DNA from: Sipunculus nudus
Lineage: Eukaryota; Annelida; Sipuncula; Golfingiida; Sipunculidae
Direction of reading: 5' to 3'
NCBI GenBank assembly: GCA_026874595.1
Contig: CM049315.1
Span: 16,186,164-16,250,163 of the forward strand
DNA length: 64,000 nt
The notes under the pieces were generated by a model that saw only the letters and a list, made by a program, of their open reading frames with translations, made no database searches and was not told the DNA's origin. The stretch's first letter is position 1; every line of letters begins with the position of its first letter. Positions 1 through 64,000 of the stretch are shown piece by piece. The position numbers and the translations under genes are program-made.

Positions 1-3000
1 TATATACTATTCTGCATGGCCACTGCAAGTTATACAAGTATTTTTTTTTTTATTTTTGTGTAAAGTAGAACCCATACAGAGGATAACTAATGTTTTATAG
101 ACACTTTGGTATTGAAGCGATTATATTCAGTATTACAAGTCTGTACAAGTCACACAGGTTCACTTCACATAGTTATGTCAGGGTACATGTTCCTCCTTCA
201 TTTATCTCATCTAAGGCACCTAATGCATCCCCTACTTCCCAACCTGACTCATAACAAGACTCACCTCCCCCCACCTCCCCCCCCCCCCCCCCCCCACTCC
301 ATTACAAAGTTTATCCAATGAATATTACACTTGCTAGCAATCCCAACTTTAAACTGGAGGCACTGTCTAATAAGGTCAATACCGTACCAATCATTTATTG
401 TTGGTGTGGACCAAAACCAAAATGCAATGGTTAAAAAGCACAAATACAACTGATCTTTATGAATCCTCTTGTCACCTAATTCTCAAGTACATCTGAAGAC
501 TGATCTCATTGGAAAATAAAGCACTTGAAATGCTTAAAAGTCCAAAAGTGAAGTTGTGCAATTTTCAGTTACATTGACTTTAAGCACCCAAAAGGGTCAT
601 GTTGTGTGCTGCAATATGTAGCTCTGCCATCACACAGTCAGTGTAACTCATTAAGAGTTTTGTTCATAAGTCACATATTCAAGGCGTGGTCATGCAAAAC
701 CATACCATATCATTATATTTACACAGTTATTTAGAGACACAACAGACGCAATGTGCACTTTACCAGCAATCAGTATAAACATATTTGTTCAAGTGACATA
801 GTAACAGACATATTTTCCCCAAAATTCTTGGGTTTTATGGGGCAGTGAGGTCAACTGGTATCCCAGAATGACAAGCATACAAATACATTACTAAGACAAG
901 CACACATTATAACCGAAATATTACAATAAATGCACACATCCAGTGGGGCATACAAAAACAATGTCAGGGAGAAATCACTGCCGCAATATGAAAACTGTTA
1001 TATCAATATTAATTACTTAAAAGTATTTATTTACCAAAACAGTCTTTCAGGCTATATAATACATCCTAAACCCTGAGAAAACACTCATATTAAGGTAAGA
1101 GTTGGAGGGCTTGCGCATGTGGGCTTTCATGGCGCCACAGCATTTGTCGTGTTTATACCGTCCAAGCTGCAACGAGTACATGACAAATATTAGCCAAACT
1201 GAGACCCAATGTAATCCCAACACAATTCACTCAGCCACCCTCCCTGCTAATGCCTAACCTCAAACATCCCATAATAAACAAGGCCCACATCGGCAGGCTA
1301 AGCTATTGTGGATGCTTTCAATACTAAATGAAACGCACTGCCCTCATACAAACGCAGGTAAGCCCTGGCCATTGTGGCTCTTTTGTCTGAAGGTACGTAA
1401 AGCAAGACACAGAGGTCAGCCCAAGCTCGTGATTGGCTGAATCACAAACACATCTACGGCACACTGTAGTGCCAACAATAAAGTTTTGAAAGCCTTGTTT
1501 GATATGGAAGGTTGCCTCAGTTTACACAACAACCAAGTGTCAATGCCAGTGAGAAGGGGTGCTATCCCTGCCATATGAGAGTCCCAAAGTGACCAGTCCA
1601 GTCCAATCATAATGTATTAATATTCAATAACCTTTTACATTCAGTGAGGTCTTTACACAGAAAACAATTGGTTCCTATCTATTTTTCATTTTGTGAATGT
1701 ACAATGTTCCAGCTGAATTGTGGGCAAAGCATCCACATAAGATTCCTGTGGCATGTTGTCCATGTGTGTTTTGTCTAGGCATGTTTTGTCCTTGGACATT
1801 TTGCCTAGCCCAGGATGTCACTCTTCTTGCAGGCTAAAGGCATTTGACCTCATGAAGCTCAGAGCATGGGTGTTTTAATTGTCCATTTGTGTTTAGAGTC
1901 AAGGTAACCATGTGAACAGAATCTGTTATTATTAAGCCTTCTGGATTTGAAGTTTCCCAAGCACAGAGATAGGAACAATCTAGAAGTCGAAGCCTGTCGT
2001 TATGATATTGGAGCTAATCTCCAAGGTTCTAGCAAGATATCACCATTCTGCCTCTGAGGACATTATAATGGACCAAAACATAAGTTTAAAGTTTTATACA
2101 ATTTTTAAAAAAATTACACTAAAATATAGATGACTCAGCCATGGCTTGGCCTAAAGTGTGATACACTAAGTCCTGTCAACAAAAATAACAACCCAGAAGA
2201 GATCTGTTGCCACTGTAATCATGTAATTGAATGGAACTGAGAGGTTACATAAGGACAGGCTGGAACCTATGAGATACATTTGCAAAGATACATCAAAGAA
2301 ATAAGCAAGAACAATCTTACCAGGGCTGCTGTTTTTGTGTAGTATTAAACACTAGGCTATTTGTGAACACCTAATAAAATCAGCAACACTAACCACAAGA
2401 CACCTAGTATATCTTAACAAACAGAAGTTCAAGATAATGAATAAATAGGCATCGGTCAAAGGCAACACATTTCTGCCTCCATAAGATTTTGATTGTGCCA
2501 TCAAAGAAATATAAGCAACTCTTCCTTGCCTCGGTACCTGATTACTCCACCAGATGTCAGGTCAAGTAGTAGTTTCCTTGGATTATTCTAAGAAACATAT
2601 GTACAAAAAGATAACCATCTGGATTGAGTAAAACTGAAACCTTTCTTTACCTCAAAATGTACTAATCACTACAAACTTGTTGAATAAATTCCTTTTAAAC
2701 TTTTGAGATATCGCAGAAATAAACACACCCATGACTGCCACCAAAAACTGTTTGCAGTGAGAGTAATGATTAAAAAGATCTCTAAATGGCCAAATATGAG
2801 GACATCTGTCACAATGTAACAATAATTTCTCATATATCATCATTTTCTAAGCACCCTCCAAAATGTTGAGCAAAAGGAATACAAACACAAAGTCAAATCA
2901 ATGAGAACAAAGACTCATAAATTGCAGTCATGCAGAAAATCAAAGAAATCTGTCCATTTTTATCATTAACCAATAGAAGGCTCCATCACCATTATTTGCG

Positions 3001-3249
3001 GCATTAACCACAAGTCAAGTAAAATCTGCCTTCATGGTCTGAAAACTACCAACAGATAAAATGGCCCTCACACAGTCAAGTGGTTTACCAGAAAACTCTT
3101 TTATGTACAAGCAGATTTGTGATGCCTGTATTTAACATACCAAGCTTTCATTCATGTGTTTTTGTCAGTGAAGTATATAGTAATCTGAATGACACATTCA
3201 AGGAGAAAAGGCACAAGGAGATAGGAACCACCCAACAAGACTCATGCAA
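1..3249. other. AT-rich non-coding stretch, probably intronic or intergenic
   Basis: No recognisable gene, RNA or mobile element was found. A C homopolymer lies at 277-295. Short ORFs here match what chance gives in AT-rich DNA. One small minus-strand exon-like segment near 1,080-1,155 is treated under the findings because its reading frame is G+C-rich and opens after an acceptor-like AG. Confidence 0.5.
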
Positions 3250-3482
3250 CTTACTGATATCAATAAGGACCCACAACAATCTGATATACATAAGGACCCA
3301 CAACATGAGACCCACAACATCCTGATATACATAAGGACCCACAACATCCTGATATCCATAAGGACCCACAACATTCTGATATCCATAAGGACCCACAACA
3401 TTCTGATACACATAAGGGCCCACAACATTCTGATATAAATAAGGACCCGCAGCAATCTGATATAAATAAGGACCCAGATATC
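3250..3482. repeat. Minisatellite, ~27-bp unit, about 8 copies
   Basis: Tandem copies of a unit built around CTGATATCCATAAGGACC followed by CACAACA. Units differ by a few bases, such as ATATCC, ATATAC and ATATAA, and one unit is interrupted. Stop-free frames on both strands through this stretch are products of the repeat, not genes. Confidence 0.9.
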
Positions 3483-4525
3483 AAATGATATCCATAAATG
3501 CCTACATAACATAGATCCATAAGAACTGGTCGTGTGCCAATCTGATGAAGTCATGAGACCGCGCCACAGGTCTAAAACCAGCAGTAAGAGAATCATCACC
3601 GTAAGTAGTTCATTGCAAGGGATCCTTGGGAGAATTTTTTGTCAGTTACATTAAGGTGTGCCTTATTTTAACACAAAGATTGCCCAATATTAATTTGGGT
3701 CTAAAGAATAAAAGATAAAAGACGGAAAGTGTCTGAAAATGAGAAAATACTATTTTATAAAATATTGATACATCTTTTGATACAGACTAGGATAATTAAA
3801 TCTCCGCATGAATTTACAGCTGTTTTCTTCTAACCTGAACAGGCACTGCAGGTCAACTGGTGCAACATGTGAGAGGAGCTCCTTGACTTTGAAGGCTGCC
3901 CCATTTATCACAGGGTGATTAACAGGGTTAGACACATGGGGAGAAACATGGGCTCCAAACACGGAAACCAGCAGATAGGTCAAAAAGTTACGCAGCTTAG
4001 GTCGCAGGGGTGAGAGCAACATCACTAGGAAACACAGCTAAATTGTGGGATATCCTTCCTAGCCACGCCAAAATCCAAATGATTAATAAATACAGAAAAT
4101 GCTACACCATGTTTCACAGAGAAGTGAGATATCCCCAAAACTAAGGCAAATCTGGAAAGGATTTATTAGTGTTTTGATGTGCAGGCAGCTATAAACTTTG
4201 ATAGTTTAGAAACAAGTCTGACACATGTTTGTTAATGTATTTAGTCTGTCCTCAACCAAACCTGTTACTTTCCCTGTGGGCATGAATTAGTACACTATAT
4301 GCTGTGAGTTTGAGACTGATATAGCTTGGCTTGTTATAAAATAAAGAACACACAAGAACCTCATTGTTTAAACATGCGTTATTTTGTGGGACAGCCTTAG
4401 GTAAATTTACAAACTGGTCTATAAAACCTGTTAATTTATGGTCGCATCTACTGAGGCAAGAAAATGCAGTGGGCATGATTCATCACATATACATATATTA
4501 CCTGTGGATAAGATTCTTGCAAAAA
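3483..4525. other. Non-coding or intronic stretch with two weak minus-strand exon candidates
   Basis: No recognised gene. Minus-strand frames at about 4,260-4,450 and 3,840-4,022 look somewhat protein-like and are flanked by plausible splice signals; see findings. Nothing else is supported. Confidence 0.35.
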
Positions 4526-4526
4526 A

Positions 4527-5325
4527 TATCCATCTCATGAATACAAAAAAAAAAATATCCATCTTATGAATACAAAAAAATATCCATCTCATGAATACAA
4601 AAAAAAATATCTATCACATGAATACAAAAAATATCCATCTAATGAATACAAAAATATCCATCTCAGGAATAGAAAAAAAATATCCATCACATGAATACAA
4701 AAAATATCGATCTAATGAATACAAAAAATATCCATCACATGAATACAAAAAATATCCATCTCATGAATACAAAAAATATATCCATCACATGAATACAAAA
4801 AATATCCTTCTAATGAATACAAAAAATATCCATCTAATGAATACAAAAAATATCCATCTAATGAATACAAAAAATATCCATCTAATGAATACAAAAAAAT
4901 ATCCATCACATGAATACAAAAAATATCCATCTTATGAATTAAAAAAAAAATATCCATCACATGAATACAAAAAATATCCATCTTATGAATTAAAAAAAAA
5001 TATCCATCCCATGAACACAAAAACATATCCATCTCATGAATACAAAAATATATCCATCACATGAATACAAAAAATATCCATCTTATGAATTAAAAAAAAA
5101 TAATCATCCCATGAACACAAAAACATATCCATCTCATGAATACAAAATATATCAATCTCATGAATACAAAAATAATCCATCTCATGAATACAAAAAGAAT
5201 ATCCAATTCATGAGTACAAAAAAAATATCCACCTCATGAATACAAAAAATATCCATCTCATGAACACAAAAAAATATCCATCTCATGAATACAAAAAGAA
5301 TATCCATCTCATGAACACAAACAAT
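4527..5325. repeat. Minisatellite of ~25-bp ATATCCATCTCATGAATAC units
   Basis: About 30 tandem units of ATATCCATCTCATGAATAC followed by a variable A-run of about 5-10 bases. A variant with GAATTAAAAA instead of GAATACAAAA alternates regularly in the middle, which suggests a higher-order unit. Frames reading MNTK-type repeats are artefacts of the array. Confidence 0.95.
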
Positions 5326-8300
5326 ATTTCATCCTACCCCAACCTTACCAAGAAAGTTTCTGTGTATTTCAAATGCAATTTTGCAAAAAAAATGCATTTT
5401 TTTTGGTCAAAATTTATAATTAAGCATAAACTCATCAGCCCTTTTTTGCCAAATACTGAAGTGATCCTGTAATTATTTTTTTATTAAGATAATTTAAAAG
5501 ATCCATCCCAATTTAACATAAGTTTATAGACATGATCTTCTAGCTAATCTGCCCTAATTCAAAAGGGCATTCTGGACATTAATTCAGTCTAATTAGATTG
5601 TAGATTTTGTTGTATTTGAATGTGTGATATTCTTGTGTAAGCCCTGAAACCCTTCCTTGTACCTACTCTGTAGAATAAACAAAATGTTTACATTCAATTT
5701 CTGTATAAATGGGATGGGCAAGAGTTCTTTAAACTAGGCTTATGTCATGTGTTTATTACATTATGCAATTTCTGTTTTAAAGTTTAATATTTGTTCAAGC
5801 CAGGTGAAGCCCGTAAAACCTGAGTGAAAACTGCAATTACATTGGCTAATGCAAATTATTGCACATTACAGTGTACGGAGTTCACTTGAATTTGTCTGGG
5901 TTATTTTGAAATAAGACAATTTAATGAAATAAAGTCTAACATGATTTGATTTAAACTATCTATACCACAAGATTAAAGTGAATGGCAATTGATTTTGTTA
6001 TTGAACATATATCACTGTATAGATAATACCATGTCTGTCAGTTCTGATATATTATATAATATTTTTAACATAATTGAATGAATAAATATATCAATTAACA
6101 GTATATACTTTTATAGGTGACAGTAGGTGTTTCTCTGAGGAGGGAATATACAAATTTTATGCAAGAGATAATTATATTAAAACAAATCAATTTTATGTAA
6201 ATAAATAATATGAATAAGAAAGAAAATTACAAATATTAACTTATACCAACATAGTACCACCATTCAGCACTTGCTTCACTCAATATTTAACTGTGACACC
6301 ACTTGTGCTTCAAGTGACAATTCCACATTCACAAATTGACACCCCAATTTACAGAATTCTTCCTACTCATGTGAACCTTAACGAACATGGACAAAGGTAA
6401 AGGTGCACTTTAAGGAAGGAGGTGTGAACTTCTTTAATCTCCATCCCGGTGGATATATGTGTTACTACTGGTCATACTCTGGAATGTGACAGGATAAATA
6501 CAGGGGGCGTGGACCTCAGCCCCTTCGCTGGGCTTCAAAATGATAGATGGCCTGGGAACCCACCGGGCCACCCTTTGGTTCACAAATTTCTACCTGGTGA
6601 CAACCTGCCCATATATAATAATATCTTGCCTATCTAGCTGAGGAATTTGCGCTTGTTGTGGGTTAGAGTTCACTAGAGAATCATGAAAGGATATAGTTAA
6701 CTATTGCTATTAGGAGAATTCCACGTGCAGCCTTCAGGTGCGCTTAATCTACAGTGTTCAATAGGCCTAACCCCCATTGGGAGAGCAAGTTTTGTTCATG
6801 GACAAAGCCTCGCTGAGGGTCTTCTGGGTGCATGCCACCGTAAAGTCTGGCGCAACTCAAGTGGCCGATTCTAGTACTTGCTTACACATACGTTATACTG
6901 AAACATCCTCCAGACATCAAATATTGCCTGTTAACTGCCAAACTTCTGCCCGCTAGCCACAAAGCTATCCCCGTTAAAAACACTGTGGGGCCATATTGTG
7001 TCATTGCACTAGCTGTATAATGCTACAATTTAATTCATCTGGTGTTACTCACTCAGACCTCTGTATATATTTCACACACTTCACATGTAGGTTTGTGGAT
7101 TTCTGTACCTGAGCCCTAAAGGTTAAATCTGCTGTTTTGTCGAATCATCAAATGACTCCACAGCTCCCCACAGGCAATGAACCCTCTTGAGTGCATGCAA
7201 ATATGTTAGGGTACACAAAAGGACTTAATCTCACTGATTATAATAAATAGTTACACTTATACTGTTTAAGAAATTATACGATTTTCCTTAATAATTCAAT
7301 AAGTAATCTGTTTAACAATTAAGTGTATGTCTCTTGCTCTTTGTCAATTTTTTGTCATCTTCATAATTTTCAAATTTTGTTCAGGTCCGCTGACTTTTAG
7401 TCATGAGCTATAGAATACCTAAAACATATCCTGTAGTGACAGAACTGGGAATATGTTTGAATTAATATAGAATGACATATACTTCAAAAACAGGGAGCTC
7501 ACTGAGTTATCAAGAATCATGAAGTTAGCATTACTAAGTCTTAATTTTATAAAATCACATGTATCAAGAGTTAGTGTAAAAATTTATGTATAAAAAAAGT
7601 AGCTGAATAGACAGGAAAAGGGAACATTTGAGAAAAAATATGTAAATGATACATAAGAGACGTTATTATGGATGTTTAATGATACCATCTAGACAGGTCT
7701 ACATCTGGGTGGCTCATCATAGGATGTGTGACATGACATAACATGTGCATAAAAAACACTCAAACATGAACCAGATGTAGAAAACATCACAAGAAAACAC
7801 AGATTCAAGTCATCTTAATACCCTTATCAGAATATATTCTTTCTGTTCTGAAGGACTATTACTTAAGAAGCTTTGATCCTTGTTGAGAGGGGAGGTGGGG
7901 GTCACCCGAGATATTCCCATACCAAGGTACTCGAGGGTTCTCAAGTCAAGTGGTCTCCATGCAGAAGAACTGCCTGGGCACACACTTCTTGAGCGCAAAT
8001 GTGTTACACAAGTCTGGTAAACACTAAAGGAAATACTTGAAGCAAGTCCCCATGATAAATCACGTTTCTTTCCTCTACTTGTCATAAGGTTCTAGGGGGT
8101 ACATGTCAATTATAAAACAAACTAGAAAGAACCAGGAATTTTATAATAGCTCCCAGATTCAATAACGTCTCTAACAGATACCACATTGATAGCAAGACTG
8201 AACATATGTTGTTAAATATATACAGGCCAGCTAGAATAATCTATCATGTGTTCTGTAACAAACTTATCTCATAACCCTTCCCCTTCCCTTAACATTATAA

Positions 8301-8642
8301 CTAATCCCCCCGTGTGCATGTTTTTTTAATTGAAAAGCATAAGACCAAACATATGTAGTAAAATGTATATGCGGGGACAACCTACAGTAATTTATCATCT
8401 ATCCCAATTCCACCTCTTGACTCTAAAGATCTATATGTTATTCTGGTTTTCTCTGGATATATTTTAGCTAAATGATGATGAATACAGATAGAGAATTGAA
8501 ACAGCTAGTTTGTAAAAGATTCCATTATATTACATTTTCAATTTGAGTCAAGTGGATCTAGACAAAATTGGATTTGCTGAATCAAATATATGCTGAATCA
8601 AATGATTTGAAAAAACATCACACCTAATTTTAATTGTATGGC
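5326..8642. other. AT-rich non-coding stretch with a G+C-richer island at 6.43-6.97 kb
   Basis: Mostly AT-rich sequence without recognisable features. Bases 6,430-6,970 are richer in G+C and CpG than their surroundings but hold no convincing coding frame; this could be an old transposon remnant. An exon-like minus-strand frame at 7,815-8,090 is discussed in the findings. Confidence 0.4.
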
Positions 8643-8788
8643 ATTCGACGTAATGAGCGCCCCTCCCCCTTCAGATTATTTTTAAAATATCTTTGGGAAA
8701 ATGGAAAGGATGAGATGCTTTTTGAGGTATAAAAAATATTTGTTAAAAATCAATTTAGAGAGCACCCAGGGTGCTCATTACGTTGAAT
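8643..8788. mobile_element. Short inverted-repeat element (MITE or snapback-like)
   Basis: The left end ATTCGACGTAATGAGCGCCC and the right end form an imperfect terminal inverted repeat of about 20 bp: the reverse complement of the right end reads ATTCAACGTAATGAGCACCC, two mismatches. The ~146-bp unit has no coding capacity, as expected for a miniature inverted-repeat element. I see no clear target-site duplication, so an old stem-loop palindrome is also possible. Confidence 0.55.
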
Positions 8789-11700
8789 ACAGCTAGTATA
8801 TTCACAAATGCCATTCTGTATCTTTGTTCTTTACCAATTATATACCTTAATCACACAGCAACTATTATAGGCTGTTTCCATAGTGAACAAACATGAGTGT
8901 CATGGTAACCAGGTCAAACTGTCATGGTGACTATTTTATTAAACCATATAAAATAAGTTTTCTGTGTATGGATATCAAATGGACATGGTACTACATGTTG
9001 TATCATACTATGCTGTCTACTTCAATACATCAGCATGATGCGAACAAATCAGGGTTGATTACATCTTATCCCTTAGCTTGACATTAAACCAGTCTGTAGT
9101 CTGAATGATTCTGAAATTACCTCAATAAACCTCTGCTCGGTGGATTTATATTTATTGAGGCAGGACAACAAACTACTGCAAGCTCCGGTGGTATGAATAA
9201 TTGAAAGAGCGGACATGGGAAAACTTTCCTTTTCACTTTGATCACAGTGACAGCAGCGTGGAAATTTCAAAAGCCATCAGTTCTGGTTTTTAAACTCGAG
9301 ATCCTTCTACATAGAATACCAACCAGCCAAAAGATATATACTGTGTCATTATATATTAATACATACACACAGCTCGTCCAAGCAAGAATAATTCATTTAT
9401 GTATATCCCTTTTGTAAAATGATTAATCTCACATTATGAACAATATCATCTCTTCAATATCAGAAGTGTAACACACATTATCTCTGTTTACTTAGGTGTT
9501 TAATTTGAGTAATGTATATAGACAGGCTTTGTTCACCATATTTATTCATATGTTCACCTGAAATTATGAACTGCATTTCTCAGGCATTCAACAACACCAT
9601 TTCCTGCATGAGCTAAGTGAATACACTGAATATTACTATACAGTCATTAGATTTTCTAATATCCCCCTGGTCTCCCACATCCTGTCAATATTGTGACCTA
9701 ATCATGACAGATTAAGGATTAACAGAACAATGGTTATGATATTTAAAGGAATTTAATCCTGTGTCTGTATTATACAGACCATTGTTTCAGTCTCCCTCTT
9801 CATGATATAACGTGACAATCAATTTTCAATCATAATAAAAAAAAATTTGAGTTTACCACCAGCCTAAGTGTTAAAGATTTCTATCAATAGGACTTACACC
9901 AGGTCAATAGGACATGAAAAAAATATCACAGTCTAATTATGTGCCAGTTATTTATAAACAAATTGGGCTACACAGAACTGATAATTCAAATGATGTAATA
10001 TCTAGTATAACTTCAAGATATATCATATAACTAAACAGCGACACAGGCAAACTTATTTCTGACTTTATCTTATCACCAAAGAAGGGGGACAATTAAGGGT
10101 ATGAAATACTTGCAGTGGCATTTAATGTAACTGTCTTGAAATATTTTTACAGAGAAATTACAATTTAGTCAACAGATAAAAATATCTGGGTAAAATTCTC
10201 CTAGACTTGGTTGAAACTAAATCTGGAAAATATAGAGCTCTGTAATTTTAAGCCTATGTTTAATTACTGGTACTACATGTTCATGTTCATTCTTCAGTGG
10301 GGATATTTCACTTGTTTGAAACCACAAATCAGATCCTTAAAATCGTGCAGCAGGAGCAGTCTTACAGGTTACTGAGGTTAGTCTGTAAGTGGTATAAAAT
10401 TCAGCTGCCCCTATCTGGCGCACTCTTGGGAATAATCCAAGAATGCTTGTTAAGACAGTTGACTGAAGCCTTAACCCTGTGTTACTATTTTCAACGCATG
10501 CCCCCAGCTGGGCCTAAACCTTTAATCAATGACTTTAGCATTTGTGTCAAATGCTTTGAAATGCATTTAAGTTAACATCCCATCATACTCCGTTCAGACT
10601 TTCTCAGGTCCCTATTGACTCTCTGTAACAAAAGGGAATTGAACACTTTCCTTCACCGGGTTCAAAACTGCCTGACCTGGTTACATACATGGGTCAGCAT
10701 TTATTACATGTAATTTCATATATGCCTGGCAATAAAATTTGACCAACTGACTAACTACCGGTCATAGCCTGGCACCATCTACAGTTGGTCTGTGTCTCAT
10801 AAAATTACTGTAATATGCCAGTTTTTACTTCATATTCATCATGCTAATATTTTTTTAAGATTTTTTTCTCTCCAGGTTTTGTGTAGGTTTCTTTTTTTCA
10901 TGTGATCTCATAAGAAACAAATTAGATGAAACAGGTTTAACATGTATGCCTTTTTAAAATATATGACAATCATATGATACTTGTCATTCGTTTGGGCAGT
11001 CATTTATGTCAGCATCTTCCTTGGTTGGTCTCAGTTCCATGCACCCGGAAGGTTGTTGATATTTGCTAACCTTTGGACGATTTATGAAGAACACCCAAGT
11101 CAGTATTGGTAAGGTGACTAATATGGTCATTTTACATAAAGGAATGCTCAGTTTGGCTGATGGGTTGACTTATTCGCAGTTTTATTTTTCGTGATTTTAA
11201 CCTTTTGCAGATATAATAAATTAAAATAGAAACAGAAAGATAAAATATAAAATCCTTGCAAATTCATGTGAAACTAACCATGGTGCATATATATATATAA
11301 AAATTGTTATAAATTAACATATAGCCACTCAAATCAATTTTTCCTTATAGCGAATCTTCTTTAATCTGAATTTCTTAATTTTGATAATTTACCTGTTCAT
11401 ATGCAAAATGAACTTATTGATGTTACCATGACCACAGAGGTAAAATATTTTCTATTTTATTACATACACAAGTTTCAAACTTTGGAATAGAAAAATTACA
11501 CTATTTACATCTATGCTCTGCTTCAAAAAGGAACAGAAAATCTGTCATGACCAGATCCATTAACCCCGGTTCTCAAAAACGTAAAGAAACAGGACAAATA
11601 TCTCAATACCTGTCAGGGTGGAAAAGTTTGCTAAATGACCCACCTCAAAGTGTCTCCACCTATCAACTGGAAGTTCTTTGTGTCATGTGACAAGGAATTA

Positions 11701-14700
11701 ATTTTCCCAGCATGCATTTGAACCCTGTGGTTTCAGTTGACCCCTCTCCCCAGCAGATAACAATCTGCTTGGCTTGCAGTGAGTCCACATGTGACAATAT
11801 ACATTTTTTATGCCATTCTTCCCTGGCTTTTTGTTTCTAGCACAATTTGGTTCATTGTAAATCATATGTCACTGTCAGTGTTACATCACTTTGCTTGTTT
11901 ATATCATATGACAACAGGTCGCCCTACAGCCCACCTACATCAGTTATGTGAACAAAAATGATACTAGAAAATATTTTCCATTATGGTACACTATCATGCC
12001 TGGCTTGTTTCAGTACCTACACTTTGTATCAAGGGACCCACTGTGGCCTTCTGTGTGCTATATTGTGCATATGCCTAAAATTTCCAATGAAATATGTGTC
12101 ATGAAACAAACACATTATCCTGATGTCTTTCAGGACAATATATATGCAAAACATATATATACAACTCCTCATGGTATTGTTATATTAGTAAACTACAATA
12201 TTCACTTTCTCCATACAAATTTTTCCAGAAATTTTATAATTTTTAGTGATATTTCATAAACCTACTGCTCAAGTGGAGCCATTTAAACCCTGACTAACCA
12301 TATTTGATAATGTGCAGATATTCACAGTACAGATTTGTGAAATCTGTGTAAGCCTAAGTAACTTGAACACAGACATACACAAACACATATGTTAGGGTCA
12401 AAACTGTATCTGCTGGTGTTTATGAACGCTACAGCAATAATGCATGATTCATTGAAATAGTCCATATCAAAGTAATGATGGGTTATGCTGTGGCTGTTGG
12501 AACATGAGAAATAAGGCACCCCACGTGCTTATTAACCATGTTCTCAGGAAGGGAACCAATGTGCAAAACAAGTAATCACTGGGCCTGTGGTCATGCAACA
12601 GTATCAGCTTCAGCCCAGCTAGCCCTGGCCCATCCCCTATCTTCTTAAATTACAGAGGCATCTCAGGAATACACACATACAGACACAAATACACAAACCA
12701 TGTGCCTGCAGGGTGCCTGCGGCCTGTTAACATTGCCACCTGCAGCGTGTAAAGAGGACTTCCCATTATGTCACAGCGCCAACTGGTCATTACGGTCATT
12801 AATTAGTCCCATCCCTGCTGATGTCCAACATGGCTTCTCATGTTTCTACAGAGGTCACGCCTTCTCTGCCTTCAACACTGCGTGATATCATTGATCAGGC
12901 GGCCTTCTTTGTGAATATGTCACATATTTAACTCCCCCCATGATGTGGATGGAGTGGTGATGTATTCGCACCTGTCAGTCTGTTAGTTTGTCTGTGTTTG
13001 TTTGTCAGCTGAATAGAAACAAATATGGCATGGATGTTTATCCATGCACTAAATGTAGAACATATTCAATGTTAAGAGTGCAGTGTTCAACCTATCCATT
13101 CCCAATATTAACTGGAATGTACACAAATCAGACTGGTGACATGTTCACCCCAGCCAGTCTGTTTGTATGTTTGTTTGTTTGTCACCCGATTACAACTACA
13201 GCATACACCCAATGGGCCCATGCCTCATCTGGTGCACATAGCAAAACAACCATGCCAGACCACATTTGCTGTTACTTCTTTGGCATTACTTCAGACAAAA
13301 GAATCAGGGAAATTTTGGAAAACCATGATTTTTAGGCCTGCCAATCCTTTGCCTGAGAAACATTTATCAAGTTATATAGCATTATATTGCATTATATTAT
13401 ATATCATCACAGTATTATTCTCTATTATATAATTTCAAATAATTTAGGTTCACAATAATTATTTCTGGAACCATATTGTACTTTTGTCTACAGGGATATG
13501 CTTATTAACAGTGTATATCTTATTTTGACACCAAAAGCTGATATAATTTAAACTGTTTAATTGTCCAATATAATGAAAGGACACAATTTAGCCTGCCATG
13601 AATAATTTTCTTTCCTGAGAGTCTGTGTTTCTATGTGCTACTGTCCATACAGGTAATATTGCTAGAGATCTTTGTGCTAGATATAAAAGGATAATGACGT
13701 ATATGATAATGGTTTGAGATCCGTGACATGATAACAGTAGGATAATAGCCCCTTTGCATTTTGGGCAAAATGACAACTTTGTGATGGAATTTGACATGCG
13801 TTTCTTTCTAGAACATGGGAAATACAGCTGGGGATGGGGACCAATGGAAGACAACTAAGACAGTGAATTAAACACATACCATGTCCAACTACCAGGCTAG
13901 TAAGAAAATAACATTCTTTACAGCAGAAATATACATGAAGTATTTATGGTCTAAACACTTCATAACACTGGGTAAAGAAAGACAAAACTGCTAGCATGAG
14001 TTAATCACTCATTTACAAGAGAAATTATTATTCGTCACAGAGCACAAGTCTAATAAATAATTTTTTATCAATAGGCGATGATAAAGTTAACAACTATCTG
14101 CATTTAAAAATAATGACCAAATGCAAAATCCTGCAAGTGCTGAGTTTGCTTGAATTGACTGGAGATACAAACACAGGAATTTATTTAATTCTAAATGGCT
14201 GGCTTTGGCCAGAATTCAGTGGTTGTGCTATCAAACAGTAGCAACTCAGTGAAACATAAAAAGTGCACACAATCAGTGACTGTAATGGGAGGCTGTGACA
14301 AGTTACTGTGTTACATAAGCCTGAAACCAGGAATATGAGGATATGGAGACACGGATTTAGCCTCAGGCCTGAGACAGCTAGGACTGTTGGTTTTATAGCA
14401 ACCGTGCGCATCCATTCTGTCCAGTTTGTGTGATAATTTGATCTGAGAAGCTATCAATATAAGTTACACGCGTTTGTCAAACATGATTCATACCCTGACA
14501 ATCTATGAATCTGTTTGTACAAGAAATCAAAGATACAATCAACCAACACCGCTCAGAAAGTCTGCACATCTGCCACAGTCTGAGACATTAATCATCAAAA
14601 CACCAAAATCAAAACCATCATACTCACTTCATCACAAATTTACATTTGAATTTAGCAAGCATGCAGCACTGTTTTATATCTATTTTTTCATAAAAAACAT

Positions 14701-15120
14701 TAATTATTGTTAATTAATGGAGCTGTAGCTAAATTTATCCAAATATTATGACAAATTTGTTAATTGAGATATATCAGTGAATTCACATTATGTTCATTTT
14801 GACAGTTTATTATAAATCACCCAACTAGCTAGCATATAGGACCCATTAGGATTTCTCATTCACACAGTATCCATCAAAACAATTCCATTTAACTATACAC
14901 CAGCCATTATGAAGATCTATCAAGGAGACATCCAATAAAATACCCTAACAAACCAAGTTTGATACCAGTTGTAACATGTAATTATTAATGAGGAAATTTT
15001 TATAATTATGAAATAACAGATTCAGTTACCATCAGAATAAATGGAAAATAGATGTGTCGGAACGACACGAATGCCCCTGCCTGGGTCAAATTAGAAACAT
15101 TTGTAAAATTTTGAAAATTT
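8789..15120. other. Non-coding stretch; short (GTTT)n-like repeats near 13.0-13.2 kb
   Basis: No recognisable gene. Two related short GTTTGTTTGTC-type blocks at about 12,980-13,010 and 13,158-13,185 look like remnants of a dispersed repeat. A minus-strand exon-like frame with a GAG|GTAATT donor lies at about 9,122-9,220; see findings. Other ORFs of 60-115 codons are at chance level. Confidence 0.4.
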
Positions 15121-16545
15121 TTTTAAGTTCAGGAGGTGTCGTCTGGTCAAAAGTAGGTCAACAAGGGCAAAATGCCAACTCGATCTGTAACGGGTCATTA
15201 TCAAGCAACACACCAAAAATCATGCCAGTATATGCAGGCATTGTGAAAAAAGTCCATACATGTGCATTTTCCATAAAAATTTCTGTCTTTCATGAAATTT
15301 TCTATGTTTAGGAACCGTAAAACAATGAAAAGTAGGTCAACCGGGGCGAAACTCGAACTCGATCTGTAACTGTCATTATCTGCCCACACATAAAAAATCA
15401 GGGTGATATCTGCAGGCATTGAGGAAAAAAAGTCAGTACATATGCATTTGTTATGAAAATTTATATTTTTCATGAAACTTTCTATGTTCAGGAGCAGTCA
15501 AATGGTCAAAAGTAGGTCAACTGGGACAAAACAAGAACTCGATCTGTAACTGGTCAATATCTGCCTACACACCAAAAATCAGGCCCGTATCTGCAGGCAC
15601 TGCAAAAAAAAGTCCATACATGTGCACTTTCTTATGAAATTTTCTATGTTAGAGCACCGTCAAATGGTCAAAAGTAGGTCAACTGGGACAAAACGAGAAC
15701 TCGATCTGTAACTGGTCAATATCTGCCATCACACCAAAAATCAGGCCAATATCTGCAGGCATTGCGGAAAAAAGTCCGTACATGTGTATCTGTCATGAAT
15801 ATTTCTATTTTTCATGAAATTTTCTAAGGTAATTATGCGTAAAACGTTCAAAAGTAGGTCAACTGGGACGAAACGCGAACTCGATCCGTAACTGGTCATT
15901 ATCTGCCCATACACAAAAAATCAGGCCAATATCTGCAGGCCTTGCGAAAAAAAGTCCGTACATGTGTATTTGTCATGAAAATTTCTATTTTTCATGAAAT
16001 TTTCTAAGTTTAGGAGCAGTAAAACAGTCGAAAGTAGGTCAACTGCGACGAAACGCAAACTCAATCTGTAACTGGTCATTATCTGCCTACACACCAAATA
16101 TCAGGCCAATATCTGCAGGCATTGCGAAAAAAAGTCCGTACATGTGTATTTGTCATGAAATTTCTATTTTCAAGAAATTTTCTAAGTTTAGGAGCCGTAA
16201 AACGGTCAAAAGTAGGTCAACCGGGACAAAACGCGAACTCGATCTGTAACTGGTCTATATCTGCCCACACACCAAAAATCAGGCCAATATCTGCAGGCAT
16301 TGCGAAAAAAAGTCCGTACATGTGTATTTGTCATGAAATTTCTATTTTTCATGAAATTTTCTTAGTTTAGGAGCCGTAAAACGGTCAAAAGTAGGTCAAC
16401 CGGGACGAAACGCCAACTCGATCTGTAACTGGTCTATATCTGCCCACACACCAAAAATCAGGCCAATATCTGCAGGCATTGCGAAAAAAAGTCCGTACAA
16501 CTGTTTGATTTCGGAATGACGGAAGGACGGAAGGACGGAATGACG
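15121..16545. repeat. Tandem array, ~180-bp unit, about 8 copies, ending in a GACGGAAG microsatellite
   Basis: The motif AAAGTAGGTCAAC recurs near 15,151, 15,331, 15,511, 15,671, 15,851, 16,031, 16,211 and 16,389, a period of 179-180 bp with one 161-bp unit. Each unit contains CTCGATCTGTAACTGGTC, AATATCTGCAGGCATTGCG and a poly-A stretch followed by GTCCGTACATGTG. The right end is a short GACGGAAG/GACGGAAT run at about 16,516-16,545. Left units are more diverged than right units. A non-autonomous element whose core is a short tandem satellite next to a tetranucleotide-like microsatellite resembles the bivalve pearl / Helitron-like families; that assignment is inference. Confidence 0.85.
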
Positions 16546-18355
16546 GACATGGGTAAAACTATATCCATCAACAAAAATATATGGTGAAAATTCAATATGA
16601 AAGACAGATCAGGTATTGTGAACTAATTTCTTTAAATTTTCCAAAATCCAAAAGCTCTAATGTTCATTATCCATGCAGGCCCCTGATTCAGGCACACACT
16701 ATATATATATGGCATGCAACAAGACCGGATTTGGTTGTTCAATAATATTGCCTGACCACTAATATTTAATCTCTTCAATATTAAGATGGTGACTGGCTCA
16801 AGTGGAGACAGCTGCAATTATTCTCTCACATAAATCCCTGGAGGCCTGAATGGTCATTTAGTAAGATCAATAAATACATTGGCAGGTCATAACCTCACGA
16901 TGATGACCCACAAGGGGACACTACCTTGTAAATAATTTCAGGGAGACTCTTATGGAGACTTATCTTGTTACTGATTTTTTAGGGGAAATGTTATACATAA
17001 TTTTACATAGACTACTATGTGAAATATTTTTGGAGATATTTTGTGAATAATTTTCATGGAGGTCACACCTATATAAATAGTTTTTCAGGGTTATAGGGGA
17101 CCATCTTGTGACTGATTTCAGTGAGATGATCTTGTATGGGAAATTCCCACTGGGAATAATTGGCAGAGTGACCACATTGTGAATAATTTTAAGCAAGAGG
17201 AATTAAACTTTAATTAGTTAAATTGCTTTGCATATTAGAAAATCCATTGGCAGCAGATTATATAACCCAAAGATTTAGATCATGAGAATACAACTAATGT
17301 GTAAATCCAAGGGATACTTGAAGTTAAATTATTGATACAACTTGTTATGTATATTTACTCATATTAATGCATGATAATATATTATCATCCGAGAAATGAA
17401 GAAGTTCTACAAGTTACAATGCAGTTATTTATGCATGTATATGTTCCCAATACCTTAATACAAAACATGCTTATATGCTTGACTGCAATTGTATATCTAG
17501 TAATATACTTTAAATAGGGAAAATTTGTTTAAATTAAGTCCTGGACGAGTGGTGAAATAAGAAACACCAATGAACCTTTTTAACAGCTGCAATTACTTAT
17601 ATTTGGGGAACTGGTGGTATTCCTGTTAACCATGCAGAAGCGGTAACAGGGAGCAATACTATATGAATATAATGTAAATAACATGTTCTCATTCTCACAG
17701 TGTTCACCTGGCTAATCAATGGGAAATAGAGCACTTTTTTAACCAGAATGATTGACATGTAATACTGGTTCCCTGCTGCATGGGTCCATTTTATATCAGT
17801 GGACAGTTCAATATCATATACAGTACATTAAATTCTTCTTAATTGCCACAACTCATGTGGCGGTTTTTCATTAAACCACACAAAGGCTTACCAGAGAAGG
17901 ATATTACCCAATAAACATACATTAAGTTCCAATCACTGCACAATCTGCCACCCCCCTCCCCCCCCCCCCCCCCCCCCCGTAAACATAATACAAGATTATT
18001 TTTTAAGATCTATAAATGAGCTTTTATAGAAATCTTAAAATTGGCTGTTACTTGCCACAAGATATGAAAGCTTATTTGTTTATCAAATACCACAATACCC
18101 TTTTTGTAATATGAATTCAAAAACTTGACTGGAAGATTTGCTCTACTAGAATTTCTTGCTCTGCTGGAATTTTTAAATGGGAGGAGATTTATATCATTAT
18201 AAGGTAAGAACTCAGTTAGATATATTCCTGCAATATTTACCCAGCTTGTGTACATAAAGTATCTGTTTCAGCTAACAGATCAATGACTGATTAATGAATA
18301 AGTTTAGCAAAATGTTCTATTACCTGTGAAACTGGTATTTTCAGAGCATTTTAAC
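16546..18355. other. Non-coding stretch with degenerate repeats and a poly(C) tract
   Basis: Bases 16,920-17,200 contain loosely repeated blocks resembling TTGTGAATAATTTTCAGGGAGAC, probably a decayed tandem repeat. A C-rich run lies at about 17,951-17,978. No gene is recognised. Confidence 0.5.
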
Positions 18356-18600
18356 ATCAGTATCATCCCAAAGTTTATTGCTCATAGATATCATTCCAAA
18401 TTTAATTGCTCATCGATATCATTTCAAAGTTATAATTGATATCATTCAAAAGTTAATTGCTCATTGATACCATTCCATGTAGTTAATTGCTCATCAATAT
18501 CATTTCAAAGTTAATACTGATATCATTCCAAAGTTAATTGCTCATTAATATCATTCCAAAGTTAATTGCTCATCGATATCATTTCAAAGTTAATTGCTCA
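18356..18600. repeat. Minisatellite, ~28-31-bp unit, about 8 copies
   Basis: Repeated TATCATTCCAAAGTTAATTG followed by CTCATCGA, with shortened units at about 18,430 and 18,510. Units differ by single substitutions, indicating a moderately old array. Confidence 0.85.
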
Positions 18601-21600
18601 GGAATATTCAGGATAATGTCATAAAAACTCTTGGACCAAGGTGCTTTCTTACAGCTGGTCACTTTTTCTCAGGCTCATTGGGATGTAAAGGACAAATTGT
18701 CTTTTGTAACCAACGCTTGAAACTGAGAGATTTAGAAGAACAACTGGCTTGATAAAACTCAATGATTGTCCCACCACTAATTCTTACAATATCATAAACT
18801 GTGCAAGTATGTTCTCCAGAGGTCTGAACATAAAAGTTTCAGAACATTAATTCATATGGTATACTTATACCATACTACAAATTATACAGTGACAAAGTGT
18901 ACTGTGGTTGGATGGCATCTTATTTTGAGGGTTTTCAATTTGCAATAAATATTTTGAAGGGGGTTTATCGTGAAAATGTCTTCATTATCAAGATTTCACA
19001 TCAGTCCAGGTGAGTGGTCTTTTATATAATCATAAATGATCACAAGTAATGATTGGTACCATTAATGATGTTGACAAGCGCATTAAAGTTGTTCATGATA
19101 CCTGGTACCCGTCCACTCATCCAGTTACTCTGCCCACTACATTATGAAAGCACACATTAATTACTGTCCAAACATGAGTTAAATATTGTAGTGGATGGAC
19201 TGTAACTTGGGGGAAATGATATCAGATTATATTCACATTCTTGGATCATTTTGCATCATGTGTACAGGATTCTCATGAAAAACACAAAAACTAGACCCCC
19301 GCAAAATACAGAATATTTAATCATGCCAGGATTATCACCATTTTCATCCTAATCACAGTATATTCCTATATGCAGGAATACGCTTCAGTGCATGCAGCAG
19401 AATTAGCACATGGTTGGTAGGATCACCCTGTCTGCCTCCTCTATATCTCAGGCTCTGTGAGAGGAAGTGACAATGTTTTGGCATATTATGTTATAAACAG
19501 ACTGGAGCCCCCTCCCCCACCAGGTTCACTGGGCTAACCATGACAGCTGGACATGATAACAGTATGTGACTTCATTAACTCAGACAATCAGGTTACTGTC
19601 TGACTATAAACATAATTATCCTCCTGATATTTCAGTTTCTCCCAGTAGCCGTTCCTGCCAGCCCTCTCTGTATCACATGATAAAGCTCTCATATATCCCG
19701 TCTTCTCAAATTACTTTAATTCCAGCTACAATTCCAAAGCCAGTTATTGGTCTCTTGATCTAGATTTCACGTTTTTCTCCTCCCACCTACTATCTCCCTC
19801 CTTTCCCCTCCTACCCACTATTTCCCTCGTTTCCCCTCCCATCCAGGGTTCCATTTGACCCAGGTAAAACCTATTTTACCCAACCCAGTGGGTACCCCCT
19901 GGGTTAAAAGTATTTTACACAGGTTTTACCCAGGGTTTTGCACAGATTTATAACCAAGCTTTTCCACCATGTTCATTTGCTTTCAGCTTGCATGACCAGA
20001 GCTAAGTTTCCTTCTGATATCTACCTCCCTCCCTTCTGATGCCCCTCTTGCCAACCCTTTATTTCTTTGAAGTGGAAGGGGACCAGCTTATAACAAAGCA
20101 CACAGTTATATATATATTGAAAATTATATAATTAATAATAACTGATATCACTCTCTGTAACAAAATGACCGCAGGTCAACAGAACTAGTATACCTACTGC
20201 TATAACTTTTAATCCTCCCTTTGATATTTACACCATCTCATACATGATATACATGCAATGAAGTAGTTAGTTATGATTAAAATAATGAAATTTGATAATC
20301 TGTAACTGACACTAATTATGGTTATGCTACTTAATCATCTGGTACTGAAGTCTACATATTTTGGTTTAACATTGTCAAAATATGAACTTTAATCACCTCT
20401 CTGTACGAGGCAGTAATCCTTGTTACAATTAAGATACACTCAGAAAGAACTATATCATGTGGGCATAAAAAACAGCAGGTCAACACATATGCACACACAC
20501 ACAAACACTGTACCTCTGAAAAGTTTATACGTGTAAAGCTGTGACAAAAAACTGATGTAACTGTACAAACACTAGAGAGCACAGCATACACATGAAACCC
20601 TGTCTGACAGTCAACAGAAAATTTATACAGATCACAATTTGCATTTGGGGGTTATCTGAACTGATAAGAAAGATAAGCCAAGTCAAAGATTGTCAGCATC
20701 CTCTCTCAGCATCAACAACACATGCAGCAATCACAGCATCATGTTCTGGTTTGGATGGGTACAGCGCTGACAGGCGTCTCTCACCAGCCTGTTACACAGA
20801 TATGGTTAATGTGACCAAATGAGTAATAATAGAATTCCCTCTCAGAACAGCTAGTCCAAGTTTGTCTTGAAGTGGTATCAGCTGATATTTGTTTTTTGAT
20901 TTAAAAATATCTACCGAATCAAGGACTATGGCATAGTGATGCTATGAAATCAAAAAAAAAAAAAACCCTAATAAAGTTTAAGTAAACAGTATGTGGTCTG
21001 TTTTTGGTGCTGGAAAGGTCATTAACTAATAATAAAACAGCCTAACAAATAATCATAACTAATTACTGTAAAGCACTCAAACTGCTGAGTTTGTTCTTTT
21101 ATATGATTCATTAATGTTTTGAAAATCTCCATATCAGATACTTTTTACGGATACTAATACAAGCAATTTTTGTACATGTTACAAATTTGTAGTTGATTGT
21201 AAACACAATTTATCATATATAATTATATCATGTACAAATGTGATTCATCATATACATTAATCATGTCTATATAACCACAATCATAATTCTTTATTTGCAC
21301 ATAATCATATCCATGTTTTATAATAACCTAAATAGTTTACATTTTCTTTGCCTTTGATTATCTAGTTATATTCTTTATTTCCTGTTGTTCAAAATGTCAA
21401 GTCAATGTTGTTAAAATGGGTATGTCTGTCATTTAGACATGCACAATTACATATATCCTAGCTGATATTTTTTGTTTTGTCACAGTTGTCATATACAGAT
21501 GTTCACATATACTTGTATCAAAATTTTCCTCTGATGTCTGACATGCAGACTTCAGCTGAAAGCGTTACTTATTCATATATGCATGTTTGCGGTTGATGAC

Positions 21601-24600
21601 ATATTTATAACGCAATCCCCTGACAGGCAGCAGAAGAAATAATTAGAATGCAGACCAGTTTGATGAATTCACAATCACAGGGGTTCATGTACAGCCTTGT
21701 TACACTGCACTGGATGTCTCAGTACTAATTTCACAGGTAGCTGCACCTTAGCATCTCATAAACCACACGGATAAAAGCAAGTCAAAGAAACCGGATAAAA
21801 CCATCATTCAGTAATGAAATATGATGCAGGTACGTATATGCCCGCTACAATCCGTCACAGCCCAAGAAACCCTCTGTATTTTGGTATGCTGACATTAGCT
21901 AGCCCGCACAAAGCTTATTTATTTCATTATTATGTGATTTCCAATCAAGCATTCCCATTGCTACACATAGATCAAAGAATTGGTCACCTTTGATTTACGG
22001 AGTCTTGGCCGATGTCTGTATGTTTTATTTCAGCCATTATTGCCTGCAGACTTGGCTTCGGTCGGGTCGCAAGTCATTAAATATCTACCATATATACTGC
22101 TGGCCTGCCAATAAGTACGCAGGTAATATATCCTTAACAACTGCCAGTTGAAATAAATCCACCTGACTGTATGGAACCCCCTGTTGCTAGAATCTGAAGT
22201 ATGCAGGACATGCTTTCATGTATTATATTCATATAACTAACATATGAGCCATGTCTCAGCACAACCCTATACATATAATACAGCTTTAAGAAATGCATGA
22301 TGTTTCTAGCAAGCTAATACATGCTTACACTGCAGATTCCCTCCATAGTCAATCCTAAAATCCTAAACCCTCTCTCCTTTGTCCACCTGTCTTTATGAAT
22401 ACAGGAATGGTTTATTGTCTTTGTAAATATTAATGTGGACAATTAAATCAGATTTGGCTAAGGATAATTAATAAAGTTACACCTGCTTGTCAGAAAATTT
22501 TGGATAATGATTTTATGCCTGGGTTCATTGATTGATTAATGACAGAATATCTGTATTTTTTACAAGAGTAAATTATTTTGAAATTACAGGACTTTGCAGC
22601 AATACTGCAGTGGTTAAATGAAGGCAGAAGTATTGTATTCCTCTGACAACAAATGTCCAGGTATTTCATATTAATTTAATATTCCTTGATATATCTTTGT
22701 GGACTAGCAATCATTATTGCAAATTTTTCCCTAAGCTGATAGAGATTAAGAATAATCTAAAAGTTCTGTCTGTTGTACACTTGATACTTGTTGGGGGATT
22801 GTGTTTTTTATGGTGTCTTGTCTGAGGCACAATAATCATATTTTACTGCTTCCCAGAGCTGTTTTGTTCAATTAAGTGAATGCACAAAGTTTTTAAGCCG
22901 TTTGGAGTATCAGCTTTCTGAAAAGGCTTAATTTAAATCCATTTAAATTGTGACAGGATTATTATAGAGAAAACCTATAATAGTTAAAACATCCCAAACA
23001 TGGTTCAATTTGGAAAAACTCAATAAGACTAATGGACAGAAGAGGCACACTATAGCATAATTACTAATTCAGGAGGACCATTCCAAACCTGGGGTCACAT
23101 ATTGTGTCTCCTGATACTGAGATATGTAAAGAATATTATCAACGAACATCCGTCCATTATTCTCCCGGCAGAGTACACATTAGCTTTTATATCAGGACTC
23201 CAGCGCTAGTATGGTTAACCAAGTCATTCATCAGAACCAATGCACACTCCCTACAAATATCAACGATTCTCTGTCATTTCCTATACATGCATGACAGACT
23301 GGGATGATAGTATCCATTTACTGTCAGCGTGGGTTTCTTGGTACCATCCTCCGTGAATGTTCAACAAAGAGTAGCTGGACACACCTAGACTAATCTATTT
23401 GTCCGAGATGCCACGCACGTCTTGCAAGGTTTTTCACAACTGGCAGCTGTGTTGTACCTGTAATGAGGGTTTCTGGAGAAAAATACCTAGCTCATGAGCT
23501 AAAGGTGGTTTTTAGACAGGGAAGTTTTGTCTCTAATTTGTAACATAATAACTACACAGGGATGTGAAATTGTACAGAGATCTCATACAGGTATGATTCG
23601 GCAGATTCACAATCGCAATATCTGTGATTGATTTTTGAAAGACCACACTGCTGAAGATCAGAGTCTGCTACATCAATATAACTGTTCATTAAAATTTGAA
23701 TGTAAAGTATTTTGAAGAGTAGCACGGACTAGTCAGTATATATACCTGATCTAAATTAAGGGACTAACATAGCAATTACAAAAATTTTCTTAAACTTAAA
23801 TTTAAACATGCAGAATTTTTAATGGTTAACTTCATTAATGTGAAAAGAAACAGACTCGAGATGGACTCAAAAAGGATTTTTTTTAGTCCTAATCTCAGAG
23901 TCTAAGTACAAGTCTGAGTCCAGGACCCTCAAGTCCAAGTCTGAGTCCTTACAGTGGACTCAAGAGCTTGACCAAACCATATGTTCGACTCAGGTCAGGG
24001 TTTGTTCACAGCATTCTGCTTCAGTTTATCTCTTCAAAATGAATGCTTAAAACGCAGGCCCTGGTGGTTCCAAGCATAAAAAGCGTTTCCCAGCACAGGT
24101 GATCTATACTCAATTTCCTCTGCAGCTTGATTTACAGCCAGCCCTGATGCAAATCAGCCAAACAAAGCACCAGCTAAGCTTTTCAGCAAAACCATTCTAT
24201 ATTCATCTGAAGACTTTATAATCAGTCATTGTTCACTTCCTTTTTTACTCAAACAGCTTCATTGTGCCATGAAAGATCTATGTTCAATTCTGTGTTTTTT
24301 TTCGATTTCCCATGCAGTGTTTAATGTTGATGAATACAGAAAGATATGTATGACCACTAACACAAAAGTGAACATCAATTAAACCTAACAGAGTAAACTA
24401 TAAGTGAAAAATGTCATTTGTTTATGAGTCTGACAAGAAGACCTTGAATCCTGAAAATTGTATCTTGGCAATAGTTGACATGATATCTTTTGTTTTATCT
24501 TTGTCACCTTGAGAGCAATTTACCTCATTTTCCACCTGAGGATGTTATTTTAAGTAAATGCTGGAAATTTAAGATTAAGTTGATACAGTTAACACAGATA

Positions 24601-27165
24601 ACAGCAAAAGTTCTATTTTAATAATATACTTCTAACATGCATGAGTTTTAAAAGAAAGAAATACAGGGATCGCTACGACCACATAGAGTGTATTTAAAAT
24701 ATAGTGTTCACTAGTACCAGCTAGCACCAACAGCTGAAAATCGTGGTGCTGGTTATATATGCTGTACACGAACTCCTGGTTCCGCATGAGTGATTAACAT
24801 AACCTCTCCCCCAGGTGGTGAGGGCCACAGCTTTTCATACACATGTGCCATATGGCGGCTGAATGGCTTTTATTGGACCCACATGTGCATTACAGTAAAC
24901 TGAGAGGGCTTCCCCCTTCTAGCCTGTGCCAAAATGAAGTGTGTCCCATGTACTATCCCATAATCCTGTGTGTGCCTGATCAAAAGGAGATGGATATCAA
25001 AATGGTGTGTGAAAATCTGATACTCAAAATGTAGTTGAAATGAGTATCCTGCTGTTATCTTAAATGGGGTCTGCTCATTTGTCTAAAAGCTTATTGGTGC
25101 AACCATTAATTTTTTTTAAGGCTGTCAGACCACCATGGTTGGTGTCCTTATGAAAGTGTTTCCTACTGTCCATCTATCCAGCAGGATGTGCATTATCTCA
25201 AGAACATTTCAGATATTGCCGTGATTTTTATGTCAGACCAAAGAGCAGTCAGACCAAGCAGGTGTGTGACTACAGGCTATAGGTAATATCATGTAATTGA
25301 GGGAAAATTTTGATACCGATTTAGTATACAGATCATAAACTAAAATTAACATAAACATTTGAAACATCAGGTACTATGAAATAACATTATTGCAAAGTTA
25401 TATGAATCTGAAAAAGCAAGGTGAATCTTGAAATTCTGTGAACATCTGATGTTGTATAGATACAGACTGAATTGAAAATGGAGATAAAAATCTGAATTGG
25501 CATATGACATGTGAATAGTTTAAAACTGGACAGGCAAAAGGGAGATGGGTATCACATGATAAGAATGGTACAACTTACATGTATATACAATCAAACATGG
25601 AATCACTGGAGCGTGTTCAACAGAGCACAAGTTTACAGCTGTTAGCTTTGTATGATTTAATGATAAGGGAAAACTATTAAATCTATCAGAATAAAAAATG
25701 TGTACCTGTTGTTTCATATAAACTGCTGAATATGATACACTAATTTGTAAATATCATGGTTTAATTGTGAAACTATGTGAGAAGACACTATAACTAATTT
25801 AAATAGACCTGGCACACTGTTGCCCTGAAGATGCACATACCTGAAGCTGCAAACCTAATTAAAGACAATTTGTTAAGATACACAACCATACAGATCCAAA
25901 ACATTATAGTCCTACTCCAAATGGCCTTACTCAGAAAGGGCTTCACTGATTTTGATACAAGCTGATCATGCATGTATCTGATGAATCAAGAGCAGTCATT
26001 CTATACAGTAACATATACATATAAAAACATGAATAAAATAAACTGAACATTTTAAAAAATGATAAGACAAATAATTATACAGTGATCCTATATTAAAACT
26101 GAAATGCTTGTTATTTCTGCATATAACACTATGTTAGAGACTTGTTTAGTATCACTCCTGGATTTAAAAAATCTGTATAGTAAAAGCCTCATGTATAACT
26201 GTAAGCTGTTGCAGATGAATCCTGAAAGAAGCACTCAGGCAGTGTTTTGTTACCTATGGGTACCTTCATGAACAAAGCACACCCAGATCTGAGGGTGATT
26301 TTTCAGGCCTGGAGCCCTTTCTGCTGAGAGCTTTGTGTAAAACTTCAGCACATTTCAACATCACAGAACTCAAGGCCAGATTTTCCAGTATTTTCTGGCC
26401 CACACATCTCGGACCCCACACATCATACAATCCCTGTTTTGATGTTTTCACAGCCTGTTTTTGAGTAACAGCAAGTTCGATGAGATGGGTAGTTAAATCT
26501 GTGGGGATCAGCCAGTAAATCAAACAATATTTATTTTTTTGGTGTATATGATATTACTTTTATTTATTCAAACTGTTTTGTTGAATTAATTTTCTGATAA
26601 ACTGGTAATTTTCTCAAACGAACAGGAATACTAAGACACTAATTTTTCCTGCCCACCCATGATGCATATGAAGTTTTGCTCCACCCAGTACTGAAACACA
26701 AGCATCCCCTGCTATGATGAAACAATACAATACCGGTAATTATAAGACATACGCCTGGGACCACACCTGCTGTGGTGCCTGCTGAGTGCTCCCTTTGTAC
26801 AACAGCAGTCAAATTAGTTTAATTAATTAGCTAACTCAAACATACAAGATGCACACAGGCGGTTCATCCATATGTACAGTACCATAGGACTCTAAGCAGC
26901 TGTAAATGCTGTCTTGCAACTGCTGTGGATGATGTATGTAAATTCTAAATATCACATACATTATACAAATTTTTTTATTTATCCTAAATTTTAATTTTCA
27001 AGCAAATTACTTTAAAAAATTGAGATTACATCAGTGAATGGTAAAATGTTTCTATATTATAAAATTAAAAACAAAACCTTTGTTTCAGATTATCTAAGCC
27101 AGAGTTTATTCTAAGTAACTCTATTTTGCAAACAGGCATGGATCCACCATGTGCCTGTATACAGT
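18601..27165. other. AT-rich non-coding stretch
   Basis: No recognised gene. Items of note inside: a cluster of GAGTC/GACTC words at 23,855-23,995, a pair of opposed TCF/LEF-like words at 21,971-21,994, and an exon-like minus-strand frame at 26,270-26,500; see findings. The rest shows no supportable feature. Confidence 0.4.
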
Positions 27166-27450
27166 GATTTTTATTCCATAATATTCAATATTGTACTATA
27201 CTCCATATTTGTTAATGTTATTCTATATTCCATTTTTTTATATTATACTATATACCATATTGTTTTATTTATAATTCTATATTCTATATTTTTCAATTTA
27301 ATTCTGTTCCATATTTATCAGTTTTATTCTATATTTCATATTTTTCAATATTCTGTAATCCATATTGTTTAATGTTTTTCTATCTTCAAACTTTTTTATA
27401 TTATTCTATATTCTATATTTGTTATTATTCTATGTTCCATATTTTTCAAT
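27165..27450. repeat. Degenerate AT-rich tandem repeat
   Basis: About ten loosely conserved ~28-30-bp blocks of the form TTCTATATTCCATATTTTT-CAATA. The 73-residue plus-strand frame here is a by-product of the repeat. Confidence 0.7.
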
Positions 27451-30400
27451 ATATCATTTCAAGTCCTGCAAACCAATAACTGAATACTTGCTGGTTTAGG
27501 ATTTCTTCCTTTTATTGAGTTTGATAAAAACTGTAAATTTACCATACTAGTTCTAATCACTATGCATATAAATGCAAAACTCCTTGTTCTGATTAAGTCA
27601 AGGACCCTAATTGAGGATTTTTTTACATTACTAATTAGATTATCATAAGGCCCGTTATCATCTTTACTAAGCCTACCAGACCTGATGATTCTATGGCATG
27701 TAGATTTATGAAGTGAGTGAAACCACAACGAAGGACCATCTTTCGGAATACACATCCTGGCCTCAACACCCCAAAGTTCTGTCAATTTATATTTCAAGTG
27801 GTCAATCAGGAGTTCACTGTTAGTATTTTTTTATTATGAGCACTGCTATGTATAAGGAAGTTTTGATGTGACACTTATTGTAGCAAACAAATTTATTAAA
27901 ATATTCTTTGGTTGATGGTATTGATCAGTTGAATCATCTTAAGCATTCTCTTTTGACATACCGCTAACTCAAACATGATATCTTATACAATAATATACCA
28001 TAATGCACAATCCAATGTATGCATATCCATGATATCCCATTGCTGTTACAAATTAGTATTTTACAATGTTTTAACTTTTTTTGTTTAAAAAAAAAAACAT
28101 TTTTTGTGAACCTGGCAAAAGTGCAAGGAAACAATTGTGTCTGCTACACCTTGTCAATGGTAATTAGCATATACCCTCACAGGTAAGTTAAGTGGTGTGA
28201 GGGGTCTTTTGTTGGTTCTGAGGCTAACCTGCACTTGATGACCCCTGGACCCTTTCGGCAGAGCTGAGTAGCCTACACATGATCTGATGACAATACCCCA
28301 GCAAACAACACCCAAGCCAGGCAAACATTCCTTCAGAAATTGAATATGCTTAGATCAATGTCTGATCCATAACTGGACAACTGACCATCGGTCACTCTCA
28401 GGTCCGTTACCAGTGTCTGCAGTTTTTCCTTTGTTGCTGCCCTGGACATGAAGTGACAACAACACTCAAATCAGCTGAATGCATTCCATTAAGCTTTTAT
28501 ACCAACGTCTCCCTCAAACTATTTTTATTATGCTGAACAGCTGAAATTATTCTATATCATCACATACATATAACAAAGAAACCCCAGAAAGTAAATCACA
28601 CCTCTTCCTGATAAACATTTACATTTTCACTTACTTGGAACTGACTATCTTCTCCTGGTATTTGCTTTCATCTTTTCTCATTATAATAGAAATTAAATTA
28701 AAGCTTTTAATTACTGCTTCATAGCAGTCTGTTGAAAATAATATATTTGCATTTATGTATACTCTCTAAAACTTCCAAAATATCATAAGAAATTATGTAT
28801 TTAATTTTATGGAAATCAATTTTAATTTGAACTCTACCTGAGTAAAATCTAAAATATCCCAAATTTGCTTTGCAAATATATTAAATTAACTGACCAAATA
28901 TTTGACCACTATAAGGCATATGATTCTAAAAAAAGTAATAAAAGAAAATGCCTTAAAATTCTTGATAAATAAATCTCTAAATCTGAGGTTTTATCACGCC
29001 TTGTCCATCAGTGGACCACCTGTACAGCTGGTCAGTGTCATATTGCATATTACACATCGAACTCAACTGACCCAGGGTCAATACAATATTTCCCCTGACA
29101 AAAGACCAATTACTAGCAATGTAAAGTCAACAGCCTGTCAAGTCACCTGTTGGCCTGAAAAATCCATGCTGCAAGTTTTGTTCATGAATAATTTGGTTGC
29201 TGCCTGTATACAGATGACCTTAAAGCCTAAACAGCTTATAAAAATCTTATGTTCAGGGCAGTTTCACTGCCCCATAAATGAAAGATTTCACTGACATAAG
29301 CACAGGTGGTTAATAGATATATGAAGGAAGGTAGCAAGAGGCAGTGGTTGGGGCACTTTTTTTTTATTATTTTTTTTTTTGGTGGAGGTAACCACCTCCA
29401 CTTTTTAATGTTAACTACTTATAAGTACATCTGCAGAATTCCATTCCGGTTCCGCACTACCTTGAGGATATATATATACCTAGCTGAAGACAAATGTAAT
29501 GCAAGTTAAAGTCTCGTCACTAGTAGAAAATGAAGCAAAGTTAAATGTATAAGACTGGATGCCAAAAAAGGGTTTTCCTATTTTTTTAAATTCATTTTCA
29601 CAGTCTTTTCAAGATCATTAATTTTGATTTTTGCACCTTGGCTTTAACTATAACATATGCCCTCAGTCAGCTAATCCTCCTACATTTTTCTGATGCACCA
29701 TTTTATTACATGTAAGTCTTAGTATACAAAAAATAATAATAATTTGTGAACAGGTAAAAGCCTGCATTGCTTCCCTGGGTCAGCCATTGCCAGCTGTTAT
29801 AGTATAATTCAAGGTCTTTTCAAGTTTTTTTTTCAATATTAACTAAATTTAAGCAGTTTAAAGGCCTTTTAAATACATAAAAAACTTCAGGGATTTTAAA
29901 TATTTTTAAACATATACCAAAAATGTATAGAAATATTATCTGAGTGATATGTGAGATCCAAAATCAGTGTTTTTCAGTGCGACTTTCTTTCTGACTTAAG
30001 ATCCTCAGACAGTAGACCAAATAAATATTGTAAACTTATCTTCATTAGAATGCATAACATCACATGCCGGTCGGTGCTTCCAGAGGTAAATAAAAAGTAC
30101 AATGGACGCTGTCATAAACAAGCAGAACTTGTGTTGACAAAGGATTTCTATTCCACTGGCTAAATGACAGTCCAGACCCAAGCGAAGTATTGAACTTGTT
30201 GTACAATCTATTGTACCTGTGGTACAAACCAGTACTGGCTGACCTCAAGTTCACTGTACTGCACACCAGCCACCCCAGGCCAGCCTTTGTCCAGACCTGT
30301 CCAGCCGAAGAACAGACCAACACAAAACCTCGTGAATACAATCACCTCTGATGTCATAAGGTGCAATGACCCGCACAGGAAACTTTCTGGACTTTTGATA

Positions 30401-33400
30401 CCGTAATATCCCATTTTTGTGTTAAATGCATTTTCAGTTCTGCAACTGTGAACTCTATTATTAGATAAAATTTAATAATCTTGCAAGAAAGAAATGAAAC
30501 TGTTGCAAAAAAAAAAAAAGCAACTTAATACACAAAATTTAAAACTTTAATGACTTCATTTTATCCTTCTTTGGCAAATAAAATCACAATTCCAAATGGT
30601 GCAAAATAGAGCATAAACATATAAATGAAGTCACCATTCTTAATAATACCCAAATTTATAATATTTGAAATTTAGCCTGATAAATATGCATGACATTAAC
30701 TATTATAAACAGAGGTTAAATTTACTGTAGAGTGCAAAGATTTAATAGGGGGCCATATTTCACTTCTTACTAAATTTTTGTCTCGTGCAGAAGAATAAGA
30801 ACATGTACCAGAAGTGCTCAAACATCTCCACCAAGGTGCTAATGGATGGGACTTCTGTTCACTGGACCAGTGTATTGCATAAATATTATATCTTCCAAGC
30901 AAAAGAGCTAAGTTTGCACATTTCTGATACCAGTACAATGATGAAAGAGAGAAAAAGGACTTTAAGGAGCAGCTATGTTCCTTAATGGGAGCTTGGTCCA
31001 GACCACGGCCACTCACAACTGTAATGGTTGTCTAAAAATAAGGAATCCAACATCATGAAATGTGGGCAAACACAAGTGGAACATAACCTCCAGGTCAAAA
31101 GTACTCCCACTGATCCCATGGAAACTGTGAGATATGGCCATGTGAAACTATCATGTGGGACCGGATTAAGATTTTCTGTGCAAAATGAACTTTGGGCTCA
31201 TTAGTGATACATTTTCCCTGGTTAAATCAAGCATACTAAGCTGCTATAGTAATCCACAATATGGCGCTCCATAAGAAACTGACCCACAGCGTGTGACGTA
31301 CCGGACCTTTACGCTACCCACACCTGTGAGCCCTTTAATGTCAGTTTGATTTATTGTTGGACATGGTCAGCTCATTCAAACGTTGGATTACACAGAGTCC
31401 CAAAACCTGCATACCCCCTTCACCAGCTAATTTAGCCCATGCAGTACCAAAGGCATACACACAGCCAACATGTATTGAAATATGAAGTGCTACGGTCATG
31501 TTGAATATGCACTACCCATAGTCTATCTCACTAGTCTGTAATTTAAAGTTTTCTTTTGAAGCCTGCTTTCTGATTTTCACCACATAAAAGTACCATGATA
31601 ATAACCAAGGCTCAATTGAATATGAATTTTAGAGTACACCTGCTCATATTCACATGATGGTTATCATGTAAGAGGTGACCACAGATGAGTCTGTTAACCT
31701 ATTGCCCGACCAGTCTGCCAGGTACTGCCTGCACGTACAGTTGGTGGGAGTTTCTATCATCAATGCTTTGTACTTAAATTATGCTGCTTTCAGAATTCTT
31801 TAAATAATATGATAAATATTTATACACTGAGAAGAATATCTTATCTATATTATAAGTGATGGAAATCAAAACTAGTATTGTATACAACAAATATTTGAAG
31901 ATATAACTATCTGTCAACAAAAAGGAATGGAATAGTCACAGGTTACAGACTTGCCTCATTTTAGCTGGTATGGAAAAACATACACAGATAAAAAAAATAG
32001 AGAAATCAAAATGATGACTATTTATATGCAGGACTCAATATTTACACTTAACCCCTTGCCCAGGGCAAAGTAAAGTTATGTAAAGTTCCAAAATAGTGGA
32101 TGGGGAAACTTTAAAGACACCTCTTACTTGCCTGACTGAGCAATTCGTTCCATAAGGTTTAAAAACATCAGGTAAAAATTTTGAATTTGAACTCTGTAAC
32201 CAAAGTAGAAATTATTTAATTAAAGTTGAGAAAAACATAATTTACAAACAAAGTTTGAACATGTTTATTGTCTAACACGTAATAAAATATGAACCTCTTT
32301 ATAAATACCCTCTTTATGGCTGCAATCACTGGATTTTGTAGGGTCATGTGAAAATGTAGGTATGGCAAGTAAATCCATCTGGGGCTTTCAGGGCAAGTAT
32401 TTTCAAAACTTAATATCAAACCCTGATATGGTTACTGAGGTTTGGAAAGAAGAGGAAGATAACATTGTGCCCATTTATATGTGTAAGTACCTGAATAAAT
32501 GTAGTATCTAAATATTAAAAATAATAAAATCACAGAATTCAGGACATTTTAAATTTCACCTTCTAAAGGCACAAACACATGAGCAACTAACAATGTGAAC
32601 TGCAAAAAAAAAGTAACCTAGACATCACTGTGAGAATGAGGCCCACTCTAAAACCTATGACTCAGTGGTTATGATGTAGGATGTAAAGAGCCTCAGTGTT
32701 TGAACATGATCAGTGGATGGTCTACACATTTCATCTAGGCAATGAACCGTGTCCTGTTATGTCATACACTAGAACTAAAAATACCAAGATCTTCAGCATG
32801 GACTTCATGAGAACTAACATCTTATAATAACCTCAAATTTCTTCAAATATCATTTCTCCACTATGAATTTATATTAATTATGACCAGTCAAGGTGACACA
32901 GTCTTTATCTTTTTTTCTGATGACGATAACCATGGAATGATGAACAAGATGCTTTTTATTAGGTGTCTGCATCTTAGGTTTTATGTGCACATCAACACGA
33001 GTGATCAAGAAACCAAGCCATCTAATCACACAGAAGCAAGTTTTGTATCAACATAACAAATATTAGTCCTGACTACTGAGAGTAACAGAGTGTAATACTA
33101 GAATGTAAGGAAACAGTTTTGAAAATGTTAAAGGCATTTTTGGTATGTTTTGGTAACTGTTCCCAACTTCATAGCATTTACCAAGACCACACACATTTTT
33201 AAGACTTGTATATGTTTTAAATACTTTGTTGCTGTATTCATTCAATAAATTTAAAATGTAGTACCCCTAGAAGAATTGAAACCAGGAACCTGTAAAGAGG
33301 CCTAATAAAATCTCCCACTGGGCCAGCGAAACTGATATCCAGATAAGAAATTTCTGTTAGATCTTTTACAAAGAAATGAACAATACTGTCTAGTATCAAA

Positions 33401-35573
33401 GAACTTGATACAGCCCAAGGGACTCTCACTTACTTATCAGGTTTAAATCTGGGTGTTTAGTCACAAATGATGCATCAATTATTGCCCAGGGAAATTCAAA
33501 CAAATCAGGCATCTCTGAATTCCTCAGTTCAAAGGGAGTGGTTGGACTGTTTCACTAATTTCTGACAAAGCACGGCAAGCACACCTGCCCCCTGTGTTAC
33601 CATAGGAATTAAACAAAAGTCATGATTGTGAACTAAAGTTAATGGCATCCCTTTCACAGAAAAAAAATCACTGAAGTGGAACTGGGATGAACCAACTAAC
33701 AGGCAGAGAGTGGTCAGAATTGTGAATTGTGCCACATGGCACATTATGCCAACTCCCGGAAACTCCTTACCAAACAGGGTGATCAATAGCCTGCCTTGAT
33801 GGACGATCATTAGAAACAATTATCCATCCAACACGGGCTGGTCAATTTCTATGATCAGGCATCTCAAATATTAATCAAAGTGACTTGGCACATTAAAGTC
33901 ACGGGGTCAGTACAAAGAGGTCACTGGACCATTTCACCATATCCCATGGCAACAAAGAACTCAATAATTTGTGGACCTAAGATGCTTTAGGGAATTTCCC
34001 TGTCCACATATATTTCAAGTATCTACAAATATTTTTTGTGTCATGAATAGTTCAGGAACTAGCCCCTCCGATGAAATTCAAGTGCTCGGTTACAAGTTTC
34101 AGGAACAAACCTCCCACAACATTAAAATACTTTGTTAGTCATTAACTTGTGTCAGGACTTTAGCGTTCCTTAGTTTAACTACTAGACTAAAAATATCATT
34201 AATGATATCATTAAATTATCCTAAATTACTGTGGCTGTGAATGTAATAATGGTTTCAGGAACATGAACCTAAACTGTAAGATGTGGCATTTCATTTGATG
34301 ATAGGATAATTAATATCCATCAATAGAACAGAAACAACTACTAATGCCTCAGCTACAGGGAGGTCTGTGATGTTATATAAAACATGAATAACCCATACAT
34401 CTTTCATAAAAAAAATTTAACTATATTTTCCATATAAGAAAATATCAATTTGTTGGCAAGACATTTAAAATATAAATATTTATACATTTTCTTACGCTTA
34501 CAGTAAAAGAGATACATGTGTTTTGGAGTGTTGTTTTGCTTTTTGGTAGAATCCATGACATGTAAGATGTAAAATTGGCTGAGGAAGTTGCACTCAAGTG
34601 ATAAATCTCCACTGAGGCATTTTGCACTGTTACCTAAATAATCTACAATTTAACCAAATATAACCAAATTGAAAATTAATAAGAACTATAATAATCTTAT
34701 TATAAATATTGACACAACCTGTAAACACTATATGCATTTATTATCTTTAGAGAGAGATATATATATATACCAGCAGCTGTGCACCTTTTTTCCACAGATG
34801 CATGCCCTCCTTTTTCAATAATACTATTTCATCAATACAATCCTCATTCCTTTGTTCTTCAACCACCCAGGTAGGTACACCTGAAGGGGGGGGGGGGAGG
34901 TGGAGGTGAGTTGGTTTCCTGGGCCAGTGATTAGCATACAGCTCCAACTAGGACATGGTGCCAAGCTGATATACAAACATTCTCCTATTGTGCCTAACAT
35001 ACCCTGAATCAAACAAGACAACCCCACCTCTTAGCAAACACAAAAGCCCCGCAGCTAATTGTCTGGTATCATGCCTGCCTTAACAGTACCCTGACAAGCA
35101 GTCATTCAAAACATGTACATATAGTCGTTCTGATTGTAAGTACTCATCCCACAGCTGGCCTTATTTTGTGCACTATGAGCACCTAAATATCCATGTACTG
35201 GTGTGAGATCATGTACAAATAATGTTCTGGCAAGAACTGTACTGGTATATATAACAAATACTTTGAAAGTTTAGCAATGGCAAATTTGCACTGTCCTGCA
35301 ACTTTCTTCTTTTAACCCTTTACTGTTTAAAGGCCACTAAAGAGCACTTTGCTTTTTAGTACATTGGCTTTTCACCTCTAGGCCAGCCAAATGCACAGGC
35401 ATACCTATACTGATGCTTCCCAATATTTTTACTTTGCAAATTGAACTTACAACCTTTGTTTATCAATCATCTGAATTTGTATTTCCTTTAGCAATGATTC
35501 AGCATGCAAAAGGTGAAAACTTTTGTATATTTACTTTATACATACATCTTTATAAATGATTTTAAAAGATAAG
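27451..35573. other. AT-rich non-coding stretch
   Basis: No recognised gene or RNA. The longest frame, 28,902-29,294 plus, shows no family resemblance and is within chance expectation. A G-run (12 G) lies at 34,886-34,897. Confidence 0.4.
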
Positions 35574-36440
35574 ACAAGTGACCGATATGACGCTCAGCTG
35601 ACTGGGAAGAGATTCGTAAAAGGAAATTTTATCATCTGAATGGTAGTATATACCCATTCACCTGAAGCATCAAACAGATTAACCAACAGGCCAAGATTGT
35701 GTCTGTATTTATATATATCTCAAAAATAAAGAAAAAATGTGTAAACTTTAAAAAAATACAGGTGGCTCCACCAGTCAGCAGAAACTAATAAAAACACATG
35801 GTCAATATCCATGCAAAGAATCATGGTGATCTCTGCAGTAGTTGTTCAGATAATTCATCTTTTGTATCAAATTTTCCATTATTCTGAGGGATACTTCGGA
35901 GCCTAATAGCTTAAAGGATATGGGAAACAGAGACCTAATTTCAGGTTTCCACAGACACTTTTCATGGGCCTCCTTGCATTAGAAGAATGAATAATCTAGG
36001 TCCAGTTGTTACGATTTGTACCCTGTTGACAGATAACAACACTTTTTAAGGTCTCAAAAAATAGAGAAAAAAATTTGTAAAAACTTGAAAAAAATTAGAG
36101 GTGGCGCACCCAGTCTGCAGAAACTGATGAAACACCTCATGATCAATATGTATGCCAATAATCATGACCATCAGTGATGTAGTTAATGAAATACTGAAGT
36201 TTTTGTATGAAATTTTTGACTATTCTGGGGGGTACTTTGGGGCCCCATAGCTCAAAGGATATGGGTAACAGAGACCTTATTTCTGGTTTCCAAGGAGATT
36301 TTTCATGGACCTCTCAGAAAGTCAAGTTACAAGTTTCTAGGTCCAGAGGTTATGATTTGTGCCAGGTTAACGGACAGACGGACAACGGACAAAGGGTGAT
36401 CGCTATAGCTCAGATGACTTACAGTCAGCTGAGCTAATAA
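35574..36440. mobile_element. Dispersed non-autonomous element with palindromic terminus, copy 1
   Basis: The left end ACAAGTGACC...ATGACGCTCAGCTGA and the right end AGCTCAGATGACTTACAGTC (palindrome 36,407-36,435) match, in reverse orientation, both ends of the element at 61,427-62,772. Inside are two ~340-bp tandem units: AGGATATGGG recurs at about 35,917 and 36,257, and GGTGGC at about 35,761 and 36,101. A GACGGAC-rich run precedes the palindrome at 36,370-36,390. No transposase is encoded. Matching both termini in an independent copy defines the boundaries; the superfamily is not clear to me. Confidence 0.75.
36407..36435. repeat. Terminal palindrome of the dispersed element
   Basis: The two 13-base arms AGCTCAGATGACT and AGTCAGCTGAGCT are reverse complements except for one position, separated by TAC. 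The same palindrome, with a few changes, sits at 61,427-61,455 at the equivalent end of copy 2. Confidence 0.8.
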
Positions 36441-36499
36441 AGGAAATTATTGTCTCTGCTTAAAAGGTAATCATCCATTCCTATTTGTGTGTTTTTGTT

Positions 36500-36615
36500 C
36501 ATAACCTCAAGGAATATTCACAAATGTACAGTCACTTGTGTATGAATGAGCCTGGGAATATGGTGGAATAATTGAATAGTGGAGACTGGCATTTATTAGA
36601 ATGTAGATTTCTAGT
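36500..36615. repeat. Dispersed repeat ending AGATTTCTAGT, copy 1
   Basis: Shares CACAAATGTA-AGTCACTT, GAA-GAGCCTGGGAATATG and TTAGAATG-AGATTTCTAG in order with 45,396-45,552. This is a short non-coding interspersed repeat in the same orientation at both loci. It lies immediately left of the Dachsous exon, in its intron. Confidence 0.6.
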
Positions 36616-36663
36616 AATGTAAATGTAATTTTAGTATAAGCAGCATGTAAGATTATAATAAAG

Positions 36664-36670
36664 ACTTACC
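36664..36670 (-). other. 5' splice site ending the Dachsous exon
   Basis: Minus-strand CTCACG|GTAAGTC, a near-perfect donor directly after a Thr codon (phase 0). It decides the exon end; the frame otherwise runs 12 codons to a stop without cadherin similarity. Confidence 0.85.
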
Positions 36671-38421
36671 GTGAGCAAACACTTTCCTACAGGTGTATCT
36701 TCTGGCACCGAGACATTATAGAAACTATGATCAAATACAGGTTGGTTGTCGTTCACATCATGTAGTTTTACGATAACAGTTGTACTCCCGGATAACGGGG
36801 GTACTCCGGCATCAGTTGCAATAATAATTAAATGTGGTTTTTCCATTGTTTCACAATCCATGTTGCTTTTGGTTGTAATTAATCCTGTCATGTTGTCAAT
36901 CTGGAACCATTCTGGATGTACCGATTCTTCGGGATCAATTGAGTAAGATAGCAACGCTCCAGTCCCGACATCTGGATCAACTGCAGTTACCTGCAGCACG
37001 GATGACCCAGGTGGCGCCACTTCCTGTATGTAAGCGTAATAAGTTTTCTGTGGAAAATGAGGTTCGTTATTATTGGTTCCTGTAACATAAAGAGTAAAAC
37101 TCTTCATGGCCCTCAGAGGAGGCTTGCCCCTATCAGTGGCAGTCACAGTTAATTGATAATATGGTTTGCTCGCTTGATCAAGAGTTGAATTCAACACTAA
37201 AAAAACTATATTATTCTTTTTTTTCTGTAGGTGGAAATGGCCCTCTCCACCCGTCAGCGTCACATTAATAGGCAAGTTTTGGCCAGGCACATCAGGATCA
37301 CTAACTGATATTTGAGCAATTAAGTACCCAGGTGTAGCGATTTCTGGTATACGCCCATTCTTTTCATCATTAAGAAACACTAAATTGATATGTGGTTGGT
37401 TGTCATTGATGTCTGATATGGCTAAGGATACGACAGCAGTCGTCTGTAGGCGCTGAGACCCATAATCTCGGGCGATCACAACCAATTTGTAACTTGACTT
37501 CTTTTCATAATCTAATCTCTTGTTCACATATATTTCTCCTGAGGTTGGATTGACCTCAAAGTTTCTGTGTGGGTCACTGTGTTGCCTGTCAATAATGTAA
37601 CTGACTCGGCCATTCTGTCCAGAGTCCTGGTCTGTCGCTTCAACACGCAGAACAGTTGTTCCAATAGTGGCATTTTCGGGCACTTTTGCAGAATAACGAC
37701 TTTGATTAAATAAGGGTGCATTATCATTGGTATCACCAATGTCTACATGAACATTAAGATAACCTGACTTTGGTGGTGTTCCTCCGTCATAAGCTCGAAT
37801 CCTTAAATCATATGAAGGCACAGTTTCGTAATCCAATGTATCATTCACCTCGAGGTTGAGAAAAAGAACATTCCCAGCCTTTTTGGTGTCCAATTTAAAA
37901 GCTCCATCCGTATTCCCAGACACAATCTCATATCCCTGCGTAGAGTTGATTCCATTATCTGGGTCAATGGCGCTGCCTAATGAGTTGTCCGAAGAAATGG
38001 GCGTTGACTCTGAGAGGAGTATCCGTAGACTTGTTTTATTAAATGTTGGAGCATTATCATTAATATCCAAGACATTAATAATAACATGAATTTGCATCCT
38101 CTTCGTCAATGCATACATAATGTATTTGTTGGTTTTCTCACGATCTATCCTGGCTTTTGTTTTGATTAGTCCATAATCATTAATATCAAGATCCTGGGCA
38201 ACGCGGCTGTTGGGCTCCCAGAAAAACTGATATGGTGGTAATGCCCCCTGTATACCTTCACCAATGGTTCCCACAACAGTACCGATGTCAACTTCTTCGG
38301 GTAAATCAAATCGTTGTTGTGAAACCTGTTGGCACACACTAGATCTTACCAGTAGTAAAAGCATTAAAAAGAGAGGGGCTCCACTCTGCAGGCAATACCA
38401 CAACCTTTGTTGAAACGACAT
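36670..38421 (-). CDS. ds: Dachsous-type giant cadherin, first coding exon (partial gene)
   Basis: N-terminal 584 codons of a large cadherin. Dachsous is an atypical cell-surface cadherin that binds Fat in trans and sets planar cell polarity and growth. Residues 1-30 form a signal peptide (hydrophobic core APLFLMLLLLV). Cadherin repeats follow: EC1 ~38-126, EC2 ~127-237, EC3 ~238-344, EC4 ~345-455, EC5 ~456-562, and the start of EC6. Linkers DINDNAP (119-125), DTNDNAP (230-236), DINDNQP (337-343) and DVNDNQP (~555-561) are calcium-binding. The EC4/EC5 linker GTNNNEP (448-454) has lost both Asp residues. The exon ends at 36,670 with a minus-strand ACG|GTAAGT donor in phase 0; reading on gives an early stop. 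The acceptor TTTTATTTTCAG lies 13 bases upstream of the ATG. The TQGYEIVSGNT, WFQID-TGLITT and FYNVSVPE motifs match my recollection of insect and vertebrate Dachsous. Later repeats, the membrane segment and the cytoplasmic tail are not in view. Confidence 0.85.
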
Positions 38422-38437
38422 CTTTAATGCTTGTCTG
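38422..38437 (-). other. 3' splice site and short 5'UTR upstream of the Dachsous start codon
   Basis: Minus-strand TTTTATTTTCAG|ACAAGCATTAAAG precedes the ATG by 13 bases. This implies that an upstream non-coding exon lies to the right and that translation starts in the second transcribed exon. Confidence 0.65.
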
Positions 38438-40138
38438 AAAATAAAACTACATCCATTAAAGTTTTTCTATATTACTTAAGTTATAATCTTCATCTAGTAC
38501 TTCATCAATTGTGTACATTAAAATTATTTTGATGCACATATTGGCAAAGCTATTCATGCCTTGCCAGACCTACCACAATTATTTAAATTAATATCATATT
38601 CACCAATTTCAAACTCATGCAAGGGAGAATAAAAACTAACATTTCAACAGTTTTGTCTGACTAATCAACTGTTTTAAGAAAGATCTTTGTTTGGAACATT
38701 TATATTGTGAAGATATGCAAAAGTACAAGTTACTGGATTTAATTGCACTGGAACATTCTTCATAATCCTATGGGGTGCCAATATTCAAGCTGTAACTGAG
38801 TCTACTTATTATATACTCCCTCCCTCTATATATATACATATATATTTACTGTAAATAACTAAATGAAATGGAAAACTCTATTCTGGCCTTGGTGAGACTT
38901 CATTTAAAGAGTATAAAACATAAAACATCGCCCACTATTAGTATTTTATCTTTATATTCAGTGTTTTACAATTACATTCAATGTAATTTGTTGTTAATGC
39001 TAACAAAATTTAACAAGCGAGAAATATAAAACACCGGTCCATGGATATATCGGTCAGTGTGTGCCTGTGTTCCATTAAATATGAAAAAGACACGCTTGTA
39101 TTACAATATTACATGTAGGAATGCACTTCTGGCATGTATTGTGTATACATGTGCGCTGGTGTTGTCGTATTGCATGGGAACCACGGCGCTGTGCCTTATG
39201 TCAAATGCAGAGGGGAATGAAAACCACAGCCAAATTTCCCTATTCTATGTGATATAAAATAATATAAATATACTTACTGTTTCTAACGATGTTGGTGTGC
39301 TATATTTTGTTATAAAACGGCATGGTTGTTCTTGATGCACACAGGTAAGCGTGCCAGTTCTGACATATTCCCTTCTCTCCAAGTGTACTCCGTTCCTCGA
39401 TTCCTGTAGAAACAGTGCTAGCCTGCTCAATGCAAAATTAGGTCAAATCACCGACGGGCTAATGGGAATTCAACCACAGAAATCCGGCATTATAATCACG
39501 GTTTCAAGCTACAGTTTCTCATCGCACGCTACAAGAAAGTGTAAAGTCAAATATATATGCTGGTGTTGAAAAAAAAATATCAGATAAATTATAAATGGTG
39601 GTTTATACAGATAAAAAGATTTGCAGAGGCCGGGACCTTATTCCCATTATCCTGTCGGTTCTCATAGAATCTGTGCCATATTTACCTGGCGCTGGCCAAT
39701 CACAGGCGCCGGAGCAGAAGGGCTTGAATACCAGCAGGCGACCGGGTGTCAATCACTTGCATATTAGAGGGTCTAGCATTAATTATCAAATTAAATATTA
39801 CATAACGGGTGTTACGGTGTTTTCATTGGATTGCCTCGAAATCCCTCGTAATAAACTTGCTAGAACAGTGTATTAAACACTTGAAAAGTGGCGCCATGGG
39901 CATTAGTCAGTTAGTATACAACTATATTGACATTGCATACAATGCACAACCCAGGCCTGTTGAATCGTGACAGACTTCATAAGGCCTGCTAAAAGGCTAA
40001 CACAAATACATGATTCGCCCAAAACCGGCGTGTGAGTGTGAGCTTTGAGATCAGAAGTATCCACAAGGAACTACCATGCAAACTTAATATTTTACTGTGG
40101 CTAGGACAAAGAATTTCAAATTATACGGTTGTCAGAAA

Positions 40139-40141
<3 letters not shown>
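38438..40141. other. Presumed first intron and 5' region of the Dachsous gene
   Basis: Non-coding. Left part (38.44-39.25 kb) is AT-rich with a short (TA)n at 38,828-38,846. Right part (39.28-39.75 kb) is richer in G+C and contains the candidate first exon listed separately. Confidence 0.4.
39278..39720 (-). promoter_or_regulatory. Candidate 5' non-coding exon and promoter of Dachsous
   Basis: On the minus strand, AGAAACA|GTAAGTATA at about 39,278 is a strong donor about 0.84 kb upstream of the coding-exon acceptor. The sequence 5' to it rises in G+C and CpG, and at 39,680-39,715 there is a minus-strand GATTGG box (inverted CCAAT) in a GGCGCC-rich context. The arrangement fits a TATA-less promoter with a non-coding first exon. 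Transcription start is not determinable here. Confidence 0.3.

Positions 40142-40195
<54 letters not shown>
40142..40195. repeat. (TA)n microsatellite, ~54 bp
   Basis: Uninterrupted TA dinucleotides. Confidence 0.98.
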
Positions 40196-40197
<2 letters not shown>

Positions 40198-40337
40198 GAC
40201 ATTGTTTTTTTACACATATACATACGGCTACATTTAAATAAATTTATTGTAAGCACCACGGGCAAAAAAAAAAAAAGAAAAAAAAATGATGCCGGAAATA
40301 CACACATACACATAGTTTAGTCCATTCTATACAACAG

Positions 40338-40339
<2 letters not shown>

Positions 40340-40381
<42 letters not shown>
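40340..40381. repeat. (TA)n microsatellite, ~42 bp
   Basis: Uninterrupted TA dinucleotides. Confidence 0.98.
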
Positions 40382-40383
<2 letters not shown>

Positions 40384-41009
40384 CAAAGCTTTGTGATTCC
40401 GCTGCATGACCAATACTGGCAAGTGAAAATGAAATGGAAAAATATACGACAGTAAACAAGCAGGCACATTGATTGTAACCGGCATTTTGATGATGTTCCA
40501 GCATTATATTGCATCAGTAAAAAAAAAGATTTTGTGCGGGTAAAGTGCAACAAGATGTAAATATACAATATTTACGGTGTGTATGATTTTTGGGCTTCTC
40601 GACCTGCTGCAGGACTCCGTGACCACATGATGTGTATACATCTTATCAATGTATCTTTTGTATATGTAAATTGACAATCCATGCATCATATAGGAATGAA
40701 TCACTGAACATATATTATAAACAGTACTCAGGATGGAGCACACATAAAAATACAGGTTATCATAAAATGAAACCAGTGCATCAAACGTCAGTTAAGGTAT
40801 ATATAGCACAATTGGCAAACCCCTCTATATCTAAATTTAACCTAAAGGTTGTTTTAAAGTCATGCATCCCATAAAGCATATATACATTATTTTAAACCAT
40901 GGTACTACGTTATTTTCTGATTGTATACGTATTGTTTAACATTTCTTTCATTCTTACATGATTTTGTAACATTTTCAAATTTAATTGTTAAAAGGGACAC
41001 AATTTTAAG

Positions 41010-41131
41010 CACCCATGCTGTAACAGTAACCATGCTGAAACAGTAACCATGCTGTAACAGTAACCATGCTGTAACAGTAACCATGCTGTAACAGTAACCA
41101 TGCTGTAACAGTAACCATGCTGTAACAGTAA
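41010..41131. repeat. Minisatellite, 17-bp unit, seven copies
   Basis: ACCATGCTGTAACAGTA repeated head-to-tail seven times with one T-to-A change in the second unit. Near-identity of the copies suggests a young or homogenised array. Confidence 0.95.
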
Positions 41132-41535
41132 TCCTCTTTTTATTGGACTAATATTGAACTACATGGCTATATCTCAAAAGTTTCTTTTTCCTCTAATGTG
41201 TGTCTTTCTGTTTGAAATATGATTTTTTTAATCTAAAATTAAAGATTTACGTTTTAAGATAGATAGACGTGAAAGAGGAAATAAAAAACTAAAAGAAAAA
41301 ATATTTCGGAGATATTTTCATGTGGTTTAATAATAGTCTGCTGAAAGGTGCCTTGCTGTTACTTGGTTCGTAAAAAAGCGTACAGTTTAAAAATTAAAAA
41401 ATATATATATATATATGTATAATAGCATGTAAAAATGAATAAAATTAAGAGTACCGCCAGAAAGAACACTGTATACAGGTTTAAAACATAGTATACTTTC
41501 ATAGGATCTAAAATAGATTTAAAACAACTTTTGGA

Positions 41536-41537
<2 letters not shown>

Positions 41538-41616
<79 letters not shown>
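41538..41616. repeat. Compound (TA)n(GA)n microsatellite
   Basis: About 42 bp of TA directly followed by about 37 bp of GA. Confidence 0.98.
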
Positions 41617-41618
<2 letters not shown>

Positions 41619-42088
41619 GACCTACTTGAGGCCTCAGTTCGAATATAAAGCTATATTTTTTTAAATCGTTATAACATGCAACAGTCCAAACGTGCGTGTG
41701 TTTTTTTTTTAATATTCATATATTAGTATATATTTTATAAAACGACATGTCTGAGGCATGTCTTGGTATATATGTGTTGCCGGCGGCTGGGGGTATCGTT
41801 TATCTGAGGTTCCGTACCACATTCGAATCCTATTTACATATGTAACTTCTTTATTATATATGAAACACCCTTTTACAACCTGACCATGCATGCAGGTATA
41901 TTTATTGGATTGTAATCTCTTTACACTTATATCCGTGTATGAACCTCTTATCTTAATTGGTTCTATATTCAAGTATTGACTTGGAGACGGGGCCTGCTTA
42001 TAATACAAAAGCAAAAGGAGGTAATTATACATTAGAGGCCTATATAGGATTTACACCGGAGTTGAAAATGCCGCGTTTGATTGCGTAC

Positions 42089-42135
<47 letters not shown>
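42089..42135. repeat. (TA)n microsatellite, ~47 bp
   Basis: Uninterrupted TA dinucleotides following TGCGTACG. Confidence 0.98.
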
Positions 42136-42139
<4 letters not shown>

Positions 42140-42427
42140 CAATGGTTCTTATATTCTTTGGTGTACCAGAATACGCCTGTATCTGTGTCATATATCAATT
42201 GATGGTGTTATGTAAGAGCTGCTTGCTTTGGAGGAAGAAAAAATTTGATCTTGTGTGCAAAGTTTATATATACATGTATACAATATAAACACGTACATGG
42301 ATATTAAATCAATGAATTTTTATTTCTTTTACGTTTTAAATGTGTGTGTATGTGTATATTTCTTAACCGATCGTTATTTAGTTAAATAGTTTTTTTTTTA
42401 ATTATCAGTATATGTATGTATGTATAT

Positions 42428-42431
<4 letters not shown>

Positions 42432-42471
<40 letters not shown>
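42432..42471. repeat. (TA)n microsatellite, ~40 bp
   Basis: Uninterrupted TA dinucleotides. Confidence 0.97.
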
Positions 42472-42474
<3 letters not shown>

Positions 42475-42861
42475 GCTGTGCCTCTAATAAAAAAGTAATG
42501 GATATTTCAATGTGTTGAAATGCTTTACGTTAAAATTATCTGGTAAAATGTATTCTAAATGTATTTTTTGTTTGCATAGCATCTATTACCATCCGACCCC
42601 CCCCCCCCGGTGCTCTATTAATAATTTACCTTTTAATAAACACTTTATGTTGAAACGAAAATTGTACGCAGTTGAAGATTCACTGTCAGATACACCGGGG
42701 CCTAAATCAATGTGAATGAATGTCCAACCGTGTGTATAAACATCTGGTATATAAATGTATAAGAGTATTTATGCCTTACTATTAACATCTGCGTTTGATA
42801 AATTATAATATTCTACATCCATTATGTTCATTTTAATTTGTCTATTTCTATCCTAGTGGTG

Positions 42862-42862
<1 letters not shown>

Positions 42863-42911
<49 letters not shown>
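42863..42911. repeat. (TA)n microsatellite, ~49 bp
   Basis: Uninterrupted TA dinucleotides. Confidence 0.98.
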
Positions 42912-42914
<3 letters not shown>

Positions 42915-43033
42915 GTATAATATAATATATTTACATGTATTGCATGTGTTGTTACTTATTTCTGGGCAATTTCATGAAAATATATAATATATAAATTAAT
43001 CTTATAGTAATGAAGATATATAAAGTACTTTTT

Positions 43034-43036
<3 letters not shown>

Positions 43037-43093
<57 letters not shown>
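43037..43093. repeat. (TA)n microsatellite, ~57 bp
   Basis: Uninterrupted TA dinucleotides grading into CATACATGCATG. Confidence 0.98.
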
Positions 43094-43097
<4 letters not shown>

Positions 43098-44150
43098 CAT
43101 GCATGTATGAGTATTATACATGCTTTCAAATTATATAGTACTATAATTAAAGTTGTATATTATATGCATGTTTGAGGGTAATCAAACATCCCTTTTTATG
43201 TCTGATCAATTTAGGCCTACTATAGTGAGTTGGGCAACACAGTCGTTTGAAAACAGACGTGTGTAACATGAAGGTCTTTGCGTTTTTACAGAGACCAACT
43301 CATGTCATGCCGATGTCAGCTTTGAGTTAGATTATAATCCTACCGGTAAAGGTCACTAGAGCCCGTTACAAGCTGTAATAGTATTTTTACAGTGAGCGAG
43401 AAAAAGAACTACACCTTAACCTATTTTTACAGATGGTTATGTGATAAATTATAAAACGAAAAAAGTAAAGATGAACACATATTTATAATTTGCTTATATG
43501 TCTGTGTACACGCTCCCGCATATATTATAGGACTATATCGACATCAAATTCATATAATACTATAAAAGAAAAAATTTAATGAACCTATTATAAACTATAA
43601 CCCTAAACTAATCCTAATTACAGGGATGCAACTCTACGCTGTCTGTCTAAGTTTTTTTGGTTACAGTAAAACAATGTGTATGAAGGAGCTACAGGTTTTA
43701 TTTAAGCATGTGATTGTGTTTTCGAATATGTTCCTTCGATAAATAAAACTTTCTTCTTGTGAATGCAAAAGCCAAGGCCCCATTCATTCGAGTAAATGGA
43801 CAACGCGACGTTTATTTATTTATTTTTTTTTCAATTACCGTTTTGCTTTGTTTAATTTATATTTTCTTCACTTTTGTCAGCAGTGACACAAACACTCATA
43901 CTGAAGAGTGACCGTGATTATTAGGAGGCCCGACATAGCAAACATAAACTTCTGCGAGTCATCTTTTACTATTCCCACAAATGTTTCCAAAAATGTTCAC
44001 ATTCCATCTAATAAGGCTTTATAAAACAGTCAACTGTTTTTAGTAATAATTAAACATTTTCTAGAGTGCTTTATTATATGCAAAAGCAGAAGTTGAAATT
44101 TATATAAAATGTATATATTTTGACGTACTTACACAGGGATCAGTTTATCA
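43094..44150. other. Non-coding stretch
   Basis: AT-rich sequence with no recognised gene or repeat. Confidence 0.45.
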
Positions 44151-44204
44151 GACCGCATTTTATAATCTATCATAATCAGAGTTGTATTTCTTAACAGAAA
44201 ATGT

Positions 44205-44390
44205 TACCACTTTACATCTTGTGAAAGTGCAACTTTTATGTGGCACTTTGACCCGAAAACTGATCTGCTCACTTGGCCCAGACCACCATTGACACTGATG
44301 ATTATTCTCCCGACAGATGTCACTAATGCATGCAGCTGCAGGTTTCCCGCCTAGGCGCCTGATAAGTCGCAAAATCGCTGTCTGTGGGCT
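44205..44390 (-). CDS. Unrecognised exon-like segment on the minus strand
   Basis: An open frame on the minus strand in an isolated G+C- and CpG-richer patch. It runs from an acceptor-like CCCACAG at about 44,385 to a GTG|GTAACA or AGAT|GTAAAG donor at about 44,208-44,216. It includes ILRLIRRLGGKPAAACIS, ICRENNHQCQWW and VKVPHKSC. I do not recognise the family and see no partner exon. It may be an internal exon, a pseudogene fragment or chance. Confidence 0.2.
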
Positions 44391-44417
44391 TTGTTGAGGA
44401 TAAGTGTTCCATGACAT

Positions 44418-45395
44418 ATGAAATTAATGACTCTTGATGAGGCGGTGGTTGACATGTGAATTTTCTATATGTTGTAAAGTTTCGGATTCTATCACTTCAG
44501 TGCACGCAAAGTCTACATAGGCCTTACCCATTAACCTGTTTGTGTATAACAAATCAACGGTGCTAGTTTGATTCAGGAGACAATAACCCAGCATTAGCAC
44601 TATTTTAAAATATGTATACAGAGTTATGTCTGTGTCTGTCACATGTCTATGTTATAAAACTGTCACCCGATTCAAAGAGAACATGTAGACAGTATACATA
44701 AAACCGACCGCCATGTGTAGGTCAATATCTGTAAAATCAGATTATCAAATATTTAATCCTAAGATTTTCAGCCATTCCATGTAATGCCTGCATGTGACCA
44801 CAAATCATTCTATGAGATGACTTTTTTAACTCGTAATATCATTAAACGAATGAAATTTTAATCAGTGGTTAACTTATTATATCTAATGGGTCATATAATA
44901 ATTATTAATTTTGATCGTAAGCACTTAATGAAGTACTTAAACTTGATCGATGTGTTCGATTCCTATCATTTGGTTATTATAATGTCAATTCTCTAATTAA
45001 GGACATATTTGTTAACTTTTTATTATTTTTTAATGAAAGACTGTATAATTGGCAGCTGTCAGAGAATATTCTAGTCACCAGGAGGCTATATCCTTTTTTT
45101 ACCCACAAAACTTTATCGTTGATTTTGTTCTTTGAATAATATCGATAGAAACAGAGTTTTATATACTTAACCATCCATAATCCACATTTTTGCCCATGGA
45201 ACAAGGGTATGGGTTCATTCCTGTTCGTATGTGTGTATGTGTGTGTGTTTTTGTTTGCTTGATCACATCATAAATAACGCAATCATGAACGGCATATCAT
45301 GAAATTTTCAGGGAATTTTGCGTATGGGCCAATAAAGGATCAATTAGATTTTGGTGTGGGTCCGGAACATGATTCGGTTTCAGGAACGTCATCGA
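44418..45395. other. AT-rich non-coding stretch
   Basis: No recognised gene. The right end (from about 45,299) merges into the dispersed repeat described next. Confidence 0.45.
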
Positions 45396-45553
45396 GTTTC
45401 ACAAATGTAGAGTCACTTATTAATATCTATACGAATGAACCTGGGAATATGACCGGAATCAGTGAATGCAGACACGGTTTTAGGAGCATCATAAAATAAA
45501 GGGACCCCAGAATGGCGGAGGCTTGCATTCCTTAGAATGCAGATTTCTAGTTA
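45299..45553. repeat. Dispersed repeat ending AGATTTCTAGT, copy 2
   Basis: Contains TTTTGGTGTGGGTCCGGAAC, GAACCTGGGAATATG and AATGGCGGAGGCTTGCATTC before TTAGAATGCAGATTTCTAGT. The right half matches 36,500-36,615. It resembles the widespread short metazoan repeats ending in a GGCGGAGG...TTCTAGT block; this is pattern recognition, not a search result. Confidence 0.6.
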
Positions 45554-45809
45554 GTGATGGGCCTTTTGCCGGACCGTTTGGTTGCCATGAAACCAGACCA
45601 GCTAAACTATATATGTACAAATTAACCAGGTTATCCGGCAACGACAATCCAACAAGGTTTTATCCAGTATCTTATCTATCTTGTCAGTATGGTATTTAAG
45701 ACCAAGGTTAGGTGATTAGAATGATATCTTCGTTATCCTGATGAGGCCGATGACGAAAAAAAACTTGCTTGCATAACTGGGAAACTGGTTATACGGTCCA
45801 ATGGCCGAA

Positions 45810-46160
45810 ACTGCAAGTATAAAGGCGATGCGTCTCGAAACACCGTCCTTCACAATGATCGAGTTCGGCTCTCAAATGGTATGGCTGGGTCTCCGCTGCT
45901 GGGATCGGTGGAGGGAATGTGGGTTGCTTCTGCCTTTGCGGCTGTGAGTGCTGTAGCCTTCCTCAAAAGTCACCGGCTCGGGATGTACGGTGGCGGCCTC
46001 TCGCGGCTCTCTGCTTGGCTTGGTGTGGCATCGCGTCTGTTGGCCCAGAGAACGTGCTTAAGGAGCGCACAGGGCTGAGGTCTTGACCACAGCAACCTGT
46101 AGCTGCTCGACGAGCGTAAACTTCTTCTGCTGCTGCTGATGAGAGCAATAAGTGTGTGTG
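45810..46160. other. G+C/CpG-rich island with TATA-like box and short ORFs on both strands
   Basis: GTATAAAGGCG at about 45,817-45,827 is a TATA-like word on the plus strand. About 60 bases downstream, the plus-strand frame 45,881-46,078 encodes 65 residues with a hydrophobic core (VASAFAAVSAVAF); a minus-strand frame also stays open. Base composition differs sharply from the flanks. It could be a promoter with a first exon, a transposon fragment or acquired DNA. No family is recognised. Confidence 0.3.
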
Positions 46161-46266
46161 GCCTAAAAAACTGAATTTCTTTGTCGACGTTGTCGGAAGT
46201 ATACACGAACTTGAATTAAGCTGGCAAATGCTTACTGGATAAAAACGTGAAGGAAAATATATATAG

Positions 46267-46296
46267 ATGCGCGCGCGTGCGCACACACACACACAA
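46267..46296. repeat. Alternating purine-pyrimidine (CG/CA) tract
   Basis: ATGCGCGCGCGTGCGCACAC followed by further CA: 30 bp of alternating purine and pyrimidine, a sequence type prone to left-handed helix. Confidence 0.9.
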
Positions 46297-46659
46297 TGTA
46301 AATTTATATGCAGCATGTTGGACACGCATGTATAAAAACCCTTTCGGATATCTTTGATATTTTCAGATTGTTTCAGCCATAATGACCCGTGAAAGAATAC
46401 AGCCAATTAGACGACATCTCCGCTAACCAGAAATGTTGGTATATACTAGATTTATGGATCACTGTCCATCATCCTCGAAGCTGTATTAACAACCTTATAG
46501 ATTCCGTCCAAAATATATTCATATATTCCGTCACTCAACATTAAAACCAAAATCATCTCACCAAGGGGTGGATACAGAATTGCGCTAAATGAGGCAGTTT
46601 CAAATGCATCATGATGCAGAATTCGGGATTAAGCGCTTATTTGTTCTAATCCCAAGATT

Positions 46660-46679
46660 GGGGGGGGGGGGGGGGGGGG
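46660..46679. repeat. Poly(G) tract, 20 G
   Basis: Uninterrupted G homopolymer. Others of this kind occur elsewhere in the right half of the window. Confidence 0.95.
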
Positions 46680-47330
46680 CTGTCACCTGGCAAAAATCCC
46701 AAAACAGGGATTAATAAGTATATATATTTTATAGCTATAAATCATGTAAATTAAGGTGGGTATTTTCAATGGTTCAGCAGTTTATGCCCTAGCTGTTATC
46801 CGACGTCGTATTAGCTAGAGTGAAGGGTGGTCGCCATAGGGGGACCGCTAAAAACCCATATCAACTAACATTTAGAAAATATAAAAAACGTCAAGCCTTG
46901 TTGTCGCATAAATGAAACAGAAGGTTTGGTAGTTTTACACATCCGGCGTGGTCACATACATATACAAATGGTTGGAAGGTGTTTAGCAACAATAAAGCGC
47001 ATGGTTTGATAATGCAAAAGTAGTCGTTTCACTGACCGATAGAGGGCAGCAGGCACTGGAGAAACGGGGGCGGTCTCTGTTCGATCTTGCAAATGCACCC
47101 TGTCACACGGATACCAAGATTCGTCAAATAAGGATAAACCCCTTTAAAACACAAAGAGTCAGTTACTTTTTACTTTAACAATTCTAAGAATTTGGAATTT
47201 AGAGTTTGAGACATTAAACTGTAGGTGTCTCTTGAATTAACCCATTTTTTATATCGCGGAAGTCACGTTTAGGCTAGTTCTCGCGCGGTAGCCCTATGCG
47301 GATTGTAGCAGCACAGACGCAGTATGGGGT
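46680..47330. other. Non-coding stretch, CpG content rising to the right
   Basis: No recognised gene. From about 47,265 CpG words become frequent (CTCGCGCGG), leading into the candidate two-exon gene. Confidence 0.4.
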
Positions 47331-47729
47331 ATGCAGTATAAATTCGCAGGGGTATCAAGAAGGCGGTTAAACCCTGCTGTATTGGATGTGACGTCAAACC
47401 CGAGATACCACGGTGAATTCGTTGGTCAGATACGTGGTAAATGGGTTCCCGGGTCACTATACTGTTATACCGCGACGGAGTTTGTCATTTTACCGCCTGT
47501 TTCTTTCCACGTTCCAAAGGTCAAATAAATGGTTAATGATTAAATAACTGGAGCGAGAAAACATATCCTCCACATGCCGTTAACCGCATATACCGCGCAC
47601 CAAGTACACGCAGCTCTACGTTTTTTGTTTTTCCAGGTCTATGGCTTTGCGGTAGAAAAGGAAAACGATCTCGGTCTCCTCGATGATGGGCCGGACCCGG
47701 AACCAGATTTTTTAATTCACAGTTTAATA
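47331..47729 (+). CDS. Candidate small two-exon gene, product unknown
   Basis: Exon 1: ATG at 47,331 to AAG|GTCAAA at 47,519/47,520 (63 codons). Exon 2: after TTTTTTGTTTTTCCAG, from 47,638 to a TAA at about 47,736. Both junctions are phase 0, and the exon-2 acceptor has an excellent polypyrimidine tract. The joined frame contains NPRYHGEFVGQIRGKWVPGS, then SFHVPK, then VYGFAVEKENDLGLLDDGPD. The acidic tail and higher CpG than the flanks argue for coding sequence. The donor GTCAAA is weak, the intron is short (~118 bp) and I recognise no domain. Exon 2 is the more convincing part. Confidence 0.3.
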
Positions 47730-47739
47730 CAGATTTAAA

Positions 47740-48350
47740 CAGTAGTTACTTTACTTCTTAGATGGCAGTAGGGTCGGTAGTAACTGTCTTGTTGTTTATG
47801 GCAATATTTCACTAAATATAGTGTCGTAAAATTCTAACGGCTGGTATGAAATATCGGCAAACTATAAACAAAGAACGGTTTCCACAGGATTACCACGTTA
47901 ACTAAATAGACATGCAGGTAAGCTTCCCCATGGCTATAAAAAGTATCGTTAAAACAGGGTATTTAAACTTCCACGCAGATCCGGGGTTTTAAGAATATTT
48001 ATATATAGGATGCAGGTTTAAACCTGATTTGCAAGCGAATAAGACATACAGCTAATTACAACTTCACCCTTTTTACTTTATTGGATTTGTCTTTTGAAGT
48101 ACTTTGAGAACCTTACAGTGGGAGTAATTGTGTGAACTAATATATAATAGGAAGTGAGTTCAATCTGTATACAAACATGTGAATAGGTCCTCGCCAAAAT
48201 ATAATAACTTCTTTTATTGCTGTAAAGACCATTCTTTCACAAACATTTAAATTATATCCGTTAAGAACGTTTAGAATATTTTGTTGACCAACACAAAACG
48301 ATAGACAGGAACATATATTCGCTGGTGAAGTTACTCAATTAAGCATGAGT
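47740..48350. other. Non-coding stretch
   Basis: AT-rich; no feature recognised. Confidence 0.45.
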
Positions 48351-48351
48351 A

Positions 48352-48353
48352 AT

Positions 48354-48392
<39 letters not shown>

Positions 48393-48438
48393 GCTAGAGA
48401 GAGAGAGAGAGAGTAAGAGAGAGAGAAAGAGAAAGATA
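48352..48438. repeat. Compound (GT)n(GA)n microsatellite
   Basis: GT repeats pass into GA repeats, interrupted by CTAG and TAAG. Confidence 0.95.
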
Positions 48439-48551
48439 TACCGTAACAAAAATGTAAGGTACACGTAAATGTATATATATATATGTGTGTGTGTATGCAT
48501 GTGAGTGTGTGCATGCATGTTTATGTATGTGTGGATATGCATGAATATATA

Positions 48552-48555
<4 letters not shown>

Positions 48556-48592
<37 letters not shown>
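48556..48592. repeat. (TA)n microsatellite, ~37 bp
   Basis: Uninterrupted TA dinucleotides after interspersed GTGT/ATGC stretches. Confidence 0.95.
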
Positions 48593-48596
<4 letters not shown>

Positions 48597-48814
48597 TTAT
48601 TATCACATCGTTCTAAATGTAAATCGTATTTTTATTGTAAATCATGATCACATGCTTACTCTACTCACATGACTTACTCATGTGATACGTACACCACATA
48701 TTGCGATACAAATAAACAGGCGGTTCACGGAATTACGTTGTAAATACGTTTAATAACATAAACAATGGAAAAATCAGGTCACTTTTTATACGCTGATGTT
48801 GTCAAATTAAAAAA

Positions 48815-49035
48815 GTGTGATATCCTGTGTTTATGACTGCAAAGCATACCGGTCTAATGAAACGTCTTTGCAATAGTCACGCTTGTGTATATATGCACAC
48901 AGATAACGCTCGATATATAGTCCAGCTTGTTCATATACATGCACAGATAACGCCCGCAAGGATTCTGCTTCGGGCTTAAGTGACACACTGATGGTTTTTT
49001 CATTAATTGTTACCAGTAATTCAAAGGCTGCCATT
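48815..49035. repeat. Outer end of the ferritin-region duplication, left copy (tentative)
   Basis: CCTGTGTTTATGACTGCAAAGC here aligns with GCTGTGTTTACGACTGCGGAGC at about 59,073; AGATAACGC with AGATAACAA, and AAGTGACACACTGA with GATGACACACTGA follow in the same order. If real, the duplicated block reaches about 3.7 kb upstream of ferritin A. Confidence 0.4.
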
Positions 49036-49241
49036 CATTCAAGTAAACTAGACCAAGTAATGAGTAATTAGCCAACAGAGAAAAACATATTTAGCTGATC
49101 ATGTGAATTGGGAAATGAATCAGTGTGTCACCGTATGAGTGGCATGTTATATGTAAGTGTGTGCATGTGGCTTTGTGTATATAGGGACAAGGATGCCTAG
49201 TCGTCGGATTGGGTGTATGTGCTTAAGCACATCCGTATAAC

Positions 49242-49245
<4 letters not shown>

Positions 49246-49305
<60 letters not shown>
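49246..49305. repeat. (TA)n microsatellite, ~60 bp
   Basis: Uninterrupted TA dinucleotides. Confidence 0.98.
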
Positions 49306-49307
<2 letters not shown>

Positions 49308-50729
49308 AACGTCAGTGTGTTGTTGTGATCTCATCCTAATTTTAGCAATGATCACACACATTGAAAAGTAATATGTTCTCGTGTTTGTATTGGAGTAAAA
49401 CAAACACACACAAAATCAAAACAAAATATTAGTGAGAGGACATTTATGGAAACTTGGGGACTTAATAGCCAGCGCCTGCAAGAGTAGATTCGAAATCATC
49501 AAGAAATTATGGATTAATCGGTGGACATGTTATAATGGTGTTATAAAAACGCAATCTCTCCCCATGCAATTAGAAAAAAAAGTCAATATATTACAAGCCC
49601 TTGCAGTTAATTTTACCTATATTAATTTTGTTCACATGGTGATAGGTCAGAGCAGGTACTATAGATGTTGAATTGAAAAACGGAAACATTCATTTAGTTC
49701 AGCCCGAACCATTTTCTTTCCCTCAGCAAAGTATAACTGATATTAATTAAAAAAAAAATGAAACTATTTCAAATTCAAACAACAATAATATGAGCCAACA
49801 ATAGGTTTTTTATCCGAGTTACGAGTATTTCCTGGACATCTGTATGTTATGAAGGCACCGGGTTTGGCTGAAGCTGGTGATCAAGACGGACTTTTCGAAA
49901 TGTATACTACTGGTATCCCTCAAATCATGCACCACTCAAATCATCTCCACAAGTCTTAATTACAAGTCGTGATTCACTCAGGCAATTTATAAAATGACTG
50001 AAATTTAAATTGACTAAAAATGAGTCAGTTTATTTGGCACATTGAATGAAATGTGAAATGGAAGAATTAACAAAGATATCAATAACAATTCATTTATTTC
50101 ATATACCTTACTCTTACACAATATTAATATATTTTACAAAATATTATTGCAGAGTTTGATCTGTGATATAATCAAAAGCGTCCATTTGGCTTAATTCTGA
50201 TTCTTGCAAAAATAATTATGTAAATATATGATATATAAATGTTATACTAGCTCTCTCAGGGCTGCTTTTGCACTTAGGGAGTGTGTAGGTATGGTGTCTC
50301 CCTCCTCAGTGCGGGAAAATGGTTACAATTTTCTTTCAGCAAAGTTTTCAGCAATTTTGAAGCAATTTTAATCCAATCGCAGAATGTAAATGGCAAACTT
50401 TACTTATAAGTAACAAACTCAGTCGGGAATTGTGAAGAATCCCTATCCCCTATACTCCACCCATAAGCAAATCTTAATACTTTATTTGATATTAAGAACT
50501 TCATATGTAACTATGGTTATCCTTCACCTTTCTACATAAAAAAATCACATATTATTGTACATTTTAATGTTTCATTTAATTAAAAGCTCCCATTTGATTT
50601 GATTCACGTTCTTACACAAGCAAAGATTTTAGTCATATGAGTTGTAAAATAGTATGTTTCAGTTTATAATAATAGCATTCATATTTCAACTATATTATTC
50701 ATGGTTACCCCTCACCGGTCTGTGTATTT
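49306..50729. other. Non-coding stretch with partial internal repetition
   Basis: No recognised gene. Segments at about 50,175-50,220 and 50,583-50,630 are similar (AAAAGC-CCCATTTG-TT-ATTC-GTTCTT), as are 50,505-50,535 and 50,695-50,725, suggesting decayed repeats. Confidence 0.4.
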
Positions 50730-50969
50730 CAGGGGCAGACCCAGAATTTAGGAAAGGGGGGGGGGGGGGGGGGGCGGTCCAACCCCGGAGGACAAAGGAA
50801 ACACATAAAAAAAGGTCACCGGGTCCAGAAAAGGGGGGGGGGGGGTCCAGGCCGCAAAATTTTGTCTGAAACCCTTAAAAAGGTTGCTTCGGATGAAAAA
50901 AAGCGGGGGGGGGGGGGGGGGGGGGTCCGGACCCCCTGAACCCCCCCCCCCGGCCCGGATACGCTTCTG
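50730..50969. mobile_element. hAT-like MITE carrying long poly(G)/poly(C) tracts
   Basis: Begins CAGGGGCAGACCCAGAATTT and ends CGGCCCGGATACGCTTCTG; the reverse complement of the end, CAGAAGCGTATCCGG, is an imperfect inverted repeat of the start. Metazoan hAT-family miniature elements typically have CAGGGGCGGATCC-like ends, which is the basis of the assignment. A TATTT word flanks both sides, a possible remnant of the target duplication. Inside are G runs of 13-22 and a C run of 11. No coding capacity. Confidence 0.6.
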
Positions 50970-51146
50970 TATTTTAATCTTATATGCTAGTTAAAATATA
51001 TGGCAATATAGTGATTTATGTGAAACAAAAGACTATTACAATTCAATTCAGGCAATCTGTCAAATAAACAAAATTTTCACTCAATTTGAAAAGTGCCTGA
51101 AAATTACAGGTACTTTTTAAATTGAATAATCTTACACATTGACCGT

Positions 51147-51150
<4 letters not shown>

Positions 51151-51209
<59 letters not shown>
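51151..51209. repeat. (TA)n microsatellite, ~59 bp
   Basis: Uninterrupted TA dinucleotides. Confidence 0.98.
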
Positions 51210-51219
<10 letters not shown>

Positions 51220-51264
51220 GTAACACTTGACAGTAGAGCACCTAGATGATATAAAAAACATATG

Positions 51265-51415
51265 TATTACATACTGATGCAACCCCTCTCCCTGCGTGTA
51301 CATCCATTTCGCAACACAGATCATGAATAAGCGTTTTACAACTGCGCTGTCACTGTCACGTGCGGCTATTCCAGCATGTAACGGAATCCCCCTGAAAAAT
51401 CAGCCAGCCCTGACG
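51265..51415. repeat. Upstream block of the ferritin duplication, left copy
   Basis: Aligns with 59,627-59,775: shared words in order are ACTGATGCAAC, CCCTGCGTGTAC, ACAGAT-ATGAAT, TTTTACAACTG-GCTGTC, CTGTTCCAG/CTATTCCAGCATGTA and CCCCCTGAAAA. It lies about 1.1 kb upstream of ferritin A. Confidence 0.8.
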
Positions 51416-52250
51416 GAGGATTTGTAGTCCATATTCATGCTGAAGTTTATATGAACTATTTCCAAAATTTACCCAATGCAGTAAGGCAAAGTGGATATAT
51501 CAAATAGTATTTCCAATTTATCACACTAAAGGTGGTACATATAGGTGGTACACAGGTGGTACACAGGAAGGGTACATGATATACCACCTGATGATATAGC
51601 TAGGATAAAACGTCTCTCTGCAGTAATAAAGGTAGATATGACATGTTGTTTAAGAAGACAACATACTTTAATGCCTTGTCTTTGAATGTGAGTTTATTTT
51701 TAATAAACAGTACAAGAAACTCTTCTCGGGCTGGTTGGTTGGCACGATCAAATCAACAAGGAAAAAAAACCCAGGACAAATAATAACATTGAAGTTCACT
51801 TGGTCAGCTGTCAAAAACTTATGTTAATATTATTTGTACTTGATTTTATCTATTAAACCCACGCTCCAATAAGCCACTAATGCCTATGTATTTGATGTAT
51901 ACTGTAATTAAGGTCCGTTCACTTTAATTTTTTTCTTTGCTGATGTTGTAGGCTAACAATATTTTTAAAGTATCTTATTGTTCTTTCTTTTTGTTTGTCC
52001 AGATTCCAGAATAAAAAAGGTGGTCTTCTTTTTACCTATTTAAAGTCCATTCCATCCTGAGCTGCTTCTCCTCTTTCTATTCATGCTCCGGGTAATTATT
52101 TTTGAGCAATGCTCTTTGGTAGATACCCTATGAGAAATTATCTGGGCACCGGCTTGCTAAGACTAATTTTATTCCTAAACTGTTCTCTTAAACGTATGGG
52201 GCGATAAAATTTAAGAATTTTTTTCGTACCAATTTACCCTATGAGGCTTC
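51416..52250. other. Non-coding upstream flank of ferritin A
   Basis: AT-rich; a short GGTGGTACACA triplication at about 51,530-51,575. No gene recognised. Confidence 0.5.
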
Positions 52251-52254
52251 GCAG

Positions 52255-52350
52255 CCATCACATGATTAATACTCATATACGGGGTGGGACGACGCCTAAC
52301 AGAACTGTCGACAGGCGAGAATAAAAGCCCCGGTCATAGCTGCGTCACAT
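52255..52350 (+). promoter_or_regulatory. Core promoter of ferritin A
   Basis: ATAAAAG at 52,321-52,327 is a TATA-like box; the conserved TCACATCAGAACAG at about 52,345-52,358 is where initiation would fall 25-35 bases downstream. The upstream block CATCACATGATTAATACTC...ATATACGGGG is shared with copy B, so the promoter was duplicated with the gene and is under some constraint. Confidence 0.7.
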
Positions 52351-52369
52351 CAGAACAGTTGTCGTACAC

Positions 52370-52401
52370 TTGCCTTGGGACGTCAGTGAACGTACGGGCA
52401 A
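52370..52401 (+). promoter_or_regulatory. Iron-responsive-element-like hairpin in the ferritin A 5'UTR
   Basis: Loop CAGTGA at 52,384-52,389, closed by a perfect four-base-pair ACGT/ACGT stem; the outer arms TTGCC and GGCAA also pair. IRE loops of this sequence bind iron regulatory proteins and repress ferritin translation when iron is low. It is about 20-35 bases from the inferred cap site, the position from which IREs act. Departure from consensus: the fifth upper-stem pair is G with A, and the usual unpaired C six bases 5' of the loop is G. Confidence 0.75.
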
Positions 52402-52487
52402 CATTCGACAAGACGAACACACGAACCACCAGCCAACAAGTCTGAAAGGACAAAATCTTCAGAGCAAGGGAAGATATTGGCATCAAG

Positions 52488-52589
52488 ATGGCTTCCAGAC
52501 CACGCCAGAATTATCATGAGGAAAGTGAAGCCGGGGTCAACAAGCAAATCAACCTTGAGTTGTACGCCAGTTACGTGTACCAGTCCATG
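52488..52589 (+). CDS. Ferritin A exon 1 (34 codons)
   Basis: ATG is the first in-frame start after the IRE. The exon ends TCCATG|GTCAGT. Differs from copy B exon 1 only at synonymous sites that I can see. Confidence 0.95.
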
Positions 52590-55487
52590 GTCAGTTGCTT
52601 TTTACATTTTACGTGTTTTTATTTTATGTTATATAAATTAATTACAGTCGATGAGTGCGCCCATGACTTTACTGAAACACCATTTTGATTCTTAAATATT
52701 GGGTAATATTGTCTCAGCGCCTTACTCTGAAAGGCTTCACATAAATATTCGAGCACGTGTCGTCTACTGTGGTATTGATCCGGGATGTCTATTATGTAAT
52801 ATCCAGGCTTCCCTCCAATATATCTTGCCGTCAGGTTGGCCGCTTGGCGGAAAGCAGACAGGTGGTTGTTCCTGGCAGGTTGGTTTTTAGGGGGGGCGGG
52901 GTATGTCAGTAATAGATAAAACAGTGCAGTCATTACAGATAGTCTTAATAAAAAAATGTCTTAAATGTAACCACAGTACCACACCTAGGCCAGTATAATG
53001 TCCACTGTTGGTAAAATGTCTAGTATTGGTAAACATAATGTCATACAAGTGCCTGCAATGGTGCAAAAGAACAACAAGGGTCATTTATAGGTGACGGAAA
53101 CAGTCACTCATAAGTATATACTCATTATCTAATAATAAACCATCAAACTTATAATAACATACATTATCATACAATAAAAGTTTTTTTTTTTAAATTTGAA
53201 ATAAGAATCCAGATAAAGCAGTAATAAACATTTTATGTTCTATGTCACAGGGACATACATTATCATTTGATGTTATTTTTCAAACTTTGGTTATGTAGGC
53301 CTGGTATTTTGACCGCGACGATGTGGCCCTTCCGGGTTTCCACAAGTTCTTCAAGGAAGCCAGCAAAGAGGAGCGAGAGCACGCCGAGAAGTTGATGAAG
53401 TTCCAGAACCAGCGGGGAGGTCGCGTCAAGCTGTCCGACATCAAGGTACCAGACCAGGAGAGCTGGGGGACAGGGCTGGACGCCATGCAGGCTGCACTGG
53501 AGCTGGAAAAGAACGTGAACCAGTCTCTGCTGACGCTGCATGATACTGCCGAGAAACATGGTGACAAGCAGGTAAATACCATGTACCATACTAAATTATG
53601 TTGTCATAGCGACAAACAGGTCAATACCAAACTAAACTGCATTGTCTTGGCGACAAACAGGTGACTACTAAATTGAAGCTCGTAAATTGTAGATTGGAAA
53701 TGTTTCATGGAAAGGGTATCAGTGGGACCAGCAGGTAATATGATTGGCGTGAAATATCATTGTGGGGGTTAGCATCTTAATGGTGAGTTGGAAATGTTAT
53801 CCTGGAGACCAGTGGGTAAATGGTGGGTTGGAAATGTTATCATGAGGACCAGCAGGTAAATGTTGGGTTGGTAATGTTATAATTGGGACCAGCAGGTAAG
53901 ATGGTGAGTTGGAAATGTTATAATGGGGACCAGCAGGTAAATGGTGAGTTGGAAATGTTATCATGGGGACCAGCAGGTAAATGGTGAGTTGGAAATGTTA
54001 TGATGGGGACCAGCAGGTAAATGGTGGGTTGGGAATGTTATAATGGGGACAAGCAGGTAAATGGTGTTTGTTTGATATGTTATCATGGGGACCAGCAGGT
54101 AAATGGTGTGTTTGTTTGATATGTTATCATGGGGACCAGCAGGTAAATGGTGGGTTGGAAATGTTATCATGAGGACCAGCAGGTAAATGGTGGGTTGGGA
54201 ATTTTATCATGGGGACCAGCAGGTAAATGGTGGGTTGGTTATGTTATAATTGGGACCAGCAGGTAAATGTTGGGTTGGTAATGTTATAATGGGGACCAGC
54301 AGGTAAATGGTGAGTTGGAAATGTTATGATGGGGACCAGCAGGTAAATGGTAGGTTGGGAATGTTATAATGGGGACAAGCAGGTAAATGGTGTGTTTGTT
54401 TGATATGTTATCATGGGGACCAGCAGGTAAATGGTGTGTTTGTTTGATATGTTATCATGGGGACCAGCAGGTAAATGGTGTGTTTGTTTGATATGTTATC
54501 ATGGGGACCAGCAGGTAAATGGTGTTTGTTTGATATGTTATCATGGGGACCAGCAGGTAAATGGTGGGTTGGAAATGTTATCATGAGGACCAGCAGGTAA
54601 ATGGTGGGTTGGGAATTTTATCATGGGGACCAGCAGGTAAATGGTGGGTTGGTAATGTTATAATTGGGACCAGCAGGTAAATGGTGAGTTGGAAATGTTA
54701 TAATGGGGACCAGCAGGTAAATGGTGAGTTGGAAATGTTATCATGGGGACCAGCAGGTAAATGTTGGGTTGGTAATGTTATAATGGGGACCAGCAGGTAA
54801 ATGGTGAGTTGGAAATGTTATAATGGGGACCAGCAGGAAAATGGTGAATTGTAAATGTTATGATGGGGACCAGCAGGTAAATGGTGGGTTGGGAATGTTA
54901 TAATGGAGACCAGCAGGTAAATGGTGTGTTTGTTTGATATGTTATCATGGGGACCAGCTGGTAAATGGTGGGTTGGGAATTTTATCATGGGGACCAGCAG
55001 GTAAATGGTGGGTTGGAAATGTTATCATGGTAACCAGTAGGTAAATGGTTGGTTGGAAATGTTATCATGGGAACCAGTGGGTAAATGGTTGATTGGCAAT
55101 GTTATCATAGGGACTAGTGGGAAAATGGTGAGTTGGAAATGATATCATGGGGACCAGTGGGTAAATGGTGGGTTGGAAATGTTATCATGGGGACCAGCAG
55201 GTAAATGTTGGGTTTGTAATGTTATAATGGGGGCAAGCAGGTAACTGGTGAGTTGGAAATGTTATCATGGGGACCATCGGGTAAATGGTGGACTGGATGG
55301 TATTCGTATTTCCGAGTTCTCTATTGATTTTTCTTTCCAGATGTGTGACTTCATTGAGAGTGAGTTCCTGCACGAAAAGGTGGAGGCCATTAAACGTCTG
55401 TCCGACTACATCCGTAACCTGGAGCGCGTGGGAAGTGGTCTGGGAGAGTACATGTTTGACAAGGAGACCCTGGACGGTGAATCCTAA
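52488..55487 (+). CDS. Ferritin (H-type subunit), copy A, three coding exons
   Basis: Iron-storage ferritin subunit, 173 residues, expected to form a 24-mer cytosolic shell that oxidises Fe(II); there is no signal peptide. Coding join: 52,488-52,589, 53,299-53,571 and 55,341-55,487, all junctions phase 0. Landmarks: [20 protein letters not shown] in helix [53 protein letters not shown] and [12 protein letters not shown]. By alignment to the vertebrate H chain (offset 3), ferroxidase residues Glu24, Tyr31, Glu58/Glu59, His62 and Glu104 are present, but the Gln141 equivalent is Lys138. TATA box, IRE-like hairpin and ATG stand in the usual order. Intron 1 is 709 bp; intron 2 is 1,769 bp and filled by a repeat grown from the exon-2 splice donor. 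Polyadenylation signals follow the stop. Confidence 0.96.
52590..53298 (+). other. Ferritin A intron 1
   Basis: 709 bp, donor GTCAGT and acceptor TTTGGTTATGTAG. No element or repeat of note apart from an A/T-rich right half. It does not align with copy B intron 1 over any long stretch. Confidence 0.85.
53299..53571 (+). CDS. Ferritin A exon 2 (91 codons)
   Basis: From GCC TGG TAT to AAG CAG|GTAAAT. Carries helix B and C ferroxidase residues. About 93% identical to copy B exon 2 by my count; four residue changes (W36S, D39R, K57E, V84A going from A to B). Confidence 0.95.
53572..55290 (+). repeat. Intronic minisatellite derived from the exon-2 splice junction (decoy 5' splice-site array)
   Basis: The first units (53,572-53,690) resemble the true junction: GCGACAAACAGGTCAATACC and GCGACAAACAGGTGACTACT. 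From about 53,725 the array shifts to ~40-bp units of ATGGGGACCAGCAGGTAAAT followed by GGTGGGTTGGAAATGTTATC; some units are 43 bp with a TGTTTGTTTGATATG insert. The exon end itself reads ATGGTGACAAGCAG|GTAAAT, matching 18 of 20 bases of the unit. Of about 40 units I count roughly 30 keeping CAG|GTAA; the rest read TGG|GTAAAT, TAG|GTAAAT, CTG|GTAAAT or CAG|GAAA. Each intact unit is a consensus U1 snRNA-pairing 5' splice site. Confidence 0.93.
53572..55340 (+). other. Ferritin A intron 2
   Basis: Donor CAG|GTAAAT, acceptor TTGATTTTTCTTTCCAG. Nearly the whole intron is the splice-donor-derived tandem repeat. Confidence 0.93.
55341..55487 (+). CDS. Ferritin A exon 3 (48 codons plus stop)
   Basis: From ATG TGT GAC after CTTTCCAG to TAA. 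Encodes helices D and E. Lys138 (AAG) stands where H-type ferritins have the ferroxidase-centre Gln. Confidence 0.95.
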
Positions 55488-55687
55488 ACAGGAGGTTACT
55501 GCCGGACTTGTAGTAATGGCTGCATTTTGTACAGGCAAAATGAAACCGAAGCTCCACAAATGAACTTACTTTAATATAGTCGAATGTTTGAAGTGCTTTC
55601 TCCGGCATTTTCAAAATCTGCAATATTCAACCTTGTAACTATTCTTATGTTTTTCTCGTCATTGTCATGGTGTTTAGTTTCAACAGA

Positions 55688-55745
55688 AATAAAATTGTAA
55701 AACGTCCTTTCTTTGCCATCCGTTTTTGTTAGAAAAAATAATAAA
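55688..55745 (+). terminator. Polyadenylation signals of ferritin A
   Basis: AATAAA at 55,688-55,693 and again at 55,740-55,745, about 200 and 255 bases after the stop codon, giving a 3'UTR of the usual short ferritin type. Confidence 0.7.
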
Positions 55746-55759
55746 ACGCTGCTGGTCTG

Positions 55760-56309
55760 TTGCATATTTTCAGTAAAAAATGGATCTGTACCAATGATTT
55801 GTCTTTTTTCATAAAAAGAAGAAATTTGAGAACAAATAGAGTTACTTGTGACAGTGTTTTGTATTCCATTGTGTACAGTTGGTTATCTGTAAATGGAGAA
55901 AACTTTAACCGTGTTAAGAATTAATAGCGCCTTGTGATTATGAAGTGATCTTTAAGATTTGCTTGTGTAGTGATATATTCATAGATTCTAATAATTTACA
56001 CTTTATCCTTCTCGCACAGGTCCCCTCCCTATTTTTCTGCCTACCAGTGTTCTATACAAAGAAGTCTAGCACTCCCGCCACCAGCGCCATATCGGCCCTC
56101 TGACATGACGAACAGATTACTAGCTGTCAGAGTGCCTTTACATCTAGGTCTGAGTGGCGCATTATAAGGCCCAATGAGGATGCAAATATTTTCGACAATT
56201 TTGACAATGCCTACAGGTACACTGTCAATTAACATAAACCAAATTATTCCTTAGAGGCTTAATGAAAAGTTGTATAAACCTATGACTTTTGAAATATATT
56301 TCCTTGAAG

Positions 56310-56356
<47 letters not shown>

Positions 56357-58380
56357 GTTTTACTATTTTCATTGTAGGTTACTTCCAAATAAGTCAAAGA
56401 TACAATATTTTATAGTAAACTTAGAAATATTTAGTTTGACATTGCGATGTTCATAGCCAGCTGTTAAATACCCACGCAGCATTTGAAGTAAGTTTTAATG
56501 CTAGATGCAGAACAATAATTTGAATGACAATTTAGGATATTATACATTTGTTTACACGGGACATATTCGGTGGCAGCGTTCTCACATTCGTCTGATGCTG
56601 TATTTAACGAAATACAGTTGACAATATTTATATTAAATTTTGTTCTCTGGATAGCATGGGGGATGATTTCACGTATTTCCCTCGGCCCCCAAAAAATCAC
56701 GCCCCTGGAATGGGGAATTAAAAGGATATTAAAATAGTTTTTATAAGGATAAAAAAGGAAATTTACACGTATATTGAAAATAATTGATGAAATAGACTAA
56801 ACTTATGTAGTCTTAACCCAAATCACAAAATAACTGTATTTAAGGAAAATGAAAAAAAAAAAAAATGGCGCTAGAATCTTTAATAACATTTTACACGAGA
56901 ACAGTCTTCAATATGGAGAATACTCCCTTAACTTTATACAAGGTCGAATCTGGTAAGCCGTGACCGTATTTTGAATAACTTTGATAAAATTTAAAATAAA
57001 CTTTTCTATCATATGATGAAACATAATAGTACACCAGTTTTGATTTTTATATTACTGTATGGTCGGTAATTTCTCAAGTTCTGAATAGCTGTAAAATATT
57101 TAAAGGTTATAGGGATAATCGGAATAATTTTAATCGGTCTGACGATCAGAGGAAACACTGGCTTGTTAACTTCTACTATCTAAATGATCTAAATATTCTT
57201 AAGAACATAATTGTACATAGACATGTATACATATATATTGTAAGTGTATAGGCATCATTTGAATTTTAATGGGACTAGATTTTTACGGACGACGGACAAT
57301 GAATGCGGGTGCGGAATACAAAAAGTGACAGGTCTGACCATCTCCTATATAATGCACGTCTTTGGCGGGAAATAAATACGTTATTCTTTGAAAAGGGAGA
57401 TCGTCCGATCGTGGTTAAAGAAATCTCATGGAACGACGTGACGTGACTTTGGAGAAGGTTGTGATTCATTGCCTTTGTAATAGACATAAACAGAGAGGGT
57501 GAGAGAGAGGAAACGTCCTGTCTGCACTGGTAATAGGTGGTTTCCAGTTCTAAATTTACACATGAACTGACAGAATCTGCTATACAAAATAGTTAATAAC
57601 TTTAAGTTACAAAAGAAATCTAATACTCATCTAAAAATTATTTGACATATTTCCACGTTTTCCTGTTATAATCCGCGCACAGAATCCGATTTGTGTGGAT
57701 TTAGCCTTCACACTGATAGCTCTATATAGAGATTAAAATTTCATCGAGTGAACCACGGATACGCTCTGGTTACTCCCGATCGATGCATTAACAAAAGTCT
57801 ATGTACTATCGTCAACCCATCTAGGTTTTTAAAGATGCTACAACATAGTTACTCTCTCAGAGGCAAGTACAGCTAGCTTATATTTTCAGTCAATTCATTA
57901 CATTTTTCTAATGTACATTCAAACGGTCTGTGGGCGTCAGATAACAATGAATTCATACCAGCCACTCTAAAAGATTATATATAATTGAGTAGATTTACTG
58001 AAATAAAAACATAGTCAATAACGCTTGGGAATGAACATTGGAATGAACCCGGGTCGAAATGACTGATCACTTCTATAACTGCATCATAGCTCCAGTAATT
58101 TCCAACAGCCGCATCATTTTTCGTCCATTTGATTCCTTCAGAGAAAAGTGAGAGTTACAGGTACATGCAGAAGTATACTCCGTGATTAATTCAGTTGAAC
58201 TGACTGTCATGTCAAAGTGACTGAAAATACACTTTCCTAAAAGTTTCAGTGTTTTGGAAGGAAACCTACAGTCTTTTACAAGCTAGAGTATACTCTAGAC
58301 TTAACAACAGGTTTATGGCGAATTAAGACATTTTTTTCAGGCACACGAGGGCCTTCACAATTCAGATTTTGCGCACGGTC
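55760..58380. other. Non-coding stretch between the ferritin copies
   Basis: AT-rich. Holds a (TA)n tract at 56,311-56,354 and a GACGGACGACGGAC-type word at about 57,285. No gene recognised. Confidence 0.5.
56311..56354. repeat. (TA)n microsatellite, ~44 bp
   Basis: Uninterrupted TA dinucleotides. Confidence 0.98.
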
Positions 58381-58381
58381 A

Positions 58382-58675
58382 ATGGCGACGGTTGGAAACT
58401 ATTTCAGAACGTTTGTTTACTTAGATAGTGGCGGTGGCGACTCCGATAGTTCACGAAGCTGGGCTGATCATGCTCTGTTTAAAGCGTTTATAACAATGAT
58501 GGCTATATATATGACGCGAAAAAACTGCATGTGTGTGTTTGTGTTAAGGATTCTTTACATTGTGAGACAGGTATTTTTTACCCCGGCAGAGGGCGAGAAC
58601 GTCGTCGTTCTTTTGTATTATATTGGCCGTCTTTATTCCGGCGGGAAGACCTATACTATAATGTACAACAGGTGA
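58382..58675 (+). CDS. Unrecognised ORF, 97 codons
   Basis: Starts ATGGCGACGG, a good eukaryotic start context, in a locally CpG-richer patch. The product has an acidic/Ser-Gly segment (DSGGGDSDSSRSW) and hydrophobic stretches. A donor-like AGACAG|GTATTT occurs at about 58,569. No family is recognised and no partner exon is seen; it may be chance. Confidence 0.15.
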   Translation: MATVGNYFRTFVYLDSGGGDSDSSRSWADHALFKAFITMMAIYMTRKNCMCVFVLRILYIVRQVFFTPAEGENVVVLLYYIGRLYSGGKTYTIMYNR

Positions 58676-58937
58676 GTTAGTGCAAAAGGACACATACTTT
58701 TATTCATATATTTCCTGCGCTAACACACCTTAGAATCCTAGTAATATTCCCGATCTGGTCATTCCGAATGTTAGCAGGGGTATCGCGGTCATCGACCGGT
58801 CATCGACTGCTTTCTAGTTTAGTACTGGTTTCAGTAGTAACATTTGTTACATGTCTAGCATCTAAATTATCCGATCATTTAAGTGACATTTGCGTGGTGG
58901 TCCAGTAATAATATTTATATAATAGTGCACCACAGTG

Positions 58938-59066
58938 AAAGCTTGACAGTATATACCGCCCGAGATCATACAGGACACTTAAAGCTTGCCAGAATATACC
59001 GCCCCGAGTTCATACAGCACAGTGATAGCTTGCCAGTACTATATACTGCTCCGAGATAATGCAGGG
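58938..59066. repeat. Tandem repeat, 43-44-bp unit, three copies
   Basis: AGCTTGCCAGTATATACCGC followed by CCCGAGATCATACAGCACAGTGA occurs three times, with starts near 58,940, 58,983 and 59,027 and ~15% divergence between units. Confidence 0.85.
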
Positions 59067-59230
59067 TGGTGTGCTGTGTTTACGACTGCGGAGCTTACAA
59101 ATACAAGTCCGGTGTAGCTTCAGTTTGACAGTCAAGCTGTTTATACACATAGATAACAAACACTATAATATCCCTGTTATGGTAAAATGATTTAGCACTA
59201 ACTGATGACACACTGACATACAGAATGCTT
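59067..59230. repeat. Outer end of the ferritin-region duplication, right copy (tentative)
   Basis: Counterpart of 48,815-49,035; see that entry for the shared words. Confidence 0.4.
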
Positions 59231-59626
59231 TGTGTTTGGTTCATTTTTTTTTAAAATTTACAACAATAAATAATCCAAATCCGCATCCATAGTACAATGA
59301 TTTTCTCCTATTCATATTATATGAATATTGGAGGTCAGGGATACCATTCTGACCATTCAAACTAAGCTATTAATAATTATACAAAAGTACTATATTACCC
59401 CAGGTTTCCCTTGTTATTAATGTAATTTTTTCAAAAGGTTGCCCCATCCCCTACCCTGTACAAATAATACACTGTGATCTGATGCCTGATGCTTATCATG
59501 ATGTGAGCCCCCCCCCCCCCCCCCCCGCACTTTACTTCTTTAATGAACTTCTTCTGTCACACCAATGATGAATTTGGTCGGATATCCATGATTATTTAAC
59601 TCTTAAGGTAATTTAACAAACATGTT
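59231..59626. other. Non-coding stretch with poly(C) tract
   Basis: C homopolymer at 59,508-59,526. No gene recognised. Confidence 0.5.
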
Positions 59627-59775
59627 TTACTTACTGATGCAACTTTCTGACCCTGCGTGTACGTTACACAATACAGATGATGAATTTGCATTTTACAACT
59701 GAGCTGTCGCTTTCACGTTTGGCTGTTCCAGGATGTAGCGGAACCCCCTGAAAATCGGCAAGTCACGACAGGAAC
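59627..59775. repeat. Upstream block of the ferritin duplication, right copy
   Basis: Counterpart of 51,265-51,415, about 1.1 kb upstream of the copy B TATA box, so spacing to the gene is kept. Confidence 0.8.
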
Positions 59776-60782
59776 GTGACGTGCATGCCCCCCCCCCCCC
59801 AATAATTTACTTTGTACATAACTCTGAGTCTGTGTATATTGTTTATTCTTTTAATATTTTCCTTTGTGTTAATTGACAGTGACAGTGGGATTCATTCCCT
59901 GCCTCTCTTCTTGTGTCGGCTTTGACCACGATGTGCCTTGCCGGCGGTGTGTCTGACTGCTCTACTAATTGTATGCGTACTTGCACTTTGATCGTAGCTG
60001 AACCACCTCAAGTTATTTTACTGGCATATCACCTGTGCTTGTGTAGTTCGTGTAGCTGCTGGTAGATGGTGCTGTAATAGCCCTTGGCAAAGACAACTTT
60101 GTAGGGATTTTATTGGAAAATATTTGAAATATGCCTGTTATGACTCACTTGGCATCGTCCAGTGCAGTTCACGATAAAAAACGGGCATTTCCGAGGGGTT
60201 GCTACAGAGGAGTTGCGGGACAAAGATACAGTGGGCTCACCTCAGTTATAATATAGATTTATTGATTGAGTTGAGGAAACTGGGGTGGTGACTAGCCTAG
60301 AACCCCCCCCCCCCACACACACACACATACATACACACGCCCAAATCACAGCTCGCTCGTGAATATTCATAATTAATAAGTAAGAGCCAGTACTAAACGA
60401 ATCCATGGGACACCGCTGATAAGTTTTCATTACATTTAATCTCCATTGAACTTCTGTGACTATATTAATTTATGTTTTTCATTTGGTCTGAAATCTATTC
60501 ATCTTATTTTTTTGTTTCCAGACTAAAATCATATACAAGACATTTCGACTTATCATATGTTCATGTATGCAAATCATAGAAATACACAGGAAGTCCTAGC
60601 CCCCCCCCCCCCCATATCATGGAACAAAAAATCCCAAGCCGGTTTTAGGTATTTTTTTTCTTCTTTTCGGCACATTTAATTCCCATCAGAGAAAAGATAT
60701 TTACATAAAAGCGGCAATACCGGCATAACTGATGATAATGTGTTGAGCTTAATATACTAGATAAGGCCTACGTTATAAAAAC
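59776..60782. other. Non-coding upstream flank of ferritin B
   Basis: Poly(C) tracts at about 59,790-59,800, 60,303-60,314 and 60,600-60,613, and a short CA run at 60,315-60,326. No gene recognised. Confidence 0.5.
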
Positions 60783-60885
60783 CCCATCACATGATAAATA
60801 CTCATATACGGGGAGTGAAGACGGCTAACAGAACAGTCGACTGGCACGTATAAAAGCCCCCGGTGCAGCCGCGTCACATCAGAAC
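60783..60885 (+). promoter_or_regulatory. Core promoter of ferritin B
   Basis: TATAAAAG at 60,849-60,856, a better TATA box than in copy A, followed by the same TCACATCAGAACAG initiation region. The upstream block with ACTCATATACGGGG is shared with copy A. Confidence 0.75.
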
Positions 60886-60898
60886 AGTTGTCGTTGAC

Positions 60899-60930
60899 TT
60901 GCCTTGGGACGTCAGTGAACGTACGGGCAA
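60899..60930 (+). promoter_or_regulatory. Iron-responsive-element-like hairpin in the ferritin B 5'UTR
   Basis: Identical to the copy A hairpin, loop CAGTGA at 60,913-60,918, with the same departures from the consensus. Confidence 0.75.
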
Positions 60931-61016
60931 CATTCGACAAGACGAACACACGAACCACCAGCCAACAAGTCTGAAAGCACAAAATCTTCAGAGCAAGGGA
61001 AGATATTGGCATCAAG

Positions 61017-61118
61017 ATGGCTTCCAGACCACGCCAGAATTATCATGAGGAAAGTGAAGCCGGGGTCAACAAACAAATCAACTTGGAGTTGTATGCCAGT
61101 TACGTGTACCAGTCCATG
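61017..61118 (+). CDS. Ferritin B exon 1 (34 codons)
   Basis: ATG after the shared 5'UTR; ends TCCATG|GTCAGT, phase 0. Confidence 0.95.
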
Positions 61119-63603
61119 GTCAGTTACTTTTTAAATGATACACAAATAACAATTGTAATTACATATGAAAATATTGTTTTATGATTGTGTACTCTCTTTA
61201 ACTGGGTGCTTGCATTTTTAACGATTAATGTCTCGGTATTTACAGGAATAGGCCTAAAATTGTGTTTGTGTGCGTGTCGTCTGCTGTTTTACTGATGCGT
61301 AGAATTTGTAGCGCAATGTTTTTGGCTTCCAGCCAAAATGGCTCTCTGTCAGATTGCACGCTTGGCGAGAACTGCTTTGCTCACAAGAGTAGTTAAAGAG
61401 TTCAACTCTACTGTTCAAGACTGTTTAGCTCATCTGACTTGAAGTCATCTAAGCTATAACGATCACGCTTTGTCTGTCGTCCTTTCATCCGTCCGGTTGT
61501 CCGGCCGTCCGTCCGTTAACAGTGCGAAAAATTACAACCGTTTAACCTAGAAACTTCTATCTGTATACCCTGCGAAGTCCATGAAAAATTTCCTTGGAAA
61601 CCTTAAATTAGGTCTCTGTTACCCATATCCTCCGCGCTATTCGGCTTGTAAGTACCCAACCCCGAATCATTAAAATTTTTATACAAAAGTTCTGAATAAC
61701 TTTTGCATTTTTCGCCATGATTTTTTGCATGCATCAGTTCCTGCAGACTGGTGGCGCCACCTGTATTTTTTTTAAATTTTCACACATTCTTTTGTCTGTT
61801 TTAGGCCTTCATATGAAGCAATCTGAAGTTAATAGGACACAAAGCGTAACCTTTATACCTAGAAACTTTAACATCAAGGGAGGTCCTAAGTCCAAACTCT
61901 CTAGAAACCTGAAATCAGGTCATGGTGACCTATATTTTGCGAACTACTGGCCAAAAAGATGATTTTGAGCACCAAGAGAGTCGGACGGGGCACTTATTGT
62001 AACTGTAGACCTAGAAGCTTCTGTCTGAAAACCCATAGATGTCCATAAAATAATCAAATTTTACATCTGAAATTAGGTCACTGTGACCAATATTCTTCGA
62101 GCTTTGGGGCACGTATTACCCCCTCCCCAAGAATAATTAAAAATTTGATACAGAGCTCCAGTATCTGAATAACTGATGCATTGATTGCCATAATTTCTTC
62201 CATGCATGTTGATCATGGAGAGTTTCATCATTTCCTGGAGAGAGATGGTGCCACCTGTATTTTTATGCATTTTTCTCTGTTTCGAGACCTTTTAAGAAGC
62301 GGTCTGGCTTTTAATAGGGAAAAAATCATAACCGTTAGACCTTAAAACTTCTAACTGTACAGCCAGTTCTAGGCAAACCTCCTATGAAACCTGAAATAAG
62401 GCCATAGTGACCTATATTCTGCAAGAACATGAGCTGAGTACCCTGTAGGACAGATTTGCCGGATTGGTAACAGTTGGACCTAGAAACGTCTAATTTGATT
62501 AAGACCCAGGGAGGTTCCTGTTAAAATTTATGAAAAAACCCTAAATAATGTCACTGTGAACTATATTCTGCGAGCTGTGTAAAAGAACATGGTTTGGCAC
62601 TCTATTAGTCAGATGGGCACAATTGGTAGCAGTTGGATTTAAAATAAGGTCACTGTAATCTTTATTTAGGGTCTATTGGTAAATGCATGATATTGAGCAC
62701 AATGGGAGTCGTGTTACCCATGGTTCAACCTTTCATGATTCAGCTGAGCGTCATGGCCCATGGGCCACTTGTTTTATTAAGAGATTGTTTTTCCCAAAAT
62801 ATATAATACAGTTGTGCAAGGGAGTAGACTTAGGCCATCAAAATACGTGTGAATTGATTCAATGCAAATTAAAAACAAATTATTAAAAAAGTAATGGTAA
62901 GTATGTGCTATGTAAATAGCTTTATCTTGACGGCGTGATGCGATGCCGTGAGCGTTCAGTTCTGAACTGCGGCTGTCGCTCCACAATCCCTAATGGAAAG
63001 TGGATTTGAATAGACATGACCGATAGAGGAAGGCTGGGGAAGTGATCCCAGAATCGTCAGATCCCAGAAGGGTGGTGGTGTTTCTTGCTTGTATATTTGT
63101 CGAAATGAATGTATGCGATATTGCAACGTATGTACTATACATGTACACATAAATGCATAGAATACGGTACTTAAGCATAAAGGGGCATGTTTTCTGTGCA
63201 CAAGATCATGTAGAGAAATACTTACTTGTCACTCATATATATGTTTATAAGGCGAGGTCAGAAATAACTGCTTTTAGGCCACCCAGCTAAGACGTGAACA
63301 TGAACCTGCAAATTGTGTTTGTCTCTGCAGGCCTCGTATTTCCGGCGTGACGATGTGGCCCTTCCGGGTTTCCACAAGTTCTTCAAGGAAGCCAGCGAAG
63401 AAGAGAGGGAGCACGCTGAGAAGTTGATGAAGTTCCAGAACCAGCGGGGAGGTCGCGTCAAGCTGTCTGACATCAAAGCTCCAGACCAGGAGAGCTGGGG
63501 GACAGGGCTGGACGCCATGCAGGCTGCACTGGAGCTTGAGAAGAACGTGAACCAGTCTCTGCTGACGCTGCATGATACTGCTGAGAAACATGGCGACAAG
63601 CAG
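61017..63603 (+). CDS. Ferritin (H-type subunit), copy B, exons 1-2 (gene continues past the window)
   Basis: Second ferritin subunit gene, coding join 61,017-61,118 and 63,331-63,603 (125 codons seen); the helix D-E exon should lie beyond base 64,000. Exon 1 encodes the same 34 residues as copy A. Exon 2 reads [18 protein letters not shown] and keeps Glu58/Glu59, His62 and Glu104, so the visible ferroxidase ligands are intact. Differences from copy A: Ser36, Arg39 (Asp in A and in most ferritins), Glu57, Ala84. The 5'UTR from the IRE to the ATG differs from copy A at one base in about 120, whereas introns are largely unalignable. Intron 1 is 2,212 bp and carries an inserted dispersed element absent from copy A; intron 2 begins with the junction-derived repeat. 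Confidence 0.95.
61119..63330 (+). other. Ferritin B intron 1
   Basis: Donor GTCAGT, acceptor TTTGTCTCTGCAG. About 1.5 kb longer than in copy A, mostly accounted for by the ~1.35-kb element at 61,427-62,772. Confidence 0.9.
61427..62772. mobile_element. Dispersed non-autonomous element with palindromic terminus, copy 2
   Basis: Opposite orientation to copy 1 (35,574-36,440). The left end is the palindrome AGCTCATCTGACTT-GAAGTC, followed by GATCACGC and GTCCG/CGTCC-rich sequence. The right end is CAGCTGAGCGTCATGGCCCA then TGGGCCACTTGT. Interior units repeat loosely (ACCTAGAAACTT, GGTGGCGCCACCTGTATTTT and GGTGCCACCTGTATTTTTAT about 0.5 kb apart). Longer than copy 1 because of more internal units. 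No protein is encoded. Confidence 0.75.
63331..63603 (+). CDS. Ferritin B exon 2 (91 codons)
   Basis: From GCC TCG TAT after GTCTCTGCAG to AAG CAG|GTAAAT, phase 0 at both ends. Same length as in copy A. Confidence 0.95.
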
Positions 63604-63935
63604 GTAAATACCAAAATAAATTATGATGTCATTGCGACAGACAGTTTAATATCATACTAATTATGTTGTCAAAGCGACAAGAAGGTAAATAGGAAACTAA
63701 ATTGTTGTTATTGGGACAAGCAGGTAAATACGAAAGTACATTGTATATCATGGCAACAAGCAGGTAAATACGAAACTAAATTATGTTGTCAAAGTGACAA
63801 GCAGGTAAATACAAAACTAAATTGTCATGGCGACAAAGAGGTAAATACTAAACTAAATTGTTATCTAAGAGACAAGCAGGTAAATACGAAATCAATTGTT
63901 GGCATGCGAACAACAGGAAAATACTAAATTATGTT
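63604..63935 (+). repeat. Junction-derived decoy splice-site repeats in ferritin B intron 2
   Basis: About seven units of ~45-50 bp of the form GCGACAAGCAGGTAAATAC then AAACTAAATTATGTTGTCA, directly continuing the real exon-2 donor (GGCGACAAGCAG|GTAAATACC). Donor words include AAG|GTAAAT, CAG|GTAAAT (several), GAG|GTAAAT and a broken CAG|GAAAAT at about 63,915. Confidence 0.9.
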
Positions 63936-64000
63936 GTAAATTCCTGTAATTTGCATATTATTTCGACAGGAGGCCGTTGAAGACACGGGCGATTCCCTCT

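What the first reader, a model, noticed from the sequence alone, without database searches (positions are those of the whole stretch)
53690..55290. Ferritin intron 2 is a tandem array of about 40 copies of the gene's own 5' splice site
Seen directly: the repeat unit ATGGGGACCAGCAGGTAAAT matches the exon-2/intron-2 junction ATGGTGACAAGCAG|GTAAAT at 18 of 20 bases, including exon codons for Asp-Lys-Gln. About 30 units keep CAG|GTAA, a consensus donor. Established: U1 snRNA pairs with MAG|GTRAGT, and U1 bound in introns can suppress premature cleavage and polyadenylation; competing donors alter splice choice. Inference: this is a self-amplified splice-donor minisatellite that could act as a U1-binding array, a splicing timer or a buffer controlling ferritin output. 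I know of no description of this arrangement in a ferritin gene.
Basis: partly seen in the sequence, partly recalled or inferred. Interest (0 to 1): 0.82.

Follow-up and report, generated by a model that had tools for sequence, protein, structure and literature searches.

The report
Splice-junction minisatellite in paired ferritin genes
An animal ferritin gene carries about 40 tandem copies of its own exon-2/intron-2 splice junction inside that intron, and a neighbouring ferritin copy carries a shorter, more diverged version; such junction repeats are already known from other genes and are probably mostly harmless passengers.

Summary
Intron 2 of a soluble ferritin gene (A; coding exons 52488-52589, 53299-53571, 55341-55487) is filled by a 40-bp minisatellite of about 39 copies. 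Each unit contains a copy of the last 15 exon-2 bases plus the 5' splice site: consensus and real junction match at 19 of 21 bases (best of 200,000 shuffles: 17). Of 41 in-register repeats, 38 keep GT and 30 keep CAG|GTAA. New here: a tandem ferritin paralogue (B) has its own array at the same junction (real junction plus 8 repeats), running on from the real donor. Gene A's first repeats are of B type, so the array probably predates the gene duplication and a diverged unit was later amplified in A. Tandem repeats across exon-intron boundaries are a described kind ("mirages", amphioxus), reported not to disturb splicing; in human IFI6, downstream repeats are used as donors. Best explanation: a mirage-type minisatellite, mostly tolerated, with the first donor normally used. 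A U1-array, timer or buffer function is not supported: there is no expression evidence, and only a weak, post hoc excess of conservation at GTAAAT. If decoys were used, 39 of 41 would put a premature stop at codon 156. The species is unknown.

The parts
52488..52589 (+). ferritin gene A, coding part of exon 1 (102 nt; donor ATG|GTCAGT)
   Evidence: translation in frame with exons 2 and 3; Pfam PF00210 on the joined protein
53299..53571 (+). ferritin gene A exon 2 (273 nt), ending CATGGTGACAAGCAG (His-Gly-Asp-Lys-Gln)
53572..53577 (+). real intron-2 donor GTAAAT of gene A (predicted from reading frame and homology)
53605..53666 (+). two B-type junction repeats, donors at 53620 (CAG|GTCAAT) and 53661 (CAG|GTGACT)
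   Evidence: blastn 53286-53675 against 63318-63704 at 85.8%
53708..55291 (+). main A-type array, 40-bp unit, about 39 copies, most with exon tail plus donor; a second donor-like site, ATG|GTGAGT (9 times) or ATG|GTGGGT (12 times), also recurs
   Evidence: TRF
55292..55340 (+). 3' end of intron 2 with pyrimidine tract and acceptor TTTTTCTTTCCAG
   Evidence: sequence; pyrimidine fraction 0.81
55341..55487 (+). ferritin gene A exon 3, coding part with stop codon
61017..61118 (+). ferritin gene B, coding part of exon 1
   Evidence: 4 of 102 nt differ from A, no amino-acid change
63331..63603 (+). ferritin gene B exon 2, ending CATGGCGACAAGCAG
   Evidence: 19 of 273 nt differ from A, 4 amino-acid changes; Pfam PF00210
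63589..63928 (+). B array: the real junction plus 8 repeats (spacing 36-41 bp), unit = last 15 nt of exon 2 + about the first 25 nt of intron 2; 6 of 8 repeats keep GT

Best explanation
It is a minisatellite born by tandem duplication of a short segment spanning the exon-2/intron-2 junction (last 15 nt of exon 2 plus about 25 nt of intron) in an ancestral ferritin gene: a 'mirage'-type repeat. The array was probably present before the ferritin gene duplicated. It survives as 8 diverged repeats in gene B and as the first two repeats in gene A. In A, a diverged unit was then amplified by unequal exchange or slippage to about 39 copies. Mechanism in the cell (inferred): the spliceosome normally uses the first donor, next to exon 2. 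The decoys are mostly ignored, and a product spliced from one would usually be removed, because nearly all decoys would add a premature stop. Array length is expected to vary between individuals with little effect on ferritin. Shown: anatomy, homology, paralogue array, frame consequences. Inferred: silence of the decoys, length instability, order of events.
For: Unit consensus matches the real junction 19 of 21. B repeats abut the real donor and carry the exon tail, and A's first repeats are of B type. Departures from the A consensus over 34 ungapped positions are 0-5 in units 8-34, but 11-13 in units 0-4, 4, 2 and 9 in units 5-7 (unit 7 holds a one-base insertion) and 1-6 in units 35-41. An exact 132-bp block recurs 414 bp downstream in the array. 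A homogeneous core with diverged edges is the usual mark of unequal exchange (general knowledge). The exonic tail is no more conserved than other columns (column-permutation P 0.78 in A, 0.85 in B), as expected of non-coding passengers. The region is rich in tandem arrays. Published mirages are reported not to disturb splicing (PMC3087553, passages; PMC3902484, passage).
Against: No RNA, population or other-species data could be obtained here, so silence and instability are untested. GTAAAT departs from consensus less often than other columns in both arrays: A 5/156 against 72/728, column-permutation P 0.078; B 3/48 against 48/240, P 0.046; combined P 0.007. The test was post hoc, anchored on that motif, and partly confounded by base composition. 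Between the A and B consensus, tail plus donor agree at 19 of 21 but the spacer at 8 of 19 aligned (Fisher P 0.002); that is one comparison, and a founder effect could explain it. In human IFI6 downstream repeats are used as donors (PMC4526556, passage), so silence cannot be assumed. Two recurring second sites pair with U1 slightly better than the real donor (-9.2 and -8.4 against -8.3 kcal/mol).
Confidence: 0.74

Rival explanations
1. Splicing throttle: decoy donors compete with the real donor, and decoy-spliced transcripts are destroyed by nonsense-mediated decay, so the array lowers or buffers ferritin A output, dependent on repeat number.
For: 28 of 41 in-register decoys score at least as high as the real donor. 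Spliced to exon 3, 39 of 41 decoys give a stop at codon 156, at least 70 nt before the last junction. Weak excess conservation of GTAAAT in both arrays. IFI6 shows that junction-repeat donors can be used (PMC4526556 passage).
Against: No transcript data. Published mirages are reported not to disturb splicing. The exon-proximal donor normally has the advantage (general knowledge). Exonic positions -3 and -2 of the donor are among the more variable columns in A, and the CAG is lost in 6 of the 9 units from 54961 on.
Confidence: 0.12
2. U1-binding array: the repeated donors recruit U1 snRNP, protecting the pre-mRNA from premature polyadenylation or enhancing real-donor recognition, with G-rich stretches acting as intronic enhancers.
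For: 28 of 41 in-register decoys match or exceed the real donor's score, and the A array has a strong G skew (+0.61) with 88 GGG starts in 1,557 nt. 38 strong plus-strand sites against a mean of 2.0 in 300 dinucleotide shuffles.
Against: No AATAAA or ATTAAA in intron 2 of A (B's array has one AATAAA). The intron is only 1.77 kb. Pairing lacks +5G (-8.3 against -14.0 kcal/mol). The shuffle excess follows from tandem copying of one site, so it is not independent evidence. B's array is not G-rich (1 GGG start).
Confidence: 0.05
3. Alternative isoform maker: the first in-frame decoy (53620) gives a 189-aa ferritin with a 16-residue insertion before Met-Cys-Asp-Phe, as with the IFI6 repeats.
For: The 48-nt extension is in frame and stop-free. 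IFI6 uses two downstream repeats as donors (PMC4526556 passage).
Against: Donor 53620 is weak (CAG|GTCAAT, matrix score 4.8 against 8.8; U1 -5.6 kcal/mol). It is the only in-frame stop-free decoy of 41. In B the first repeat has lost its GT.
Confidence: 0.04
4. Recursive-splicing ratchet points (CAG|GTAAAT as joint 3' and 5' splice sites).
For: CAG|GTAA in 30 of 41 repeats.
Against: Pyrimidine fraction upstream of the junction position averages 0.42, maximum 0.50, in the 39 repeat registers from 53735 on, below the average AG of 1000-53000 (0.49) and the three real acceptors (0.63-0.81). Intron 2 is short.
Confidence: 0.01
5. Chance resemblance or assembly artefact.
For: Long arrays can be mis-assembled; copy number may be inexact (general knowledge).
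Against: None of 200,000 shuffles reached the match. A paralogue array sits at the same junction, and neighbouring copies are graded in type. Units are varied rather than identical: 32 distinct of 41.
Confidence: 0.03

Closest known systems
'Mirage' minisatellites of amphioxus (Adh3, globins BflGb6/BflGb9, troponin C, PGBD5)
   Same: Minisatellite-like tandem duplications spanning an exon-intron boundary, many repeats keeping splice signals, homogenised core and diverged boundary units (PMC3087553 and PMC3902484, passages). The original report (Canestro 2002) was seen only as a reference.
   Different: Here the gene is a ferritin; only the 5' splice site side is repeated; copy number is far higher (about 39, against 6 and 3 in the two BflGb6 haplotypes); and the array is shared by tandem paralogues. 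The species of the window was not identified, so amphioxus itself is not excluded.
Human IFI6 (6-16/G1P3) minisatellite providing multiple splice donors (Turri, Cuin and Porter 1995)
   Same: A minisatellite whose repeats provide splice donors. Seen as a passage and reference in PMC4526556 and as a reference in PMC2572611; the original paper is not held.
   Different: In IFI6 two downstream repeats are reported as used donors giving isoforms; use here is unknown and nearly all decoys would add a stop. The exact IFI6 unit and its place in the exon are recalled, not seen.
Variable internal tandem repeats at exon-intron boundaries in human segmental duplications (PMC2812944)
   Same: Boundary minisatellites in recently duplicated paralogues, average unit 30 bp (passages).
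   Different: Those change transcripts or create introns and average 4 copies. Here the intron position looks ancient (vertebrate H-ferritin has an intron at the same place, recalled), so this is probably not an intron gain.
Earthworm metallothionein intron-1 minisatellites (PMC12783039)
   Same: Minisatellite in an intron of a tandemly duplicated metal-handling invertebrate gene (passages).
   Different: No boundary-spanning repeat is described in the passages read.

Membership tests
Mirage (exon-intron boundary minisatellite) | Tandem repeat unit containing both exon and adjoining intron sequence of the host gene | tested here: met
   13 of 15 exonic and 6 of 6 intronic bases in the A consensus; B repeats carry tail plus intron start
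Mirage (exon-intron boundary minisatellite) | Repeats adjoin the authentic boundary | tested here: met
   B repeats run on from the real donor 63604; A's repeats at 53620 and 53661 follow donor 53572
Mirage (exon-intron boundary minisatellite) | Many but not all repeats keep splice signals | tested here: met
   A 38 of 41 keep GT; B 6 of 8
Mirage (exon-intron boundary minisatellite) | Concerted evolution inside, diverged edges | tested here: met
   Departures from consensus per unit 0-5 in units 8-34; 11-13 in units 0-4; 4, 2, 9 in units 5-7; 1-6 in units 35-41
Mirage (exon-intron boundary minisatellite) | Length instability between haplotypes or somatically | not testable with these tools
   One assembly only; own-genome search did not complete
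Mirage (exon-intron boundary minisatellite) | Regular splicing undisturbed | not testable with these tools
   No RNA data; only the reading frame of gene A was checked
IFI6-type donor minisatellite | Downstream repeats used as donors giving isoforms | not testable with these tools
   No RNA data; only 1 of 41 decoys is in frame and stop-free
Recursive splice sites | Pyrimidine tract before AG|GT | tested here: not met
   Mean pyrimidine fraction 0.42, maximum 0.50, in 39 repeat registers
Intron gain by tandem duplication | Intron arose from the duplication | tested here: inconclusive
   Exon 3 continues the ferritin frame directly in A; B's exon 3 is outside the window; antiquity of the position rests on recalled vertebrate gene structure

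The most novel reading that the evidence does not exclude
Ferritin A carries a length-tunable splicing throttle: a self-copied 5' splice-site array, inherited through a gene duplication and re-amplified in one copy, that diverts part of the pre-mRNA into frameshifted or prematurely stopped, NMD-destroyed products, so that heritable or somatic changes in repeat number set ferritin output. Selection keeps GTAAAT in the decoys.
Probability: 0.1. Interest if true: 0.72.

Novelty: new member of a known kind. Interest (0 to 1): 0.42.

Why it matters
It adds a ferritin gene, with unusually many copies, to the boundary-spanning minisatellites. Some 28 decoy donors as strong by matrix score as the real one sit beside it, a natural experiment on how the spliceosome chooses among equal 5' splice sites. 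The paralogue pair gives a short diverged array and a long homogeneous one in almost the same exon context. If repeat number proved to affect splicing, it would be a readily mutable regulator of iron storage.

Tried and rejected
Recursive splicing: rejected on pyrimidine content. Protection from intronic polyadenylation: no AATAAA or ATTAAA in intron 2 of A; B's array holds one AATAAA. Chance match: rejected by shuffles. Dispersed or mobile repeat: apart from the two ferritin arrays, blastn of doubled consensus units (E up to 1) found only 2 short weak hits in the window (E 0.15 and 0.51); nothing outside the window was searched. Selection on the exonic tail: no sign. IRE in the ferritin 5' UTRs: Rfam gave nothing at gathering score for the whole window and only an unrelated chance match at 52300-52600 with E up to 10; both folds show a CAGUGA hexaloop on a 4-bp stem, but with z-scores near 0: inconclusive. 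Donor scores rest on a recalled human-like matrix, not on one trained for this species.

Literature: of 10 answered paper searches, 9 bore on junction repeats or ferritin introns. None of the listed titles and abstract beginnings described such an array in a ferritin, but only open-licence papers are held, three listings were partial (25 of 30, 15 of 19, 10 of 21), and I saw passages of 8 papers and the outline and abstract of one (PMC2891723); none was read whole. The passages shown of the Hyriopsis cumingii ferritin paper (PMC3144951) give four exons and three introns and mention no intron repeat. One search served only to name PDB 6LPE. The species was not identified: the best solved relative by sequence is 6LPE, from Phascolosoma esculenta according to PMC7931202 (passages), but the PDB is a thin sample and amphioxus is not excluded. 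One search's printed count of 40 decoys with early stops includes donor 53661, which has a frameshift and no stop inside the exon-3 piece given; I count 39.

Full report
Setting. The window (64,000 bases, 36% G+C) is from an animal genome; the species was not identified. Gene A encodes an intact soluble ferritin of 173 aa: coding exons 52488-52589, 53299-53571 and 55341-55487, Pfam PF00210 E 8.9e-42, best solved relative 6LPE at 306 bits, a Phascolosoma esculenta ferritin according to PMC7931202 (passages). About 8.5 kb downstream lies a second ferritin, gene B (exon 1 coding part 61017-61118, exon 2 63331-63603); its last exon would lie beyond the window. Coding exons 1 and 2 differ at 4 of 102 and 19 of 273 bases, and the upstream region plus exon 1 is 92.9% identical over 353 bp. 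Exon boundaries are predicted from reading frame and homology, not from RNA.

Observation. TRF gives 53708-55291, period 40, 39.0 copies. The consensus CATGGGGACCAGCAG|GTAAAT matches the real junction CATGGTGACAAGCAG|GTAAAT at 19 of 21. In 200,000 shuffles of the unit, taking the best of 40 registers, the maximum was 17; for the 15 exonic bases alone (13 matched), 7 of 200,000 shuffles did as well or better. The in-register repeats after the real junction number 41; 38 keep GT, 30 keep CAG|GTAA, 27 are CAGGTAAAT. With a recalled human-like matrix, 38 of 181 plus-strand GTs in the array region score at least as high as the real donor. Of the 41 in-register repeats 28 reach that score, so the other ten sites lie out of register; a second donor-like site, ATG|GTGAGT, occurs 9 times. 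Elsewhere in the window 36 of 7,003 GTs reach that score, on the array's minus strand 0 of 51. Eight unrelated tandem arrays of the window with units of 17-180 bp hold none on either strand; the other arrays listed by TRF were not scored. Shuffling the array sequence gives a mean of 2.0 such sites (maximum 7 in 300 shuffles), but this overstates significance because tandem copies are not independent; 5.2% of shuffled units contain at least one such donor. The exon match, not the donor count, is what excludes chance.

Gene B has its own array at the same junction (63589-63928): the real junction plus 8 repeats spaced 36-41 bp, with exon tail and about 25 nt of intron start, running directly on from the real donor. 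Gene A's first two repeats (donors 53620, 53661) resemble B's repeats, and blastn aligns 53286-53675 with 63318-63704 at 85.8%. The A-type consensus spacer differs from the B-type at 11 of 19 aligned positions, whereas tail plus donor differ at 2 of 21. The simplest history (inference) is a junction array before the gene duplication, retained and diverging in B, and re-amplified from a diverged unit in A. Gene conversion between the copies is an alternative. The A array is homogeneous in its core and diverged at its edges: departures from consensus are 11-13 in units 0-4, 4, 2 and 9 in units 5-7, 0-5 in units 8-34 and 1-6 in units 35-41. It has 32 distinct units of 41 and a 132-bp exact block repeated 414 bp apart, pointing to unequal exchange.

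Consequences if decoys were used. Joining each in-register decoy to exon 3: 1 of 41 (53620, a weak CAG|GTCAAT) gives an in-frame 189-aa protein; 1 of 41 (53661) gives a frameshift without a stop inside the exon-3 stretch examined; 39 of 41 give a stop at codon 156, at least 70 nt before the last junction, so NMD would be expected (the NMD rule is general knowledge). Three of the 41 have lost GT and are counted here only for frame. In B, 7 of 8 repeats lie beyond a stop at codon 144; the first (63645, no GT) would shift the frame.

Selection test. In unique A units, GTAAAT departs from consensus in 5 of 156 cells against 72 of 728 elsewhere (column-permutation P 0.078; rank 2 of 29 six-column windows). 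In B it is 3 of 48 against 48 of 240 (P 0.046; rank 2 of 31, with ties). Combined P is 0.007. In A's edge units the effect is weaker (P 0.16), and the nonamer including exonic positions is not special in A (P 0.33) but is in B (P 0.018). The exonic tail is not conserved in either. I chose the test after seeing the data, registers were anchored on this motif, and base composition explains part of it (expected 0.37 against observed 0.19 departures per unit in A, 1.04 against 0.38 in B). It is a hint only.

Mechanism. Most likely a passenger: the exon-adjacent donor is used and the decoys are tolerated. [quoted passage not shown] Against silence stands human IFI6, where two downstream repeats are used as donors (PMC4526556, passage; Turri 1995 seen only as a reference). 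U1 protection from early polyadenylation is unlikely in A: the intron is 1.77 kb and has no AATAAA or ATTAAA, although B's array has one AATAAA. Recursive splicing is disfavoured by the lack of pyrimidine tracts.

Membership and novelty. The array meets the four mirage features testable here (boundary-spanning unit, adjoining the authentic boundary, partial retention of splice signals, homogenised core with diverged edges). Length instability and undisturbed splicing could not be tested. I therefore file it as a new member of a known kind. None of the titles and abstract beginnings listed by my paper searches described such an array in a ferritin; the library holds open-licence papers only and some listings were partial. 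The shared array in two paralogues, the high copy number and the gene involved make it a good system for study, not a new category.

Limits. No RNA, population or relatives' data; species unknown, amphioxus not excluded; the own-genome search did not complete. The claim that vertebrate H-ferritin has an intron at the same place is recalled.

Noticed in passing
61017-63930: Second ferritin gene (B) with changes at the start of exon 2 (W to S and D to R relative to AWYFDRDD in A); its exon 3 lies outside the window, so it is unknown whether B is functional.
   Followed up: partly
52350-52430 and 60880-60960: 5' UTR of both ferritins contains a CAGUGA hexaloop on a short stem resembling an iron-responsive element; Rfam did not call it in the whole window at gathering score or in 52300-52600 at E up to 10.
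   Followed up: partly
53708-55291: A-type spacer is G-rich where the B-type spacer is A-rich (several A-to-G differences in a row); G skew +0.61 and 78 overlapping two-tetrad quadruplex-like matches on the plus strand of 53735-55291.
   Followed up: partly
36631-38466 (minus strand): Long open frame with cadherin repeats and a FAT4-like N-terminal domain (Pfam): a protocadherin/FAT-like gene.
   Followed up: partly
4520-5327, 15145-16499, 18361-18600, 27172-27452, 41013-41131: Several other minisatellites (periods 24, 180, 28, 27, 17); the region is rich in tandem arrays. Scored only for strong donors: none.
   Followed up: partly
50648-50939: Glycine-run open frame in more than one frame (GADPEFRKGGGGGG...), looks like a G-rich repeat rather than a gene.
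   Followed up: no
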